Position numbers and translations under genes: made by a program
The notes under the pieces: generated by a model
Told to the model about the DNA's origin: nothing
Seen by the model: the letters and a program-made list of their open reading frames with translations, nothing else
The model's database searches: none
In this document: positions 1 to 64,000 of the stretch, in pieces
Layout of the letters: each line of letters opens with the position of its first letter
Position numbering within the stretch: the stretch's first letter is position 1
Assembly (NCBI GenBank): GCA_017623295.1
Contig: JAGAPK010000033.1
Span: forward strand, 124,001 to 188,000
Source: Lachnospiraceae bacterium
GTDB lineage: Bacteria > Bacillota > Clostridia > Lachnospirales > Lachnospiraceae
DNA length: 64,000 bases
Direction of reading: 5' to 3'

Positions 1-909
1 TTAGGTGTTGAGATTGAAGAAAACTCAGAACTTGACTTATTCGAAGCATTCAACAAACATGCGAATGACCCTCGTATTCCGGATGTTGTAAAAGACATGG
101 AAATAGAGCTTGGTGATGGAAATAACAAACCAGAAATTCTTCCGAAACTGGCACAGTATGAATTAACATTACTTGACTGGGTAGAAGAACACAAAGGTTA
201 CAGAGAATATGTTGCAATCGCAGGAAAATGCTGGCCGGCATTCCAGACCCAGTTTGGATTTGTTCCTTGCTACGTTAACAGCCGTTTAACAGGAAAAGGT
301 ATTCCGGTATCTTGTGAAGTAGATATTTACGGATGCTTAAGTGAGTTCATCGGTCAGGCAGTAAGTGATGATATCGTTACTTTATTGGATATCAACAATT
401 CTGTACCAAAGGATATGTACAAAGAATCCATCGAAGGAAAATTCGATTACAAGTTTACAGATACTTTTATGGGCTTCCATTGCGGAAATACATGCTCCAA
501 GAAACTATCCAAATGCAGTATGGAATATCAGATGATTATGGCAAGAAGCCTGCCAGAAGAAGTAACACAGGGTACATTGGAAGGCGATATTGTTCCTGGA
601 AATATCACATTCTATCGTTTACAGAGTACAGCAGACAATATTCTGCGTGCGTATGTAGCAGAAGGTGAAGTTCTTCCGGTAGCAACAAAATCCTTTGGTG
701 GTATCGGTGTATTCGCTATTCCGGAGATGGGAAGATTCTACCGTCATGTATTGATTGAGAAGAATTATCCACATCACGGAGCAGTTGCTTTTGGACACTA
801 TGGAAAAGCTCTCTTTGAAGTATTCAAATACATCGGCGTAGATGTAAGTGAAATCGGCTACAATCAGCCAAAGAGTGTTCCATATCCAACAGAAAATCCT
901 TTCGCATAA
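1..909 (+). CDS. L-fucose/L-arabinose isomerase family protein, 3' part (5' end outside window)
   Basis: The frame is open from base 1, so this is the C-terminal 302 residues of a longer protein; the ATG at 97 is internal. The piece has the features of the fucose/arabinose isomerase fold: a conserved acidic stretch (GIPVSCEVDIYG) where the family carries a metal-ligand Glu, a GFHCGNT His segment, and a C-terminal domain ending in NQPKSVPYP. The family interconverts aldoses and ketoses in the cytoplasm with a divalent metal. The substrate cannot be told from this fragment. The gene is the last in its transcript: a bidirectional hairpin follows within 10 bases. Confidence 0.85.
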   Translation, partial: LGVEIEENSELDLFEAFNKHANDPRIPDVVKDMEIELGDGNNKPEILPKLAQYELTLLDWVEEHKGYREYVAIAGKCWPAFQTQFGFVPCYVNSRLTGKGIPVSCEVDIYGCLSEFIGQAVSDDIVTLLDINNSVPKDMYKESIEGKFDYKFTDTFMGFHCGNTCSKKLSKCSMEYQMIMARSLPEEVTQGTLEGDIVPGNITFYRLQSTADNILRAYVAEGEVLPVATKSFGGIGVFAIPEMGRFYRHVLIEKNYPHHGAVAFGHYGKALFEVFKYIGVDVSEIGYNQPKSVPYPTENPFA

Positions 910-916
910 TGCAATA

Positions 917-945
917 AAAACCGGAGGTTTGAAGCCTCCGGTTTT
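917..945. terminator. Bidirectional intrinsic terminator
   Basis: Perfect 11-bp stem AAAACCGGAGG (917-927) / CCTCCGGTTTT (935-945) with a 7-base loop. It lies between the convergent isomerase gene and the FliD-like gene, with A and T runs at its feet that suit termination in both directions. Confidence 0.9.
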
Positions 946-953
946 ACAATTAC

Positions 954-1655
954 TTACGTTACACTATTAATGGTAGCATCTTCTGTATTTGTCTGAGTGT
1001 AGGTTCCTGCGCTTGTGTATGTTTTAGTAGTTACTGAAGCGCCACCATTTGCATAACGGTAAATCTGGCTTGCTTTGGAAGCTACTTTATCTGCAAAAGA
1101 ACCAACACCTGAGAAAAGACTTTTCACGGTGGAAATATCAGCTTTTTTGAAAGTATCTTCATCCAAAGATAATGTGCGATCAGAATTCAAGGTAATGCCA
1201 ACGGATGATAATAACTTATAATTTGCATAAGATGCATCATACAACCAGTTTGCCTGCTTGCGGACATTACTGATATCACTGTTTGTCGCATTTTTCATCA
1301 TGGAATTATAATCTTCTACAAAAGAAGAAACATTTTCGTATAAAGTATCTTTATTTTCTTCACTAAATTCTGCTGTACTTAATTTTTCAGCGCTCTTATA
1401 AGAAGCACTGGCAGAAGTTGCACTAGTAGTATCTTTTTTCTCTTTGTCTGTGCTGCTAGAGGCTTCTTCCGTTTCTTCCTGTTTCTGATAATAAGCCTTC
1501 ATCATCTTGCCATAGCTTCCGTTCTTAATAGAAGCATAGTCTGTTAAGAGGGTTGAAGTACCAAAAACATCTGAACTGCTTGAAGATGCGGAGCTTAATA
1601 AGTTAGAATATACATCTCCCTGACCGGAAGTTAATCCTGTTAAGCTGATTGCCAT
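954..1655 (-). CDS. Orphan FliD C-terminal-like protein
   Basis: 233 residues. The first 85 residues are Ser/Thr/Lys-rich and low-complexity. Residues about 95-205 resemble the C-terminal D0/D1 coiled-coil part of the flagellar cap FliD: a VEDYNSMM-like helix, then SVGITLNSDRTLSLDEDTF, then a V-K-SLFSGVGSFADK-like segment. Start: AAAGGAG stands 8 bases before the ATG at 1655; a GTG three codons earlier has no spacing advantage. No flagellar genes lie nearby, so a role in a flagellum is unproven. It may be a secreted coiled-coil protein built on the FliD fold. Family placement is from pattern only. Confidence 0.65.
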   Translation of the reverse strand: MAISLTGLTSGQGDVYSNLLSSASSSSSDVFGTSTLLTDYASIKNGSYGKMMKAYYQKQEETEEASSSTDKEKKDTTSATSASASYKSAEKLSTAEFSEENKDTLYENVSSFVEDYNSMMKNATNSDISNVRKQANWLYDASYANYKLLSSVGITLNSDRTLSLDEDTFKKADISTVKSLFSGVGSFADKVASKASQIYRYANGGASVTTKTYTSAGTYTQTNTEDATINSVT

Positions 1656-1801
1656 AATAATCACTCCTTTGACTTTTCTTGCTTGACATCCATGTCTGTT
1701 AGTAAATATTTCCTATATATATTATCTCGGATTATTATTGGTTTTGTAAAGAGGAAAACGGAAAATAATTATGTATTTTTTATGTTTTTTGTGTGAATCC
1801 T

Positions 1802-2851
1802 TTAATCCAGTTTCAAATCATTTTCTTTAATCCAGCCGATTTTGCGAAGTAGGTTTCCTAAGAGAAGACTGATGATAGCCGGAAGTACAAAGCTGATAAG
1901 AATAAGGCCAATCCAGTCGAATGCAGTAATAGCAGTCTTTGTGCCTGTTGCAATATCATTTACCCATCCGGAGTAGACACCAATCTGGCCTACCAGACCA
2001 CAAGTTCCCATACCGGAAGAAACCGGAGTACCGTTCATCTGTAATTTGAAAACACAGGTAGCAAGCGGCCCGGTAATAGCGGATGCTACAATTGGTGGAA
2101 TCCAGATTCTTGGATTTTTTACAATGTTACCCATTTGCAACATAGAAGTACCAAGTCCCTGAGATACCAGACCACCCCATTTATTTTCCTTGAAACTCAT
2201 AACGGCAAAGCCGACCATATTCGCACAACATCCGGCAACAGCTGCACCACCAGCAAGCCCGGTTAAAGATAAGGCAGCACAGATAGCGGCAGAAGAAATA
2301 GGTAATGTTAAAGCAATACCTACTACAACAGAAACCAGAATCCCCATTAAAAATGGTTGTAAGTCTGTTGCCCACATAATCAGCTGCCCTACAGAACTTG
2401 CAGCACTGCCGATAGCAGGGGCTAACAGGGAAGAGAGAGCAACACCGACAAAAATAGTTACAAAAGGCGTTACTAGAATATCAATTTTGGTTTCTTTGGA
2501 AACCAGCTTACCACATTCGGCGGCAAGAATGGCAATGATTAAAACAGCAAGAGGGCCACCTGCACCGCCCAGCTCGTTAGCGGCACCACCGACTGCAATC
2601 AAGGAAAAAAGTACAAGTGGAGGTGCCTGTAAGGAATAACCAATCGCAATCGCCATAGCCGGACCGGCAACAGCAGTTGCATAAGTACCAACAGTAACCA
2701 GATATTCTATTCCAATCTGTTGTCCTAGTGTTTTAATAATCGTACCGATTAAAAGAGAGCAGAACAGTCCCTGTGCCATAGCGCCCAGACAGTCTACACC
2801 ATATCGTTTCAAAGAGAAAACAATATTTTTCTTTTTCAAAAATTCTTTCAT
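1802..2851 (-). CDS. PTS EIIC_2-family membrane protein
   Basis: 349 residues, very hydrophobic, about 9-10 membrane spans. Gly/Ala-rich motifs (GGAANELGGAGGPLAVL, SSAAICAALSLTGLAGGAAVAGCCANMVGFA, NGTPVSSGMGTCGLVGQIG) match the stand-alone 'PTS transporter subunit IIC' family (EIIC_2). No EIIA or EIIB gene is adjacent, so phosphotransfer-coupled sugar uptake is doubtful. The start at 2851 was chosen because GAGGA lies 8 bases before that ATG and the protein begins MKEFLKKKN; the frame stays open for another 66 codons upstream, but that stretch has no ribosome site and does not read like a protein. Confidence 0.8.
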   Translation of the reverse strand: MKEFLKKKNIVFSLKRYGVDCLGAMAQGLFCSLLIGTIIKTLGQQIGIEYLVTVGTYATAVAGPAMAIAIGYSLQAPPLVLFSLIAVGGAANELGGAGGPLAVLIIAILAAECGKLVSKETKIDILVTPFVTIFVGVALSSLLAPAIGSAASSVGQLIMWATDLQPFLMGILVSVVVGIALTLPISSAAICAALSLTGLAGGAAVAGCCANMVGFAVMSFKENKWGGLVSQGLGTSMLQMGNIVKNPRIWIPPIVASAITGPLATCVFKLQMNGTPVSSGMGTCGLVGQIGVYSGWVNDIATGTKTAITAFDWIGLILISFVLPAIISLLLGNLLRKIGWIKENDLKLD

Positions 2852-2991
2852 TTTGAGTTCCTCATTTCTTTTTGTATCAGTGATAAGATAACTTGCATAA
2901 GAAATTGTCAACGCAGGTGTCTTGTCAGCTGTCAAGACATATTGTAAAGCAATTATAAGAGAAGTCAAGAAGAATTTGGTGATAGAAAGGT

Positions 2992-3019
2992 TTGCTTTTA
3001 GCAAAAGATTCGATATAAT
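2992..3019 (+). promoter_or_regulatory. Sigma-A-type promoter of the 3050 gene
   Basis: TTGCTT (2992-2997), 16-bp spacer, TATAAT (3014-3019). It is followed by GGAGAA just before the ATG at 3050. Confidence 0.7.
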
Positions 3020-3049
3020 GAAACAAAAACACCTTAGAATGGAGAACAT

Positions 3050-3553
3050 ATGAAAAAGACTAAGAATGAAGTGCTGCAGTTTTTGGCAGGGCTGGTAATG
3101 CTGATAGTTGGATTGTACATTTTTTCACAGAAGGTTATGGTGTCTTCTGCTTTTTTCAGTGGAAGATTAATGCTTGGTGGTCTGCATGTGAGTAACGGCC
3201 TGATTATGATACCTTTTATTGCAGGAATTGTGTGGATGTTTGCATCCGGCGGTAGTCTGGCATCAAAAGCAACGACCGCAGTTGGAGTATTAATTATTAT
3301 TGTTACGATTATTTTATCCACGAATATTTCGCTTTCACGGATTACTTTGTTTGAGTGGGTTCTTATTCTGGTGTTAATTTTTGGAGGAGCAGGTTTACTA
3401 GTCAGAAATTTAGGGTTGCTTCCCGGAAAAAGAAGAACCCGTGAAATGGATGGAGCGGATATGGATGACCTCGTGGAAAAAGAATTACGGGAAAGCAGAG
3501 AAGCACTTCGTGATATAGAAGCAGAGATAGAAAAATTGAGAAAAGACAAGTAG
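3050..3553 (+). CDS. Hypothetical four-span membrane protein with coiled-coil tail
   Basis: 167 residues, function not recognised. Four hydrophobic segments lie at about 8-28, 50-67, 76-94 and 100-118. A charged helix rich in Glu, Arg and Lys (about 133-167, ESREALRDIEAEIEKLRK) probably forms a cytoplasmic coiled coil. GGAGAA is 3 bases before the ATG and a clear promoter lies 30 bases upstream. It stands alone between the PTS-like gene (opposite strand) and the deacetylase, which follows after 74 bases and may share the transcript. Confidence 0.75.
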   Translation: MKKTKNEVLQFLAGLVMLIVGLYIFSQKVMVSSAFFSGRLMLGGLHVSNGLIMIPFIAGIVWMFASGGSLASKATTAVGVLIIIVTIILSTNISLSRITLFEWVLILVLIFGGAGLLVRNLGLLPGKRRTREMDGADMDDLVEKELRESREALRDIEAEIEKLRKDK

Positions 3554-3627
3554 ATAAGATAAGTTTTTTTAAAGATTGAAAAGAATCGGCATATACTTTA
3601 CTAATTGATTAAATAAAGGTGATTTCC

Positions 3628-4563
3628 ATGAAAAAAGACAGAAAAACATGGGATGAGAAGGTTAAGCTGATTCTGGAAGAGTTGGAAGAACGTATTGCTG
3701 CGGAAAATAAAGAGAAAAGCAATCAAACGAAAGAGGATGACAAGACTGCATATCGTTCAAAATGTGAATGGAAGAAAAAGCTTTTTAGACAGGATGTTTT
3801 GATGCAGGCAGTAAAGTCGGCTGCATTTCTTCTGGCAACCGTAGCGCTCATTCAGGGAATTGTCCGATTTGTGCCGGATACGATTACGGTCAGCAATTCA
3901 GTAGATGGAAGAGAACTTCCGATTTATTGTGTGGAAACGGATAAGAAGCAGATTGCATTGAGTTTTGATGCAGCGTGGGGTAATGAGGATACCGCTACCA
4001 TTCTGGAGATTTTGCGAAAACACAACGTGAAAGTAACTTTTTTCATGACAGGAGGATGGGTAGAATCTTATCCGGATGATGTAAAAGCGATTCTGGCAGA
4101 TGGGCATGATTTGGGAAACCACAGTGAGAATCATAAAAATATGTCACAGCTTTCGGACAGTGAATGTGAAGAAGAACTGATGGCAGTACATAGAAAAGTA
4201 AAAGAACTGACCGGGTATGAAATGTTTCTGTTCCGACCGCCTTATGGAGATTATGACAATGATGTCATAAATGTTGCAAAGAAGTGTGGTTATTATCCGA
4301 TTCAATGGGATGTGGATTCTCTTGACTGGAAAGACTATGGCGTAGATTCTATTATCCAGACAGTAACGCAGCACAAGCATCTTGGAAACGGAAGTATTAT
4401 TCTATGCCACAATGGGGCAAAGTTTACAGCGCAGGCATTGGAAGAACTGATTATTACCTTGCAGGATCAGGGTTATGAGTTTGTACCGATATCACAGTTG
4501 ATTTATAAGGATAAGTATCATTTGAATCATGAGGGTCGACAGATAAGTGAAGAATCGAGGTAG
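3628..4563 (+). CDS. Polysaccharide deacetylase family protein (NodB/PdaB-like)
   Basis: 311 residues. Charged cytoplasmic N-terminus (1-58), one membrane span (about 61-81), then an outward-facing NodB domain. Visible motifs: SFDAAWG with the catalytic-base Asp114, HDLGNHSENH (His165, His169 metal ligands), RPPYGDYD, QWDVDSLDW and ILCHNG. Motif 1 is FDAAWG rather than FDDG, a pattern like sporulation deacetylases of the PdaB type, so the second metal-ligand Asp is absent. The family removes acetyl groups from peptidoglycan or other glycans. AAGGTG lies 6 bases before the ATG at 3628; a GTG at 3619 is less likely. Confidence 0.85.
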   Translation: MKKDRKTWDEKVKLILEELEERIAAENKEKSNQTKEDDKTAYRSKCEWKKKLFRQDVLMQAVKSAAFLLATVALIQGIVRFVPDTITVSNSVDGRELPIYCVETDKKQIALSFDAAWGNEDTATILEILRKHNVKVTFFMTGGWVESYPDDVKAILADGHDLGNHSENHKNMSQLSDSECEEELMAVHRKVKELTGYEMFLFRPPYGDYDNDVINVAKKCGYYPIQWDVDSLDWKDYGVDSIIQTVTQHKHLGNGSIILCHNGAKFTAQALEELIITLQDQGYEFVPISQLIYKDKYHLNHEGRQISEESR

Positions 4564-4595
4564 AAAGTACGAATAAGAAAAATTGAAAAAATAGA

Positions 4596-4630
4596 AACAG
4601 GCATGGAGCTATCAAAACTCCATGCCTGTT
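4596..4630. terminator. Convergent hairpin terminator
   Basis: Perfect 13-bp stem AACAGGCATGGAG (4596-4608) / CTCCATGCCTGTT (4618-4630). It sits between the deacetylase gene and the oppositely oriented CPBP gene. There is no long T run on either side, but the position and perfect stem support shared termination. Confidence 0.7.
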
Positions 4631-4633
4631 AGA

Positions 4634-5560
4634 TTATGCAAACAACATTACAATAATTACAACTGTCCATAATATGGTATAAAGTCCCATACCCCAGTTG
4701 AGAATGGTTGTTTTAAAGATTGGTGTCTGCTCACCGGATTCGTTGTTTTTCTGGAGAGTTATTTTCTTACGGTGTACCAGAAGCAATATGAGTCCTACAA
4801 TCATGGCAGCAATTAAAATGTAACCATAAACAGCCAGTAACACTTCACTGTAATCCATAAATGTCTGACTTAAAAAGGAACCGAAGAAGTTTACTACCAT
4901 ATGTAGAGAAATAGTGTATCGGATATCTTTGGTTTTTACATAAATAAAAGCAAAGAAGCAGCCGAGTGGTACAGCATAAATAAACTGGTTTAAGTTGCCG
5001 TGATAAAGTCCAAATACAATTCCGGAAAATACAACGCTTAAAAATTCGCCATATTTGATGGTTCTGTCGATTAACAATTTACGGAACAGAATTTCTTCCA
5101 CAAAAGGAGCACAAATGGCAATGATAAACAGGTTTGCCAGTGGGTGAATGCTTCCGGTAATGTTTCCGAGTACATTTGTTACGGCACCGTGTTTTAATGC
5201 ACCGATTATGGAGGTTATTACCTGACCGATGATGTTAAAGAAATATAAAAGTGCAAGGCTTATAAAAAGTGCTTGAATCCATTGTCCGATGGACATTTTC
5301 TTTTTGTCGGCCATATCCTGTGCAGGAACTCTTTTGATGAAAAGTCCCATAATTGGAAAACCAATTAAATAGGCAGACAGCATCATTGCCAGAAACGTAT
5401 AGGTGTAATCGGCAGCAATGGCAGGAAATTTTTCCCCAATTGCAGCTATGATTATCATAGCAACTGACTGAACGACTGTAATAATGATTGTTCCAATCAG
5501 GTATCCAAAGCCGATACGGGAGAAGTGTTTTTTGTCTTGTTTCATTGTTTCGTTGTTCAT
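4634..5560 (-). CDS. CPBP family intramembrane metalloprotease
   Basis: 308 residues with about 8 membrane spans. The three CPBP (Abi) motifs are present: EEILFR (Glu155, Glu156, Arg160), FGLYHGN (His187) and HMVVN (His220, Asn224). The family contains Rce1-like prenyl proteases and bacteriocin immunity or maturation proteins; here no bacteriocin gene is adjacent, so the substrate is unknown. AAAGGA lies about 8 bases before the ATG at 5560. The next two genes upstream (DUF2812, PadR) run in the same direction with an 85-base gap, so read-through from them is possible. Confidence 0.88.
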   Translation of the reverse strand: MNNETMKQDKKHFSRIGFGYLIGTIIITVVQSVAMIIIAAIGEKFPAIAADYTYTFLAMMLSAYLIGFPIMGLFIKRVPAQDMADKKKMSIGQWIQALFISLALLYFFNIIGQVITSIIGALKHGAVTNVLGNITGSIHPLANLFIIAICAPFVEEILFRKLLIDRTIKYGEFLSVVFSGIVFGLYHGNLNQFIYAVPLGCFFAFIYVKTKDIRYTISLHMVVNFFGSFLSQTFMDYSEVLLAVYGYILIAAMIVGLILLLVHRKKITLQKNNESGEQTPIFKTTILNWGMGLYTILWTVVIIVMLFA

Positions 5561-5645
5561 TTTTTAAATCCTTTCTATTTTTTTGTATTTTTGCTTTTTA
5601 TATTTTTACTTTTGTATTTTTGTTTTTGGCATTTTTTGCTTTTTT

Positions 5646-6206
5646 CTAGTCTTTCTGGTATTTCTTTCGTAATTTAGCAAGAGTTACACTGATGTGCATA
5701 ATGAGCACAATGTATACAATAAATAAAATGATGAAAACGCCATATAAAATGCGGCTGGCTAAGTCATCATATTGTGACTGGATAGACAGTTGCGGTATAA
5801 TACAGCACAGTAAAATAACCAATATCGGAAGCAGTCTGCGACATGTAATTTTCTGTATCATGTCAATTTTGGACTGCGGGTCACTAAAAATAGTTAAATC
5901 CTCCGGAGCGTGTGCAACTGCCGGCTTGCGAAAATAGTTGAAGCCATTTACTGTCAGAAGATATTCCCAGCCATAGTCTGCAAACATTTGCAAATAAGCA
6001 GGGGTAGCCTTACATTTCGTGTCAGTAAAATCCAACTGATAAATAACGTCTTCCGGTGTGCTGGCTTCAAAAGTATAGAAACCAGGCAATGTATATTTTA
6101 CGAATTTCCAGCCCTGTTTGTGCTGCTCACGCAGAAACTCCTCCTCTGCTTCAAAATCGGCAATTGTCCAGAAACGAAATAATCTTTTAGTTGTTTTCTG
6201 TCCCAT
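5646..6206 (-). CDS. DUF2812 domain membrane protein
   Basis: 186 residues. The N-terminal soluble part (about 5-110: RLFRFWTIADFEAEEEFL, GWKFVKYT, YGWEYL) is typical of DUF2812. Two membrane spans follow at about 126-146 and 155-175. DUF2812 genes are very often paired with PadR regulators, as here: its start overlaps the 3' end of the padR gene by 20 bases, so the two are translationally coupled. The biochemical function of the family is unknown; membrane-linked sensing that feeds PadR is an inference from the pairing. Confidence 0.85.
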   Translation of the reverse strand: MGQKTTKRLFRFWTIADFEAEEEFLREQHKQGWKFVKYTLPGFYTFEASTPEDVIYQLDFTDTKCKATPAYLQMFADYGWEYLLTVNGFNYFRKPAVAHAPEDLTIFSDPQSKIDMIQKITCRRLLPILVILLCCIIPQLSIQSQYDDLASRILYGVFIILFIVYIVLIMHISVTLAKLRKKYQKD

Positions 6207-6522
6207 TCCAAATTCCTCCTTTGCTGTTTAAGTAGAGTCGTGCAATTCTTTGGATTTCTAACTCTAACAATTCATTTCCTAAATCGGTGATAATGTAAAA
6301 TTTCCTTTTTTCTTCTTCTCTGACAAAGCGGATTAAACCATCTTTTTCCATTTTGGATAAGCTTCCGTACATGGTTCCGGGACTGATGGAAATCTCTCCG
6401 CCGGTCATTTCCTTTACTTTCAGCCCGATGTTATAGCCGTGCATTTCTTCCTGCAAGCAATACAGAATGTAGAAGCAGGTTTCTGTCATGGGAATGTAAA
6501 TTCTTTGGATTCGTCCATCCAT
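6187..6522 (-). CDS. PadR family transcriptional regulator
   Basis: 111 residues, the short PadR type. The winged helix is visible as YILYCLQEEMHGYNIGLKVKEMT, then ISPGTMYGSLSKMEKDGLI, then a KRKFYIITDLGNELL wing. PadR proteins usually repress their own operon and neighbours, with release by a ligand or partner. GGAAG stands 8 bases before the ATG at 6522; an in-frame GTG at 6531 is possible but worse spaced. It is the first gene of the PadR-DUF2812 pair, and strong palindromes lie directly upstream (6556-6658). Confidence 0.9.
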   Translation of the reverse strand: MDGRIQRIYIPMTETCFYILYCLQEEMHGYNIGLKVKEMTGGEISISPGTMYGSLSKMEKDGLIRFVREEEKRKFYIITDLGNELLELEIQRIARLYLNSKGGIWNGTENN

Positions 6523-6555
6523 TGTAATCACTTCCGTTCTTTTTCTATTACTTTT

Positions 6556-6658
6556 TTACATTATATATGTAATTGTGACATTTTTTAATACTATATTTAA
6601 CTTCGATATATCGAGGTGCGATGTATCTGAATAGAATATATCGCACTACGATATATAT
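6556..6658. promoter_or_regulatory. Cluster of TACAT/ATGTA and CGATATAT palindromes (probable PadR operators)
   Basis: The divergent intergenic region holds a perfect palindrome TTACAT-TATAT-ATGTAA (6556-6572) that covers a minus-strand -10 like TATAAT (6560-6565), the palindrome CGATATATCG (6604-6613), an inverted repeat GTGCGATGTAT (6616-6626) / ATATATCGCAC (6636-6646), and a further CGATATATAT (6649-6658). ACAT/ATGT dyads are the usual PadR site. Control of both the padR operon and the 6778 gene from here is inferred. Confidence 0.6.
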
Positions 6659-6777
6659 GTCAAGCAATTTTTTTTGAAAAAGAAATATGTTAATAAAAAT
6701 AAACATTTGTGTTAACTTTTATAACTGGAACTCATTACATAAATGTTATATCCTTTTAACAGGAGGGTATGAAAAAT

Positions 6778-7218
6778 ATGATTGGAATGAATATAATGAC
6801 ATTGCGAAAAGCACACAATCTGACGCAGGAAGAACTGGCAGAGCAGTTGCTGGTTTCCAGACAAACACTGGCTAAATGGGAAAGAGGTGAGGGAGAACCG
6901 GACATCAGCAGTTGTAAACGGATGGCAGAGATTTTTCAGGTATCTTTGGATGATTTGGTTAATTTCAAAGAAGAGGATGAGGAAATTAAAATAGGAGTAC
7001 CACCGAAGGGAAAGTACTTTTTTGGTTCGGTTACAGTTGGTGAACGAGGTCAGATAGTCATTCCGCAGAAAGCGAGAAAGGTTTTTCATATAGAACCGGG
7101 AGATCAGATACTTGTTTTCGGAGATGAAGAAAGAGGAATGGGGCTTATGCCGAAGCAGGGATTACTGGAAGTGTTTAATATGATGTGGAGCGATAAGAAA
7201 GATAAGAAAAGCAAATAG
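6778..7218 (+). CDS. XRE helix-turn-helix / AbrB-like (SpoVT-AbrB) fusion regulator
   Basis: 146 residues from the ATG at 6778 (149 from 6769). Two DNA-binding domains in one chain: an XRE domain (about 4-58: LRKAHNLTQEELAEQLLVS, TLAKWERGEGEPD) and a swapped-hairpin AbrB domain (about 85-125: TVGERGQIVIPQKARKVF, EPGDQILVFG). AGGAGG ends 2 bases before ATG 6769 and 11 bases before ATG 6778, so neither start is ideally spaced. The gene precedes an acyltransferase by 22 bases and probably shares its transcript. Targets are unknown; it may also act on the palindromes upstream. Confidence 0.85.
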   Translation: MIGMNIMTLRKAHNLTQEELAEQLLVSRQTLAKWERGEGEPDISSCKRMAEIFQVSLDDLVNFKEEDEEIKIGVPPKGKYFFGSVTVGERGQIVIPQKARKVFHIEPGDQILVFGDEERGMGLMPKQGLLEVFNMMWSDKKDKKSK

Positions 7219-7240
7219 GAGAACAGATAGGAGCATTACT

Positions 7241-8323
7241 ATGGAAAGAAAAAACTATATTGATAATATTCGGTGGATAACCGTATTACTTGTAATTGTG
7301 TATCATGTCATTTATATGTTTAATAGCGTAGGAGTCATCAGCAATTTTGCAGTGCAGGGGATTGCACAGTTAGATGTTGTTCTGTCTTTTGTCTATCCCT
7401 GGTTTATGGCATTATTGTTTGTGGTGGCCGGAATGAGTGCAAAATATTCTCTGCAGAAAAGAAGTGGTAAGGTATTTGCAAAAGACAGAGCAAAACGTCT
7501 GCTCGTTCCGTCGATTGCAGGTGTTTTTCTTCTGGGGTGGATTGCCGGAAGTATTACCAATTATTATTCGGATATGTTTATGGGAAATGGCGACCAGATT
7601 CCGGGGCTTTTGAAATATTTCATTTATTGTGCCTGTGGTATTGGACCATTGTGGTTTGCACAGGAGTTATTTCTTGCCTGTATGGTGCTTCTGTTAATTC
7701 GTGCAATCGATAGAAAAGATGTGCTTGGTAAATGGGGACAGAAGACAAGCTGGCTTGCATTAGTGCTTCTGGTACTGCCTTTCTGGGGTAGTTCCCTGAT
7801 ACTGAACACACCGGTAATTGAAGTGTTCCGTAATGGTTTCTATTTCTTCAGTTTTTTACTTGGATACTATGTTTTTTCAAATGAAGAAGTAATAGAGAAA
7901 CTCAGCAAGATAAAAGTGTGGTTGCTTGTGGCAGCTTGTGTGTGTGGTGTGGCTTATGCGGCTTATTATTATGGAGAAAATTATACAACAATGGCTGTTT
8001 TGAAGCATCCTTTTACGAATGTATATGCATATTTGATGATTCTGGCGATTTTAGCTTGCGGAAAAGACTGGCTGAATTTTGAAACCAAGTTAAGCCGTTA
8101 CTTAACAAAAGCAAATTTTGGTTTCTATGTGCTGCATTATCCGTTACTTTCTGCAATCGCATTTGTAACAGTGGAGATTATACAGTTGCCGATGGCAGTC
8201 TGCTATCTGGTGAATTTGGTATTAGTATTTTTATTATTACCATTAGTATATGAGGTAATTCGGAGAATTCCGGTAATTCGGTTTTTGTTATTGGGAATTG
8301 AGAAAAAGAAAATAGAGAAGTAA
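7241..8323 (+). CDS. Acyltransferase 3 family membrane protein
   Basis: 360 residues with about 10 membrane spans. The N-terminus NIRWITVLLVIVYHVIYMF carries the family's conserved early His, followed by a PWFMALLFVVAGMSAKYSL second span. The family moves acyl groups onto exported sugars, peptidoglycan or lipids at the membrane. The acceptor here is unknown. AGGAG is 8 bases before the ATG. It lies 22 bases downstream of the XRE-AbrB regulator gene and is closed by a terminator at 8348. Confidence 0.85.
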   Translation: MERKNYIDNIRWITVLLVIVYHVIYMFNSVGVISNFAVQGIAQLDVVLSFVYPWFMALLFVVAGMSAKYSLQKRSGKVFAKDRAKRLLVPSIAGVFLLGWIAGSITNYYSDMFMGNGDQIPGLLKYFIYCACGIGPLWFAQELFLACMVLLLIRAIDRKDVLGKWGQKTSWLALVLLVLPFWGSSLILNTPVIEVFRNGFYFFSFLLGYYVFSNEEVIEKLSKIKVWLLVAACVCGVAYAAYYYGENYTTMAVLKHPFTNVYAYLMILAILACGKDWLNFETKLSRYLTKANFGFYVLHYPLLSAIAFVTVEIIQLPMAVCYLVNLVLVFLLLPLVYEVIRRIPVIRFLLLGIEKKKIEK

Positions 8324-8347
8324 AATAAGAAAAGTAAAAAGAGAAAG

Positions 8348-8397
8348 AGCTGTTTCTGGTGTAGGTAATTTATCTGTGTCAGAAGCAGCTTTTATTG
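8348..8397 (+). terminator. Intrinsic terminator of the acyltransferase gene
   Basis: Stem AGCTGTTTCTG (8348-8358) / CAGAAGCAGCT (8380-8390) with one mismatch, followed by TTTTATT. Confidence 0.75.
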
Positions 8398-8504
8398 TGG
8401 ATTTCACCTTTTTCCAATGCTCCTTTCATAAATTCATTACAAAGGATGTCTGAATTACCATTTTTTCGTGGACTTCCGGATAAAATCAATACTTTTTTGC
8501 TCAT
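8379..8504 (-). pseudogene. NADPH-dependent FMN reductase, 5' fragment only
   Basis: Only the first 34 codons of a flavodoxin-fold reductase remain: MSKKVLILSGSPRKNGNSD, with the FMN-phosphate loop SGSPRKNGNSD, then NEFMKGALEKGE. The reading then runs into unrelated codons and stops at 8379, inside the neighbouring terminator. The ribosome site (AAGGAGAG, about 8 bases before the ATG at 8504) and the promoter with its operator are intact. The full-length family is about 180-200 residues, so most of the gene was deleted when this junction formed. Confidence 0.8.
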
Positions 8505-8569
8505 TAGAAATCTCTCCTTAATTATTTTTATGAATTCTTGAAATATTGTTATGTTTGTGTCATGCTTAT

Positions 8570-8600
8570 AGGATAGCACTCGGTAGTTACTACCGGTCAA
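8570..8600 (-). promoter_or_regulatory. Promoter with perfect CGGTAGT-T-ACTACCG operator (HxlR-like)
   Basis: On the minus strand: -35 TTGACC (8595-8600), a 19-bp spacer, -10 TATCCT (8570-8575). The spacer is filled by a perfect 7+1+7 palindrome (8581-8595). GTA..TAC dyads of this kind are used by HxlR/YodB-type redox regulators, which often control FMN reductases. No HxlR gene is in the window. Confidence 0.6.
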
Positions 8601-8730
8601 GTGGTTTTTGATTTTCCAGGAGAAACATTGTAGAATGATGTAAATTGGTGTAATCTGAGGTAGAATGGTGTCAAAAATTGAGAAATGAATTTTAAGTTTA
8701 TGAAGTTTTTTGGATAAGGAGAAATGACAA

Positions 8731-10125
8731 GTGTTAAATACATTTTCGCGGAAAAATAGCACAATGAACGCGATGGAGAAAAAGGAGTTTTACAAAGAAC
8801 TATTTTCGCTTGCAATCCCAATAGGTTTGCAAAATCTTCTTATAGCCTTGATTGGTGCAACAGATGCGCTTATGCTTGGACGACTGACACAAGATGCGGT
8901 ATCAGCAGTTTCCCTCGCAAATCAGATTGTATTTGTGATGAATTTATTCATTGGAGCTGTGGTAGGTGGCGGCGGAACATTGATTGCTCAATATTGGGGA
9001 AAAGAAGATAAGATAATGGTGAAAAATCTGTTTTGTATGATTTTGAAATGGTCATTCATCATTTCGTTTATTTTCTTTGCTTTAGCTATGCTTATTCCGG
9101 AGCAGTTGATGCGTATTTATACGCCGGATAAGACATTGATTGAGATTGGTGCATCTTATCTTCGTGTGGTAGGCGTATCGTATTTATTTTCAGGTATTAC
9201 ACAATGCTATTATCTGAAAATGAAAGTAGAGGGTAAGGCTTCAAAAAGTGTGATTATATCGGTTGTTACACTTGTTGCAGATGTTGTCCTTGATTTTTTC
9301 TTGATATATGGACTTGCAGGAGTACCTAGGTTGGGAGCGAATGGTTCCGCTTATTCGACAGTTGTTGTTGAATTGATAGCACTGATCTGGTGTATTATTG
9401 AATCTTTCAAACAGGACAGTATTCGTGCAGATGTGCAAGGATTGAAATGGTATTCTGCTGACACTACAAAGGATTGGATGAAAATGGTATTACCGATGTT
9501 AGGTAGTTCTTTGGCTTGGGGACTCAGTATTTCGATGCATTCACTGATTATGGGACATCTTGGTTCGGATGCTACCGCAGCAGCTTCTATTACTTCTGTA
9601 GTACAGGAACTGATTACTTGTGTTTGTAAGGGAGTCTCAGCAGGTGCCGGAATAATAATTGGTAAACTTCTTGGTAAAAGTATGTTTGATAAAGCCAAAG
9701 TGTATGGCAGAAAACTATGCCATATTTCCATTTGGGTGGGTGTTATTCATATGTTGCTATTATGCATTATAGGTCCTATTGCTATAATGTTCTTTGTGCT
9801 AACAGAAACGGCAAAGCAATACTTGATTATAATGTTGCTATTTACAGGAATATATGTTTTGGCATATTCCATCAATACGGTTATCGTCTGCGGTATTTTC
9901 CCGGCGGGCGGTGATGCCAAATATGATGCCATAAGTGTATTTATTGCGACTTGGTGCGTTGCATTACCTTTAGCACTTCTGGGAACATTCGTATTCCACT
10001 GGAATGTAATAGTAGTTTATATTTTGATGTGTATTGACGAAATTGTAAAAGTACCATTTCTTTATCCGAGATACAAAAAATATTTATGGCTTAACAATCT
10101 TACGAGAGAAGAATATACGAATTAA
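8731..10125 (+). CDS. MATE family efflux transporter
   Basis: 464 residues, 12 membrane spans in two MatE halves (LAIPIGLQNLLIALIGATDALMLGRL at the start of half one; MVLPMLGSSLAWGLSISMHSLIMGHLG at the start of half two). MATE pumps export drugs or metabolites against Na+ or H+ gradients. AAGGAG lies 10 bases before the GTG at 8731; an ATG at 8764 is an alternative. It is followed within 130 bases by a decapitated gene on the other strand, so it sits at the edge of the rearranged region. Confidence 0.9.
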   Translation: MLNTFSRKNSTMNAMEKKEFYKELFSLAIPIGLQNLLIALIGATDALMLGRLTQDAVSAVSLANQIVFVMNLFIGAVVGGGGTLIAQYWGKEDKIMVKNLFCMILKWSFIISFIFFALAMLIPEQLMRIYTPDKTLIEIGASYLRVVGVSYLFSGITQCYYLKMKVEGKASKSVIISVVTLVADVVLDFFLIYGLAGVPRLGANGSAYSTVVVELIALIWCIIESFKQDSIRADVQGLKWYSADTTKDWMKMVLPMLGSSLAWGLSISMHSLIMGHLGSDATAAASITSVVQELITCVCKGVSAGAGIIIGKLLGKSMFDKAKVYGRKLCHISIWVGVIHMLLLCIIGPIAIMFFVLTETAKQYLIIMLLFTGIYVLAYSINTVIVCGIFPAGGDAKYDAISVFIATWCVALPLALLGTFVFHWNVIVVYILMCIDEIVKVPFLYPRYKKYLWLNNLTREEYTN

Positions 10126-10691
10126 TTTGATGTTATATGAGTATCTGTAGGGTGTATATATAGAAAACAATAGTAAAAAGAATGTTTTGCTGATAAGAAA
10201 ATTGTTTGATTTACATATGAATTTGTTGATTGTTCAGGAAAAGACTTTTTGTGTTTGCTAGCTATTTTTGTAATCCACTTCAATTCTATTCCTACGCAAA
10301 AAGCAGCAATTATTGTTCCTATTCCAACACTTCCGATATTATGAAGTAGAACTAGACAAGTGATAAGTGATACAACTACCATAGAGGCATCAAATACCAA
10401 TTTTACAGATGAAAATTTTTTGTTATATTTTTCTGATATAGCAAGCATTGCTCCTTCTCCGGCAAGAGGTATAAGATTAGTAGGTACATATAAATGTATT
10501 CCAAATGCAATCAAAAAGGTGCTTAAAATCATTAATGTTAAACGCACAGGCATTTTGTCCGGCAAATTCACAAAAGTCATTAAATAATTGCAAAAAGTTG
10601 TGAAGTAACCGAATACAACACCTACGAGTACTTGCAATAAGTTTTTTATTTGAAATTTTTTCCTTAAAATAAGAAGTTGAAGGGAGAAGTA
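10122..10691 (-). pseudogene. YczE/YitT-type membrane protein, 5'-truncated remnant
   Basis: Reading leftward from about 10691 the protein runs FSLQLLILRKKFQ, LLQVLVGVVFGYF, ILSTFLIAFGIHLYVPTNLIPLAGEG and KLVFDASMVVVSL, the C-terminal three-quarters of a YczE-like integral membrane protein (family about 200-220 residues). Upstream of the RKKFQ segment the frame enters the opposite-strand tautomerase gene and no homology continues, so the N-terminal span and start have been lost. The tail after about residue 190 is also unlike the family. No start codon with a ribosome site remains. Confidence 0.7.
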
Positions 10692-10695
10692 AATA

Positions 10696-10905
10696 ATGCC
10701 ATATATAACAATTGAAAGTGGAATATTATCAGATGAACAAAAGGAACAGTTAATTAAAAGATTAACAGAAGTATCATCTGAAATTATGAATGTACCACAA
10801 GCATTTTTTGTAACCACAATAAAAGAATTACCAGATAAAAATTTTGGTATTGGTGGTAAAACGATTGACAAAGTTAAAGCTGAATATACACGCACACACA
10901 AATAA
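10696..10905 (+). CDS. Small tautomerase (4-oxalocrotonate tautomerase family)
   Basis: 69 residues. Begins MPYITIESG, so Met removal exposes the catalytic N-terminal Pro1 of the tautomerase superfamily; SDEQKEQLIKRLTEVSSEIMNVP and a VTTIKELPDKNFGIGGKTI segment match the small OCT-like proteins. These enzymes interconvert keto and enol forms; the substrate is unknown. AGGGAG lies about 9 bases before the ATG. The ribosome site sits exactly at the broken end of the YczE remnant, so this gene was joined here by a rearrangement, and its own promoter may have been lost. Confidence 0.85.
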   Translation: MPYITIESGILSDEQKEQLIKRLTEVSSEIMNVPQAFFVTTIKELPDKNFGIGGKTIDKVKAEYTRTHK

Positions 10906-10922
10906 ATTTGAATTTTACGCAC

Positions 10923-10974
10923 TGTAAAATACTTTTGACACAGCTAAAATGAACAATGTCAAAGCATTTTGATA
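10923..10974. promoter_or_regulatory. Paired operators TGTCAAA-N4-TTTGAYA upstream of the XRE gene
   Basis: Two inverted repeats: TGTAAAA-TACT-TTTGACA (10923-10940) and TGTCAAA-GCAT-TTTGATA (10957-10974), with centres 34 bp apart. The same pair recurs upstream of the 11810 gene. They are probably bound by the XRE protein encoded immediately downstream. Confidence 0.65.
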
Positions 10975-11024
10975 GACCAAAATTTCTTTTTTGATTAAAG
11001 TGGGTTATGAAGGAGACGGCAAAG

Positions 11025-11609
11025 ATGGAACTTAACAGGCAGATAAAAAAATATCGAACGGAAGCAAATTTATCTCAAGAGGAGTTGGCAGATAAAATTT
11101 ACGTTTCAAGACAAACTATATCAAATTGGGAAAATGAAAAAAATTACCCTGATATTAAAAGTTTAGTGCTTTTGAGTGAAGTCTTTCAGGTATCTCTTGA
11201 TATTTTAATCAAAGGAGATTTAGAAAGAATGAAAAAAGAAATTGACACACAGGAATATGCAAGGTTTCAAAAAGATAGTACTATTTTTAGTGTATTATTT
11301 ATTGCATTATTAACAGTACCAGTACCACTTGTAATGTTATGGAAGTGGTTTGGAATGGCATTGTATTTATGTTTATTCGGAATCGGAATGTATTTTGCTG
11401 TCAGAATTGAAAGGTACAAGAAGAAATATGATATTCAGACTTTTAAAGAAATAGTAGCATTTACTGACGGCAAAAGTTTGGATGAAATTGAAAAAGCAAG
11501 AGAAGAAGGCAAGAGACCATATCAAAAGGCTCTCTTAGCTGTTGGTTCAGCGGTATTAGTTGTTATAATTGCACTCATAATGACTGCTGTCATGAAATTA
11601 TTCTCTTAA
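11025..11609 (+). CDS. XRE family regulator with C-terminal membrane spans
   Basis: 194 residues. An XRE domain (about 4-60: YRTEANLSQEELADKIYVS, TISNWENEKNYPD) is followed by a basic linker and three hydrophobic spans (about 86-106, 108-127, 168-190), so the regulator is probably membrane-anchored. AAGGAG lies 9 bases before the ATG at 11025; an ATG at 11007 has no ribosome site. The upstream 85 bp is duplicated before the next gene, which suggests that it controls itself and that small membrane protein. The signal is unknown. Confidence 0.85.
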   Translation: MELNRQIKKYRTEANLSQEELADKIYVSRQTISNWENEKNYPDIKSLVLLSEVFQVSLDILIKGDLERMKKEIDTQEYARFQKDSTIFSVLFIALLTVPVPLVMLWKWFGMALYLCLFGIGMYFAVRIERYKKKYDIQTFKEIVAFTDGKSLDEIEKAREEGKRPYQKALLAVGSAVLVVIIALIMTAVMKLFS

Positions 11610-11705
11610 GAATGCGTAAATTTCAGTCTTAAGTAATAAAGGGTATGAATGTGAAATGATAAAACTGCGAAATACCAATTTGCAGAAAAAACCTAGAGTT
11701 AACGC

Positions 11706-11761
11706 ACATGTCAAACACTTTTGACATGTATAAAAATAAGTAATGTCAAACAGATTTGATA
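11706..11761. promoter_or_regulatory. Second operator pair TGTCAAA-N4-TTTGACA
   Basis: TGTCAAA-CACT-TTTGACA (11709-11726, within a perfect 10-bp inverted repeat 11706-11729) and TGTCAAA-CAGA-TTTGATA (11744-11761), with centres 35 bp apart. The stretch 11717-11802 is an imperfect copy of 10931-11015, including the GAAGGAG ribosome site. Confidence 0.65.
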
Positions 11762-11809
11762 GCCAAAACTCTCTTTTTTGATTAAAGTGTGTTGTGAAGG
11801 AGTTGACAG

Positions 11810-12058
11810 ATGAAGTTTTTGCTTCAAGTCTTTTCTAATAATTTAATCATGAGTAATTATAAGGAGTTGAATATGCAGATGAAAAAGAAAAAAATTGTAA
11901 GAAAAATTGTAATGGTGGTATTGCTGATTTCTACAGCATTTCTAGTTTGTTCCATCGTAAAGAATCCGTTTGGTGAACATGATGTTATGCTTGCCCTTGC
12001 TATTACGGCGGGTTTTATTGCATTGGAAAAGGAGGAAAAAGAGGAAAAAGATAAATAA
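11810..12058 (+). CDS. Small single-span membrane protein
   Basis: 82 residues from ATG 11810 or 61 from ATG 11873. Both starts have a good ribosome site: GAAGGAG 7 bases before the first and AAGGAG 6 bases before the second (MQMKKKK). The second gives the cleaner protein: a Lys-rich N-terminus, one or two hydrophobic segments (VMVVLLISTAFLVCSIV and MLALAITAGFIAL) and an acidic-basic tail. Function unknown. Its control region copies that of the upstream XRE gene, so the two probably form a small regulated unit. Confidence 0.7.
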   Translation: MKFLLQVFSNNLIMSNYKELNMQMKKKKIVRKIVMVVLLISTAFLVCSIVKNPFGEHDVMLALAITAGFIALEKEEKEEKDK

Positions 12059-12189
12059 ATCTTGTGAAGTTATGATATAATACTTTCCGATAGGAAGTGG
12101 CATAAAAATATGTAAAGGGATTATCAACCCAATCCGTTGTCTTTTACTGTGTTGAGATAGTCTATTTGTTTCTACCACCTGTTATATAT

Positions 12190-12360
12190 GTCTTTGAAAT
12201 AGCAAATGCAGATGCCGTACAATTGAATGTTTTTTTAGAAAATCCTGGTGCAAACAAATGTTATGAAAAAGTAGGATTTAAAGAAAGAGCATTAACAGAG
12301 AATACGTTTCACTTTAAAGATGAATTGTGGGGAACATGCAATATGATTATTACAAGATGA
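12190..12360 (+). pseudogene. GNAT acetyltransferase, C-terminal remnant
   Basis: The reading VQLNVFLENPGANKCYEKVGFKERA is the last conserved part of a GNAT fold (motif B with the NxxA...YEKVGF signature). The acetyl-CoA-binding motif A is absent and no ribosome site precedes any start. It ends in a normal stop at 12358. It is a leftover of an about 170-residue gene. The bases between 12059 and 12190 hold a lone TATAAT (12074-12079) and nothing else recognised. Confidence 0.65.
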
Positions 12361-12412
12361 AATTGTGAAAATTTAATTTATAGGCAACGCAAACTTTCAG
12401 TAATACGCTCTG

Positions 12413-12455
12413 TTGATACACCGATTTTTCTGCGATATACTCCTTCAAAAGGAGT
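12413..12455 (+). promoter_or_regulatory. Integrase promoter with inverted repeat over -10 and ribosome site
   Basis: TTGATA (12413-12418), 17-bp spacer, TATACT (12436-12441). A perfect inverted repeat ACTCCTT-CAA-AAGGAGT (12439-12455) overlaps the -10 and contains the AAGGAG ribosome site of the recombinase gene. Confidence 0.6.
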
Positions 12456-12463
12456 GTGCGCTT

Positions 12464-13435
12464 ATGGGTAAAGAAATTTATAACATTATCAATGATATGG
12501 CAGAGGTATTAAATGCATCGCAAATACAGAAACTACAAGAGGTGCTGGTAAAATGGTTGTCTGAAAATAACGTATCTGACTATTTGCAAACAACTAATGC
12601 AGAATTTCTGGATATGTTTTTAACAGCAAAGCATTTAGAAGGATGTTCTGACAAAACGATACGCTATTATAGGTGTAATATTGAAAAAATGCTCGAAACA
12701 ATAAATATTCCGGTAATAAAGATAACAACTGAGATGCTACGAAAATATCTTGTAGAGTATCAAACGATAAATAATTGTGGGAAGGTAACTATTGATAACA
12801 TTCGTAGGAGTCTTTCCACATTCTTTTCTTGGCTGGAGGAAGAGGATTATATAATAAAAAGTCCGATGAAAAGAATTCACAAGGTAAAAACAGCAGTAAT
12901 TGTAAAGGAAACTATTCCTGATGAAAAAGTTGAGATTCTAAGAGATAATTGTAGTAATTTGCGTGATAGGGCAATGATCGATTTTCTGCTTTCAACAGGG
13001 ATACGTGTAGGAGAATTAGTTCGGTTGAATATTGATGATATAGATTTTTCTGAACGTGAGTGTGTTGTTTACGGCAAGGGAGATAAGGAAAGAAAAGCAT
13101 ATTTTGATGCAAAAACTAAATTGCATTTAATGAATTATATTGAATCGAGGACGGATAATAATATTGCGTTGTTTGTATCGTTAAATAGACCACATAAAAG
13201 GCTTACTGAAAGTGGAGTTGAACTACGTCTTAGAGAAATGGGTAAGAAATTGGGAGTAGAAAAAGTACATCCTCACAAGTTCAGGAGGACTATGGCTACC
13301 AGAGCAATAGAGAAAGGAATGCCGATAGAGCAGGTGCAGAAGATACTTGGACACGAACAGATTGATACGACACTTAGATATGCTATGGTGAATCAAAATA
13401 ATGTGAAGTTATCACATAGAAAGTATATTTCATAA
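12464..13435 (+). CDS. Tyrosine recombinase (XerC/D-like integrase)
   Basis: 323 residues. N-terminal SAM-like DNA-binding domain (about 40-140) and C-terminal catalytic domain with the full set: Arg181 (TGIRVGEL), Lys205 (GKGDKER), His271 and Arg274 (HPHKFRR), His297 (ILGHEQ) and nucleophile Tyr306 (TTLRYA). It cuts and rejoins DNA at specific sites. It is unlike the conjugative-element integrase at 18908 and has no excisionase beside it, so it may belong to an older island or act on local inversions. AAAGGAG lies about 9 bases before ATG 12464. Confidence 0.9.
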   Translation: MGKEIYNIINDMAEVLNASQIQKLQEVLVKWLSENNVSDYLQTTNAEFLDMFLTAKHLEGCSDKTIRYYRCNIEKMLETINIPVIKITTEMLRKYLVEYQTINNCGKVTIDNIRRSLSTFFSWLEEEDYIIKSPMKRIHKVKTAVIVKETIPDEKVEILRDNCSNLRDRAMIDFLLSTGIRVGELVRLNIDDIDFSERECVVYGKGDKERKAYFDAKTKLHLMNYIESRTDNNIALFVSLNRPHKRLTESGVELRLREMGKKLGVEKVHPHKFRRTMATRAIEKGMPIEQVQKILGHEQIDTTLRYAMVNQNNVKLSHRKYIS

Positions 13436-13442
13436 TAGCAGG

Positions 13443-13471
13443 TTGACTTGTAACGCAAAATGCGTTACACT
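13443..13471 (+). promoter_or_regulatory. relBE-type promoter with autoregulatory palindrome
   Basis: TTGACT (13443-13448), 17-bp spacer, TACACT (13466-13471). A perfect palindrome GTAACGCA-AAA-TGCGTTAC (13450-13468) fills the spacer and touches the -10, as expected for an operator bound by the antitoxin or the antitoxin-toxin complex. Confidence 0.75.
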
Positions 13472-13495
13472 AAAGAAAAAGTGGAGGTGTATGTT

Positions 13496-13798
13496 ATGGG
13501 AAAAACAGCAACATTGAATTTAAGAGTAAATCCTGATGTGAAAGAAAATGCGGAAAATGTACTTGCTCAATTAGGAATACCGATGGCAACAGCAATAGAT
13601 ATGTATTTGAAACAAATATCATTGGTAGGAGGGATTCCTTTTTCTGTTGTATTACCGAAAAATGCTAATTCTGTGAATGCAGATATGATGTCTGTATCAC
13701 AAATACATGAAAAATTGGAAAAAGGTTATGCGGATATTGAGAAGGGGAATGTTGAGGATGCAGCTAGTGCGTTTGCAGCATTTAGAGAGAGGCACTAA
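13496..13798 (+). CDS. RelB/DinJ family antitoxin
   Basis: 100 residues. The N-terminal ribbon-helix-helix (TATLNLRVNPDVKENAENVLAQLGIPMATAIDMYLKQI) is typical of RelB/DinJ antitoxins: DNA binding by the RHH dimer, toxin binding by the C-terminal part. The ATG at 13496 was chosen because GGAGG lies 8 bases upstream; an in-frame upstream start at 13460 falls within the operator. The stop overlaps the toxin start by one base (TAATG), so the two are translationally coupled. Confidence 0.9.
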   Translation: MGKTATLNLRVNPDVKENAENVLAQLGIPMATAIDMYLKQISLVGGIPFSVVLPKNANSVNADMMSVSQIHEKLEKGYADIEKGNVEDAASAFAAFRERH

Positions 13799-14118
13799 TG
13801 GAAATTTATAAGGTAGAGGTTACAAGGGAAGCATTGCAAGATATGGAAGATATATACAATTATATTGCTACAGACTTGCTTTCACCAGAAAATGCAATGG
13901 GACAATATAATCGAATCGCTGATGAAATTCTGACTTTAGATACTTTTCCGGAACGTTTTAGAATTATGGAATCCGAACCAGAAAAGAGAATGGAATTAAG
14001 AAGAATGCTTGTAGATAATTATTCGGTGTTCTATACGATTCGAGGTGATAAGGTTATTGTGACAGATGTTTTATACACGGCATCGGATATAGAAGAACGT
14101 TTGAGAGGCGAGATATAA
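13798..14118 (+). CDS. RelE/ParE family toxin
   Basis: 106 residues. VEVTREALQDMEDIYNYIATDL, ENAMGQYNRIADEILTLDTFPERF and RRMLVDNYSVFYTIRGDKVIVTDVLYTASD follow the RelE/ParE fold (basic core strand with RRMLV and Tyr in the FYTI strand). Members either cut mRNA on the ribosome (RelE) or poison gyrase (ParE); which applies here cannot be settled by eye. It overlaps the antitoxin gene by one base and is held in check by it. Confidence 0.88.
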   Translation: MEIYKVEVTREALQDMEDIYNYIATDLLSPENAMGQYNRIADEILTLDTFPERFRIMESEPEKRMELRRMLVDNYSVFYTIRGDKVIVTDVLYTASDIEERLRGEI

Positions 14119-14168
14119 AAGCACGTGTTTATTTGAATTTACAGAACTACAAAGAAAGGATTGATATT

Positions 14169-14507
14169 ATGGGAGAAAGTTTAGGAGCATTCACTATTTG
14201 GGCAATAATGGGCGTATTATTTATTGTAATGGGCATTTATGATTTTAATTCCAAGAAAGCAAAACCTTTCGGCTTTTGGGCAAATGCTGAGGTGGCACCC
14301 GTAGAAGATGTGAAAGATTATAATCGTGCTTTGGGCATATTGTGGTGCGCGTATGGTGTTTTGTTTACGTTAATTGGATTACCTTTATTAGATGGGCAGA
14401 ATTCGGGTTTGATTATTATACCTATAATGGGTGCTATGCTTATTAGTATTGCAGCTATGGTAGTGTATGTAGTAGGTATTGAACCCAAATACCGCAAAAA
14501 GAAATAA
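14169..14507 (+). CDS. Hypothetical three-span membrane protein
   Basis: 112 residues. Three hydrophobic spans (about 7-26, 57-77, 84-107) separated by a loop with KKAKPFGFWANAEVAPVEDVKDYNRALG. That loop pattern (FWAN..., VKDYNRA) recurs in small Firmicutes membrane proteins of unknown function. AAAGGA lies 8 bases before ATG 14169. It follows the toxin gene by 50 bases and may share its transcript. No function can be assigned. Confidence 0.7.
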   Translation: MGESLGAFTIWAIMGVLFIVMGIYDFNSKKAKPFGFWANAEVAPVEDVKDYNRALGILWCAYGVLFTLIGLPLLDGQNSGLIIIPIMGAMLISIAAMVVYVVGIEPKYRKKK

Positions 14508-14857
14508 AAGGAAACTTTCAGGCTGTAATAGAGAATGTTTTGTGGCAAATAGAATTAAAGCGGTATTAAATATGTTTAGCAACGATTGTAGCGGAGTGAA
14601 GACGGATGTGCTAGGCTGTTACAAGGGCTTTCTCTATGTATGGGTTTATGAAGAAATATTGTATCGTGGTGTAAGTTGGTGTAGTTTTCGGATGGATTGG
14701 TGGCACAAATTGCTGGGAAAGGGAAAAGCAAAGTATATTCGAAAATTTTATATATAAAGTATTGATTAATATGAATATTTTTGATAAGGTTTACATAAAG
14801 ATAAGCTGTAATGTCATTACAGTTTGGGTCTGGGTGAAAACTCTTTGGACCACCGTA
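14508..14857. other. Intergenic stretch with a shared 17-bp motif
   Basis: No convincing gene is seen here. The motif GATGTGCTAGGCTGTTA (14605-14621) is identical to one at 16778-16794. A 92-codon plus-strand frame (14479-14757) lacks a ribosome site and overlaps the membrane protein gene, so it is not called. Confidence 0.5.
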
Positions 14858-14886
14858 GGCGGGAGAATTTCCCGCCATTTTTTTTT
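14858..14886 (+). terminator. Strong intrinsic terminator
   Basis: GGCGGGA (14858-14864) / TCCCGCC (14870-14876), loop GAATT, followed by an A and ten T residues. It closes whatever transcript enters from the 14.2-14.8 kb side and isolates the DUF3800 gene. Confidence 0.85.
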
Positions 14887-14918
14887 ACTTGAAATACTTA
14901 AGACTTTGGGGGAATTAC

Positions 14919-15596
14919 ATGAGTGAATTGAGTATATTTATTGATGAATCGGGAGATTTCGGAGAGGTGAAAGAAAGACCTGCGTATTATTTGGTAACAA
15001 TGGTTTTTCATAATCAAGCAGTAGATATATCAAAGGAAATAGAAAAATTGGAAGAGAGCATGCGGATATCCGGATTTGATTTGGAGTACATTCATACAGG
15101 TCCGGTAATACGTCGAGAACAAATCTTTGCAATTTATTCTATAGAAGAATGTCGAAAACTGTTATATAAAATGCTGTATTTTTATAACAAGTGCGATATT
15201 CATCATGATACGGTTGTTGTAAACAGGAAAGAGGCTTTGGATAAAATAGCCTTGTCTGGTCGCTTGTCAAAAGAAATTGCAAAGATGATAGCAAGACATT
15301 CTACATATTTTGAACAATTTGACAAAGTTATTGTGTATTACGATAATGGACAAGTTGAACTTAGTGCTATTCTTAATGCGGTATTGTCAGTACTATTTAA
15401 TGATGTGGAATTCAGAAAGGCAGAGCCACAAAAATATCGATTGCTACAAGTGGCTGATTTTGTGTGTTCTATGGAACTTTTAAAAATAAAGAGAGAAGAG
15501 AAACGGCTTAGTAAATCAGAAGAAAAATTCTTCTATAAGCCACAGGAATTAAAGAAACCGTTTTTAAAGAGTTTGGAAGAAAAAAGGCTTAAATAA
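14919..15596 (+). CDS. DUF3800 domain protein
   Basis: 225 residues. The hallmark FIDESGDF lies at residues 7-14 and a LLQVADFVCS segment near the C-terminus, which together suggest the RNase H-like acidic active site proposed for DUF3800. Such genes recur in mobile and defence-rich regions, but no activity is established. GGGGGA lies 5-6 bases before ATG 14919. It starts just after a strong terminator, so it must have its own promoter, which is not obvious in the 30 bases available. Codon use is AT-rich like the rest of the accessory zone. Confidence 0.8.
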   Translation: MSELSIFIDESGDFGEVKERPAYYLVTMVFHNQAVDISKEIEKLEESMRISGFDLEYIHTGPVIRREQIFAIYSIEECRKLLYKMLYFYNKCDIHHDTVVVNRKEALDKIALSGRLSKEIAKMIARHSTYFEQFDKVIVYYDNGQVELSAILNAVLSVLFNDVEFRKAEPQKYRLLQVADFVCSMELLKIKREEKRLSKSEEKFFYKPQELKKPFLKSLEEKRLK

Positions 15597-15646
15597 AAAT
15601 CAGTAATAGAGAGAAAATTTTGATATTAATGAGGTGTTAAGAAAAT

Positions 15647-16363
15647 ATGTTTTGGTGGCTTGTTGCAACAGTATGTGCTTTTTTTATAAAGGGTTTGTGT
15701 GGCTTTGCAAATACATTAGTATTTACAACAATATTGAGTTTTGGAAATAGTAATGTAAATATTTCTCCAGTAGAATTGATTTTGGGATATCCAACTAATA
15801 TTATTTTGGCATGGAAAGAACGAAAATCAATTAAATGGAGTATCTGCATACCATTAGCTTTATTAGTAATTGCAGGTAGTATTCCTGGTGTAATGTTTTT
15901 AAAAAATGCTGATACTAGAATTATTAAGATGGTTTTTGGTGCGGTTATCATTCTTATTGGCTTGGAAATGTTGTTAAGAGAATTTCAAACCAAGAAAAGT
16001 AAGCAATCGAAAATTGTTCTAGGTGTTATAGGTGTTCTTTCCGGGTTGCTTTGTGGTTTGTACGGAGTCGGTGCATTGCTTGGAGCTTATGTAAATAGAG
16101 TTACTGATGATAGCAGTTCATTTAAAGCAAATATTTGTGTCGTTTTCTTGGTTGAAAATACATTTCGAATAATTCTGTATGGTTTATGGGGAATTATTAC
16201 ATTTGATATATTCAAGCAAGCGGTTATTCTTGTTCCGGTGATGCTTATGGGTTTACTTCTTGGTATGTTCAGTGGGAAATATTTAGATGAAAAAGTTATC
16301 AAGAAGTTAGTAATCATAATGCTAATAGTGTCGGGTGTAGCTTTGATATTAAACAATTTATAA
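15647..16363 (+). CDS. TauE/SafE family membrane transporter
   Basis: 238 residues with 7-8 membrane spans. The family's two-fold repeat is visible: an N-terminal FFIKGLCGFANTLVFTTIL and a second-half VLSGLLCGLYGVGALLGAYV, where Gly-rich half-helices line the path. TauE/SafE proteins export sulfite, sulfoacetate or other organic anions; the substrate is not known here. GAGGTG lies 10 bases before the ATG. Its stop overlaps the end of the truncated IS110 transposase on the other strand. Confidence 0.85.
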   Translation: MFWWLVATVCAFFIKGLCGFANTLVFTTILSFGNSNVNISPVELILGYPTNIILAWKERKSIKWSICIPLALLVIAGSIPGVMFLKNADTRIIKMVFGAVIILIGLEMLLREFQTKKSKQSKIVLGVIGVLSGLLCGLYGVGALLGAYVNRVTDDSSSFKANICVVFLVENTFRIILYGLWGIITFDIFKQAVILVPVMLMGLLLGMFSGKYLDEKVIKKLVIIMLIVSGVALILNNL

Positions 16364-16528
16364 AATTGGCATTGGATTAGAAGTAATAGAATAGATTCGT
16401 GTGATTAGTTCATTGAATCCATCCAATGTGTTAGGAATGGTAAAAGGACTCATAAGAACTTCGCCATCTTGGTTGGTGACAAAACAGTCATGTTTGTATT
16501 TGGCAACGTCGATTCCAATGTAAATCAT
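16358..16528 (-). pseudogene. IS110 family transposase, N-terminal fragment
   Basis: 56 codons: MIYIGIDVAKYKHDCFVTNQ, DGEVLMSPFTIPNTLDGFNELI, then a stop at 16358. This is the start of the RuvC-like DEDD domain of IS110 transposases, with the first catalytic Asp in GIDVAK. AAGGAGG lies about 6 bases before the ATG at 16528, so the 5' end is intact. The remaining 300 or so residues and the right end of the element are gone; the break coincides with the 3' end of the TauE gene. Confidence 0.8.
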
Positions 16529-16768
16529 AAAGACCTCCTTATATTGGTTTTAATACTGTTTGAATCCACAGAGCTCTTCGCATACGTAACCTCGCGCTGA
16601 ATAAATCGTCATACGATACCTAACTGATTAACATTTTGACAAAGAGACTGTATCTAGAGCCTGCCAGTAAATCGTCGAAGAGATAGGGGCTGCCAACTAA
16701 TCCACAGTATCAAGTAAAGCATAGCCGAACCTATAGAAAAGGTAAAGAATGGCTATAACTGTATTATA
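16529..16768 (-). ncRNA. Candidate IS110 bridge RNA / left-end non-coding region
   Basis: In the IS110 group the bridge RNA is encoded upstream of the transposase. The 240 bases upstream of the fragment contain a minus-strand -10 TATAAT (16763-16768) with no matching -35, as expected if the -35 comes from the other end in the circular form. Read leftward, nested stems ACAGT/ACTGT and ATAGCC/GGCTAT follow, and the 9-mer TAAATCGTC (plus strand) occurs twice (16602-16610, 16668-16676). The RNA itself is inferred. Confidence 0.4.
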
Positions 16769-16774
16769 CGAGGG

Positions 16775-16869
16775 GCTGATGTGCTAGGCTGTTAAAAGAG
16801 CGATAGGCTCTGGTTTCTATTGAAAGGTAGGAATCAGAGCCTTTCTTATTTGCCTATCAGCACATCAGC
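16775..16869. repeat. Compound hairpin element
   Basis: Outer stem GCTGATGTGCT (16775-16785) / AGCACATCAGC (16859-16869) encloses an inner 15-bp stem (16805-16819 with 16828-16842, two mismatches) followed by TTCTTATTT. The left edge contains the 17-bp motif also found at 14605. It could be a terminator embedded in a small repeat element. Confidence 0.55.
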
Positions 16870-17121
16870 GGGTTCATGCTGTCAACATATGAGAGCAGAT
16901 TTGTAAATGTCACTATTCGGGTCCTAGGTCCTCCTAGTGTGAACGCCCTGGACGTGAAGTCTTCTGCGTAAAGTTCATGCAAGTTTATGCGTATCCTGTT
17001 ATCTTTTTGTGTTGAATTGCCGAAGGTGTCGGAAAGGGGATTTGGTGTTCTGGAACCCTTGATTTTACTGGGTTTTCCGTGTCGGACGGGACGGAAGTGA
17101 TAATTTCATATAGTGAATAAG
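16870..17121. other. Non-coding stretch of the mobile element
   Basis: No gene with a ribosome site was found. Short dyads such as CCTAGG...CCTAG (about 16922-16938) are present. Its role is not recognised; an origin of transfer or a structured leader would be compatible with the position near the int end of a conjugative element. Confidence 0.35.
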
Positions 17122-17160
17122 AATAATGTCGTTGTCGGTGGCTCCGGCATTATTTTTTTG
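17122..17160 (+). terminator. Terminator-like hairpin
   Basis: AATAATG (17122-17128) / CATTATT (17148-17154) with a T run directly after. Confidence 0.55.
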
Positions 17161-17175
17161 CAATAATTTTCAAAA

Positions 17176-17258
17176 TTTTGCAATCAGTATTTTTTGATCC
17201 TAAGTACTTTATGTGAAGAAATTTAATCAGTTTTTTGCCATCAGCTTTTTTTGACTCC
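17176..17258. repeat. Two imperfect 25-26 bp direct repeats
   Basis: TTTTGCAATCAG... (17176-17200) and TTTTGCCATCAG... (17233-17258) share the pattern TTTTGC-M-ATCAG, a T-rich core and TTTGA-Y-YCC, and start 57 bp apart. They precede the frameshifted gene and could be protein-binding sites of the element. Confidence 0.5.
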
Positions 17259-17337
17259 ATATAAATAGTGTGGAACAAGAAAAGGGAAGAACTGAAATCC
17301 ACAAGCTAATTAAGAAGGTCAGAAAGGAGAGAAAAGA

Positions 17338-18498
17338 ATGGACAGAGAATTATTAGCAAATTTAGGAACGTATAGTGAGGTATACGAGTATGTAGCCAAG
17401 GGAACAAGGACAAAAGAAGAATTCTTTCACTACTTACAGGAGGAACGTGGAAAACCACGAACTACGGCGGATGGACAAGTGAAAAAAGCGTTTGACGGAC
17501 AATTACAAATGATTATCTCAGATGGCGAGAAAGTGACATTTGATAAAGATGCTGCTTATGAGATTGTCGCAGAACTTTGTGATTGGTTTGATTTAGATGT
17601 GGTCACAAAATCAACTGTTAGAAATCCCAAGGATACTATTGCAGAGCTTTGGCAGGAAATTCAGATTCTTAAGAGAGAATTGAAACGTGCAAGTCAGAAA
17701 CCTGTTGCAGAAGCAATTATTGCCCAGATGGATAAGACAACAATTATTCCGGAAAGCACAAAAATGTATGTGGCTGGGAAATATATTGCGGATGCAGAAA
17801 AGCCGGAGACAAAAATACAGATAGATGTCAAGAAAACGCTAAGCCTTAAAAAATTATACCGACAAAATCAGAGGGGAAGTATTAGGCAGTAAGTTCTTTA
17901 AGTTTTATGTAGAACAAGTAAATCGTATAAAGCGAATCGGTCAAAGAAAGCAGTATGAAGGAAAGACAATTAAGCAGATTGAGTTGCATGAAAAACGTTT
18001 AGAAGCGATAAACAGGCTTTTGAAGGAAGACACGATTACGAATCAGCAAAAATTGTCAATGTATGCGTTATTTTACCATCCGCATGATGAGAATATGGAG
18101 TACTTATTGAGATTCGCCGGAGATTATGGAGTGGAAGCAGAGCATGTTATTTGGATGCTTGAAAACAAAAATCTGGATTGGACGTACCATACTGCCAAAA
18201 CTTTCTCATGTTGGTGGGTAAGACCAGTGAAATCAGAATGAAGCGACAGGCGGCGGTGGAATTAATTGCAGGTGATTGGTATGTGACTGCAAAATACAAT
18301 GGCAAAGAGTGTCACTTCCAGATGGTGCCTATGGAGGAACTTGAGATGTTTCGTAAATACCTTTTAGATGCCAAGTATGACGAGGCGACTGAAACATTGT
18401 GCCATATGTTAGACACAAAGAGAAACGCTTTTTGTGAGAAGGACGATTTTGCAAAGGAAATCATTGTAACTGACGTTATAGACGATACGAAGAACTAA
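17338..18498 (+). pseudogene. Conjugative-element gene of unknown function with two frameshifts
   Basis: Three overlapping frames make one apparent protein of about 385 residues. Part one (17338-17892) begins MDRELLANLGTYSEVYEYV after AAGGAG. At the A6 run 17848-17853 the reading must shift to continue as KIRGEVLGSKFFKFYVEQVNRIKRIGQR. A second shift near 18201-18206 (ACTTTCTC) restores NFLMLVGKTSEIRMKRQAAVEL to the stop at 18498. I do not recognise the family. Both breaks are in homopolymer-rich spots, which fits decay or sequencing error. It lies directly upstream of xis and int. Confidence 0.6.
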
Positions 18499-18613
18499 CC
18501 TACATTTATATGGAACATTGATAACTGAATAATGGATTACACCACATATGCCGGTTCTGGTTCTTTGGAGATTGGATTGTAGAAAGAAATTTAATGAAGG
18601 GAGATGGATAGGA

Positions 18614-18808
18614 TTGATAGATAAAAATACATTAGAAGAAAAAGCGTTATTAAGTGTAAAAGAAATGTGCATTTACTTAAGTATCGGACAGACCAAGTGC
18701 AGGGAGTTGTTAAGCGATCCGTCCAATGGATTTACAGTCCGTATTGGCAATCGCTTATATGCACATAAGAAACACTTGGACAAATGGCTCGAAAATCAGA
18801 TTTATTAA
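18614..18808 (+). CDS. xis: Excisionase (Tn916/Tn1549-like Xis)
   Basis: 64 residues from a TTG at 18614; the frame is open upstream to 18548 but has no better start. AAGGGAG lies about 10 bases before the TTG. LLSVKEMCIYLSIGQTKCRELL is the winged-helix reading head, followed by FTVRIGNRLYAHKKHLDKWLENQ, as in small excisionases that sit beside tyrosine integrases. Xis bends the element ends and directs the integrase toward excision. The order xis-int at one end is the Tn916-family arrangement. Confidence 0.8.
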   Translation: MIDKNTLEEKALLSVKEMCIYLSIGQTKCRELLSDPSNGFTVRIGNRLYAHKKHLDKWLENQIY

Positions 18809-18907
18809 AAACGTAATTGAAGGCAATGGACTGATTTGGTAAAATACCAGTATCAGATAATTCTTTTCAAGAGAACTTTGCTTTCCATGTGAGAAAGGAA
18901 GTGGAAC

Positions 18908-20107
18908 GTGGGAAAATCGTTAACAGGAAAAGAATTAGGACAAGGCATAACGCAGAGAAAAGATGGTAGGTTTCAAGCGAGGTTTACAAATCGATTTGGG
19001 AAGCGTCAGACAATCTACGGAAAAACTATAAATGAAATCCGTCAGAAACTTCGTACAGAGCAGTATGAGGATGAAAAGCAGATAAATGTAGTCAGTTCCG
19101 ATATGACGCTGGATGAGTGGTTTGAAATCTGGATGAACACTTGTAAGAACAACTGCCGTGATACATCAAGGCATACTTATAGAGTTTCCTACAATCGTAT
19201 CAAAGAAAGTCTTGGCTGGCGTAAACTGAGTGGACTTAATCTAATCGTGATGCAACAGGCAATCAATGAACTGAAAACGGATGCATCCCGAAAAGATACC
19301 AAGAAACTCTTAGTTGATATGCTGAACAAGGCAATTGATTCTGACTTACTACATAAGAACGTAGCAAAGCAGATAAATACGGTTGTAACGAAGGATAGCA
19401 CACCGGAGGAACCAAGGGTGCTGACCATCGAAGAAACAGAGTGGTTTTTAGAAGCTGCTTCACATTACCGCTATTTTAACGAGTTTAGCCTTGCCTTAGA
19501 AACTGGTATGCGTATCGGAGAAATCATAGGTCTCAAATGGTCAGATATTGATTTCGCAAATCGGACGATATACGTCAATCGAACTTTGGTATATATCAAG
19601 TCAGACGATAAGGATAGTCCAAACTTTGGCAAATGGGGATTTGAATTTCATGAGCCAAAGACGGACAAGGGCAGACGAAAGATACCGATGACTTTGAAAG
19701 CGTATCAGATATTAAAGAGACAGCTACTCTGGAAGCGTGGCGTTGAAGCAAAAGGTTACAAAGCACCGGAGGGCTTTGAGGACTTGGTGTTTACTACGAC
19801 GAAGAATACACCAATCAGTCCAAGAGACACAACAGTAGTAATGAAGTATATCTTTAAAAGGATTGCTTTAAAAGAACCACAATTTAAGCCGTTATCACCG
19901 CATACACTTAGGCACACATTTGCAACAAGGTGTATAGAGAGGGGCATGAACCCCAAAACATTGCAGATTATTCTGGGACATTCTACAATCCAAATCACAA
20001 TGAATCTCTATTGCCATGTAACAGACGATATGCTCATATCTGAAATGAGCAAGTTTGAAGCAGGAGCAAATAATGACAATCAACAAATTGGTGTCAAAGT
20101 GGTGTAA
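18908..20107 (+). CDS. int: Tyrosine integrase of a Tn916/Tn1549-like element
   Basis: 399 residues, the length of Tn916-type integrases. N-terminal arm-binding domain (about 1-60: ITQRKDGRFQARFTNRFGKRQ), core-binding domain (65-165) and catalytic domain with Arg near 201 (TGMRIGEI), the HTLRHTF box near 332, LGHS, and nucleophile Tyr near 368 (MNLYCHVT). AAGGAAG precedes the GTG start at 18908. It is intact, so it could still act on attachment sites if these remain. It ends 50 bases before the terminator that separates the element from the two-component operon. Confidence 0.92.
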   Translation: MGKSLTGKELGQGITQRKDGRFQARFTNRFGKRQTIYGKTINEIRQKLRTEQYEDEKQINVVSSDMTLDEWFEIWMNTCKNNCRDTSRHTYRVSYNRIKESLGWRKLSGLNLIVMQQAINELKTDASRKDTKKLLVDMLNKAIDSDLLHKNVAKQINTVVTKDSTPEEPRVLTIEETEWFLEAASHYRYFNEFSLALETGMRIGEIIGLKWSDIDFANRTIYVNRTLVYIKSDDKDSPNFGKWGFEFHEPKTDKGRRKIPMTLKAYQILKRQLLWKRGVEAKGYKAPEGFEDLVFTTTKNTPISPRDTTVVMKYIFKRIALKEPQFKPLSPHTLRHTFATRCIERGMNPKTLQIILGHSTIQITMNLYCHVTDDMLISEMSKFEAGANNDNQQIGVKVV

Positions 20108-20134
20108 TCCATCAATCAAATATCAAAAAATCCG

Positions 20135-20163
20135 CGGAACTTTCGCGGAAAGTTCCGTTTTTT
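20135..20163 (+). terminator. Intrinsic terminator after int
   Basis: CGGAACTTTC (20135-20144) / GAAAGTTCCG (20148-20157), loop GCG, followed by six T residues. It marks the practical right boundary of the mobile region. Confidence 0.9.
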
Positions 20164-20183
20164 CTAAGGAAAATCCCCCTCAT

Positions 20184-20215
20184 TTAACAAAACCTTAACA
20201 TATCCATGCTATAAT
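20184..20215 (+). promoter_or_regulatory. Response-regulator promoter with TTAACA direct repeats
   Basis: TTAACA at 20184-20189 and 20195-20200, an 11-bp period as in PhoB/PhoP-type boxes, then 9 bp, then -10 TATAAT (20210-20215). The -35 position is poor in consensus, which suits an activator-dependent promoter. Confidence 0.7.
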
Positions 20216-20269
20216 AAGCACAAAAGTGAGAGAGTATAATTTCATATGACTTAACAGGAGGTTTGGATT

Positions 20270-20941
20270 ATGTTTAAGATATTGGTAGTAGAAGATGATA
20301 AAGATTTGAATCAGACTGTGTGTACCTATCTGAAGGGAAAAGGCTATGAAGCGATTGGCTGTCTGTCTGCGAATGATGCCTATAATGAGATGTATGGAAG
20401 TCTTTTTGACATGATTATATCCGATATTATGATGCCACAGATTGATGGATATGAATTTGCAAGGACAGTTCGTGAAATGAATCAGGATATTCCGATTCTA
20501 TTCATGACTGCCAGAGAAGATTTTGAATCCAAGAGAAAAGGCTTCGGCGTAGGAATTGATGATTATATGGTAAAGCCGATTGATTTAGATGAACTTCTTT
20601 TAAGAATTGAGGCGCTTCTTCGAAGGGCGAAGATTGCCACAAATCGGAAACTTACCATCGGAAGTACGGTGCTTGATATGGAAGAACATTCTGCTTATGT
20701 GGGCGAAGAAGAAATACCGCTTACCGTAAGGGAGTTCAATATTTTGTATAAACTTTTATCCTATCCGAAGAAAACGTTTACCCGTTCACAATTGATGGAC
20801 GAATTCTGGGATGTAGAGTCTGCATCCGGTCCGAGAGTGGTGGATGTGTATATGACGAAGCTTAGAGATAAGTTCAAAGAGTGTGAGGATTTTGAAATTG
20901 TAACAGTGCACGGACTTGGATATAAGGCGGTGATTAAATGA
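20270..20941 (+). CDS. OmpR-family response regulator
   Basis: 223 residues. Receiver domain (1-115) with acidic pocket VVEDD, phospho-acceptor Asp52 (MIISDIMMP), Thr80 (FMTARE) and Lys102 (YMVKP). Winged-helix DNA-binding domain (130-222: PLTVREFNILYKLLSYPKKTFTR, GPRVVDVYMTKLRDK, VHGLGYK). It is phosphorylated by the kinase encoded 4 bases into its own 3' end (ATGA overlap). TTAACA direct repeats in its promoter suggest autoregulation, and similar boxes before the 23467 gene suggest that it drives the membrane module. Confidence 0.93.
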   Translation: MFKILVVEDDKDLNQTVCTYLKGKGYEAIGCLSANDAYNEMYGSLFDMIISDIMMPQIDGYEFARTVREMNQDIPILFMTAREDFESKRKGFGVGIDDYMVKPIDLDELLLRIEALLRRAKIATNRKLTIGSTVLDMEEHSAYVGEEEIPLTVREFNILYKLLSYPKKTFTRSQLMDEFWDVESASGPRVVDVYMTKLRDKFKECEDFEIVTVHGLGYKAVIK

Positions 20942-21990
20942 GAGGCAGAGCAAAAATAAACGGTATCTGGCAGTTTGTAGTATTTTTTCTGTTGATTGCA
21001 TTTGTGGTTACTTGTAATTTTCTTTTGTTTCTAAATTCCATGGATTTAAATGAAACGGCAGTCAGAGATGCAGCGCCGGTTACGTTTGTGAATATTTTGT
21101 TGCTTACGGTGATTTTTGGTGTGTTTGATGCGATTCGCAGGAAACAGATGATTTCGAAGCCGGTGAAAAGGATTCAAAGTGGGATTGACCGGGTAATCAA
21201 GGGTGATTTTTCTACCAGAATTGAATATATCTATGGTGAGAATAGTGAAAATGAATTTGATATGATTATTACCGGACTCAATCAAATGATTGAGGAACTT
21301 TCCGGTGTGGAAACATTACGAACAGATTTTATTGCTAATGTTTCCCATGAATTGAAGACACCGCTTGCAGTGATGCAGAACTATGGAACGTTGCTTCAAA
21401 ACCCGGAATTGAATGAGGAAAAGAGAATTGAGTATGGAAAAGCAATACAGGAGCAGACAAAGCGATTGTCCAATCTGGTAATGAACATTTTGAAATTGAA
21501 TAAGCTGGAGAATCAGCAGATTTATCCGAATGTGGAAAAATATGATCTGGGTGAACAAATTTGTGAATGTATGTTGGAATTTGAGTCAGTATGGGAAGAA
21601 AAAGAGATCGAAATAGATGTGGATATGGCAGAAGAAATTCAGGTTGAAGCAGATAAAGAACTGCTTAGTCTTGTTTGGAATAATCTGTTGTCGAATGCAC
21701 TGAAATTTACGGATGCGGGCGGAACGGTATCACTTTCGCTGCATGGAGATGATGCTTTTGCATATGTTCAAGTAAAAGATACCGGATGCGGAATGAGCGC
21801 AGAAACCGGAAATAATATTTTTAAGAAATTTTATCAGGGAGATACTTCCCATGCCACGAAGGGAAATGGTCTTGGACTTGCTTTGGTAAAAAGAGTGATA
21901 GATATATGCGGCGGTGAGATAGCAGTAAGCAGTAAGCTTGGCGAAGGAAGTACTTTTACAGTCAAGTTACGGAGGAACATCAATGGATAA
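20938..21990 (+). CDS. Sensor histidine kinase
   Basis: 350 residues. Two membrane spans (about 12-33 and 48-65) leave an outside loop of only about 14 residues, too small for a ligand domain, so the signal is likely sensed in the membrane. HAMP (66-118), HisKA with phospho-His137 (NVSHELKTPL), ATPase domain with N box (NNLLSNALKF), G1 box DTGCGM and G2 box GNGLGLALV. This short-loop design is common among envelope-stress sensors, in line with the membrane genes downstream. Start overlaps the regulator stop (ATGA). Confidence 0.93.
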   Translation: MRGRAKINGIWQFVVFFLLIAFVVTCNFLLFLNSMDLNETAVRDAAPVTFVNILLLTVIFGVFDAIRRKQMISKPVKRIQSGIDRVIKGDFSTRIEYIYGENSENEFDMIITGLNQMIEELSGVETLRTDFIANVSHELKTPLAVMQNYGTLLQNPELNEEKRIEYGKAIQEQTKRLSNLVMNILKLNKLENQQIYPNVEKYDLGEQICECMLEFESVWEEKEIEIDVDMAEEIQVEADKELLSLVWNNLLSNALKFTDAGGTVSLSLHGDDAFAYVQVKDTGCGMSAETGNNIFKKFYQGDTSHATKGNGLGLALVKRVIDICGGEIAVSSKLGEGSTFTVKLRRNING

Positions 21991-22888
21991 GTGGAAAAAA
22001 ATTGGTAAGATATTGCTGTTTCCGCATGTCATACTGATTTTCTTTTTAGTTAATATATCGGTTGTTTTACTCGCCTATGCTTTTTGCGACGGGACTTGTC
22101 CGGAAATAGTAGCCTATATTTCTTATTTTGTATCGGCTTATACACTTACCGTAGTCTGTGCACGAATGCCGGGAATTTTTAAAAGAGTAAAAAGAGGATT
22201 GTATAGCAATAGATATGCCAATCGTTATCTGACCGAAAAAGAATTGCGTATCCGTATTTCTTTATATGGTGGACTGCTGTTGAATATTGCTTTTGCAATA
22301 TTTAAGGTTATAATGGGGGTTTTGTATCAATCGAAATGGCTTTTTGCAATGGCGGGTTATAATACAATTCTAAGTGTAATGCGATTTGTTCTGGTATATC
22401 GGGATCAGATAAATTTACACAACGAGAGCGATTATGAAAGAAAGATGCAGGGATTACATAGCTATAAGGTATGTGGCTGGTTAATGATTTTGCTCAATAG
22501 TGCAATTTCAGTTATTGTGATGATAGTAGTATTTGGTAATCAGACGATTGCATATCCGGGATATATGATATATGCGATTGCGGCGTATGCGTTCTACTGT
22601 CTAACAATGGCAATTATCAATCTGGTAAAATATTGGCATCGTGAGAACCCGATTTTTTCAGCGGTCAAAAGAATAGGCATGGCAAAAGCGCTGGTGTCCA
22701 TTTTTACATTGCAGGTTGCTATGCTTACACAGTTTGGAAATTCGGGCAGTAATGATAACCGGATGGCGAATGCTATGACAGGTATTGCAGTATGCGTGTT
22801 TATCACGGTTATGGCGGTGCTTATGTTAAAAGGCGTTAAAACAGACTACGCATACATGAAACAGGAAAATACAAAAGGGAAAGAATGA
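21983..22888 (+). CDS. Hypothetical multi-span membrane protein
   Basis: 301 residues with about 8 hydrophobic spans; family not recognised. The ATG at 21983 overlaps the kinase stop by 8 bases and has GGAGGA 6 bases upstream, so it is translated with the kinase. A charged loop (about 65-95: RMPGIFKRVKRGLYSNRYANRYLTE) separates two membrane blocks. Its place directly behind a short-loop kinase suggests an accessory sensor, but this is inference. Confidence 0.75.
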   Translation: MDKWKKIGKILLFPHVILIFFLVNISVVLLAYAFCDGTCPEIVAYISYFVSAYTLTVVCARMPGIFKRVKRGLYSNRYANRYLTEKELRIRISLYGGLLLNIAFAIFKVIMGVLYQSKWLFAMAGYNTILSVMRFVLVYRDQINLHNESDYERKMQGLHSYKVCGWLMILLNSAISVIVMIVVFGNQTIAYPGYMIYAIAAYAFYCLTMAIINLVKYWHRENPIFSAVKRIGMAKALVSIFTLQVAMLTQFGNSGSNDNRMANAMTGIAVCVFITVMAVLMLKGVKTDYAYMKQENTKGKE

Positions 22889-22925
22889 GTCAGTCAGAGC
22901 AAAAACTGACGGAAAGCGAGGAAAA

Positions 22926-23300
22926 ATGGAAAATAATAATAAATCATTTGAATATACCTATTCTGCAAGGCAGCAGGACGAGATAGAACAAATCAGAAAG
23001 AAATATCTGCCGAAAGAGGAAGATAAAATGGAGTTGCTGCGGAAGCTGGATAAAGATGTAGCGAAACCGGGAACTATATGGTCTTTGGTTATTGGAATTA
23101 TAGGTTGTCTGTTATTTGGTGTTGGTATGTGCTGTACGCTTGTTTGGGCAAATTCTCTTTTTGTAGTAGGAATCGTGATTGGTATTATCGGTATGGCTGT
23201 TATGGGAGTGGCTTATCCGATTTATATAAAAATAACCAAGAAACAGCAGGAAAAGCTGGCGCCGCAGATACTGGCGCTTGCGGAGGAATTAAGTAAATAG
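22926..23300 (+). CDS. Two-span membrane protein with Gly-Met-Cys hairpin (paralogue of 23887)
   Basis: 124 residues. Soluble charged N-terminus (FEYTYSARQQDEIEQIRKKYLPK, about 8-48), then two spans (about 53-75 and 79-100) joined by the motif GVGMCCTLVWAN, then a basic tail. It is clearly paralogous to the protein at 23887 over its whole length, and the hairpin recurs twice in the 23467 protein. Function unknown; the shared hairpin and a position between the two-component genes and cardiolipin synthase suggest a membrane-stress role. GCGAGG lies 4-5 bases before the ATG. Confidence 0.78.
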   Translation: MENNNKSFEYTYSARQQDEIEQIRKKYLPKEEDKMELLRKLDKDVAKPGTIWSLVIGIIGCLLFGVGMCCTLVWANSLFVVGIVIGIIGMAVMGVAYPIYIKITKKQQEKLAPQILALAEELSK

Positions 23301-23369
23301 AAGATAATTTTGGCACTCTGGTTTATGTAAATCAGGGTGTTTCATTTTATTATGGAAAAAAGTAAAATT

Positions 23370-23421
23370 AACATTTCGTAAACATTTCCCGAACATTTCT
23401 CAAACAATAAAGGGTTACTAT
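23370..23421 (+). promoter_or_regulatory. Triple AACATTTC direct repeat at 11-bp period, with -10
   Basis: AACATTTC begins at 23370, 23381 and 23392, exactly 11 bp apart, with a fourth partial AACA at 23403. The last AACA half-site ends at 23406, 9 bp before a -10 TACTAT (23416-23421), the same gap as in the regulator's own promoter. This is the layout of an activator site for an OmpR-family protein. Confidence 0.75.
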
Positions 23422-23466
23422 ACATACAACAAATGAAACAAAGCAAATCGAAAGGAGCTTATCAAA

Positions 23467-23850
23467 ATGGAAAAGAAAAATTTTATTATTTTAATTATGA
23501 GCGTAATCGGAGGTATGTTATTTTCACTGGGTATGTGTATGTGCCTGATACCGGAATGGGGAACGTTCAATCAGGGTGTTGTGTTGGGCGTGATTGGTGC
23601 AGTTGAACTTCTTATCACATGGATTGTATATCGCAAGATGTCCGGCAAACAGCCAGTGAAATTAAATCTAAAAATGGTTGGAAAAGTTATTTACGGTATT
23701 TTCGCAGCATTGGTATTCGGTGTGGGAATGTGCATGACAATGGTATTTGAAAATATGATGATCCCTGGAATCGTTGTTGGTATTGTAGGCATTGTATTAC
23801 TTCTTTGCTTGATTCCAATGTGTGTAGGATTAAAAGACAGTAACAAATAA
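23467..23850 (+). CDS. Four-span membrane protein with two Gly-Met-Cys hairpins
   Basis: 127 residues, built as an internal duplication: hairpin one (GGMLFSLGMCMCLIPEW, GVVLGVIG) and hairpin two (AALVFGVGMCMTMVFEN, GIVVGIVG). The same module is found once each in the flanking genes at 22926 and 23887. AAAGGAG lies 9 bases before the ATG. It is the first gene after the 11-bp repeat promoter and therefore heads the inducible part of the module. No function is known; the conserved Cys residues within the membrane are notable. Confidence 0.8.
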   Translation: MEKKNFIILIMSVIGGMLFSLGMCMCLIPEWGTFNQGVVLGVIGAVELLITWIVYRKMSGKQPVKLNLKMVGKVIYGIFAALVFGVGMCMTMVFENMMIPGIVVGIVGIVLLLCLIPMCVGLKDSNK

Positions 23851-23886
23851 TACAACAATAAATTGTTGGGAAAGATGTAATGCATT

Positions 23887-24273
23887 ATGGAAGACAAGGT
23901 AATAAAAGAAGAGAAAAGATTTGAATATACTTATTCGGCAAGTCAACAGAAAGAGGTTGAGGAGATAAGAAAAAAATATCTTCCAAAAGAAATAGATAAA
24001 ATGGAAATGCTGAGAAAGCTTGATAAAGATGCTGAGAAACCTGGTATGATTGCAGCATTAACATTTGGCATCGTTGGAGCAATGCTTTTGGGAATAGGAA
24101 TGTGTTGTACGATGCTATGGAAAGATTATGTCTTTGTATTGGGAATTATAGTAGGAATTATGGGCATAGCAATATTATCTGTTGCCTATCCGGTGTATAA
24201 GAAAGTAACCATGAAACAAAGAGATAAAGTTGCAGAACAAATATTAAAACTGAGTAATGAACTCACCATATAA
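23887..24273 (+). CDS. Two-span membrane protein, paralogue of 22926
   Basis: 128 residues, aligned along its length with the 22926 protein: FEYTYSASQQKEVEEIRKKYLPK, MEMLRKLDKDAEKPG, then GIGMCCTMLWKDY between two spans, and VAYPVYKKVTMKQRDK at the end. The ribosome site is weak (GGGAAAGATG upstream). It lies 36 bases after the 23467 gene in the same apparent operon. Duplication of the gene on both sides of the inducible promoter is unusual and suggests that one copy is basal and one induced. Confidence 0.8.
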   Translation: MEDKVIKEEKRFEYTYSASQQKEVEEIRKKYLPKEIDKMEMLRKLDKDAEKPGMIAALTFGIVGAMLLGIGMCCTMLWKDYVFVLGIIVGIMGIAILSVAYPVYKKVTMKQRDKVAEQILKLSNELTI

Positions 24274-24304
24274 TATATTTTTTAGAGAATAGGAGAATAA
24301 AAAA

Positions 24305-24565
24305 ATGGCAAAATCAAAATTAGCAGCAATGAATAAGAAAATTGAAGAAAGTGTAGTTGGTGGATACAAAAAAATCGAAAATGGCGTAGTTGGCGGATTT
24401 CAGAAAATTTCAGACAAATTCGTAGATAGCTACCTGACAAAGGATGGCGAATCCATAGAAGAAGCCAAAGAAAGAATTGCGAGAGAACAAAGTGAAAGAA
24501 CTAAAGAACACGAAGACATGATTAAAAAAAATCTGGAAGCGAGTCTCAATGCGGGTAGAAGATAA
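24305..24565 (+). CDS. Small protein with 11-residue amphipathic repeats (short form)
   Basis: 86 residues, no membrane span. Two 11-residue units, KIEESVVGGYK (12-22) and KIENGVVGGFQ (23-33), are followed by KISDKFVDSYLTKDGESIEEAKERI. The sequence matches the longer relative at 26203. Repeats of the type KxxEGVxxxxx form 11/3 amphipathic helices in alpha-synuclein and apolipoproteins and lie on anionic membranes. Membrane binding here is inferred. AGGAG lies 9 bases before the ATG; the gene is directly upstream of cardiolipin synthase. Confidence 0.8.
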   Translation: MAKSKLAAMNKKIEESVVGGYKKIENGVVGGFQKISDKFVDSYLTKDGESIEEAKERIAREQSERTKEHEDMIKKNLEASLNAGRR

Positions 24566-24579
24566 GAAAGTAATTGTGT

Positions 24580-26145
24580 ATGAAGAAGAAAATCGTTATT
24601 TATGACCAAAATGGTGCCAAAGAACAGGAAGTAAATTATATACCGGTTCGCTTTATAATCGCTATTTTACTTATTGTACTGGAAACACTGGCAGTTTTAG
24701 CAATGACAATACTTTGTGCGATTTATATTCCATATTTTTATCTGGCGATGTATGCAACTGAGATTTTCTGTGTTCTGAAGATTATCAATTCCCAGGAAAA
24801 TCCGGATTATAAAATTCCGTGGCTCCTTTTCGTCCTGGTTGTTCCGGTTGCCGGATTTATGATTTACTTTATGTTTTATAATAGAAAACTCTCTAGGAAA
24901 CAGATAAAAAGGACAGAGAAGATCAAGAATCAGTTAATAAACACAAAAGATGAAGCAACTCTTAAAAAGTTGGAGCAGGAAGATAAGCAGGCGTACTTAC
25001 AAGCCAATCTTTTGCGCAAGTTGGCAACGACACATGTATATCAAAATACAAACATGACTTATTTTGATATGGGAGAAAAGCTGTTTGCAAGTATGCTTGA
25101 GGATCTGCAAAAGGCTGAGAAATTTATTTTCTTGGAATATTTTATTGTGGAAGAAGGCAGATTCTGGAACAGCATATTGGATATCTTAAAAGTAAAGGCA
25201 GCAAACGGTGTTGAAGTACGGGTAATTTATGATGACATTGGATGTATGTGCACTTTGCCGGGGAATTATTATAAAACACTAAGAGATTATGGCATCAAGG
25301 CAGTTTGTTTTTCACGGTTGAGAGGACAGGCAAATAATGAATTTAATAACCGCAGTCATAGAAAAATTATGGTCATTGATGGAAAAGTGGGATATACAGG
25401 TGGTGTAAATATTGCAGACGAATATATCAATGAAAAGCTCCTGTTTGGAGTCTGGAAAGATGTGGGGATTCGCTTAGAAGGTGAAGCGGTGACACAGTTA
25501 ACTTCCATATTTCTTGAGGATTATGAGTTGAATGTAAAAACTCCGGTGGCAGACTTTAGTCTGTATTACAAAAGTGGCACCTCCGTAGCAGATGAAGGCT
25601 ATGTCATTCCTTTTGGTGATGGTCCGAATCCGATGTATAAGCATCGAGTTGCCAAGATTATGATTATGAATATGTTGAATCAGGCACAGGATTATGTTTA
25701 TATGATGAGTCCGTATCTTATTATCGACAATGAACTATGTCAGGCGATTGAGAATGCCGCAATGCGAGGCATTGATGTAAGAATCATTACACCACACATT
25801 CCGGATAAGAAGGTTGTTTTTGTAATGACCAGAAGTTATTATAAAAGGCTTATGGATGCAGGAGTAAAGATTTATGAGTTTGAGCCGGGGTTTGTCCATG
25901 CGAAAGCATATCTATCCGATGATAAGTATGCAATTGTAGGAACGATAAATCTTGATTACAGAAGTCTTGTACATCATTTTGAGAATGGTGTCTGGATGTA
26001 TAAGCATGAGGTTCTGAGCCAGATTAAAGAAGATATGGAAGGAACGATGAAACAGTCCATAGAAATGTCGGATGATTTGATAAAGAATACGCTATTACAA
26101 CGATTCATCAGAGCAGTGGTAAGAGTTTTTTCACCAATGTTATAG
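24580..26145 (+). CDS. cls: Cardiolipin synthase (phospholipase D type)
   Basis: 521 residues. Two N-terminal membrane spans (about 24-45 and 65-105 region), then two PLD domains with HKD motifs: HRKIMVIDG near residue 260 and HAKAYLSDD near 440, each followed by GxxN (GGVNIADEYI; GTINLDYRS). It joins two phosphatidylglycerols to make cardiolipin and glycerol at the inner membrane. ATG 24580 was taken rather than the TTG at 24574; the ribosome site is weak. Its position between two amphipathic-repeat proteins in an apparently regulated operon points to membrane remodelling under stress. Confidence 0.92.
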   Translation: MKKKIVIYDQNGAKEQEVNYIPVRFIIAILLIVLETLAVLAMTILCAIYIPYFYLAMYATEIFCVLKIINSQENPDYKIPWLLFVLVVPVAGFMIYFMFYNRKLSRKQIKRTEKIKNQLINTKDEATLKKLEQEDKQAYLQANLLRKLATTHVYQNTNMTYFDMGEKLFASMLEDLQKAEKFIFLEYFIVEEGRFWNSILDILKVKAANGVEVRVIYDDIGCMCTLPGNYYKTLRDYGIKAVCFSRLRGQANNEFNNRSHRKIMVIDGKVGYTGGVNIADEYINEKLLFGVWKDVGIRLEGEAVTQLTSIFLEDYELNVKTPVADFSLYYKSGTSVADEGYVIPFGDGPNPMYKHRVAKIMIMNMLNQAQDYVYMMSPYLIIDNELCQAIENAAMRGIDVRIITPHIPDKKVVFVMTRSYYKRLMDAGVKIYEFEPGFVHAKAYLSDDKYAIVGTINLDYRSLVHHFENGVWMYKHEVLSQIKEDMEGTMKQSIEMSDDLIKNTLLQRFIRAVVRVFSPML

Positions 26146-26202
26146 AAAATGGAAAATATTAATAAATAATAAAAAATATAAATGATAAAGGAGAAGAGAA
26201 CA

Positions 26203-26466
26203 ATGGCAAAATTTGAAGAATTCAACAAGAAAATTGAAGAAGGCGTAACAGAAGGATACAAGAAAATCGAGGAAGGCGTAGTGGATGGCTACAAAAAGAT
26301 TGAAGAAGGTGTTGTATCCGGTTACAAGAAAATTGAAAATGGTGCAGTAGAAGGTTTCCAGAAGGTATCTGATAAGTTTGTAGACAAATTTTTTACAAAA
26401 GAAGGCGAATCCGTTGAGGATGCTAAGAAACGTCTGGAAAAAGGAATCAATAAAGAAACGGAATAA
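26203..26466 (+). CDS. Small protein with four 11-residue synuclein-like repeats
   Basis: 87 residues. Four tandem units: KIEEGVTEGYK (10-20), KIEEGVVDGYK (21-31), KIEEGVVSGYK (32-42), KIENGAVEGFQ (43-53), then KVSDKFVDKFFTKEGESVEDAKKRL. In DNA these are 33-bp repeats at 26230-26361. The pattern K-x-x-E-G-V at period 11 is that of alpha-synuclein. A long 11/3 amphipathic helix lying on anionic lipid such as cardiolipin is the natural model. AAAGGAG lies 9 bases before ATG 26203; an ATG at 26182 lacks a site. It directly follows cls. Confidence 0.82.
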   Translation: MAKFEEFNKKIEEGVTEGYKKIEEGVVDGYKKIEEGVVSGYKKIENGAVEGFQKVSDKFVDKFFTKEGESVEDAKKRLEKGINKETE

Positions 26467-26516
26467 AAAGTAGAGTAAAACAAAATAAAATGAAAAAGGG
26501 AAGGAGATACATATTT

Positions 26517-26756
26517 ATGGGTGCAGATGTTAAGACAATTGGAAAAACAACATTAAAAGTAGCAGGAGCAGCCTGCGTAGCAACAGGCATTGTAGCGGCC
26601 AGCGCGGTTATTGCAAGTGGGGCAGCAGTCGGTTCCATAGCAGAAGGCTTCAAAGCAGCGAAAAAAGCGGTTGCAGATATGTTTCATTCACCAACTGATG
26701 AGGTAGTAGACGTGGCAGAGGAAAGTGAAAAAGAAGTTGCTAAAGAAGCAGAATAA
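26517..26756 (+). CDS. Small Ala/Gly-rich single-span protein
   Basis: 79 residues. A hydrophobic, Ala- and Gly-rich segment (about 8-42: LKVAGAACVATGIVAASAVIASG) is followed by an amphipathic stretch (SIAEGFKAAKKAVADMF) and an acidic tail. AAGGAG lies 10 bases before ATG 26517; the ATG at 26490 has none. It is the last gene of the membrane module, 50 bases after the long repeat protein and 11 bases before the terminator. Function unknown. Confidence 0.72.
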   Translation: MGADVKTIGKTTLKVAGAACVATGIVAASAVIASGAAVGSIAEGFKAAKKAVADMFHSPTDEVVDVAEESEKEVAKEAE

Positions 26757-26767
26757 GAAAGAGTGAG

Positions 26768-26803
26768 GGCTGTGAGAATAAAATCTCACAGCCTTTAATA
26801 TTT
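26768..26803 (+). terminator. Terminator of the membrane-stress module
   Basis: Perfect stem GGCTGTGAGA (26768-26777) / TCTCACAGCC (26784-26793) followed by TTTAATATTTT. Confidence 0.85.
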
Positions 26804-26836
26804 TCTTGCTAATCAGATAATGTTTTGTTATAGTAT

Positions 26837-27943
26837 CTAATACACACTTTCCACATCTACAATCTCATTGTCTGTTACCTGAAAACGCCATACAGAATGT
26901 CCGGGCAGTCTATGCTCGGTCAGGTAATAAGCATCATCAAAGGTGGTGATGTAGTAAGGAGTGCCGCCGCCGATGAAATGATGGTAGATATCTTCATATT
27001 CCCCATCCATTAACGTGGATAAATCTTCGGTGCGCAGAATGGTAGCGTAGTCCTGATTCCCGGTAATATCAGTGGAAACAGTAATGTAGTAGTAATCCTG
27101 TATTTGGGTTAACTGAATCATGCCTGCCATAGAGTCTGGTACTGCATAGGTTTCCAGAATTTCAAAGGTTTCCAAATCGGCACGGATAATGCTAGAGTTG
27201 CCGGATACAAAATAAATTTCATCATCTAATATCGTAAAAGAGCGCACATAGACGTTGTTTAAAGCATCGATTTTGCGTATTTCGGTCAGATACATACGAG
27301 TATCGTCTTGATTGTGTCGGAAAAGATACATCTCGCCGCTCATGGAACTCCAAGCGTAAAAAGTATCGGTTGCCTCATCATAAATAACATAATGAGGGCG
27401 GTTTCCAATGTTGGAAAAAGTTTGTGTATGAATAAATTTATTGTCTTTTTTCTCAAAAACTAAGATTCGATGATTCTCGGTATCGTCAATTAAATATACG
27501 ATGCCGTCACTTGCAATGGTGTGGCCTTTGTTCATATCGTTCGTCATAACTTTCCAGTCGGTAAGAGGTGAAGTCAGATTGTCATGGTAGATAACCTGGT
27601 CGTGATAGCAGTCTACCAGAAAATAGGTGTTGTCGACTTTGGTAATATAAGTCGGAACACTTAAATCTGTACAGGAATTCGTGGTTACATCTGCCTGCAA
27701 GGCAGCAGTAATAGTAGCTTCGTCCACTAATTCAGAAGCTTCCAGATAGTCAGTAACCGGTTCCGGTGTAGTGTTTGTGCCATTTGTGTCATTTGAAAAG
27801 TTTGTGACACTTGTGTCAGTATTTTCGATAAGAGAATCGGAAGTGTCAACAGGTTTTTTGCACAACAGAAAATAGAAAGCGAATCCTATGATAATCATTG
27901 CAAAGATAGTAAGAGGAATAAGGTATAACCGATGTTTTTTCAT
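26837..27943 (-). CDS. Membrane-tethered extracellular protein, probable beta-propeller
   Basis: 368 residues. N-terminal span (about 6-28), then a Thr/Asn/Asp-rich linker (30-65), then repeated segments with the feel of propeller blades: ITKVDNTYFLVDCYHDQVIYHD, GIVYLIDDTENHRILVFEK, HYVIYDEATDTFYAWSSMSGEMYLF, EIYFVSGNSSIIRADLETFEIL, YYITVSTD. NHRILVF resembles an NHL-type strand. No catalytic motif is visible. AGGAG lies 10 bases before the ATG at 27943. It is monocistronic and convergent with the stress module terminator. Function unknown. Confidence 0.7.
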   Translation of the reverse strand: MKKHRLYLIPLTIFAMIIIGFAFYFLLCKKPVDTSDSLIENTDTSVTNFSNDTNGTNTTPEPVTDYLEASELVDEATITAALQADVTTNSCTDLSVPTYITKVDNTYFLVDCYHDQVIYHDNLTSPLTDWKVMTNDMNKGHTIASDGIVYLIDDTENHRILVFEKKDNKFIHTQTFSNIGNRPHYVIYDEATDTFYAWSSMSGEMYLFRHNQDDTRMYLTEIRKIDALNNVYVRSFTILDDEIYFVSGNSSIIRADLETFEILETYAVPDSMAGMIQLTQIQDYYYITVSTDITGNQDYATILRTEDLSTLMDGEYEDIYHHFIGGGTPYYITTFDDAYYLTEHRLPGHSVWRFQVTDNEIVDVESVY

Positions 27944-28116
27944 TTCTGGATAACTCCTGATTGTTTTTTCTGGTTAAAATATATGCTCACTAAGTAGTTT
28001 CTGTTTCTTATCATAACATTATTCAAAAGAATATGCTATAATGTCCGAAATGGGATTTTTATAAATAGCTCCTGTAAGAATTTCTGAAAGCAAAATGAAA
28101 TGGGAAGGTTATATAA

Positions 28117-29255
28117 ATGGCACAAACGGTAGCATGTACAAAAGAAAAATATAATATGACATTTTGTATCTTGTCTGGAATTGCAATCATCATGATTGTG
28201 GCAGGGCATGTTGGATATAATATTTTGTCAGTAGGGGATTTGTTTCCTTATTATTCTTTTCATGTGCCGCTTTTTATGTTTATTTCCGGTTATTTTTATA
28301 AGGATATCGAGGAAGAGCATCCTTTTGCCTATATCAAGAAAAAAGTGAAAAGACTTCTGGTGCCATATTTTATCTGGAATGTTTTGTACGGAGTTATCGC
28401 GTGGTTACTTCACTTTGCCGGTTTTGGAATGGGGAAAATATCAGCCTTTGGACCTTGTTTGTGGAACCTTTTATCAGTGGATATCAATTTATTTATAACT
28501 ATGCGGCGTGGTTTGTACCGGTTTTGTTTGTTATAGAGATGCTGAATCTTCTTATGCGGATTATTTTGCGAAAAATTCGATTATGTAATGAATGGCTGAT
28601 TCTGGCAGGAAGTCTTTTAGTCGGCATGGCAGTGGTATGGCTGGCAATTGGCGGTCATGTGTGGGGCTATTATAAAATGCCGGGTAAGATTTTGTTCTTA
28701 TATCCTTGTTTTCAAATGGGACAGTTTTATAAGAAAAAGCTGGAAAAACACGATACAATGGGAAATTTACCGTATTTCGCAATCGTGATAGGAATACAGC
28801 TGCTGTTGACGTTAACCTGCAATGGACTGGCATATAGTAGTGTGTGGTGCACAGGTTTTGCGAATGGACCAATTATTCCGTATGTGACAGTGGTGTCAGG
28901 TGTTGCGTTCTGGCTTCGCATTGCAAAAATTTTGACACCGCTTCTGGAACGAAACAAATATATGATTTATCTTGGAAAAAACACATATGCCATTATGATG
29001 CATCATGTGATGGCATTTATGTTAGTAAAAATGGTGGTTGCAGGAATTGCAGCGATTACAACCGGTTTGGCTGATTTTGACTGGCAGCAGTTTTACAATA
29101 ATATTGACTATTACTATCTGGTTGGCGGTGCAGAGCAGTTTAAGTTGGTGTATCTGCTTGCCGGGGTGATTCTGCCGCTGCTTTTGCAATATGGACAGGA
29201 TAATATAATGTACAAAATTAACAAATGGGTGCAGACATCTAAGAATGATAAATGA
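28117..29255 (+). pseudogene. Acyltransferase 3 family gene with one frameshift
   Basis: Two overlapping frames make one normal-length (about 380 residues) acyltransferase. The first frame (28117-28536) gives LSGIAIIMIVAGHVGYN, PLFMFISGYFYK and VKRLLVPYFIWN. It should pass into the second frame (to 29255: ENISLWTLFVEPF, AAWFVPVLFVIE, KNTYAIMMHHVMAF) at GGGGAAAA, 28431-28438. One extra G would restore a single reading. The residues on either side are well kept, so the change is recent, a phase-variable tract, or a sequence error. GGAAGG lies 8 bases before the ATG. Confidence 0.8.
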
Positions 29256-29285
29256 TGATGAGGAGGATGTGTTTTGGGGGAAGAA

Positions 29286-29624
29286 ATGTTGCGCAGCATG
29301 ATTACAGTGTTGTTTTTGATGATAATGATACTTTTGGCGGTAATGATACATACCGCATTTTATCGTATGGCACGCATTTATAATTGGAATGGAAAAAGAT
29401 ATTGTTATCTTGGGTATGTGCCGATTCAAAAAGATGGTAAAAATTTTGCCATTCATATCCGGGAGAAAATGGTGGATTTGTCGCATACAACAAGGTATGA
29501 GATAGGTCTTAGTAAGAACTTTTATAAGAAAAATCGTTATAAAGATATGTTTGTTTATGCGGATGGTGCCAGAAATTATTTAATCATAGATGAAGAAGCC
29601 TTGAAAACAGAGATTCCATTTTAA
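29286..29624 (+). CDS. Hypothetical single-span protein
   Basis: 112 residues from the ATG at 29286 (GGGGGA 5 bases upstream) or 116 from a TTG at 29274 (GAGGAGG upstream). One N-terminal span (about 3-24), then a basic soluble domain (RIYNWNGKRYCYLGYVPIQKDGKNFAIHIREKMVDLS). Not recognised. It follows the acyltransferase by about 30 bases and precedes the glycosyltransferase by 72, so it may belong to an envelope glycan operon. Confidence 0.65.
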   Translation: MLRSMITVLFLMIMILLAVMIHTAFYRMARIYNWNGKRYCYLGYVPIQKDGKNFAIHIREKMVDLSHTTRYEIGLSKNFYKKNRYKDMFVYADGARNYLIIDEEALKTEIPF

Positions 29625-29696
29625 AGAAACTTTTGGTATACTTAGAAACGTAGTGACAGCAAAATGAGTCAGAAATAAAGGCTGATGGGAGAAGCG

Positions 29697-30713
29697 ATGA
29701 TTACAATAAGTCTTTGTATGATAGTGAAAAATGAAGAGAAGCTGCTTGCCAGATGTCTTGATAGTGTGGCTGATTTGATGGATGAAATTATTATCGTCGA
29801 TACCGGTTCCACAGATAGTACCAAAGAGATTGCGGCGCGCTATACAGATAAAATCTATGATTTTAAATGGATTCAGGATTTTTCGGCAGCAAGAAATTTT
29901 GCTTTTTCTAAAGCAACAAAGGAATACATCTATTCTGCCGATGCGGATGAAGTATTAGATGAAGAGAACCGCGAAGCGTTCCGGCAGTTGAAGGAAACGC
30001 TTTTGCCGGAGATTGATATTGTACAGATGTATTATGCGAATCAGCTTTCTTTTGGCACGATTTATAATTATGATAAAGAACTGCGCCCAAAGCTTTTTAA
30101 AAGACTTAGGACATTTACATGGGCAGAGCCGATTCATGAGCAAATTATTTTAGAACCGGTTATTTATGACAGTGATGTCGCAATTTTGCATATGCCGGAA
30201 AATAATCACAAAGACAGGGATTTAGCTTCTTTTGTGAGGATGACAGAAGCCGGACAGCGATTATCCAAAAGACTTCATAATATCTATGCAAAAGAGTTGT
30301 TTGTATCCGGGGAAGATAAAGATTTTCTGAATGCAACAGCATTTTTTGAAAGTTCCTGCATGGATACGGAGCGTTCCGTAGAGGAAATCAAAGAAGCTGC
30401 CTGTGTTGTGGCAAGGGCAGCGAGAATTGCGAAAGATACAGTGAAGTTTTTCAAATATGCGTTAAAAGTTGTAGCATGTGAGGGCTGTGCTGAAATTTGC
30501 TGCGAACTTGGACAATATTATTTAGAACATCAGGATTTTGACGAAGCGATTGTTTGGTTTTATAATGCTGCGTATGAAACAGAGTGTATCCTTAATATAC
30601 ATAGTAGTGGAGATATTCCATTACAGGGGTTATCAGAGTGTTATCGCATAGCCGGACACGAGGAGCAGGCAAGAGAATATGAGAAGCTTGCGAAGGAGTG
30701 GAAAGCAGAATAA
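29697..30713 (+). CDS. Glycosyltransferase family 2 protein with TPR-like tail
   Basis: 338 residues. GT-A domain (1-220): SLCMIVKNEEKLLARCLDS, DEIIIVDTGSTDSTKEIA and the metal-binding DxD in SADADEV, then KLFKRLRTFTW and AEPIHEQI. The C-terminal 230-335 is helical and TPR-like (ELGQYYLEHQDFDEAIVWFYNAA, SECYRIAGHEEQAREYEKLA). This two-part layout is common in Clostridia. It transfers sugar from a nucleotide donor; the acceptor is unknown. GGGAGA lies 5 bases before ATG 29697; the ATG at 29685 has weaker support. Confidence 0.88.
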   Translation: MITISLCMIVKNEEKLLARCLDSVADLMDEIIIVDTGSTDSTKEIAARYTDKIYDFKWIQDFSAARNFAFSKATKEYIYSADADEVLDEENREAFRQLKETLLPEIDIVQMYYANQLSFGTIYNYDKELRPKLFKRLRTFTWAEPIHEQIILEPVIYDSDVAILHMPENNHKDRDLASFVRMTEAGQRLSKRLHNIYAKELFVSGEDKDFLNATAFFESSCMDTERSVEEIKEAACVVARAARIAKDTVKFFKYALKVVACEGCAEICCELGQYYLEHQDFDEAIVWFYNAAYETECILNIHSSGDIPLQGLSECYRIAGHEEQAREYEKLAKEWKAE

Positions 30714-30797
30714 GATATTTTTGAGAGAAGCATAGCATAGAAGTATAGCATAGAAAGGAAAGACATCCGAGAAAAGAACGGATGCGAGGACGATTCG

Positions 30798-31856
30798 ATG
30801 AAGTGGGAAGATAATGTCAGAAAGGTAGTTCCTTATGTACCGGGCGAGCAGCCACAGAAAAAGGGAATTATCAAGCTAAATACAAACGAGTGTCCTTATC
30901 CACCGGCTCCAATGGTGGAAAAGAGAATGAAAGAGATTGCATATGAGGACTTACGTCTTTACCCGGAATTCCCGGAACAGACATCTCTTACAGCAGAACT
31001 TGCGAAATACTATCATGTGAAAGAAAATCAAATTTTTGTCGGTGTTGGTTCGGATGATGTTCTGGCAATGGCATTTCTGACCTTTTTTAATTCGGATAAA
31101 CCGATTGTTTTCCCGGATATTACTTATTCATTCTATGATGTATGGGCAGATTTATACCGTATTCCTTACGAAATCAAGCCACTGGATGAGAATTTCTGTA
31201 TTCGTAAGGAAGATTATATGGGAGAAAATGGTGGTGTCATTTTCCCGAATCCGAATGCGCCAACCGGCATTTTGATGGATGTAAATACCATTGAAGAAAT
31301 TGTAAAGGCAAATCAGGATGTGGTTGTTATTATCGATGAGGCTTATATTGATTTTGGTGGTGTGAGCTGTCTGCCGTTGATAGAAAAATATGATAACTTG
31401 CTTGTGGTACAGACTTTTTCCAAGTCCAGAGCTATGGCAGGAAGCCGAATCGGCTATGCGATTGGTAATGAGAAGTTGATTCGTTATCTGAATGATGCAA
31501 AATATTCGGTCAATTCCTATACCATGAATCGTCCGGCACTTGCTATCGGAGCAGAATCGGTTAAGGATGATGCGTATTTTAAAGAGATTTGCGGCAAAAT
31601 TATGGCGACCAGAGAACGCGTGGGAGAAGAATTGAAAGCACTTGGTTTCCGGTTCCCGAAATCTTATAGTAACTTTATTTTTGCAACACATGAAAGTGTT
31701 CCGGCAAAAGAAATTTTTGAAAAGTTAAAAGAACATGACATCTATGTCAGACACTGGAATAAAGAAAGAATCAGCAATTATCTTCGTATTACGATTGGAA
31801 CCGATGAACAGATGGATGCGTTGATTGCTGCATTAAAAGAAATTTTAGGTAAATAA
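30798..31856 (+). CDS. hisC: Histidinol-phosphate aminotransferase
   Basis: 352 residues, a normal length for HisC. Fold-type I PLP enzyme: LNTNECPYPP substrate segment near the N-terminus, PNAPTG (Asn contacting PLP), VVIIDEAYIDF (Asp on the pyridine N), TFSKSRAMAGSRIGYAIG with Schiff-base Lys near residue 210, and a C-terminal NYLRITIGT with the carboxylate-binding Arg. It makes histidinol phosphate from imidazole acetol phosphate. It is away from other his genes, so a related aromatic or other aminotransferase role is not excluded. Confidence 0.88.
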   Translation: MKWEDNVRKVVPYVPGEQPQKKGIIKLNTNECPYPPAPMVEKRMKEIAYEDLRLYPEFPEQTSLTAELAKYYHVKENQIFVGVGSDDVLAMAFLTFFNSDKPIVFPDITYSFYDVWADLYRIPYEIKPLDENFCIRKEDYMGENGGVIFPNPNAPTGILMDVNTIEEIVKANQDVVVIIDEAYIDFGGVSCLPLIEKYDNLLVVQTFSKSRAMAGSRIGYAIGNEKLIRYLNDAKYSVNSYTMNRPALAIGAESVKDDAYFKEICGKIMATRERVGEELKALGFRFPKSYSNFIFATHESVPAKEIFEKLKEHDIYVRHWNKERISNYLRITIGTDEQMDALIAALKEILGK

Positions 31857-31883
31857 TAGTTAAAGGAAGAGGAGAATTATTTT

Positions 31884-32384
31884 ATGGAAAGTTTGGCAAT
31901 ATGGTTTGCAAACACGTTAGGAGAGTATGTATCAAGAGAAGTTGTTATTTTCATTATTTCAATGATTCCGATTTTGGAACTTCGTGGCGGATTGTTGGTA
32001 GCATCTTTATTAGATGTATCTATTATTAAAGCGATTCCGCTTTGCATTGCCGGTAATATCATTCCGATTCCGTTTATCTTGCTTTTTATCAAGAAGATTT
32101 TTAAATGGATGAAAAATTTCAAAATTTTCAGAGGTTTGATTGAGAAACTGGAAAATAGAGCAATGAGCAAAAGTGATTCTATTAAAAAAGGTGAGTTCTG
32201 GGGACTTGCGCTGTTTGTTGGTATTCCGCTTCCGGGAACCGGTGCATGGACAGGATCCTTGATTGCAGCATTACTGGATATTGATATTAAGAAAGCTGTT
32301 TTAGCAGAATTGCTTGGCGTTGCGATTGCAACCATCATTATGGCCATAGTTTCTTATGGATTATTGGGAGCTTTAATTGGTTAA
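31884..32384 (+). CDS. Small multi-drug export family membrane protein
   Basis: 166 residues, 4-5 spans. FIISMIPILELRGGLLVA and FVGIPLPGTGAWTGSLIAALL are the two signature stretches of the 'Sm_multidrug_ex' family. Despite the name, transport activity is poorly established. GAGGAG lies about 9 bases before the ATG. It follows hisC by 27 bases, so the two may be co-transcribed. Confidence 0.88.
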   Translation: MESLAIWFANTLGEYVSREVVIFIISMIPILELRGGLLVASLLDVSIIKAIPLCIAGNIIPIPFILLFIKKIFKWMKNFKIFRGLIEKLENRAMSKSDSIKKGEFWGLALFVGIPLPGTGAWTGSLIAALLDIDIKKAVLAELLGVAIATIIMAIVSYGLLGALIG

Positions 32385-32440
32385 TTATTTTTGATATAGA
32401 ATTTAGAGATAGATTTTTATATTAAAGAAAGCGTTTTAGA

Positions 32441-35380
32441 ATGAAAAAAAAGTCTAAGAGGTTTATAGCCGGTATTCTGATTTTTTTTATGGTAGTTATA
32501 ATAGGGGCCTTACTCCTATGGAAGAAGGGTGTTTTCGGGGGAAAATCTGATAACCTTGCTTTGCAAAGAGGCGTTAAGGCAACCTGTGACAGTATGGAAA
32601 AAGAGGAACTGGGAGCAGAAAAAGCAATCGACGGAGATGATGAGAATTTATCCTCCCGTTGGTCAAGTGAGAATAACTGGGAAGATGCTTCCCATTATAT
32701 AGAACTGGAATTTCCGGAAGAAATTTCAGTTTCTTTTGTTGTGCTGAAATGGGAAAGAACGAATGTGACTTCGTATCAATTGGAAGGTTCTCTGGACGGA
32801 GAAAGCTGGCAGGTGTTAGAAGCTTTTGAGCAGGCACCGGCAACGAAACGGCAGGAAATTCCGTTAGAAGAATCTGCTGTTGTAAAATACCTCCGCTTGT
32901 CAACAAGTGCGGTTTCTACTTCGGAAGAAGATTATTCGAATCTATATCAGAATGTGTCTTTGTATGAATTTGAGGTCTATGCAGATTTGCCGGCAGCCTA
33001 TCAAGTAAAGGAACCGAAAATTATAGAGCGGGAAGATGGAAGCCGTTATCTGGAGATGCCACAGGCACCGGAAGGGTATCAGATTGCCTATCTTGGTGCG
33101 GATTATGAGCAGATTATTGGTGATGATATGGAAGTTTATCATACCATTCAGGATAAAGAAGTCGAGGTTGGTTTTTTGGTGGAAGATATGGTCGGAGAAG
33201 AGGAAGCGCAGACCACTTCTTTTATCATTCAAGTACCGGCAGCAGACAGTGTTAGTGTTGCTAAGGCAAACGCAGCACCACAGGTAATCCCTGCGATTGC
33301 AGAATGGAATGGTGGAGAAGGAACTTTTATCCCAAATGAAAATTCCAGAATTATTGTTGCGGAAAATGAAGAAAGAGAAGGAAATGAAGGTCAGGAACAA
33401 GAAGATTTGAAACAAACGGCCGAGAAATTTGCAGACTGGTATGCCAAAATCATGGGATATGAGATTGCCGTGATAGAAGGAACCGAAGCAGATGTGGCTG
33501 CAGGAGATTTCTATCTGACTTACGCAACGGCGGATAATGCGGGATTTCACAAATCCGTAACGGGAGTAGGCGAGGAAGGATATGTCTGCGATGTTTCCGA
33601 CAAGTGTGTCATAATTGGAACAGATAAGCAAGGTATCTATTGGGGAACGATTACCCTTTTGCAGATTTTGAAACAAGAAGGTGCCATTCCACAAGGAACC
33701 ATGCGGGATTATCCGAAATATGAGGTACGGGGCTTTGGTATCGATGTAGCCAGAAAACCGGTTTCTATGGACATGCTGTATGACATTGTGGAAACGATGT
33801 CATGGTACAAAATGAATGATTTGGGAATTCATTTGAATGATAATGCGATACTCAGTACCAGTGGTTTGACGGATTCGGTAGAAGAAGCCATGACAGCTTA
33901 TAGTGCTTTTCGAATTGACACAAGTGTCACTAATGAAAGTGGGGAACAACTTACCTCACAGGATTATTTTTATACCGCTGATGAATTTACAGAATTGATT
34001 GAAACGGCAGAAACTTATGGAGTGCAGATTGTACCGGAACTTGATACTCCGGCCCACTCTCTTTCCATCACAAAGCTTTTCCCGGAATATGCGCTTACGG
34101 TGCGTAACGAAGCGGTAGACCAGATTGATTTAAGCAATCAGGATGCGGTGGGACTTGTGAAAGACATCTGGCATGAGGTATTAAACGAGGGACAAGGGGC
34201 TTTTGCCGAGGCGGATGTTGTTAATATTGGTATGGACGAGTATTATGGTGATGGCGAAACCTATCGCCGGTATATGAATGAAATCATAGAATTAGTGCAA
34301 GAAGAGGATAGTGATAAGACAGTACGCCTGTGGGGAAGTCTCAGCAATATGGATGGCGAAACCATGCCGCCTACGGAGAATGTTCAGATGAATTTATGGA
34401 GTGATATCTGGGCTGACCCGATGGAAATGTATCAGGCTGGATATTCCATTATCAATATGCAGAATAATCATTTGTATATTATTCCGGGTGGAGGCTATGA
34501 TTATCTGGATACAGAGGATTTGTATGCAAATTGGGAGCCGAATAAATTTTATGATTACAATCAATTGGAAGTGATTCCGGCATATTCGCCACAGATGCTT
34601 GGCGCTGCTTATATGATTTGGAACGATATGTGTGATAATCTGGATGTTGGCATCAGCGAATACGATTTGTTTGTGCGTTTTTGTCAACCGCTTGGCGTGA
34701 TAAGTGGAAAACTTTGGGGCGAAGTCAATGCAGAAACTACATCTTACGAAGACTGGATGCAGTTAGCCGAAGAACTCGGCACAGCACCGGGAAGTAATCC
34801 TTATTCCGAAGCTGTCTGGGCAAAGAATGAATGGAATGATAGTGAATTGAATGAAAATACACTGACAGAGGATGCAAGTGCAACGAAGACTTTGAATTTG
34901 CTTGGTGAAAACGAGACACTTTCTTTGCAAGGACAGGCAGATTATGTGGAAACAGATTATGAAAAGAAAAATGACGGTTGTGTCGGAATTGGTGGCAATT
35001 ACAGTATCAGTATGCAGGTATATAAAGAGACGGTAAGTGGTGCTACAACCGATGAAGAAATTCTATTTGAAGCAGACAGTGCCTATGGACAGACCGCATT
35101 TAAGACAGTTCAGATAGAAACCGGACAAGTTGGTTTTTCCAGAGAGGGAAGAGATTATTCTTTTGACTATACGTTGCCGGAGGACGAATGGGTAACTTTG
35201 GTGATAAAAGGTACACAGAATCAAACAAGTCTGTATGTGAACGGAGAATTGGTAGATACGTTGGGAGATGCAGAGCCTTTTAGCGAATATGCAACATTTG
35301 TATTTCCGCTGGAGCGAATCGGTTCCAAAACAAACAGTTTTCGTGGTATGATAAAAGAAGTTGAGATTACCGTAGAGTAA
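32441..35380 (+). CDS. Membrane-anchored GH20 hexosaminidase with discoidin and LamG-like domains
   Basis: 979 residues. N-terminal anchor (about 8-28). F5/8 type C (discoidin-like) domain (about 38-180: AIDGDDENLSSRWSSENNW, IELEFPEEISVSFVVLKWER). GH20 N-terminal domain (about 285-425), then the TIM barrel (about 428-740) from YEVRGFGIDVARKP, with VPELDTPAHS and the catalytic Asp-Glu pair in NIGMDEYYG (about 599-600). A C-terminal LamG-like domain (about 845-979) ends it. It should release N-acetylhexosamines from host or dietary glycans outside the cell. No sugar transporter is adjacent. Confidence 0.92.
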   Translation: MKKKSKRFIAGILIFFMVVIIGALLLWKKGVFGGKSDNLALQRGVKATCDSMEKEELGAEKAIDGDDENLSSRWSSENNWEDASHYIELEFPEEISVSFVVLKWERTNVTSYQLEGSLDGESWQVLEAFEQAPATKRQEIPLEESAVVKYLRLSTSAVSTSEEDYSNLYQNVSLYEFEVYADLPAAYQVKEPKIIEREDGSRYLEMPQAPEGYQIAYLGADYEQIIGDDMEVYHTIQDKEVEVGFLVEDMVGEEEAQTTSFIIQVPAADSVSVAKANAAPQVIPAIAEWNGGEGTFIPNENSRIIVAENEEREGNEGQEQEDLKQTAEKFADWYAKIMGYEIAVIEGTEADVAAGDFYLTYATADNAGFHKSVTGVGEEGYVCDVSDKCVIIGTDKQGIYWGTITLLQILKQEGAIPQGTMRDYPKYEVRGFGIDVARKPVSMDMLYDIVETMSWYKMNDLGIHLNDNAILSTSGLTDSVEEAMTAYSAFRIDTSVTNESGEQLTSQDYFYTADEFTELIETAETYGVQIVPELDTPAHSLSITKLFPEYALTVRNEAVDQIDLSNQDAVGLVKDIWHEVLNEGQGAFAEADVVNIGMDEYYGDGETYRRYMNEIIELVQEEDSDKTVRLWGSLSNMDGETMPPTENVQMNLWSDIWADPMEMYQAGYSIINMQNNHLYIIPGGGYDYLDTEDLYANWEPNKFYDYNQLEVIPAYSPQMLGAAYMIWNDMCDNLDVGISEYDLFVRFCQPLGVISGKLWGEVNAETTSYEDWMQLAEELGTAPGSNPYSEAVWAKNEWNDSELNENTLTEDASATKTLNLLGENETLSLQGQADYVETDYEKKNDGCVGIGGNYSISMQVYKETVSGATTDEEILFEADSAYGQTAFKTVQIETGQVGFSREGRDYSFDYTLPEDEWVTLVIKGTQNQTSLYVNGELVDTLGDAEPFSEYATFVFPLERIGSKTNSFRGMIKEVEITVE

Positions 35381-35396
35381 AGAAGGGACACAGGAT

Positions 35397-36230
35397 ATGG
35401 AAGCGTATACAGATTTTGCCAGCGTTTATGATACCTTTATGGATGAAACACCTTATGAAGAATGGTGCGAATTTCTGGTAAGTTTGTTGAAACAATATGG
35501 AAACGATGATGGCAAAGCGGTTGAGAATGTAGATGAGAATTTGCAGCAGGAACGGAATTCGATTCTGGATTTGGGTTGTGGAACCGGAACTTTGACAGAA
35601 CTTCTGGCGACCAAAGGTTATGACATGATAGGTATTGATAATTCGCAGGAAATGTTGCAGATTGCGATGGAGAAAAGAGAAAAATCCGGACTAGACATTC
35701 TCTATCTGTTACAGGATATGCGGGAATTTGAATTATATGGTACAGTGGGTGCTGTTATCAGTGTATGTGATTCTTTGAACTATTTGTTGGAAGAAGAAGA
35801 TTTGTTGCAGACTTTCCGATTGGTAAACAATTACCTTTATCCGGATGGATTATTTATTTTTGATTTTAATACGGTTTACAAGTACAAAGAAATTATTGGC
35901 GATACTACGATTGCGGAGAATCGTGAGGACTGCAGTTTTATATGGGAAAATTATTATCATTCCGAAGAAGAAATCAATGAATATGATTTAACGATTTTTG
36001 TAAAAGAACCGTGTGTGAGTAATCAAGATAATGAGGAAGAGGAAATGGGGGAATATTTCCGCCGTTTTTATGAAAATCATTATCAGCGTGGCTATCGATT
36101 AGAACAGATGAAACGTTTGTTGGAAAAAGCAGGACTTGCATTTATAAAGGCGATTGATGCGGATACGCATGGCGAAGTGACAGCGCAGAGTGAGCGAATT
36201 TATGTGATCGCAAAAGAGCAGTGTAAATAA
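35397..36230 (+). CDS. Class I SAM-dependent methyltransferase
   Basis: 277 residues. Begins YTDFASVYDTFMDETPYEEW, the usual start of small Firmicutes methyltransferases. Motif I SILDLGCGTGTLTELLA, motif II MIGIDNSQEML, and LFIFDFNTVYKY as motif IV-like. A linker of about 20 residues (VENVDENLQQERN) before motif I is longer than usual. The substrate is unknown. It starts 16 bases after the GH20 gene and precedes hslO. Confidence 0.88.
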   Translation: MEAYTDFASVYDTFMDETPYEEWCEFLVSLLKQYGNDDGKAVENVDENLQQERNSILDLGCGTGTLTELLATKGYDMIGIDNSQEMLQIAMEKREKSGLDILYLLQDMREFELYGTVGAVISVCDSLNYLLEEEDLLQTFRLVNNYLYPDGLFIFDFNTVYKYKEIIGDTTIAENREDCSFIWENYYHSEEEINEYDLTIFVKEPCVSNQDNEEEEMGEYFRRFYENHYQRGYRLEQMKRLLEKAGLAFIKAIDADTHGEVTAQSERIYVIAKEQCK

Positions 36231-36318
36231 ATTATGAGAAAGTACAAGATTAACAAACCAATGCAGACACGCTTGCGCTTACAATCACAATTATATAAGA
36301 TAAAAAGTGAGGTTTAAC

Positions 36319-37200
36319 ATGGCAGATTATTTAGTGAGAGCGACAGCAGCAGATGCGCAAATTCGTGCATTTGCAGTTACATCAAAAGAATTAGTAGAGA
36401 TGGCAAGAAGCCGTCATGATTTGAGTCCGGTTGTTACCGCAGGACTTGGCAGATTAATGACAGGAGCGGTAATGATGGGAAGTATGTTAAAAGGAGAAAA
36501 AGACATACTGACATTACAGGTATCCGGTGATGGTCCGGTCAGAGGTCTTACCGTGACCGCAGATTCCAAAGGAAATGTTAAGGGATATGCACAGGTGCCA
36601 CAGGCAATGTTGCCACCGAATGCACAGGGAAAACTGGATGTAGGAGGTATCATTGGAAATGGTTATCTGAATGTCATTAAGGATATGGGGTTAAAAGATC
36701 CGTATTCTTCCCAGATAGAGTTACAGACCGGAGAAATTGGTGACGATTTAACTTATTATTTTGCAGCTTCCGAACAGGTTCCGTCCTGTGTTGCATTGGG
36801 TGTTTTGATGGAACGGAACAATACAGTGAAGCAGGCGGGTGGATTTATCATTCAGCTTATGCCTTTTGCACAGGAAGAAGTGATTCAGAAGCTGGAAGAT
36901 AAGATTTCTACGATTCAATCCGTTACTGCTATGTTGGATGAAGGAAATACACCGGAGCAGATTTTGGAACTGGTGCTTGGCGATATGGGACTGGAAATTA
37001 CCGATAAGATGCCGGTACAATTTCACTGTAATTGCAGCAAAGAACGTGTAGAAAAGGTACTTATCAGTCTGGGCAAAAAAGAGTTAAAAGATATAATTGA
37101 AGAAGGCAAAGAAGTGGAATTAAATTGCCATTTCTGTAACTCAAATTATACATTTAGTGTAGAAGAGTTAAAAGAAATTCTGCATAAAGCGAAGGCTTGA
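36319..37200 (+). CDS. hslO: Hsp33 redox-regulated chaperone
   Basis: 293 residues. N-terminal chaperone domain (TVTADSKGNVKGYAQVP and VGGIIGNGYLNVIKD) and the C-terminal redox switch with four zinc-binding cysteines as CNC (about 234-236) and CHFC (about 267-270). Under oxidants with heat or HOCl the cysteines form disulfides, zinc leaves and the chaperone is activated. GTGAGG lies 6 bases before ATG 36319; an upstream GTG (36307) is inside that site. It precedes nadE by 17 bases, probably as one operon. Confidence 0.95.
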   Translation: MADYLVRATAADAQIRAFAVTSKELVEMARSRHDLSPVVTAGLGRLMTGAVMMGSMLKGEKDILTLQVSGDGPVRGLTVTADSKGNVKGYAQVPQAMLPPNAQGKLDVGGIIGNGYLNVIKDMGLKDPYSSQIELQTGEIGDDLTYYFAASEQVPSCVALGVLMERNNTVKQAGGFIIQLMPFAQEEVIQKLEDKISTIQSVTAMLDEGNTPEQILELVLGDMGLEITDKMPVQFHCNCSKERVEKVLISLGKKELKDIIEEGKEVELNCHFCNSNYTFSVEELKEILHKAKA

Positions 37201-37217
37201 GGAAGGAAAGTCAGAAA

Positions 37218-39128
37218 ATGAAGCATGGATTTGTAAAAGTGGCAGCAGTTACACCGAAGATAAAAGTAGCAGACCCGGTATATAACGGAAAACAGATTTG
37301 TGCCTGTATGAAGGATGCAGTAGAGCACGGGGCAAAAATTATTGTGTTCCCGGAACTGTGTCTGACAGGCTATACTTGCCATGATTTGTTTTTACAGGAA
37401 CTGCTTTTAAGGGAAGCCAAAGAGCAGCTTAATGTGATTGCCAAAGAATCAGAAGGAAATAATGCGCTTGTTTTTGTTGGTCTGCCAATGGAAAAAGAGC
37501 ATAAGCTCTATAATGTGGCAGCAGTTATTCAAGACGGTAAAATTCTGGCATTTATTCCCAAAACGCATATTCCAAGTTATGCAGAGTTTTACGAAGGAAG
37601 ACATTTCACACAGGGCAATCAGATACCGGAGAGGTATGCTTTTGGGAAAGAGGAAATTCCTTTTGGTACCAATATTTTATTGCAGGCAGATTCGATGGAA
37701 GGGCTTGTGGTAGGCTGTGAAATCTGTGAAGACCTTTGGGCGCCGGATTCTCCGGGAACGGCACATGCTTTGGCGGGTGCTACTGTGCTTGTTAATCTGT
37801 CAGCATCCAATGAAACCGTTGGAAAAGATACTTACCGGGAAATGTTAGTAAAATCCGCCAGTGCAAAATTGATTGCAGGTTATATTTATACATCAGCTGG
37901 TGAAGGAGAATCCACACAGGATTTAGTATTTGGCGGTCACAATATCATTGCAGAAAATGGTACGATATTGAAGCAGGCAAAGCGTTTTGTGGGTGAAACA
38001 GTCTATGCAGATATGGACATTCACAGACTGACCCATGAAAGACGCAGAATGACAACCTATCTGCCGAAAGGCAAAGAAAACTATCAGGTAATTACATTCC
38101 ATTTGGAAGAAGAAAATACAAAGCTGGAGCGAACTTTCAATGCAGCACCGTTTGTTCCGGCAAATAAAGAAGAACGAGATAAACGTTGTGATGAAATTTT
38201 ATCCATTCAGTCCTATGGTTTGAAAAAACGTTATGAACATACCGGATGCCAGTCGGCGGTCATCGGTATTTCAGGAGGCCTTGATTCAACATTAGCATTG
38301 CTTGTTACAGTGCGTGCCTTTGACATGCTTGGTCTGGAGCGGAGCAAAATTACATCCGTAACCATGCCGTGTTTTGGCACGACAGACAGAACTTATACGA
38401 ATGCTTGCGAACTTGCCAAAACTTTGGGAACGACTTTGAAAGAAGTAGATATCAAGGAAGCAGTAACGATTCATTTCCGTGATATTGAACAGGATATGGA
38501 AAAGCATGATGTGACGTATGAAAACGGACAGGCGAGAGAGCGTACCCAGATTCTGATGGACATTGCGAATAAAACAGGCGGTATGGTAATCGGAACAGGC
38601 GATATGTCTGAACTTGCGCTTGGCTGGGCAACTTATAATGGCGACCATATGTCTATGTATGGTGTAAACGTGGGAGTGCCGAAAACTCTGGTGCGCCATT
38701 TAGTACAGTATTATGCAGATACTTGTGGTGATGAAAAGTTGACTGCGATTTTGTTGGATGTACTTGACACGCCTGTCAGTCCAGAGCTATTACCACCGGT
38801 AGACGGTGTGATTTCTCAGAAAACAGAAGATTTAGTTGGCCCTTATGAATTACATGACTTTTTCCTATATTATATGTTGCGTTGTGGCTTCGAACCGGCG
38901 AAAATTTACCGTATTGCAAGACTTGCTTTTGCAGAGCAGTATTCGGATGAAGTGATTTTGAAGTGGCTTAAGACTTTTTATAGAAGATTCTTTACACAGC
39001 AGTTTAAGCGCTCCTGCCTGCCGGATGGCCCTAAGGTGGGAAGTGTTGCTGTTTCTCCGAGAGGTGATTTGCGTATGCCGTCGGATGCTTGCGGGGAATT
39101 GTGGTTGAAACAGGTAGAAGAGTTGTAA
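37218..39128 (+). CDS. nadE: Glutamine-dependent NAD+ synthetase
   Basis: 636 residues. N-terminal nitrilase-type glutaminase with the triad Glu (VFPELCLTGY), Lys (IPKTHIPSYAEFYEG) and Cys (VGCEICEDLWAP). C-terminal ammonia-dependent synthetase with the P-loop-like SGGLDSTLALL and GTGDMSELALGWATY. It amidates deamido-NAD with ammonia channelled from glutamine in the last step of NAD synthesis. Start at 37218 is preceded by GGAAAG; an in-frame TTG at 37197 overlaps the hslO stop and is less likely. A terminator follows. Confidence 0.95.
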   Translation: MKHGFVKVAAVTPKIKVADPVYNGKQICACMKDAVEHGAKIIVFPELCLTGYTCHDLFLQELLLREAKEQLNVIAKESEGNNALVFVGLPMEKEHKLYNVAAVIQDGKILAFIPKTHIPSYAEFYEGRHFTQGNQIPERYAFGKEEIPFGTNILLQADSMEGLVVGCEICEDLWAPDSPGTAHALAGATVLVNLSASNETVGKDTYREMLVKSASAKLIAGYIYTSAGEGESTQDLVFGGHNIIAENGTILKQAKRFVGETVYADMDIHRLTHERRRMTTYLPKGKENYQVITFHLEEENTKLERTFNAAPFVPANKEERDKRCDEILSIQSYGLKKRYEHTGCQSAVIGISGGLDSTLALLVTVRAFDMLGLERSKITSVTMPCFGTTDRTYTNACELAKTLGTTLKEVDIKEAVTIHFRDIEQDMEKHDVTYENGQARERTQILMDIANKTGGMVIGTGDMSELALGWATYNGDHMSMYGVNVGVPKTLVRHLVQYYADTCGDEKLTAILLDVLDTPVSPELLPPVDGVISQKTEDLVGPYELHDFFLYYMLRCGFEPAKIYRIARLAFAEQYSDEVILKWLKTFYRRFFTQQFKRSCLPDGPKVGSVAVSPRGDLRMPSDACGELWLKQVEEL

Positions 39129-39131
39129 GAA

Positions 39132-39173
39132 AAAAGCAGTTGTCTGTAAAAAAGACAATTGCTTTTCTCATTT
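39132..39173 (+). terminator. Terminator after nadE
   Basis: AAAAGCAGTTGTCT (39132-39145) / AGACAATTGCTTTT (39153-39166) with one G-T wobble, then CTCATTTTT. Confidence 0.8.
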
Positions 39174-39183
39174 TTAACGGACT

Positions 39184-39225
39184 CTACCATTGGTAGGTGT
39201 TCATTTTGGACTGGTTTTATATAAT
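39184..39225 (+). promoter_or_regulatory. Operator palindrome and -10 before the HTH-ABC gene
   Basis: Perfect palindrome CTACCA-T-TGGTAG (39184-39196) in the -35 region, and TATAAT at 39220-39225. It is a likely autoregulatory site for the HTH domain of the gene below. Confidence 0.55.
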
Positions 39226-39250
39226 ATATCGCAGGAAGGAGATTGTGCAA

Positions 39251-40327
39251 ATGGATCAAATAAAAATCGGTGCATTTATTTCTAAATGTCGTAAAGCAAA
39301 AGGATGGACACAAAGTCAATTGGCAGAAAAATTAGGAATTACAGATAAGGCAGTTTCAAAATAGGAAACAGGCAGGTCTATGCCGGACTATTCCTTATTC
39401 ACTCCGTTATGTAATTTGCTGGAGATTACATTAAGTGAATTGCTGGCGGGTGAACATATTCCAGAGAATGAACTAAGGGAAAAAACAGATAAGGTTTTGA
39501 TGGAAGTTGTTGCAAATTGGTTAGGACAGGATAAATGGGAAGCTAAGGCGGATACAATATCGGAAAACGTGCTGAAAGTGCAGAATGTTTCGAAGATATA
39601 TGAAACGGCAGATAATTCTACCGTAGCTGTGAACGATGTCAGTTTTCAAGTACCGCATGGCAGTTTTATAGGAATCATGGGAGCATCCGGTTCTGGAAAA
39701 ACAACTTTACTGAATTTAATAGCAACAATTGATAAGCCAACAGATGGAATAATTGAAATCAATGGGCAAAGTATTGCAGATATGTCTGAAGCAGATAGTG
39801 CCAAATTTCGTCGGGAACATTTAGGATTTGTTTTTCAAGAATATAATTTGTTGGAAACGTTGACCATTTATGAAAATATTGCATTAGCACTGACGATAAA
39901 GGAAATGCCAAAGGAAAAAATCAGAACAACCATTTTTAATTTATCAGAAAAGTTAGGGATACAATCTATATTGGATAAATTTCCATATGAGGTATCTGGA
40001 GGACAACGGCAAAGATGCGCTTGTGCGCGAGCAGTTGCGGTAAATCCAGATATTATACTTGCTGATGAGCCAACAGGCGCTTTGGACTCTCATGCTGCAA
40101 AGCAGTTATTGGACACTTTTTCTATGCTTCGTAATGAATATGGAGCAACCATTTTGATGGTTACACATGATGTACTATCAGCAAGCTATTGTGACAGAAT
40201 TTTATTTATGCAGGACGGAAGAATAAGGGCGGTTCTTAATCGAGAGCAGGAAAGTAAACAATCCTTTTTTGCAAGTATTTTAGAAAAAATGGCATGGATT
40301 GCGGGGGATAACAGTTATGTATCTTAA
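39251..40327 (+). pseudogene. HTH-ABC ATPase fusion interrupted by an in-frame TAG
   Basis: From ATG 39251 the reading is MDQIKIGAFISKCRKAKGWT, QSQLAEKLGITDKAVSK, then TAG at 39362-39364 (codon 38), then ETGRSMPDYSLFTPLCNLLEIT. Family members have KWETGR here, so a Trp TGG became TAG. Downstream an intact BceA/MacB-type ATPase follows: Walker A GASGSGKT, signature VSGGQRQR, Walker B ILADEPTGALDS, H-loop THD. The ATPase could still be made from an internal ATG (39380, weak site). Its 3' end overlaps the permease gene by 11 bases. Confidence 0.8.
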
Positions 40328-41645
40328 ATTATCATTTCGCAACGCAAAGCGTTCGGTTGTTGATTATCTTTTATATATTGTGACAATGATAATATTATTA
40401 TCCATTATGGAAGTGTCTAACGGTATTGCTATTATGGGAAATGTTAAGGCAGGTTTTCAAACCATATCTTTACCGATTTTGATAACAATAATTCTCATCA
40501 TATTGGTTGGGTATATTGATACTTTTATGCTGAAACAGCGTGCAAAAGAATTTGCCAACTACTTATTATTGGGAATGGAAAAAAGAAAATTGTCTCGTAT
40601 GTTTTTAGGGGAATTTTTTCTCATAGGAATTATTTGTTTTGTAGCAGGTGGAATGATTGGTTTGGGGATATGTGAAATCCTTACCGCAGGTATATTGCCG
40701 GATGGAAAGGAAAGCAACATATTGCTGTCTGGAATGAGCCTGATGCAGACTTTTCTTTATTTTTGTTTCGTACAGGGTGTATGTGCATTTCGGATAAAAC
40801 GCAGGATGGATAAACTGGAAATACAGGAGCTGATGCATGAAAAAGAGCGTAATCAAAAAATGGTAAATAACCTTACTCATAGAAAATGGGGAATTATTCT
40901 TATTGCTGATTTGGTATGTTTAATAGGGCTTTTATGCGGAATCGTGTTTTTACCGGAACATATGGGATTTCCAATTATATCTATTATTGCAATCCCTTTG
41001 CTCTGCTTTGTTTTTGCATTTTATAAATGTTTTTTTGAGTATCTATATGCCATAAGGAAAAAGGTATCAGATTTCTTATATCATGACAATCGTTTATACA
41101 TATTAGCACAGATAACATCTAACACAAAGACAAGTGCAATCATGAATAGTGTCTTTTGCATATGCCTGATTTTTTCAGCAATGGCTTTTTTTGTTGGAAT
41201 CATTATGATTCAAATGGATATTGAGCTTTTTGATAAAAATACTATGCAATGGTTCGGGTTCTTGCAAATAAGTATCTGCATTATTTTTATTGTTATATAT
41301 TTTTCCATCTTATCTTTGCAACAGATGATAGAACTAAAACGAGAAACAAAAAGCATTAGGATAATGCATTACATTGGGAAAAGTGATAAACAAGTGAAAG
41401 ATTTAGTAAAGAAACAGATAGCATTCAGACTATTTTTACCGATGCTTGTGACATTCTTCCTCTTAGCCTTTAGCATACCGCTTTTGAATCTGAAAATGAA
41501 TTTGTTATTACCGATTACCATGCATAATATTCTTTTACAAGCAGCAGGTTGGTTTGGTTTATGTTTTTTGCTTTTTTATTTCTGCTATTTTTTTATAACA
41601 TATGCCATAAGCAGACAGTATGTAGAAACAGCTATGTGGAAATAA
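40317..41645 (+). CDS. ABC transporter permease (FtsX/BceB-like)
   Basis: 442 residues with about 8-10 spans. Begins MYLKLSFRNAKRSVVDYLLYIVT, the standard start of FtsX-like permeases in BceAB-type exporters and antimicrobial-peptide resistance systems. The large outside loop of true BceB is missing, so this is the short type. GGGGGA lies about 8 bases before the ATG. It overlaps the ATPase gene by 11 bases; if the upstream nonsense codon blocks the ATPase, this permease lacks its partner. Confidence 0.85.
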   Translation: MYLKLSFRNAKRSVVDYLLYIVTMIILLSIMEVSNGIAIMGNVKAGFQTISLPILITIILIILVGYIDTFMLKQRAKEFANYLLLGMEKRKLSRMFLGEFFLIGIICFVAGGMIGLGICEILTAGILPDGKESNILLSGMSLMQTFLYFCFVQGVCAFRIKRRMDKLEIQELMHEKERNQKMVNNLTHRKWGIILIADLVCLIGLLCGIVFLPEHMGFPIISIIAIPLLCFVFAFYKCFFEYLYAIRKKVSDFLYHDNRLYILAQITSNTKTSAIMNSVFCICLIFSAMAFFVGIIMIQMDIELFDKNTMQWFGFLQISICIIFIVIYFSILSLQQMIELKRETKSIRIMHYIGKSDKQVKDLVKKQIAFRLFLPMLVTFFLLAFSIPLLNLKMNLLLPITMHNILLQAAGWFGLCFLLFYFCYFFITYAISRQYVETAMWK

Positions 41646-41658
41646 CATATGGCTGTTT

Positions 41659-41973
41659 TTACTTTAAGCCAAATTCCTCAAATAAATTCTCTTGATATAC
41701 TTTATCACGGGCAGATTTGACAATATCTTCGGTACGCCCTGCTTCAGCTAGAAAGATATTCAATTGATTAATTCTCGCTTGCATATCTTCTTGCCCATCA
41801 ATTTTTCCCTCATCATATCCTTCCTCACGTGCCATCTGTTCCACTTCCCAGGATTTCATATAATTTATGCCAACCTCCCTCTTGTTTTTTACCTTGTTAA
41901 CAAGTCGCTGAATGGATGCAATATCTTGATTGGTTACACTATCATCCGTTGATTTCTCTATGTATTTTAGCAT
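41659..41973 (-). pseudogene. Rpn family (PD-(D/E)XK) recombination-promoting nuclease, C-terminal remnant
   Basis: The reading FLKNMLKYIEKSTDDSV, DIASIQRLVNKVKNKREV, SWEVEQMAREEGYDEGKIDG is the C-terminal helical tail of Rpn/'PD-(D/E)XK nuclease family transposase' proteins. The catalytic N-terminal domain is absent and no ribosome site precedes ATG 41973; homology continues upstream by about 8 codons before a stop. Full-length members are about 300 residues. Confidence 0.75.
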
Positions 41974-42028
41974 ATTTTTCAGAAATTGAAAATAATATGT
42001 GAAACAACAAAAAAACGTTGTAAATTAA

Positions 42029-42057
42029 TTGATAAAATAGAATATAGATGGTATTAT
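42029..42057 (+). promoter_or_regulatory. Toxin promoter
   Basis: TTGATA (42029-42034), 17-bp spacer, TATTAT (42052-42057). Transcription would begin near 42064, giving an about 100-base structured leader (GGGTGGTAACCTCCC dyad near 42099) before the toxin ribosome site. Confidence 0.65.
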
Positions 42058-42164
42058 TATGAATGTAGCATTAAGCTACTAGGAAAGTACCCATGACAGG
42101 GTGGTAACCTCCCGAGCCTTTGAATCTAAATTATTAGGAATACATAGGAAGGGAGGTGCGTAAT

Positions 42165-42299
42165 ATGACAGTTGCGGATATTATTATGATATTTATTGGG
42201 ATAATCAGCTTGCTGATTTCCTTTGGCAGTCTGATTGTTGCGTTTCTGGCCTTTCTCGATAAGAGAAAAACTTATCGAGACAAGTGTAAGAAAAAATAA
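42165..42299 (+). CDS. Putative holin-like type I toxin (small membrane peptide)
   Basis: 44 residues: MTVADIIMIFIGIISLLISF, then GSLIVAFLAFLDKRKT and a Lys-rich tail. One membrane span followed by basic residues is the pattern of the 'putative holin-like toxin' family of type I systems (TxpA/BsrG-like). AGGGAGG lies about 7 bases before the ATG. The 3' coding end holds a perfect 9-bp inverted repeat CTCGATAAG / CTTATCGAG (42255-42279). An antisense RNA is predicted over the 3' end. Overproduction of such peptides damages the membrane. Confidence 0.8.
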   Translation: MTVADIIMIFIGIISLLISFGSLIVAFLAFLDKRKTYRDKCKKK

Positions 42300-42394
42300 A
42301 AAAGCCTATCCTGTCTGCACACAAGATAGGCAATGCTCGTAAGAGCAAACCTTTTCGCTTGGGAGCATCCACCTTTGGAGTGGGTGCTTTTCCT
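42296..42394 (-). ncRNA. Predicted antisense antitoxin RNA
   Basis: On the minus strand, -35 TTGAAA (42424-42429), a 17-bp spacer and -10 TATATT (42401-42406) predict a start near 42394. About 95 bases on, a hairpin GCCTATC / GATAGGC (plus-strand 42303-42330) is followed by TTTTTATTTTTT, an intrinsic terminator. The RNA is fully complementary to the 3' region of the toxin mRNA, the arrangement of RatA/SR4-type antitoxins. Sequence-based prediction only. Confidence 0.7.
42365..42391 (+). terminator. Toxin mRNA terminator
   Basis: GCATCCAC (42365-42372) / GTGGGTGC (42380-42387) with one G-T pair, followed by TTTT. The toxin transcript would overlap the antisense RNA over its whole length. Confidence 0.7.
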
Positions 42395-42442
42395 ATGTCC
42401 AATATAACACAGGGAATGAGGGATTTCAATCACAATTTGAAC

Positions 42443-42946
42443 TTATTCCCTTACCGTATCAGCTTCTTCACTGATTTCTGATGTGGTATCAGCTTCTGCA
42501 TCAATTGCCTTTTCCAAAGAAGCAGTGATAGCATTGAGCAGAATCATGGATGTGTATTTGCTGTCATCAGAGTATGTAATACCTTCTAGACTCTGATTCT
42601 CAATAATCTGGTTAGCAAGGTCTTCAAAAGAAGGCTGAATCAGAGGATACATCGTTGTAACCGCTTCATCCAGATTTACAAGGCGTATGGAGTTGATATT
42701 TTTCTCGTCAACAGTAACCTCTATTTCTACGACATTGTCATTCAGAATCAAAGAGGTAGTGTATACGCCGGGAACATAAGTATTTGTAGCTGTCTGTGTC
42801 ATGGTGGAAACGGCAGATTCTTTTTCATTCTTTGGCAGAAACATAATAATTAACAGAATGATAAAGAGAATCCCGAGCACAGCGAAGATTCCGGTATATA
42901 TCAATTCTTTTACATGAAGCACAACAATTTTGGTTTTGGAACTCAT
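42443..42946 (-). CDS. Membrane-anchored protein with degenerate FMN-binding-like domain
   Basis: 167 residues. One N-terminal span (about 13-37), then an outside domain: YVPGVYTTSLILNDNVVEIEVTV, DEKNINSIRLVNL, IIENQSLEGITYSDDSKYTSMILLNAITASLEKA. The strand order and the final TS..LLNAI...L helix match FMN_bind domains, but the SGAT motif that carries covalent FMN is replaced by DDSKYTS, so flavin attachment is unlikely. GGGGA lies 6-7 bases before the ATG at 42946. Function unknown. Confidence 0.65.
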   Translation of the reverse strand: MSSKTKIVVLHVKELIYTGIFAVLGILFIILLIIMFLPKNEKESAVSTMTQTATNTYVPGVYTTSLILNDNVVEIEVTVDEKNINSIRLVNLDEAVTTMYPLIQPSFEDLANQIIENQSLEGITYSDDSKYTSMILLNAITASLEKAIDAEADTTSEISEEADTVRE

Positions 42947-43074
42947 AAAATATCCCCATAAAAAATCTTTTTTAAAAGTTTATGTAATTCATAATAAGAA
43001 TATGACATGTATTCTAATCATTTTAAAGACCACGAGAGTGAATTTGATGCAACCATATATTGACAAACGCACAA

Positions 43075-43140
43075 ATCAGATGTTATTCTGATACAGGACA
43101 AAGGTGTTCTTATTTCAGAGGGGATAAGAATGCCTTTTTG
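43075..43140 (+). promoter_or_regulatory. glnA leader: ANTAR-type attenuator in the glnA leader
   Basis: Hairpin P1: ATCAGA / TCTGAT with six-base loop TGTTAT (43075-43092). Hairpin P2: AGGAC / GTTCT with six-base loop AAAGGT (43095-43110), having the A1 and G4 that ANTAR proteins recognise. P2 shares bases with the 5' arm of a terminator (43101-43113 with 43124-43136, then T-rich), so P2 and the terminator exclude each other. Only P2 matches the loop consensus. Confidence 0.6.
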
Positions 43141-43261
43141 TTTTGCTTTTGATATAATTTCTAAGAGTTAAAATGACAATTGATAAGGCAGAAAAAGTGG
43201 AAAATATAGAAGAAAAACAAGAAACAATAAGGGAAATTTCAGAAAGAAAGGAAGGAATAAG

Positions 43262-44596
43262 ATGAGAAAAAATTACACAAAAGAGGATATCATGCAGTTA
43301 GTTGAGGATGAAGATGTAGAATTTATCCGTTTGCAGTTTACTGATATCTTCGGAAATTTGAAAAACCTGGCAATTACAGCAAGCCAGTTGGAAAAAGCGC
43401 TGGATAATGAATGTATGTTTGATGGTTCTTCCATAGAAGGTTTTGCAAGAATAGAAGAGTCGGATATGTATTTATATCCGGATTTTAGTACTCTTGAAAT
43501 TCTTCCTTGGCGACCACAGCAGGGAAAAGTGGCAAGACTTATTTGTGACGTATATCGTCCGAATGGAGAACCATTTGAGGGGGATCCCCGTTATATTTTA
43601 AAGCGTGCCATTAAAGAGGCGGCTGATATGGGATATGTTTTCGAAGTAGGACCGGAGTGTGAGTTTTTCCTGTTTAATACGGATGAAAATGCAATGCCGA
43701 CTACGATTACTCATGAACAGGCGGGGTATTTTGATTTAGGACCGGTAGATTTTGGGGAAAATGCAAGAAGAGATATGGTACTTACATTAGAAGAGATGGG
43801 ATTTGTGATTGAAGCATCGCATCATGAAGTGGCACCGGCGCAGCATGAAATTGATTTTAGCTATGATGAGGCACTGGTAACGGCTGACAATATTATGACA
43901 TTTAAGCTTGCGGTAAAAACCATTGCCAAAAGACATGGTCTGCATGCGACCTTTATGCCCAAACCGAAATACGGTGTAAACGGTTCCGGTATGCATATTA
44001 ATATGTCTTTGTCTAAAAATGGCAAAAATATTTTTGCCGATGAAAATGATAAGCTTGGATTAAGCAAAGAAGCATATTATTTTATTGGCGGTATTATGAA
44101 GCATATGAAAGGTATGACTGCTATTACGAATCCACTTGTAAATTCTTATAAACGTTTAGTACCGGGATATGAGGCACCGGTTTATATTGCATGGAGTGCA
44201 ACAAACAGAAGTCCTTTAATTCGAATTCCGGCATCTCGAGGAGAAAGAACCAGAATTGAACTTCGTTGTCCGGACCCTTCTGCGAATCCGTATCTGGCAT
44301 TGGCAGTATGTCTGCGTGCAGGTCTGGATGGTATTGCAAATAAAATTATGCCGCCGGCAAGTGTAGACTGCAATATTTTCGCAATGAGTGATGAAGAGAA
44401 AAGGGCATGTGGTATAGAAGAAATTCCGGGTACTCTGATTGAAGCAATTTACGATATGGAAAAAGACAGTTTTATCCGGGATGTACTTGGAGAACATGCT
44501 TATCAGAAATATATTGCTGCCAAAAAGGATGAATGGTATCGCTATCGTTTGCAGGTAACAGATTGGGAAATCAATGAATACCTTAACAAATTCTAA
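43262..44596 (+). CDS. glnA: Glutamine synthetase type I
   Basis: 444 residues, the length of GSI-alpha. Signatures: [32 protein letters not shown] (metal Glu), [24 protein letters not shown], and [31 protein letters not shown]. It makes glutamine from glutamate, ammonia and ATP. No adenylylation-site NLYxLP region is seen, in keeping with Firmicutes enzymes controlled by feedback and transcription. AAGGAAGG lies 6 bases before the ATG. A 315-base leader carries an attenuator, and the ANTAR protein gene follows, so control by nitrogen state is likely. Confidence 0.96.
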
Positions 44597-44668
44597 AATA
44601 AAGTAGAACAGTATAGAATTACGAAAGCAGCATATGCATAAAAAACGATAAAGTAAGGAGGTGGACGT

Positions 44669-45217
44669 GTGGTCAATATTATTATAGCCCTTCCCAAACT
44701 GGAAGATGCCAAAGGCATTCGAAATGTTTTGATGAAAAACGGCTTTCCTGTAACAGCGGTATGTACGACGGGCGCACAGGTTTTAAGCCAGATTGACGAA
44801 TGGAATGACGGGATTATTATATGTGGTTATAAGCTGACAGATATGATGTACTCAGGATTACACGAATGCCTTCCGAAAGGTTTTGATATGTTGATGATGG
44901 CTTCGCAAAATGTTATGAACGATTGTCTGGATAATAACATTGTCTGTCTTTCTATGCCGCTTAAGGTACATGATCTGGTAAATACGGTATCCATGATGAC
45001 ACAGGCGATTATGCGCCGGCGGAAAAAAGCGAAATTAAAACCAAAAGAACGTAACGATGAAGAACGTGCCTTGATTAAAGAGGCAAAAGAACTTTTAATG
45101 AATCGTAACAATATGACCGAAGAAGAGGCTCATCGCTATATCCAGAAGTGTAGCATGGACAGTTGTACCAATATGGTGGAAACAGCACAAATGGTCTTGT
45201 CTATGATGAAAGCATAA
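44669..45217 (+). CDS. ANTAR domain antitermination regulator
   Basis: 182 residues. Receiver-like N-terminal domain (1-115) and C-terminal ANTAR RNA-binding domain (about 125-180: DEERALIKEAKELLMNRNNMTEEEAHRYIQKCSM). The usual phospho-Asp strand reads GIIICGYKLTDMMY, with no Asp at the acceptor position, so the receiver is a pseudo-receiver. ANTAR proteins bind dual-hairpin leaders to stop termination; the glnA leader just upstream is the obvious target. AGGAGG lies 5 bases before the GTG at 44669. Confidence 0.9.
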   Translation: MVNIIIALPKLEDAKGIRNVLMKNGFPVTAVCTTGAQVLSQIDEWNDGIIICGYKLTDMMYSGLHECLPKGFDMLMMASQNVMNDCLDNNIVCLSMPLKVHDLVNTVSMMTQAIMRRRKKAKLKPKERNDEERALIKEAKELLMNRNNMTEEEAHRYIQKCSMDSCTNMVETAQMVLSMMKA

Positions 45218-45310
45218 GCTACAATGTATAAAGGTGACCGGAGCAGGTGGCAGAATAAAGCAATAGAATCAAGCAATGGGAAAAGTGATAGAAAAATAAT
45301 AGGAAAAGCG

Positions 45311-46363
45311 ATGAAATCAGAAAAAGAACGAGTCAGAATTGCGGATATTGCCGAGGAACTTGGTGTCAGTACGGCAACGGTATCAAATGTAATTCATGGA
45401 AAAACAAAGAAAATATCGGATAGGACTGTGAGAAAAGTACAGCAGCTTCTGGAAGAACGACAATACATTCCGAGTATGGCGGGAATATTGTTAGCACAGA
45501 ATGATTCCAAAATTATTTGTGTTGTTATCAATGACCATGAGAAATACGAGAAAAGAGTCTTACAGGATGCTTTTGTCGTTGGTAGTATTGATTATCTGGC
45601 AGAAGTGATTGAGCAGACAGGCTTTTTCATGATGCTAAAGAAAACGGATAATATTCAGGACATTGTGCGTTATGCATCGATGTGGAATATGGCAGGACTT
45701 GTGCTAATTGGCTTTTGTGAGCAGGATTATGAAGATTTGCGTGATAGGATGCACATACCGTTTGTTGTATATGATGGTTTTGCGAAAGAGGTAGATCGTT
45801 ATGCGATTATCGGCATCGATGATTTTGCAGGAGGCTATCAGATGGGAAACTATCTCTTGCAAATGGGACATGAAAAAATTCTGTTTGCGGCAGATAATGA
45901 TGAAAGCATGGATCATGAGCGATATTTAGGTTTGCAGCAGGCAGTAAAAGAGCATATTGAAAAAGAAAGTGGTGCGGACGGAGCAGAAGCAAATTTCTTG
46001 CTGCTTCCAATGCAGAAAGAAGAGAGAATGCTTTTTTACCAAAACCATATGGACATGATAAAAAGTCACACAGCATTGTTTTGTGCTTCGGATGCTTATG
46101 CGATTGAATTGATGAATTATTTAATTGATGTTGGTATGAAAATACCGGAGGATATTTCAATCGTCGGTTTTGATGATATTCCGGACAGTACGATTGTACG
46201 CCCAAGACTTACGACGGTGCGGCAGGATATGAAGCAGCGTGCACGGATGACAATGGAGGTACTAAGTGCATGGCGGGATGGTACTCCATTTGAAAAAAAT
46301 ATTCGGCTTCCGGTAAATGTTGTAGAACGTGATAGTGTAAAAAATATACAAAAACATTCCTGA
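45311..46363 (+). CDS. LacI family transcriptional regulator
   Basis: 350 residues. HTH at residues 8-30 (VRIADIAEELGVSTATVSNVIHGK) with hinge helix, then a periplasmic-binding-protein-like sensor: GLVLIGF, IIGIDDFAGGYQMGNYLLQMGH, AIELMNYLIDVGMKIPEDISIVGFDD, RPRLTTVRQDM. The start at 45311 follows AGGAAA; the frame is open 29 codons upstream but that part is not family-like. Its ligand and targets are unknown; neither the ANTAR gene upstream nor the MATE gene downstream is a sugar gene. A terminator overlaps its stop. Confidence 0.92.
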   Translation: MKSEKERVRIADIAEELGVSTATVSNVIHGKTKKISDRTVRKVQQLLEERQYIPSMAGILLAQNDSKIICVVINDHEKYEKRVLQDAFVVGSIDYLAEVIEQTGFFMMLKKTDNIQDIVRYASMWNMAGLVLIGFCEQDYEDLRDRMHIPFVVYDGFAKEVDRYAIIGIDDFAGGYQMGNYLLQMGHEKILFAADNDESMDHERYLGLQQAVKEHIEKESGADGAEANFLLLPMQKEERMLFYQNHMDMIKSHTALFCASDAYAIELMNYLIDVGMKIPEDISIVGFDDIPDSTIVRPRLTTVRQDMKQRARMTMEVLSAWRDGTPFEKNIRLPVNVVERDSVKNIQKHS

Positions 46364-46381
46364 AAATGGAATGTTTTTTTG
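46353..46381 (+). terminator. Terminator overlapping the LacI stop codon
   Basis: AACATTCC (46353-46360) / GGAATGTT (46368-46375), followed by more T residues; the TGA stop lies in the loop. Confidence 0.85.
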
Positions 46382-46404
46382 TTAGAGGTTATGCGTTTAA
46401 CCTA

Positions 46405-46472
46405 TTGTAAAATAGGGATTCTGTGATATGATTTTCTTAGAAATACAAATATTACCAACCGGTTGGTAATAT
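46405..46472 (+). promoter_or_regulatory. MATE promoter with perfect 24-bp palindrome
   Basis: TTGTAA (46405-46410), 16-bp spacer, TATGAT (46427-46432). A perfect palindrome centred on ACCAACCGGTTGGT spans 46449-46472, in the early transcribed region. This is a typical TetR-family operator, but no TetR gene is in the window. Confidence 0.75.
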
Positions 46473-46495
46473 GGTAGAAGGAGATTATATCTGTT

Positions 46496-47896
46496 ATGAA
46501 AAAAGGAAATGGTATAAAGGATAATTTTTTTAAAGATTCTGTTCTAAAGATTGCGTTGCCGGTTACGTTGCAAAGTATTTTTCAGGCATCCTTTAGTGTA
46601 GTCGATCAGGTTATGATTGGACAGCTCGGAAGTGTGAGTGTAGCAGGAATCGGACTTGGTTCAAAATTTGCCTCTTTGTTCAGCGTGGTAATCAGCGCAG
46701 TGGCAACCGCAGCGGGCATTATGATTGCGCAGTATGTGGGCAGCAAAAGTAAGAAAGGTATTCAGAAAAGTTTTCTTTTCAATACGGCAATTGCATTTGC
46801 GATAGCGGTGGTATTTACCTTGTTATCATTGGTTGTTCCGGAATTGATTATGTCGGCTTATTCCGAGGATGAAGCGACAATTCTGGCAGCAGCACAGTAT
46901 TTATGGATTTTAGCTTTTGGATTTATTCCTATGGTAGTTTCCTTGTTCCTATCAACGTTGCTTCGCAGTACCGGACTTGCCAAATTACCGATGTATGGCA
47001 GTGTGCTTTCCATTGTGATTAATGTCGTTTTGGATTACCTTATGATATTCGGAAAAGCCGGATTCCCTGTCATGGGAATTGCCGGTGCAGCATGGGCAAC
47101 GACCATTGCAAGAATAATAGAGGCATTGTGGTTAGTAGGATGTCTGATTTTTGCATTGAAATCGGGTAAATGGAACTGGGGAATTACGGCGCAGACGGTA
47201 CAGGAAGAAGACACAAAAGAGGAGATAGCAAAAGAGAATGAACAAAAATCATTCGGACAGATATTGATTCCAATTTTGTTACCTATTTTACTGTGCGAAT
47301 TCTTATGGAGTCTTGGTGAAAATATATATGCGGTTATTTATGGCAGAATGGGAACGGAAGACTGCGCAGCCATGACATTGATTAATCCGATACAGTCACT
47401 TGTAATTGGTGCACTCAGCGGTATTTCTGCGGCAGCAGGCATCATTATTGGTAAGCTGCTTGGTGAAGGCAGTTATGAAGAAGCCTATGCCCGTTCCAAA
47501 TCGTTGATGAAATATGGTCTGATTGGTTCCGCAGCTCTTTCCGCGCTGGTATTGCTTGGTGCTCAGTATTATGTACAGATTTTCCAGGTGGAGGAACAGG
47601 TTAAGACACTGACTGTATATATTTTGGTAGCTTATGCATTGATTTCTCCGGTAAAAGTACAGAATATGATTCTGGGCGGCGGTATTTTGCGAAGCGGCGG
47701 ACAGACAAAATATGTGTTGATGGTAGATACTATCGGAACATGGTGCTTCGGCATTCCACTTGGGTTACTGGCAGCATTTGTGCTGCACTTGCCGATTTAT
47801 CAGGTGTATTTCATACTTTCTCTGGAAGAATGTATTCGTTTGGGAATTTCATGGGTAATATTCCGAAGACGGAAATGGATGAAAAACATTGCATAA
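46496..47896 (+). CDS. MATE family efflux transporter (second copy)
   Basis: 466 residues, 12 spans, two MatE halves (LKIALPVTLQSIFQASFSVVDQVMIGQLG; ILIPILLPILLCEFLWSLGENIYAVIYGRMG). It is only distantly like the MATE protein at 8731. A charged central loop (EEDTKEEIAKENEQKS) joins the halves. Export of toxic compounds or metabolites with ion exchange is the family role. AAGGAG lies about 12 bases before the ATG. Repression through the palindrome at 46449-46472 is inferred. Confidence 0.92.
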   Translation: MKKGNGIKDNFFKDSVLKIALPVTLQSIFQASFSVVDQVMIGQLGSVSVAGIGLGSKFASLFSVVISAVATAAGIMIAQYVGSKSKKGIQKSFLFNTAIAFAIAVVFTLLSLVVPELIMSAYSEDEATILAAAQYLWILAFGFIPMVVSLFLSTLLRSTGLAKLPMYGSVLSIVINVVLDYLMIFGKAGFPVMGIAGAAWATTIARIIEALWLVGCLIFALKSGKWNWGITAQTVQEEDTKEEIAKENEQKSFGQILIPILLPILLCEFLWSLGENIYAVIYGRMGTEDCAAMTLINPIQSLVIGALSGISAAAGIIIGKLLGEGSYEEAYARSKSLMKYGLIGSAALSALVLLGAQYYVQIFQVEEQVKTLTVYILVAYALISPVKVQNMILGGGILRSGGQTKYVLMVDTIGTWCFGIPLGLLAAFVLHLPIYQVYFILSLEECIRLGISWVIFRRRKWMKNIA

Positions 47897-47966
47897 TTTT
47901 ATTCGAGCATTTTTTGCATAGTTATATGCATTTACTAAGCTTTTAAAGTACCCACTTTTTCTATAT

Positions 47967-48027
47967 AATATTGGCAGAAGAAAGGTCGTGATTGTGTTGT
48001 CATGTTTCTTCTGCCAATATTTTTTTG
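47967..48027 (+). terminator. Long 17-bp stem hairpin upstream of dapF
   Basis: Perfect 17-bp stem, 47967-47983 with 48005-48021 (core TTGGCAGAAGAAA), 21-base loop, then a T run. A TATAAT (47964-47969) overlaps the foot of its 5' arm. It probably ends the MATE transcript, but its position 40 bases before dapF would also affect any transcript starting upstream. Confidence 0.75.
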
Positions 48028-48067
48028 TAATCAGGAAAACATATCACAGGTAGAAAGGGGTTTTTCT

Positions 48068-48907
48068 ATGAAGTTTACCAAAATGCATGGTTGTGGCAAT
48101 GATTATATTTATATCAATGGTTTTACCGAAAAAATAGCACAGGATAAAAAGCCTGAACTGGTACAGAAAATCAGTGACAGACATTTTGGAATCGGTGGGG
48201 ATGGCGCTATTTTCATCAATCCTTCAACCGAAGCAGATTTCGAGATGGAAATGTACAATGCAGACGGTAGCAGAGCCGAGATGTGTGGTAACGGAATCCG
48301 CTGTGTAGCAAAATATGTGTACGACAAAGGGCTGACGGATAAAACCAATATCAGTATTATCAGCTGCGGAAAGGTAAAATATCTTGAGCTTTTCTTAAAA
48401 GATGGCAAAGTAGATACCGTGAAGGTAAATATGGGTGCACCGATACTTTGTCCTGAAGAAATTCCGGTAACAATAGAAAGCCAAAAAGAAAAAGTAGTAA
48501 ATGAGCCAATTACGGTTTTGGATAAAGAATATAAAATGACATGTGTGTCAATGGGAAATCCTCATGCTGTTATTTTTATGGATGATGTAGAAAATCTGGC
48601 GATTGAACAGATTGGTCCATATTTTGAAAATCATAAATATTTTCCGAAAAGAACCAATACAGAATTTGTGAAAATAATTGATAGAAAAACAGTACAGATG
48701 CGTGTGTGGGAAAGAGGTACCGGTGAAACACTTGCCTGTGGAACCGGATGCTGTGCAACGGTGGTAGCTTGTGTATTAAATGGTTTGACGGATGAGACAG
48801 TTACTGTTAAACTATTAGGTGGCGAAATTGATATCACATGGGACAGAGAAGCGAATCTGGTTTATATGACCGGACCGGCAACGACTGTATTCGATGGTGA
48901 GTATTAA
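48068..48907 (+). CDS. dapF: Diaminopimelate epimerase
   Basis: 279 residues. The two catalytic cysteines are present: Cys73 in NADGSRAEMCGNGIRC and Cys near 223 in LACGTGCCATVV. MHGCGNDYIYING and RHFGIGGDGAIFI are the usual N-terminal signatures. It converts LL-diaminopimelate to meso-diaminopimelate for peptidoglycan and lysine. AAAGGGG lies 7 bases before ATG 48068; the 22 codons further upstream fall in the terminator hairpin. dapL follows after 21 bases. Confidence 0.96.
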   Translation: MKFTKMHGCGNDYIYINGFTEKIAQDKKPELVQKISDRHFGIGGDGAIFINPSTEADFEMEMYNADGSRAEMCGNGIRCVAKYVYDKGLTDKTNISIISCGKVKYLELFLKDGKVDTVKVNMGAPILCPEEIPVTIESQKEKVVNEPITVLDKEYKMTCVSMGNPHAVIFMDDVENLAIEQIGPYFENHKYFPKRTNTEFVKIIDRKTVQMRVWERGTGETLACGTGCCATVVACVLNGLTDETVTVKLLGGEIDITWDREANLVYMTGPATTVFDGEY

Positions 48908-48928
48908 ATACATTTAGTGGAGGACGAA

Positions 48929-50143
48929 ATGGTTAAAGTAAATGATAATTATTTGAAATTACCTGGCAGTTACCTTTTTTCTACAATTGGTAAAAAAGTA
49001 AATGCATATGCAGCAGCAAATCCGGACAAGAAAATTATCCGTCTTGGTATCGGTGATGTTACACAGCCTTTATCTCCGGCTGTTATCAGTGCGCTTCACG
49101 GTGCAGTGGATGAGATGGCAGATGCCAAAACATTTCGTGGTTATGCACCGGATTTAGGATATGAATTCCTTCGTAAAGCGATTGCTGACAATGATTATAA
49201 GGCAAGAGGATGTCAGATTGAAGCCGATGAAATTTTTGTTTCTGATGGTGCAAAATGTGATTCCGGTAACATTCAGGAAATTTTCAGCATTGATAATAAA
49301 ATCGCAGTTTGTGACCCGGTATATCCTGTTTATGTAGATACAAACGTTATGGCAGGCAGAACAGGTACTTATGATGCAGCAACAGGTAACTGGAGCGATG
49401 TTATTTATATGCCATGTACAGCAGACAATAATTTTGCACCGGAATTACCGAAGGAAGTACCGGATTTGATTTATCTGTGTTTCCCAAATAATCCGACTGG
49501 TTCTACTATTACCAAAGCACAGTTACAGGAATGGGTTGATTATGCGAATAAAAACGGTTCTGTTATCATTTATGATGCCGCTTATGAAGCATATATTTCC
49601 GAAGAAGATGTTCCACATACCATTTATGAATGTGAAGGCGCAAGAACTTGTGCGATTGAACTTCGTTCCTTCTCCAAAAATGCAGGATTTACCGGTGTAC
49701 GTCTTGGCTTTACTGTAATTCCGAAAGAATTGAAGGTTGGAGATACTGCACTTCATGCGCTTTGGGCAAGAAGACATGGTACAAAATATAACGGAGCACC
49801 TTATATTATTCAGAGAGCCGGTGAAGCTGTTTATAGCGAAGCTGGTAAGAAAGAAACAAAAGAATTAGTTGCATATTATATGAAAAATGCAAAATATATT
49901 TTAGATGGTTTGAAATCTGCCGGATATACTGTTTCCGGTGGTGTAAATGCACCTTACATCTGGTTAAAAGCACCAAACGGTATGACAAGTTGGGAGTTCT
50001 TTGATTATCTGCTTGAGAATGCAAATGTTGTTGGTACTCCGGGCTCTGGATTTGGACCAAGCGGCGAAACTTATTTCCGTTTGACAGCATTCGGAAGCTA
50101 CGAAAATACCGTAGAAGCAGTAGACCGTTTGACAAAATTATAA
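48929..50143 (+). CDS. dapL: LL-diaminopimelate aminotransferase
   Basis: 404 residues. PLP fold type [54 protein letters not shown] (DapL hallmark), [13 protein letters not shown], and Schiff-base Lys near residue 250 in [16 protein letters not shown]. It makes LL-diaminopimelate directly from tetrahydrodipicolinate and glutamate, the short route used by many Clostridia. GGAGG lies 5 bases before ATG 48929. The pair dapF-dapL supplies the last steps to meso-diaminopimelate. Confidence 0.95.
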
Positions 50144-50156
50144 TCGCGTGATAACA

Positions 50157-50200
50157 TATGTGAGTCTTTTCGAAAATTCGGAAAGGCTCATATTTATTTT
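50157..50200 (+). terminator. Terminator after dapL
   Basis: TGAGTCTTTTCGAA (50161-50174) / TTCGGAAAGGCTCA (50177-50190) with G-T wobbles, followed by TATTTATTTT. Confidence 0.8.
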
Positions 50201-50225
50201 ATGTGAAAAAGAGGAGAGGAAAATT

Positions 50226-51020
50226 ATGAAAAAGAAAAGTTTAGTATTTGCCTTATTGGCAAGCATGATGTTATCTATGACAGCATGTGGCAGTGATGCA
50301 GCAGAGACAGATGTGGAAGTAGAAACAGATGTTGAAGTAGAAACAGAAACCGAAGAAGAAACAGAAGCAGAATTAGAAGAAGAATTTGAAGTGAAAAAAG
50401 CAGAAGCCGAAGAAGTAGATGCGGTAGAAACTGATGCAGAAGATGCTGAAGCAGAAGAAGAGTCTGAAGAAGCAGAAGAGGAATCAACAGGTGATTACAC
50501 AAAAGGAACTCTTGATGGTAACGTTTTTGAAAGCGAATGGATTGGAATTCGTTATGAAGCACCAGAAGGATATTCTTTATCCACAGAAGAGGAAATTGAA
50601 GAAGCACTTTTAGCTGGTGGCGAGCTTATGTTTGAAGGCGATGCAGAAGAAATCTTAGATTATACAAAACTGACTACTGTTTATGAAATGATCGTACAGG
50701 AAAGCGAGTATGGTGATCCTAACGTAAGCTTAACAGTAGTAAAAACGCCTTATGATTCTAAGACATTTGTAGACGGAACTTTAGCGCAGGCACAGAATGT
50801 AGATGGTATGTCTATTACTTTGTTGAATGAAGAGGCAGAAATTGTAGAAGTTGCTGGTAAAGAATTTGAGAAATATGCAACAGAGATGGACTACAACGGA
50901 TATATCATGTTACAGGATTATTACTTCACTCGCCAGGATGACAGAATGATTTATATGGTTCTGACTTATACAGATGAAGCTGCCGGTGAAGAAATTATGA
51001 GTGGTTTCTCAGCTTACTAA
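50226..51020 (+). CDS. Secreted lipoprotein with acidic low-complexity linker
   Basis: 264 residues. Lipoprotein signal peptide: MKKKSLVFALLASMMLSMTAC, Cys21 being the lipid anchor. Residues about 25-90 are almost only Glu, Val, Thr, Ala and Asp (repeats like VETDVEVETETEEE), a stiff spacer through the cell wall. The globular end (about 95-264: EWIGIRYEAPEGYSLS, YDYNGYIMLQDYYFTRQDDRMIYMVLTY) resembles small surface domains of unknown role. GAGAGGA lies 5 bases before ATG 50226. The same acidic style is seen in the proteins at 51681 and 52876. Confidence 0.8.
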   Translation: MKKKSLVFALLASMMLSMTACGSDAAETDVEVETDVEVETETEEETEAELEEEFEVKKAEAEEVDAVETDAEDAEAEEESEEAEEESTGDYTKGTLDGNVFESEWIGIRYEAPEGYSLSTEEEIEEALLAGGELMFEGDAEEILDYTKLTTVYEMIVQESEYGDPNVSLTVVKTPYDSKTFVDGTLAQAQNVDGMSITLLNEEAEIVEVAGKEFEKYATEMDYNGYIMLQDYYFTRQDDRMIYMVLTYTDEAAGEEIMSGFSAY

Positions 51021-51075
51021 TTATAGAAAGCAAGGTAATAGTATTTCTTGTTAAAAAATAAAGATTGAAAGAAAA

Positions 51076-51113
51076 AGTATTCTTATCTACAATATGGATG
51101 AGAATACTTTTTT
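51076..51113 (+). terminator. Terminator after the lipoprotein gene
   Basis: AGTATTCTTATC (51076-51087) / GATGAGAATACT (51097-51108) with one G-T pair, followed by TTTTTT. Confidence 0.85.
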
Positions 51114-51136
51114 ATTTGATACGGAAAGGAATACGA

Positions 51137-51697
51137 ATGACAGATGTAGCATTTGAAGCAGCCATGCATCGAATCAGGCAAGGCGATAAGCAGGGGCTTC
51201 AAGAAATATATGAAGCTTATATTGGCTTGATTTATTCGATTGTAAAAGATGTTGTGCATAATAAGGAAAGTGCCGAAGACATCACCAGTGACTTTTTTAT
51301 AAAGTTGTGGGATAAAGCAGATTTATATAAAAGCGGCATGGGACATAAAACATGGATGACAACGATAGCCAGAAATATGGCAATTGACTACTTGCGGAAA
51401 TATCGCAGGGAAGAAGCCAGTGAATTGCTTGAGGAAATAGAACCAGAAGTGTTTGCCGGGCAGGAAGCCGAAAGTGACAGTCCGGTGGAACAGGAAGTTA
51501 TCGCAGATTTAACTGTAAAAGAAGCATTGGCGAAACTAAAAGAAAATGAACGGCAGATTATGAATATGAAAATTCTGGGTGATATGACTTTTCAGGAGAT
51601 TGCCCAGTCGTTATCGGTTCCGATTGGAACGGTGACGTGGCGGTATCAGAACGCGGTTAAAAAATTAAGGAGGTGTGGTTATGGAACGGGATTTTGA
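51137..51697 (+). CDS. ECF-type RNA polymerase sigma factor
   Basis: 186 residues. Region 2 (about 25-95: EIYEAYIGLIYSIVKDVVHNKESAEDITSDFFIKLW, TWMTTIARNMAIDYLRKYRR) and region 4 (about 130-180: LKENERQIMNMKILGDMTFQEIAQSLSVPIGTVTWRY). It directs polymerase to stress promoters and is held by the anti-sigma protein encoded next. AAAGGA lies 6 bases before ATG 51137. The stop overlaps the next gene by 17 bases, so the pair is translationally coupled. Confidence 0.93.
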   Translation: MTDVAFEAAMHRIRQGDKQGLQEIYEAYIGLIYSIVKDVVHNKESAEDITSDFFIKLWDKADLYKSGMGHKTWMTTIARNMAIDYLRKYRREEASELLEEIEPEVFAGQEAESDSPVEQEVIADLTVKEALAKLKENERQIMNMKILGDMTFQEIAQSLSVPIGTVTWRYQNAVKKLRRCGYGTGF

Positions 51698-52757
51698 ACA
51701 GGAATTCAGACAATTGAAACAAGATGAAATACCGGATTTGTGGAACCGGATTGAAGCTGGTTTGTCCGAGAAACAGAAAACCACAGCTCAGACAGTAGGG
51801 GAACGTGTGATAGCAAGACAGGAAATTCCTGTAAAACAACCAGTCACCAAAAAGATTGCATGGGGAAAATGGGCAACGCTGGCTGCGGCTATTGTTTGTT
51901 GTATCATAGCGATTCCTGCAATTTCCTTGACGATGACAAGGAGTACCAGTGAATCTGAAGTATATGAAACAACTGAGGAATGTGCAGAAGAGGAAACAAG
52001 TGCAGAAGAGGAAACAAGTGCAGAAGAGAAAATAAGTGTAGCAGAGGAAACAAACGCAGAAGAGGAAATAAGTACAGAAGAGTTTATTGCGGAAGATGCA
52101 GCAAGTGATGAGGCTCCGATGGAATCAGCATCCGCAGAAATCGAGGAAGCTGCGAAACCGTCAAAAGAGAGTTTGCTTTCCAGAAAGCTTGAATATAATA
52201 CATTTTTAGAGCAATACGAAGATGAACTGGAATACCTTCGTATTTATGCATATTCAGCGGAGTCTGAACTGATTGAACGGGAAGATGCCTTTGAACTAAC
52301 AAATGCCTATGTGACCAAGCATTATTACTTAGATGCAGAAGTTGTTGAACATGCCAAAGTTGGGGATGTTATTACGATTCAGGGGATAGATTATACGATT
52401 CAGATGATGGACCCGAACGCAACCGGATATAGTGTTACCTTACAGATGGATGAGAATGCAGAGTTACAGGAAGAACAATATGTATATCCGGATATTTATG
52501 CATTTGAAAGGACCAAAGATGGTAAGCATTACGTCATACTTTTCTGTTCGGATGATTATGTTTCAGAAGAAATATATGCAGGCTCGGTATTCTTTGATAA
52601 AGAATGTATTCTGAACGGATATTATCAGGGAGAAATATGTGATGTCTTGTTAAGCGAATATTATGCAAATGAAGAATATCCGTATATTTCGATTATGAGT
52701 TTTGAAATCACCAAAGATGGTTTGATTCGGGCTTTCCAGAACCAGATTGCAGGCTAA
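51681..52757 (+). CDS. Probable transmembrane anti-sigma factor
   Basis: 358 residues. Cytoplasmic N-terminus (1-62: MERDFEQEFRQLKQDEIPDLWNRIEAGL), which would bind the sigma factor, one span (about 65-84), then a Glu/Ser/Thr/Ala-rich spacer (95-150) encoded by 18-bp tandem DNA repeats, then an outside domain (about 170-358: FLEQYEDELEYLRIYAYSAE, GDVITIQGIDYTIQMM). No zinc-binding HxxxCxxC motif is seen, so it is not the ZAS type. AAGGAGG lies 7 bases before ATG 51681. Confidence 0.8.
   Translation: MERDFEQEFRQLKQDEIPDLWNRIEAGLSEKQKTTAQTVGERVIARQEIPVKQPVTKKIAWGKWATLAAAIVCCIIAIPAISLTMTRSTSESEVYETTEECAEEETSAEEETSAEEKISVAEETNAEEEISTEEFIAEDAASDEAPMESASAEIEEAAKPSKESLLSRKLEYNTFLEQYEDELEYLRIYAYSAESELIEREDAFELTNAYVTKHYYLDAEVVEHAKVGDVITIQGIDYTIQMMDPNATGYSVTLQMDENAELQEEQYVYPDIYAFERTKDGKHYVILFCSDDYVSEEIYAGSVFFDKECILNGYYQGEICDVLLSEYYANEEYPYISIMSFEITKDGLIRAFQNQIAG
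51984..52085 (+). repeat. 18-bp tandem repeats in the spacer of the anti-sigma gene
   Basis: GCAGAAGAGGAAACAAGT occurs exactly at 51984-52001 and 52002-52019, with degenerate copies to about 52085. It encodes AEEETS-type hexapeptides. Copy number may vary between strains. Confidence 0.8.
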
Positions 52758-52832
52758 GAAAGAGTTACTAAAAAATTTTTTTAAAAAAAGTAAAAAAATA
52801 CCATAAAAAAGATTCCTCTCATTCGTATCTTT

Positions 52833-52851
52833 TGTATCAGAACATGATACA
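52833..52851. promoter_or_regulatory. Inverted repeat TGTATCA-GAACA-TGATACA before the VWA gene
   Basis: Perfect 7-bp arms around GAACA, 25 bases before the VWA start. A related GGATACAA follows. It may be an operator or part of an ECF-type promoter (GAAC-like -35). Confidence 0.5.
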
Positions 52852-52875
52852 TAGGATACAAGGGAGGAATTTTTT

Positions 52876-54576
52876 ATGAAAAAGAAAGTAGTTTTATTGT
52901 TATTAACAACTATGGTAATGGGAAATGTATTAACAGGATGTGGAAATGCTACGTCTGATGAAAGCAGTTATGTAACCAGTGAAGAAACCGGAATAGAAGA
53001 AACCGGAATAGAAGAAATCTATGCGGAGGAAGCAACTGAAGAAGCATGCGTAAGTGAGTATGCCACAGAAGAGTACGCCGCAGATGAAGCACCGACGGAA
53101 GCTTGCAAAGAGAGAAGTACAGCAGATTGCATCATGGAAGAGAGTGCCAATCCTGCGGTTGATATCATCGGAAGTAGCGAAGAATATAATGCAATTGATG
53201 AAATGGGTTTTGTAGCGGCTTCTGTAAATCCGCTTTCTACTTTTTCGGCTGATGTGGACACGGCTTCTTACAGCAATCTTCGCCGAATGATAGAAGATGG
53301 TTATGCAATTGATGATATACCTGACGGTGCTGTCAGAATTGAAGAGTTACTAAATTATTTTGACTATGATTATGCACAGCCAAAGCGAGGAGAAGCTTTT
53401 GGCGTTACAACAGAAATCGCGGATTGTCCTTGGAACGAAAATACCAAGATTGCCATGATTGGACTAAATACAAAGGATATTGATTTTGCCAAAGCCCCGG
53501 ATTCTAATCTGGTATTCTTATTGGATGTATCAGGTTCCATGTATTCTGAGGATAAATTACCGTTGTTACAACAGTCTTTTTCTATGCTGACAGAGAATCT
53601 GACGAAGAAAGATAAGGTATCTATTGTTGTCTATGCCGGTGATGACAGAGTAATTCTGGAAGGAGTAGATGGCAGTGAACAGGATGAGATTCTTGATGCC
53701 ATCAATAGTCTGGAAGCTGGTGGTTCTACGGCGGGAAGCAAAGGGATTATTACGGCCTATGAACTTGCAGAGGAATATTTTATTGAAGGTGGCAATAATC
53801 GGGTGATTCTGGCAACGGATGGGGATCTGAATGTGGGATTGACAACGGAAGAAGAACTGGAAGAATTGATTACCGAGAAAAAGGAATCCGGTGTTTATTT
53901 GTCTGTTCTTGGATTTGGAACAGAAAATATCAAAGATAATAAGATGGAAACACTGGCAGACAAAGGCAATGGAAATTATGCTTATATTGATTCGGTAAAA
54001 GAAGCCAAAAAAGTGCTGGTTGAAGAAATGGGAGCAACTCTGATAACCGTAGCAGAGGATGTGAAATTTCAAGTAGAGTTTAACCCGGATGTTGTGACCG
54101 GCTATCGTTTGATTGGTTATGAAAACAGACAGCTGGCAGAACAGGATTTTGTGGATGATACGAAGGATGCCGGAGAAGTGGGTGCAGGGCATACGGTAAC
54201 TGTACTTTATGAAATTATTACAGCTGATACAGAAGCAACTTATTCCGGTACAAAATTAAAATATGCAGAAGGCAGAAAGCTGCCGAATGAGGAGTGGTTT
54301 ACGGTTAATATTCGTTACAAAGAGCCGGGAGAAGCGGAAAGTGGGTTACATTCCTATCCGGTAGATAAAAAAGATTATGTAGAGGAAGCAAGTCAGGATA
54401 TGCAGTTTGCTATGGCAGTTGCGGAATTTGGATTGGTAGTGAATGATAGTGATTATAAAGGCGAAGCAAACATGCGGAGTGTGATTGACCGGTTGAAAAG
54501 CATTGATACAAAATCGGATGAATATAAGGATGAATTCTGTTATTTAGTAAGAAGATTAGACAATAATACCAATTAG
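52876..54576 (+). CDS. VWA domain lipoprotein (YfbK-like, with C-terminal DUF3520)
   Basis: 566 residues. Signal peptide with lipobox LTGC (Cys22), acidic spacer (25-95), an N-terminal VWA-associated domain (about 100-190: NPLSTFSADVDTASYSNLRRMI, VRIEELLNYFDYDY), a VWA domain with MIDAS DVSGSMYS (about 217-224), and a C-terminal DUF3520 part (VDKKDYVEEASQDMQFAMAVAEFG). Such proteins are surface adhesion or assembly factors using a metal ion. GGGAGG lies 8-9 bases before the ATG. It follows the sigma/anti-sigma pair and is a likely member of that regulon. Confidence 0.9.
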   Translation: MKKKVVLLLLTTMVMGNVLTGCGNATSDESSYVTSEETGIEETGIEEIYAEEATEEACVSEYATEEYAADEAPTEACKERSTADCIMEESANPAVDIIGSSEEYNAIDEMGFVAASVNPLSTFSADVDTASYSNLRRMIEDGYAIDDIPDGAVRIEELLNYFDYDYAQPKRGEAFGVTTEIADCPWNENTKIAMIGLNTKDIDFAKAPDSNLVFLLDVSGSMYSEDKLPLLQQSFSMLTENLTKKDKVSIVVYAGDDRVILEGVDGSEQDEILDAINSLEAGGSTAGSKGIITAYELAEEYFIEGGNNRVILATDGDLNVGLTTEEELEELITEKKESGVYLSVLGFGTENIKDNKMETLADKGNGNYAYIDSVKEAKKVLVEEMGATLITVAEDVKFQVEFNPDVVTGYRLIGYENRQLAEQDFVDDTKDAGEVGAGHTVTVLYEIITADTEATYSGTKLKYAEGRKLPNEEWFTVNIRYKEPGEAESGLHSYPVDKKDYVEEASQDMQFAMAVAEFGLVVNDSDYKGEANMRSVIDRLKSIDTKSDEYKDEFCYLVRRLDNNTN

Positions 54577-54662
54577 CCATTGCTTTTTGACAAAATCTCT
54601 CATAGAATGTATGGAGAATATAGATACTATATTCAGAATATTTTCCAGAGGGGAGAAAAAAG

Positions 54663-55037
54663 ATGAATACAAATGCAGTAGCAGAAGCTATTTTGGCTTC
54701 CGTAGGTATTGGAACATGGCTTATTTGTCTGGCAATCAGTGTGATTACATTGATAGGAATGTGGAAGGTTTTCGTAAAAGCAGGAAAACCGGGTTGGGCA
54801 ATTTTTATTCCGTTCTACAATACTTATTGTTTATACCAGATGAGCTTTGGTAATGGCTGGTTATTTCTGTTGTGTCTTGTGCCATGCGTAAACATTGTTG
54901 TACAGATTATGATGTACTTTAAGCTGGCAAAAGCATTTGGCAAGGATATCGCATATGGATTTGGTTTATTATTCCTGAACTGTATCTTTATGATGATTCT
55001 TGGCTTTGGTGATGCAGAATATATCGGACCACAGTAG
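54663..55037 (+). CDS. DUF5684 family membrane protein
   Basis: 124 residues, 3-4 spans. MWKVFVKAGKPGWAIFIPFYNTYCLYQ, LVPCVNIVVQIMMYFKLAKAFGK and a C-terminal ILGFGDAEYIGP are signatures of DUF5684. The family often lies beside signal peptidases or surface-protein genes; its function is unknown. GAGGGGAG lies 7 bases before the ATG. It is 86 bases after the VWA gene and closes the sigma-factor cluster before a strong terminator. Confidence 0.88.
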   Translation: MNTNAVAEAILASVGIGTWLICLAISVITLIGMWKVFVKAGKPGWAIFIPFYNTYCLYQMSFGNGWLFLLCLVPCVNIVVQIMMYFKLAKAFGKDIAYGFGLLFLNCIFMMILGFGDAEYIGPQ

Positions 55038-55063
55038 AGTTTGAGTAATCAAAAAATAAAATT

Positions 55064-55106
55064 TGCAATCATTGTAATTTTTTTAAAAACAATGATTGCA
55101 TTTTTT
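55064..55106 (+). terminator. Terminator after the DUF5684 gene
   Basis: Perfect 12-bp stem TGCAATCATTGT (55064-55075) / ACAATGATTGCA (55089-55100), followed by TTTTTT. Confidence 0.9.
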
Positions 55107-55134
55107 GTTGTATTATGGTATACAATAATTATAA

Positions 55135-55421
55135 AAAGAAATGCGTTGAAAGAGACTCGCCTTATGGGAAGCGACAGGAATACAACGTCACCGACTGAGA
55201 GCGTTGTTTGTGGAAAGTAAGGATTGGGAACACTCTGGAGCAGATTATCTGAATCATTTGTACAAATGCTAGGGTAATACGTTTTACACGCGTTAAGTGT
55301 TAGAGTGGGCAGGGCGATAAAACATCTTGATGGAGATGGCGGCTTGTCAATGCGGGTGGTACCGCGGATAAATTGATTTATCCGTCCCGGAATACAGAAA
55401 ATGTATTCCGGGACTTTTTTT
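55135..55421 (+). promoter_or_regulatory. T-box: T-box riboswitch (Asn specifier, overlapping Glu codon)
   Basis: Canonical T-box leader. Stem I pairs AGAG (55151-55154) with CTCT (55233-55236) and CCTTA (55160-55164) with TAAGG (55218-55222); the internal loop between them ends in GGGAACA, giving specifier AAC (55229-55231, Asn) with an overlapping GAA (55228-55230, Glu). The T-box core TGCGGGTGGTACCGCGG is at 55351-55367. The terminator is a perfect 13-bp stem (55384-55396 / 55402-55414) with a T run. Uncharged tRNA favours read-through into aspS-gatCAB. Confidence 0.93.
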
Positions 55422-55464
55422 ATGAAAAAAAGTCCCGGAAGGAAGCGAAAAGGAGACCAAAAAA

Positions 55465-57213
55465 ATGAAAACAGGAAACAGCTACAGAGACGTAACATTA
55501 CAGCAGATTAGTGAACAGGACATCGGAAAAGAACTTCGAGTTGCCGGCTGGGTGGAAAATATTCGTGATCACGGCGGCGTATCTTTCGTAGACTTACGAG
55601 ATATGTACGGTGTTTTACAGGTGGTTATGCGTGACACAACTCTTTTGAATGGTTTAACCAAAGAAATGAGTGTTTCCATCGAAGGATTGATTGAAAAAAG
55701 AGATGAAGAAACCTACAACCCGAAGATACCGACAGGGACCATTGAGTTAGAAGCCCATAAGGTAGATGTTCTGGGAAAAGTATACAAACAGCTTCCTTTT
55801 GAAATTATGACTTCTAAGGAAACGAGAGAAGATGTAAGATTAAAATACCGTTATCTGGATTTGAGAAACCAGAAGGTAAAAGACAACATTATTTTCCGTT
55901 CCAAAGTGATTGCTTATCTTCGCGAAAAAATGACAGAGATGGGTTTTCTGGAAATCCAGACCCCGATTCTGTGTGCTTCCTCACCGGAAGGGGCCAGAGA
56001 TTATATTGTTCCATCCAGAAAGTTTAAAGGGAAATTTTATGCACTACCGCAGGCACCTCAGCAGTATAAACAGCTTCTGATGGTATCCGGTTTCGATAAA
56101 TATTTCCAGATTGCACCATGTTTCCGTGATGAAGATGCTCGTGCAGATCGTTCACCGGGCGAATTTTATCAGTTGGATTTTGAAATGAGTTTTGCAACAC
56201 AGGAAGATGTTTTCCGCGTTGGTGAAGAAGTGTTATCTGCAACTTTTGAAAAATTTGCACCAGAAGGTTTCGAAGTAACGAAGGCTCCATATCCGATTAT
56301 CAGTTACAAGCAGGCTATGTTAGAGTTTGGCTCCGATAAACCGGATTTGAGAAACCCGCTTCGTATTATTGATTTGACGGACTTTTTCCAGAAATGTTCC
56401 TTCAAACCCTTCCATAACAGAACGGTTCGTGCAATTAAAGTGCATGCAGAAATGTCCAAAGGTTTCCACGAGAAGCTTCTGAAATTTGCAACCGATATGG
56501 GAATGGGCGGTCTTGGCTATCTGGAAGTAGAAGAAGATTTGTCTTACAAAGGCCCGATTGATAAGTTTATTCCGGATGAGTTGAAAAAAGAATTGATTGA
56601 GTTGGCAGGGCTTGCTTCCGGCGATACAATTTTCTTCATTGCCGATAAAGAAGAAAGAGCTGCATACTATGCAGGTCAGATTCGTACTGAACTTGGTGAG
56701 AAACTGGATTTAATTGAGAAGAATGCATATCGTTTCTGTTATGTAAATGATTTTCCAATGTTTGAGTTAGACCCGGATAGCAAACAGATTGGCTTTACCC
56801 ATAACCCGTTCTCTATGCCACAAGGCGGTTTGGAAGCATTACAGACGAAAGACCCGTTAGATATTCTGGCTTATCAGTACGATATCGTATGCAACGGTGT
56901 AGAACTTTCTTCTGGTGCAGTCAGAAACCATGATATGGAAATTATGGAGAAGGCTTTTGAAATTGCAGGCTATGACAAAGAAACACTGAAAAACAAGTTT
57001 GGTGCACTTTACAATGCATTCCAGTTCGGAGCACCGCCACATGCTGGAATGGCGCCGGGCGTAGACCGTATGATTATGCTTCTCCGTAACGAAGATAACA
57101 TTCGTGAAGTTATTGCTTTCCCAATGAACGGAAATGCACAGGATTTGATGTGTGGCGCACCAAATGATGTCACAGAGCAGCAGCTTAGAGAAGTGCATAT
57201 TAAAATACGATAA
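55465..57213 (+). CDS. aspS: Aspartyl-tRNA synthetase
   Basis: 582 residues, bacterial-type class II enzyme. N-terminal OB anticodon-binding domain (1-110), motif 1 region (MGFLEIQTPIL), motif 2 (FRDEDARADRSPGEFYQLD), the GAD insertion domain (about 280-420) and motif 3 (GMAPGVDRMIML). It charges tRNA-Asp. Because it is in one operon with gatCAB under an Asn-type T-box, it is probably non-discriminating and also makes Asp-tRNA-Asn for amidation. AAGGAG lies 9 bases before the ATG. Confidence 0.95.
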   Translation: MKTGNSYRDVTLQQISEQDIGKELRVAGWVENIRDHGGVSFVDLRDMYGVLQVVMRDTTLLNGLTKEMSVSIEGLIEKRDEETYNPKIPTGTIELEAHKVDVLGKVYKQLPFEIMTSKETREDVRLKYRYLDLRNQKVKDNIIFRSKVIAYLREKMTEMGFLEIQTPILCASSPEGARDYIVPSRKFKGKFYALPQAPQQYKQLLMVSGFDKYFQIAPCFRDEDARADRSPGEFYQLDFEMSFATQEDVFRVGEEVLSATFEKFAPEGFEVTKAPYPIISYKQAMLEFGSDKPDLRNPLRIIDLTDFFQKCSFKPFHNRTVRAIKVHAEMSKGFHEKLLKFATDMGMGGLGYLEVEEDLSYKGPIDKFIPDELKKELIELAGLASGDTIFFIADKEERAAYYAGQIRTELGEKLDLIEKNAYRFCYVNDFPMFELDPDSKQIGFTHNPFSMPQGGLEALQTKDPLDILAYQYDIVCNGVELSSGAVRNHDMEIMEKAFEIAGYDKETLKNKFGALYNAFQFGAPPHAGMAPGVDRMIMLLRNEDNIREVIAFPMNGNAQDLMCGAPNDVTEQQLREVHIKIR

Positions 57214-57269
57214 TATAGGATGTGTGGGGACACTTTAGCACACATCTGGTTGTAAATATGGAGGAGAAT

Positions 57270-57563
57270 ATGGCAAATATTATTAGTGATGAAACAATTG
57301 AATATGTCGGTATTCTTGCAAAGCTTGAACTTTCGGATGAACAGAAGGAACAGGCGAAAAAAGATATGGGCAGAATGCTAGATTATATTGATAAATTAGG
57401 CGAACTTGACACCGAAGGCGTAGAACCGATGTCACATGTATTTCCGGTACAGAATGTTTTCCGGGAGGATGTTATAACAAACTCTGACACAAGGGAAGAG
57501 TTGCTTGTAAATGCACCGGAAGAAAAAGATGGAATGTTTATGGTTCCACGTACTTTTGAGTAA
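57270..57563 (+). CDS. gatC: Asp-tRNA(Asn)/Glu-tRNA(Gln) amidotransferase subunit C
   Basis: 97 residues: [55 protein letters not shown] is the GatC signature, and the C-terminus FRED...[17 protein letters not shown] is typical. GatC wraps around GatA and stabilises the GatAB complex. GGAGGA lies 4 bases before ATG 57270. It is 56 bases after aspS and 12 before gatA. Confidence 0.95.
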
Positions 57564-57575
57564 GGAGGCAGACAG

Positions 57576-59042
57576 ATGAGTCTACTGGATATGACTGCGG
57601 TAGAGCTTGCCGCAGCAATTAAAGCAGGAAAAACAACGGCAGTGGAAGCAACCAAAGAAGTGCTTGCACAGATAGAGGCAAAAGAACAACTCTATCACTG
57701 CTATGTAACATTGGATAAAGAAGCAGCACTGGCACAGGCAGAGGCGGTGCAGGCAAAGATAGAAGCCGGGGAACTGACCGGACCACTTGCAGGTGTACCG
57801 GTGGCAATTAAGGATAATATGTGTACAGAAGGCATGTTGACCACTTGCTCTTCCAAGATACTTGGTAATTTTGTTCCGACTTTTTCGGCAGAAGCTGTAT
57901 TGAATTTGCAGAAAGCGGGAGCAATTATTCTTGGCAAAACGAACATGGATGAATTTGCGATGGGTTCCACCACAGAAACTTCTGCTTATGGGGAGACAAA
58001 GAATCCTTGGAACCCGGAGCATGTACCGGGTGGTTCTTCCGGCGGTTCTGCAGCAGCGGTGGCGGCAGAAGAATGTTTTTATGCTCTTGGTTCTGATACA
58101 GGTGGTTCCATCAGACAACCGGCATCCTTCTGCGGTGTCGTTGGCATGAAACCAACTTATGGAACGGTATCCCGTTACGGCTTGATTGCATATGGCTCTT
58201 CTTTGGATCAGATTGGGCCACTTGCCAAAGATGTAACGGATTGTGCAACGATTCTGGAAGTGATTGCTTCCCATGATACCAAGGATTCCACATCCGTAGA
58301 AAGACAGGATACAGATTTTACGAAAGCTTTGGTGGAGGATGTCAAAGGAATGCGTATTGGTATTCCAAATGACTATTTTGGAGAAGGTCTGGATGAAGAG
58401 GTAAAAAGCGCTGTATTACAGGCAGCAAAAGTATTGGGAGAAAAAGGTGCGATTATTGAATACTTCGATTTGAGTCTGGTGGATTATGCGATTCCTACCT
58501 ATTATACAATTGCAGCAGCAGAAGCAAGCTCTAATCTGGAACGTTTTGATGGGATTAAATATGGCTACCGCACAGAAGATTATGCCGGACTCCATAATAT
58601 GTATAAAAAATCCCGCTCCGAAGGCTTTGGCGAGGAAGTAAAACGCCGTATTATGCTTGGTTCTTTTGTATTAAGCTCAGGATACTATGATGCTTATTAC
58701 CTGAAAGCTTTAAGAGTAAAAGCCTTGATTAAGAAAGCTTTTGACGAAGCATTTGCGAAATATGACGTGATTTTGGGACCGGTAGCACCGACAACAGCAC
58801 CGAAGCTTGGCGAGAGCCTTGCAGACCCGATTCAGATGTATTTAGGCGATATTTATACCATTGCAGTGAATTTAGCGGGTCTTCCGGGCATCAGTCTCCC
58901 ATGTGGAAAAGACAGCAAAGGTCTTCCGATTGGTTTGCAACTGATTGGTGACTGCTTCCAGGAGAAAAAATTGATTCAGACAGCATATACTTATGAAAAG
59001 GCTCGTGGAGAGTTTCCTATGGCAGCAAAGGAGGTGTGCTAA
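57576..59042 (+). CDS. gatA: Asp-tRNA(Asn)/Glu-tRNA(Gln) amidotransferase subunit A
   Basis: 488 residues, amidase-signature family. The Ser-cisSer-Lys triad is visible: Lys in GVPVAIKDNM, Ser in GGSSGGSAAAVAA, nucleophile Ser in LGSDTGGSIRQPASFCG. It hydrolyses glutamine and passes ammonia to GatB. AAGGAGG lies about 6 bases before the ATG. It is followed one base after its stop by gatB. Confidence 0.96.
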   Translation: MSLLDMTAVELAAAIKAGKTTAVEATKEVLAQIEAKEQLYHCYVTLDKEAALAQAEAVQAKIEAGELTGPLAGVPVAIKDNMCTEGMLTTCSSKILGNFVPTFSAEAVLNLQKAGAIILGKTNMDEFAMGSTTETSAYGETKNPWNPEHVPGGSSGGSAAAVAAEECFYALGSDTGGSIRQPASFCGVVGMKPTYGTVSRYGLIAYGSSLDQIGPLAKDVTDCATILEVIASHDTKDSTSVERQDTDFTKALVEDVKGMRIGIPNDYFGEGLDEEVKSAVLQAAKVLGEKGAIIEYFDLSLVDYAIPTYYTIAAAEASSNLERFDGIKYGYRTEDYAGLHNMYKKSRSEGFGEEVKRRIMLGSFVLSSGYYDAYYLKALRVKALIKKAFDEAFAKYDVILGPVAPTTAPKLGESLADPIQMYLGDIYTIAVNLAGLPGISLPCGKDSKGLPIGLQLIGDCFQEKKLIQTAYTYEKARGEFPMAAKEVC

Positions 59043-59043
59043 G

Positions 59044-60477
59044 ATGGCAAAAGAATATGAAACAGTCATTGGGCTGGAAGTTCATGTAGAACTTGCAACT
59101 AAGACAAAAATTTTCTGTGGTTGTTCTACTGCTTTCGGCGCAGCACCGAATACACAGACCTGTCCGGTATGTACCGGTATGCCGGGTTCTTTGCCGGTAC
59201 TTAACAAACAGGTATTGGAATATGCAATTGCAGTTGGTCTTGCAACGAACTGCGATATTACCAGATACAGCAAGTTTGACAGAAAAAATTATTTTTATCC
59301 GGATAACCCACAGAACTATCAGATTTCCCAGTTATATCTGCCAATATGCCGAAATGGCGGCGTAGAGATTGAAACCGAAGACGGTGGAAAGAAAGTTGTT
59401 GGTATTCATGAAATTCATATGGAAGAAGATGCCGGAAAACTGATTCATGATGAGTGGGAAGATTGTTCTTTAGTTGACTATAACCGTTCCGGTGTACCAT
59501 TAATTGAAATTGTTTCGGAGCCGGATATGCGCAGTGCAGAAGAAGTTATTGCATACCTTGAAAAGCTTCGGCTGATCATTCAGTATCTTGGGGCTTCTGA
59601 CTGTAAGTTGCAAGAGGGTTCTATGAGAGCCGATGTCAATCTTTCTGTCAGAGAAGTTGGCGCAGCAGAATTTGGAACCAGAACTGAGATGAAGAATCTG
59701 AACTCTTTCAAGGCGATTGCCAGAGCAATTGAGGGCGAAAGAGAACGACAGATTGATTTGATTGAAGCGGGTAAAGTGGTTGTGCAGGAAACCAGAAGAT
59801 GGGATGATGCAAAAGGCGAATCCTATCCTATGCGAAGCAAAGAGGATGCACAGGATTATCGTTACTTCCCTGACCCGGATCTTGTTCCGATTGTAGTAAG
59901 CGATGAGATGTTAGAGAAAATTAAGGCAAATCAGCCCGAATTCCGTACAGAAAAAATGGCCCGCTACAAAGAAGAATATGATATTCCGGATTATGATATT
60001 GATATTATTACAAACTCTAAGCATATGGCAGATTTGTTTGAAGCAACGGTAGCTATCTGCAACCAGCCCAAGAAGGTTTCTAACTGGTTGATGGGTGAAA
60101 CCATGCGTCTTATGAAAGAGAAAGAAGTAGATGTAGAAGATTTGCATTTTTCACCGGAAAATCTTGCCAAACTGATTGCGTTAGTGGATAGCAAAGCCAT
60201 TAACAGTTCGGTTGCCAAGGAAGTGTTTGAAGTCATGTTTGAAGAGGATGTTGATCCGGAGAAATATGTGGAAGAGAAGGGCCTTAAAACGGTAAATGAT
60301 GAAGGCGCACTTCGTAAAACAATTGAGGAAGTAATTGCAAATAATCCACAATCCGTAGAGGATTATCGCAATGGTAAAGAAAAAGCCATCGGTTTCCTGG
60401 TCGGTCAGACCATGAAAGCAATGAAAGGTAAAGCTGACCCTGGAATGATAAATCAAATTCTGAAAGAATTATTATAG
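59044..60477 (+). CDS. gatB: Asp-tRNA(Asn)/Glu-tRNA(Gln) amidotransferase subunit B
   Basis: 477 residues: YETVIGLEVHVELATKTKIFC, TCPVCTGMPGSLPVLN, KLQEGSMRADVNLSVR and the tail domain (about 330-477, QTMKAMKGKADPGMINQIL). It activates the side-chain carboxylate of mischarged Asp- or Glu-tRNA and amidates it. AAAGGAGG lies 9 bases before ATG 59044, inside the gatA 3' end. It is the last gene of the T-box operon; a perfect hairpin follows. Confidence 0.96.
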   Translation: MAKEYETVIGLEVHVELATKTKIFCGCSTAFGAAPNTQTCPVCTGMPGSLPVLNKQVLEYAIAVGLATNCDITRYSKFDRKNYFYPDNPQNYQISQLYLPICRNGGVEIETEDGGKKVVGIHEIHMEEDAGKLIHDEWEDCSLVDYNRSGVPLIEIVSEPDMRSAEEVIAYLEKLRLIIQYLGASDCKLQEGSMRADVNLSVREVGAAEFGTRTEMKNLNSFKAIARAIEGERERQIDLIEAGKVVVQETRRWDDAKGESYPMRSKEDAQDYRYFPDPDLVPIVVSDEMLEKIKANQPEFRTEKMARYKEEYDIPDYDIDIITNSKHMADLFEATVAICNQPKKVSNWLMGETMRLMKEKEVDVEDLHFSPENLAKLIALVDSKAINSSVAKEVFEVMFEEDVDPEKYVEEKGLKTVNDEGALRKTIEEVIANNPQSVEDYRNGKEKAIGFLVGQTMKAMKGKADPGMINQILKELL

Positions 60478-60518
60478 GAATTACAATAAGAATTATTATT
60501 AAGAAGCATATAATAAGA

Positions 60519-60552
60519 AAACAGGGACAGTTCATTGTGACTGTCCCTGTTT
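60519..60552. terminator. Bidirectional terminator after gatB
   Basis: Perfect stem AAACAGGGACAGT (60519-60531) / ACTGTCCCTGTTT (60540-60552) between the convergent gatB and 61368 genes. Confidence 0.85.
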
Positions 60553-60561
60553 GCATAAAAA

Positions 60562-61368
60562 TTATTCTTCAATAAATTCTAAAAAGGATAATACGGTTTC
60601 AACTCGTGTAGAAGAAACCGGTATTCCCAGAATTGCTTCTGACTGATATCCTTGATAGGTAACACCGTTCTCTTCCAGATAATCATAGCATCCGGTAGCC
60701 ATGATTTTGTTGTCCTTAGGAAGATAGATGCCTACAACAACCGGTTTTTCCATAGTAGAAGGGTCGCTGTGATCGATTACATAGTCAGCCGGATTTGCGA
60801 TTTCTTCTGCATTATAAATTTTGTCATCATCCATATCAGTAAAGGTTGCAGCATCTGTATAATAGAAGTAGTCCTGGTATTTTGTGAGAACTTCCTCCGG
60901 GAGAACTTCTTCCAGATTCATCAAATATTCATATTGTGCATAGCTTTCAAAATTTTCTGTATCGGCAATAATAACGTCGATAGTGCCGGATTGGAGCATA
61001 GCAAGCAGCTTGTCCATATTAGCAAGTGCATATTCGCTGGTATCATCATCAGTGAATACCATAGAAGTATCAATATATGCCTGATATTCTTCTGTATCGA
61101 TTCCGGCATACTGCTCGAACTCAGATCCCCATTGATTGTCTTGCAGAAGACTGTAATCAGCATTAATCATGGTAGCATAGAATGCATAATCTCTACTTGT
61201 AACATATTGATGAACAAACATAATAACGACAGCAATAACCGCAATCGTTACAATAGTATGTACTTTATAATAATACCAGAAATAAGCAAGCTTCCCTTTT
61301 GCAGACATATCTTTGGTTTTCTGTTTTTGTTCTTTGATTTCTTCGTGAATTGATGAATGAGCTGACAT
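60562..61368 (-). CDS. Hypothetical single-span protein with large outside domain
   Basis: 268 residues. Charged cytoplasmic N-terminus (1-35), one span (about 37-56), and an outside domain with features of a degenerate solute-binding-protein lobe: MLQSGTIDVIIADTENFESYAQYEYLMNLEEVLPEEVL, then VVGIYLPKDNKIMATGCYDYLEE. GGAGGA lies 5 bases before the ATG at 61368. It is monocistronic. I do not recognise a named family. Confidence 0.7.
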   Translation of the reverse strand: MSAHSSIHEEIKEQKQKTKDMSAKGKLAYFWYYYKVHTIVTIAVIAVVIMFVHQYVTSRDYAFYATMINADYSLLQDNQWGSEFEQYAGIDTEEYQAYIDTSMVFTDDDTSEYALANMDKLLAMLQSGTIDVIIADTENFESYAQYEYLMNLEEVLPEEVLTKYQDYFYYTDAATFTDMDDDKIYNAEEIANPADYVIDHSDPSTMEKPVVVGIYLPKDNKIMATGCYDYLEENGVTYQGYQSEAILGIPVSSTRVETVLSFLEFIEE

Positions 61369-61486
61369 GCTTGTCCTCCTGCCTGTTGCATTTTAATTTC
61401 TAAGAAGTATCATACTTTTTTGGACATATGATGTCAATGAAGTAACAATGTAATATTTGTAAAAAAAGAATAAATTTTACATTCGC

Positions 61487-61515
61487 TTGAAACTTTTCCA
61501 AAATTGTTATATGAT
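61487..61515 (+). promoter_or_regulatory. Promoter of the 61591 gene
   Basis: TTGAAA (61487-61492), 17-bp spacer, TATGAT (61510-61515). Confidence 0.75.
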
Positions 61516-61590
61516 ATCTTCATATACTCTTTCTACATATCAGAAAGGGTATTTGGGGAGTATGTGAGCAGATGGAGGAAGAAGTAAATT

Positions 61591-62088
61591 ATGGTTAGTG
61601 AAACTTATGTAGAATGTCTTGTTGCGAAGAAGCCGAATTTTGGAACACGGTTATTAAAAACTTTGCTCATTATGCTTACTGTTTGTTTTGTATTGATTGG
61701 TATGCTTTTTGCACCGGGATTCTTAATTGCTATTGTGACAGGAATTGGAGCTTATTTTGCTTATATGAATGCAGATATTGAATATGAGTATCTGTATCTG
61801 GACAAAGAGATTACCATAGACAAAGTTATGGCAAAGAGCAAGAGAAAGAAAGCAGCAACGTATGATATCAATCATATGGATATTCTTGCACCTGTAAACT
61901 CTCATCGTTTAGATTCTTATAAGAATCGTAATGGTAAAATTGCGGACTACAGTTCAGGAACTGTTGAACAGCCGGACAAGAGATATATGATGGTTTTAGA
62001 TGGTGAAGTGAGGGTTATTTTTGAGCCAAATGAAGAAATGATTAAAGCAATTCAGACAATTGCACCGCGTAAAGTATTTAACGACTAA
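61591..62088 (+). CDS. DUF6106-like membrane protein
   Basis: 165 residues. Two close spans (about 23-43 and 46-62) and a soluble C-terminal part with basic and Tyr-rich segments (YEYLYLDKEITIDKVMAKSKRKKAATYDI, DKRYMMVLDGEVRVIFEPNEEM). The reading matches small Lachnospiraceae proteins annotated DUF6106; no function is known. GGAGGAAG lies about 11 bases before the ATG. A hairpin at 62116-62144 follows. Confidence 0.75.
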   Translation: MVSETYVECLVAKKPNFGTRLLKTLLIMLTVCFVLIGMLFAPGFLIAIVTGIGAYFAYMNADIEYEYLYLDKEITIDKVMAKSKRKKAATYDINHMDILAPVNSHRLDSYKNRNGKIADYSSGTVEQPDKRYMMVLDGEVRVIFEPNEEMIKAIQTIAPRKVFND

Positions 62089-62115
62089 TTTGTGAAAGTT
62101 ATTTTTGAAAAAGTA

Positions 62116-63638
<1,523 letters not shown>

Positions 63639-63680
63639 GGTAATGATAGCGTAATATAAATTTTGTGTCGGAGAGGGAAC

Positions 63681-64000
63681 ATGGTAAAAGAGGGAACAGA
63701 AAACGAAATTTCCTATCAGCGAGTCATTGATAACAGTAGATTACAACTTTTTCAGGACAGATTCTGTGCAGCAATCGGATTGTACGCTTATTGTGTAGAC
63801 AGCACAGGGACAAGCATTACGCAGATGTCTGGCAATGAGCAGGATATTAAGCGTATCAAAGAAATTGTTTCAGAAGGACAGTTTCAGGCATTGTTTCATA
63901 GAGTGACAGATGGTGCGCTGGAAGATCAGGCGGTTGAAGATACCGCAATGCCGAACATAAAATATGCAGCAATCGCTATGAAGGATGGCAATCGCGCCAT
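63681..64000 (+). CDS. Sensor-like protein, 5' part (runs off the window)
   Basis: The first 106 codons, open to the window edge: MVKEGTENEISYQRVIDNSR, LQLFQDRFCAAIGLYAYCVD, STGTSITQMSGNEQDIKRI and VEDTAMPNIKYAAIAMKDG. The LQ.FQD.FC.A.GLYAYCVD..G pattern resembles the start of PocR-type ligand-binding sensor domains. AGAGGGAAC precedes the ATG at 63681. The domains that follow are outside the window, so kinase, cyclase or regulator cannot be told. Confidence 0.6.
   Translation, partial: MVKEGTENEISYQRVIDNSRLQLFQDRFCAAIGLYAYCVDSTGTSITQMSGNEQDIKRIKEIVSEGQFQALFHRVTDGALEDQAVEDTAMPNIKYAAIAMKDGNRA

Follow-up and report, generated by a model that had tools for sequence, protein, structure and literature searches.

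Two small repeat proteins encoded on either side of a cardiolipin synthase gene (cls) belong to a family, here called SYN, that recurs with the same partners in other Clostridia, and a shared DNA switch that joins SYN to a sensor, to membrane proteins and sometimes to cls suggests a stress-induced membrane-coating system. Computational analysis of the window (the whole stretch of 64,000 nucleotides) and of related genomes establishes the family and its 11-residue periodicity, its conserved partners, a promoter box with the genes behind it, and a separate clade of cls genes. We consider it rather probable that these elements form a membrane-stress system of the LiaIH/Psp kind, in which a synuclein-like amphipathic protein would act as the effector.

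Repeat proteins, neighbours and family

The features of the locus are collected in Table 1. Two terminator-like hairpins, which are candidates from a consensus scan (10 found against 3.4 expected), bracket one predicted unit comprising TM127, TM124b, SYN protein A, cls, SYN protein B and GA. The suggestion of an earlier, sequence-only reading that the repeat proteins are made together with the enzyme between them is thus borne out for this locus as predicted co-expression from one box-headed operon, and the enzyme proved to be a true cardiolipin synthase by its TIGR04265 score.

Table 1. Features of the SYN locus, in positions of the window
Feature	Position	Strand	Remarks
RR, OmpR/PhoB-type response regulator	20270..20941	+	223 aa; PF00072, PF00486
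HK, sensor histidine kinase	20938..21990	+	PF00512, PF02518, HAMP; two TM helices, 19 aa between
M316, multi-TM membrane protein	21983..22888	+	no Pfam match over cut-off
TM124a, small protein	22926..23300	+	two TM helices predicted (hydropathy)
Terminator-like hairpin, candidate end of RR-HK-M316-TM124a unit	23312..23341	+	consensus scan
Promoter box	23368..23406	+	four units, 11-bp spacing, TTAACATTTCGTAAACATTTCCCGAACATTTCTCAAACA; 60 nt before TM127
TM127	23467..23850	+	four TM helices predicted (hydropathy); most conserved SYN neighbour
TM124b, relative of TM124a	23887..24273	+	TM124a and TM124b both match TM127 profile
SYN protein A	24305..24565	+	86 aa; clear units 2, degenerate 1
cls	24583..26145	+	two PLDc_2 and two PLDc stretches; TIGR04265 332.9 bits vs 290
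SYN protein B	26203..26466	+	87 aa; clear units 4, degenerate 1
GA, small Gly/Ala-rich protein	26517..26756	+	one predicted span; alternative start 26490
Terminator-like hairpin, candidate end of box-headed unit	26764..26797	+	consensus scan

Tandem units of the type KIEEGVxxGYK occur in both proteins at the positions first read from the DNA. The clear units of protein A (KIEESVVGGYK and KIENGVVGGFQ, 24338-24403) are followed by a degenerate third that keeps the register (KISDKFVDSYL), and the four clear units of protein B (26230-26361) are followed by degenerate KVSDKFVDKFF, again in register; hydropathy predicts no membrane span in A or in B, in agreement with the earlier claim. The units of B had also been described as 33-bp DNA repeats; their positions stand, but they are repeats of the protein rather than recent repeats of the DNA. 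DNA identity among the first three units is 67-76%, and their pairwise comparison gives pS of 0.64-1.29 against pN of 0.08-0.17, which points to old units whose pattern is maintained by selection at the protein level. The genome also has a third, shorter SYN paralogue on a separate contig (locus L007), followed by a GA-like protein (positions 583-873 of that locus, similarity judged by eye), and no cls was seen in the roughly 2 kb around it.

A search of 194 genomes found SYN homologues in 33, the source genome included (E <= 0.001), and at least 310 matching stretches were confirmed across the contigs. The loci named here are the best 80 of these at least 310 stretches and come from Lachnospiraceae, Oscillospiraceae and other Clostridia or Firmicutes. 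The spread across the phylum is thin, with genuine SYN in 8 of the 398 genomes of a phylum-wide sample (source genome included); a ninth match (G518, L126) was dropped as a low-complexity repeat. No Pfam or NCBIfam family scores SYN proteins over its cut-off, and a search for an NCBIfam name among 45 scanned members yielded four families with at most three members each, none of them plausible, so that SYN stands as a protein family without a name in either database. Nor is a description of it apparent in the titles and abstract openings of the papers listed in literature searches.

The family consensus is MAKSKLVKANEKIAEGVVGGYKKIEEGVVGGYKKIEEGAVGGFNKIADKFVDNFLTKEGESVEEAKERL. Counting the degenerate last unit, the 97 members carry three (19 members), four (74) or five units (4), and the repeat pattern is not due to chance. 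Nearly all of them (93 of 97) begin with MA or MS, and in these 93 the Asp of the terminal unit falls at position 36, 47 or 58 in 9, 79 and 2 cases, respectively, or at position 45 or 56 in two members and one member that have two residues fewer before the repeats; length therefore varies by 11-residue steps.

Neighbours were counted in those 38 of the best 80 of at least 310 loci that have at least 9 kb on both flanks, the loci being related rather than independent. TM127 accompanies SYN in 34 of the 38, M316 in 31, HK in 25 and RR in 24, and the counts for all 80 with any flank are TM127 68, M316 52, HK 45, RR 44 and intact cls 1. Of the 194 genomes, 29 carry both SYN and TM127, 4 have SYN but no TM127, 6 have TM127 but no SYN and 155 lack both (Fisher p 2e-24); one of the TM127-only genomes (G017) retains a 40-aa SYN remnant. 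Around seven genuine members outside the order, each with 2-3 kb of sequence, TM127 is present in five and M316 in four, with the order TM127-M316-SYN in three. No credible relative of M316 or TM127 among solved structures was found by sequence. The expectation that homologues would be linked to cls or to membrane-stress genes is not borne out as a rule for cls: intact cls occurs in 1 of the 38 loci, which removes it as a conserved partner. The conserved partners, passed over in the sequence-only reading, are instead the membrane proteins TM127 and M316 and the RR-HK pair. Box and TM127 also occur without SYN in G006, G021, G040 and G088, in three of which (G006, G040, G088) the module is otherwise complete, which indicates that SYN is dispensable.

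Promoter box and proposed two-component control

The box array, a feature absent from the sequence-only reading, follows the pattern TTAAYATTTCnnAAACAaaanTCAAACATTnnnnAAACAAT upstream of SYN, that is, four A-rich direct-repeat units at 11-bp spacing, with a -10-like TATtcT behind them. The source genome contains this pattern once when up to 3 mismatches are allowed (reversed pattern 0), and 100 shuffled versions of the window contain none. A loose form of the box lies within 300 nt upstream of SYN in 52 different sequences; 109 loci were scanned, at least one of which (L110) is poor, and the window has this form ahead of TM127.

Across the 33 SYN genomes there are 41 box sites in 26 genomes (reversed control 3): 24 before SYN or TM127, three before RR-HK, two before M316 (one by position only), one before cls and one before an Mbeg1-like gene, with four elsewhere and six that resemble a different palindromic element. 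The box was not found at up to 3 mismatches in the other 7 of the 33, nor in the 2-3 kb around the seven genuine members outside the order. Among 33 SYN-negative genus mates, 8 sites were found in 6 genomes (reversed control 3), and seven of these eight precede module genes, decayed module genes or cls. A matrix trained on 48 SYN promoters, for which the count of SYN sites is partly circular, gave 121 sites in the best 80 of at least 310 loci against one in the reversed sequence; 104 of them lie before module genes, namely SYN (53, partly circular), TM127 (22), M316 (20), TM124 (6), RR (2) and GA (1). No known RNA family reaches its gathering score at 18000-32000 of the window.

Proximity and apparent autoregulation suggest that the response regulator binds the box. 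Histidine kinases of the intramembrane-sensing type have two TM helices separated by a loop of under about 25 residues. The window kinase, with its loop of 19, appears to fit this type, as do most of its relatives: simple hydropathy finds two helices in 41 of 45, with a median loop of 19 and a range of 6-28, a few exceeding 25. The best scores of the regulator are to PhoB-type models, yet they fall well short of the PhoB/PhoR cut-offs. Direct repeats of 11 bp also make up the PHO box of S. coelicolor (PMC9019756). The present system differs from PhoB/PhoP systems in having a short-loop kinase and membrane genes as targets.

The response that we favour would run as follows. Membrane damage would be sensed by the dedicated short-loop kinase, which would phosphorylate the PhoB/OmpR-type regulator; this would bind the 11-bp repeats and activate the TM127-SYN unit, joined in many genomes by the M316-RR-HK unit. 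In a few genomes, the source included, the same switch would induce a dedicated cls and thereby combine lipid remodelling with protein coating. SYN itself would be a cytoplasmic, stress-induced protein, largely unfolded in solution, each molecule of which would form a single long 11/3 amphipathic helix once bound to the inner leaflet. It would coat or stabilise the damaged membrane together with the co-expressed TM127 and M316. Weighing against such a coat are the dispensability of SYN, the 7 of 33 SYN genomes in which no box was found, the nearness of RR and HK in only 24 of 38 loci, the assignment of the box to RR by proximity only, and the frequency of PspA, which is equally common with and without SYN.

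LiaF and PspA tune two-component systems elsewhere, and SYN could be a regulator of the same kind, its helix docking on M316, TM127 or the kinase; we regard this as a lesser possibility. It draws on the vicinity of SYN to RR-HK and M316, on the box before M316-RR-HK, which makes the circuit look autoregulated, and on a continuous reading frame of M316 and SYN in seven loci (L029, L095, L096, L098, L101, L104, L120). These fusions were rejected as proof of tethering: the frame of L029 crosses its own box and a ribosome-site-like stretch, five Oscillospiraceae-type cases (L120 left out) retain GGAGG before the SYN ATG, and separate initiation is possible. SYN, however, usually comes first or second behind the box, is duplicated here, varies in unit number and is missing from three otherwise complete modules, a pattern more typical of an effector.

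The effector model finds parallels in LiaIH/LiaRS and Psp, with which the system would share two-component control and a membrane protein adjoining a membrane-surface effector; PMC8144471 describes the anchoring of LiaH by LiaI and the amphipathic helix by which PspA binds. The effector here differs in being an unrelated repeat protein: PF04012 (PspA_IM30) is absent among the 13 Pfam families matched by the 97 SYN members at E up to 0.05. GA shows a sub-threshold LiaI-LiaF-TM match. A role of SYN as a stand-in for PspA was rejected, since PspA passes its cut-off in 15 of 33 SYN-positive and 17 of 33 SYN-negative genomes. We know of no synuclein-like effector in EdsRS, a further two-component system. 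According to PMC7157781, EdsRS activates cardiolipin synthesis after envelope damage, which offers a precedent for induction of a cardiolipin synthase by a two-component system; cls is optional here.

Predicted amphipathic helix and cardiolipin synthase

A unit profile built from 373 units of the 97 members has its maximum hydrophobic moment at 98 degrees. Permuted positions reach the observed moment in 4.9% (Eisenberg scale) or 3.6% (Fauchere-Pliska) of 20,000 permutations; the peak by itself is therefore modest evidence, and its lying at this 4-5% level counts against the coat model. The moments of A and B are 0.48 and 0.49, set beside 0.30 for alpha-synuclein in Table 1 of PMC5889406, a value calculated somewhat differently. 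Proline is absent from the repeats in all 97 members, and AlphaFold predicts for protein B a helix at 2-63 (62 residues) and another at 71-86 (mean pLDDT 87.3, pTM 0.48). The moment maximum and the predicted helix together support the period-11 amphipathic face that had been proposed.

The same 11-residue steps and hydrophobic stripe, as well as the continuous predicted helix, would be compatible with a soluble right-handed hendecad (11/3) coiled coil or scaffold. This alternative is improbable, as three of the eleven unit positions are mostly Gly (57, 55 and 68%), the mean helix cost of the consensus unit (0.59 kcal/mol against 0.48 for the mean of all residues, proline excluded) disfavours a stable helix in water, and the conserved partners, apart from the regulator, are membrane proteins. 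As to charge, the repeats have a median net charge of 0 (5-95% range -2 to +3 in 97 members), the part after the repeats carries -1 in both A and B, and the family median total is +1. The near-zero repeat charge counts against the coat model and does not predict a preference for cardiolipin, and selectivity for this or other anionic lipids is unsupported; lipid binding itself is putative, and the literature searched yielded no lipid-binding test of SYN.

In 2 of the 33 genomes, the source genome and G113, a cls match shares a contig with SYN and lies no more than 10 kb from it; the copy of G113 carries a stop. The upstream regions of 45 cls genes were examined (44 of 48 cls matches plus L048; the four set aside are the gene of the window, a partial match, one with too short a region and one not retrieved), and an own box precedes one of them, that of G018, with a score of 39.1 against a maximum of 5.5 in 1800 shuffles; this cls and the SYN of G018 lie on different contigs. 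At L048 a box precedes M316 and a 433-aa gene, with cls after them. G023, where no SYN was detected, has a box some 35 nt ahead of its cls, and the matched part of this gene shares 84% identity with the cls of G018. A tree of 26 rows, from which G023 is absent, unites the cls genes of the window, G018 and L048 in a clade (99/96) that excludes the remaining 23, among them the second cls of the source genome; the placement of the window gene, which sits on a long branch, is less sure. The close relative L083 keeps two ends of cls beside an intact SYN. The box before cls in the source genome, G018, L048 and G023 shows that the link is real yet occasional, which makes cls a true, though optional, part of the regulon.

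That SYN specifically senses or organises the cardiolipin made by the neighbouring enzyme, along the lines of the sequence-only reading, is nevertheless unlikely. The predicted operon in the window, the same box ahead of cls in three further cases and the separate cls clade favour such a role, but it is opposed by the rarity of cls near SYN and of an own box before cls (1/38 loci and 1/45 genes), by the near-neutral repeats, and by the cls remnant of L083 and the SYN-less box and cls of G023.

Likeness to synuclein

Synuclein is a small protein without a membrane span and with a long acidic C-terminal tail, disordered in solution and helical on acidic vesicles. Like SYN, it has tandem 11-residue K-x-x-E-G-V units in the same register, a period-11 amphipathic helix and aligned repeats without Pro. 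SYN differs in having Ile where synuclein has Thr, in having Tyr or Phe at position 10, in its near-neutral repeats, in a short helical C-terminal motif instead of the long acidic tail, and in being bacterial and part of a regulon.

The Pfam family most often matched by SYN is Synuclein (PF01387), with 12 of 97 members at E <= 0.05, followed by Tsr0524-like with seven. The top score, that of L011 (E 2.9e-4), is 21.5 bits and lies below the gathering cut-off of 23.3. A phmmer search of the PDB with L009 found alpha-synuclein and nothing else at E up to 10 (18 sequences); the best match, at E 0.39, aligns without gaps over 63 residues with K-x-x-E-G-V in register. Register-permuted controls never matched Synuclein (0 of 10, E up to 1); of their parents, protein B of the window, L022, L076 and L009 match it weakly and L027 does not. 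A 13-member SYN profile failed to recover synuclein at E up to 1, an argument against a strong signal, and none of eight divergent or extended members matches the Pfam family. The likeness noted at first sight thus holds for some members, whose register is genuinely similar, and does not amount to membership, with all matches below the Pfam cut-off. Convergence is the most likely explanation; true homology with vertebrate synuclein, for instance through an ancient transfer, would accord with the prominence of synuclein among the Pfam and PDB matches but is extremely improbable given the sub-threshold scores, the silent 13-member profile and divergent members, and the ease with which short repeats converge.

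We tentatively propose, as a reading that may well not hold in full, that synuclein's solution was invented twice, and that in gut Clostridia a length-tuned K-x-x-E-G-V 11/3 helix, inducible by stress, coats damaged or cardiolipin-remodelled membrane under its own sensor and, in some strains, with its own cls. A bacterial analogue of synuclein would open the role of the 11/3 helix at the membrane to deletion studies. For gut biology, SYN offers a concrete candidate for synuclein-like sequences from gut-associated bacteria and, if the proposal is true, a register near enough to alpha-synuclein for cross-reaction or co-assembly in the host to merit testing, very unlikely as either outcome is. 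The regulon itself is now defined in Clostridia by a likely dedicated sensor, a recognisable promoter of 11-bp repeats and membrane effectors unlike PspA and LiaH, and a separate cls clade is tied to the same switch as SYN.

Repeats of 11 residues are shared further with perilipins and exchangeable apolipoproteins, in which they form 3-11 helices on lipid (PMC5889406). SYN matches no such family over its cut-off, and one N-extended member, L010, matches Apolipoprotein weakly (E 0.0021).

SYN proteins with possible additional domains and a third paralogue

Some proteins built of synuclein-like 11-residue repeats (SYN) carry further sequence. At L078 the repeats are followed in frame by a SnoaL/NTF2-like C-terminal domain (Pfam E 0.034, weak and below the cut-off), and at L114 such a domain likewise stands in frame behind them, as judged by eye. 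The N-terminally extended protein matches the Apolipoprotein A1/A4/E domain weakly, below the cut-off (E 0.0021). In the window's own genome, a third SYN-like paralogue is directly followed by a protein resembling GA, which is Gly/Ala-rich with one predicted span; cardiolipin synthase (cls) was not found in the ~2 kb of sequence covered, and the genome-wide search for the SYN-type promoter box gave no match there.

Features discussed here
Feature	Location	Strand	Note
cls remnant	L083:10274-10453		nearest relative of window operon
SYN + SnoaL/NTF2-like	L078:3169-3831		weak Pfam match
SYN + SnoaL/NTF2-like	L114:10001-10570		by eye
SYN, N-terminal extension	L010:1366-1878	minus	weak Apolipoprotein match
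Third SYN-like paralogue + GA-like	L007:344-873		own genome, contig C53
TM127	window 23467-23850
GA	window 26517-26756
Mbeg1-like (lipase-related)	L164:313-1872	minus	genome G102
Tyrosine-recombinase integrase-like	window 18908-20107		by eye
Tyrosine-recombinase integrase-like	window 12413-13435		by eye

Small membrane proteins and apparently reduced loci

Across the 20 aligned sequences of TM127, a protein with four predicted helices, and its relatives (alignment A6), the MCM and G-x-G-M motifs are invariant and lie in two hairpins; a TM127 hairpin is shared with the TM124 proteins, which have two predicted helices. GA matches C19orf12-like (E 0.023) and LiaI-LiaF-TM/PspC (E 0.049) families weakly, both below the cut-off.

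At L083, all that is left of cls is a few residues from each end, joined in frame, beside intact SYN and TM127; this may represent a genuine deletion or an assembly fault. Genes are shortened throughout the box-SYN-TM127-M316-response regulator-histidine kinase module of L228 (genome G015; M316, a multi-TM protein); this module is apparently decaying, while an assembly fault could also account for it.

Other elements and genes

The SYN-type box also lies ~60 nt ahead of the Mbeg1-like gene. A distinct palindromic element, TTAACATTTCnnAAACAAATGTTAAACAGGGAAAAGAAA, recurs across six genomes (L168, L169, L170, L171, L172, L173), several copies being close to genes that, judged by eye, resemble restriction, ATPase/helicase or integrase genes. 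Of the two integrase-like genes in the window, the one at 18908-20107 stops shortly before the response regulator gene.
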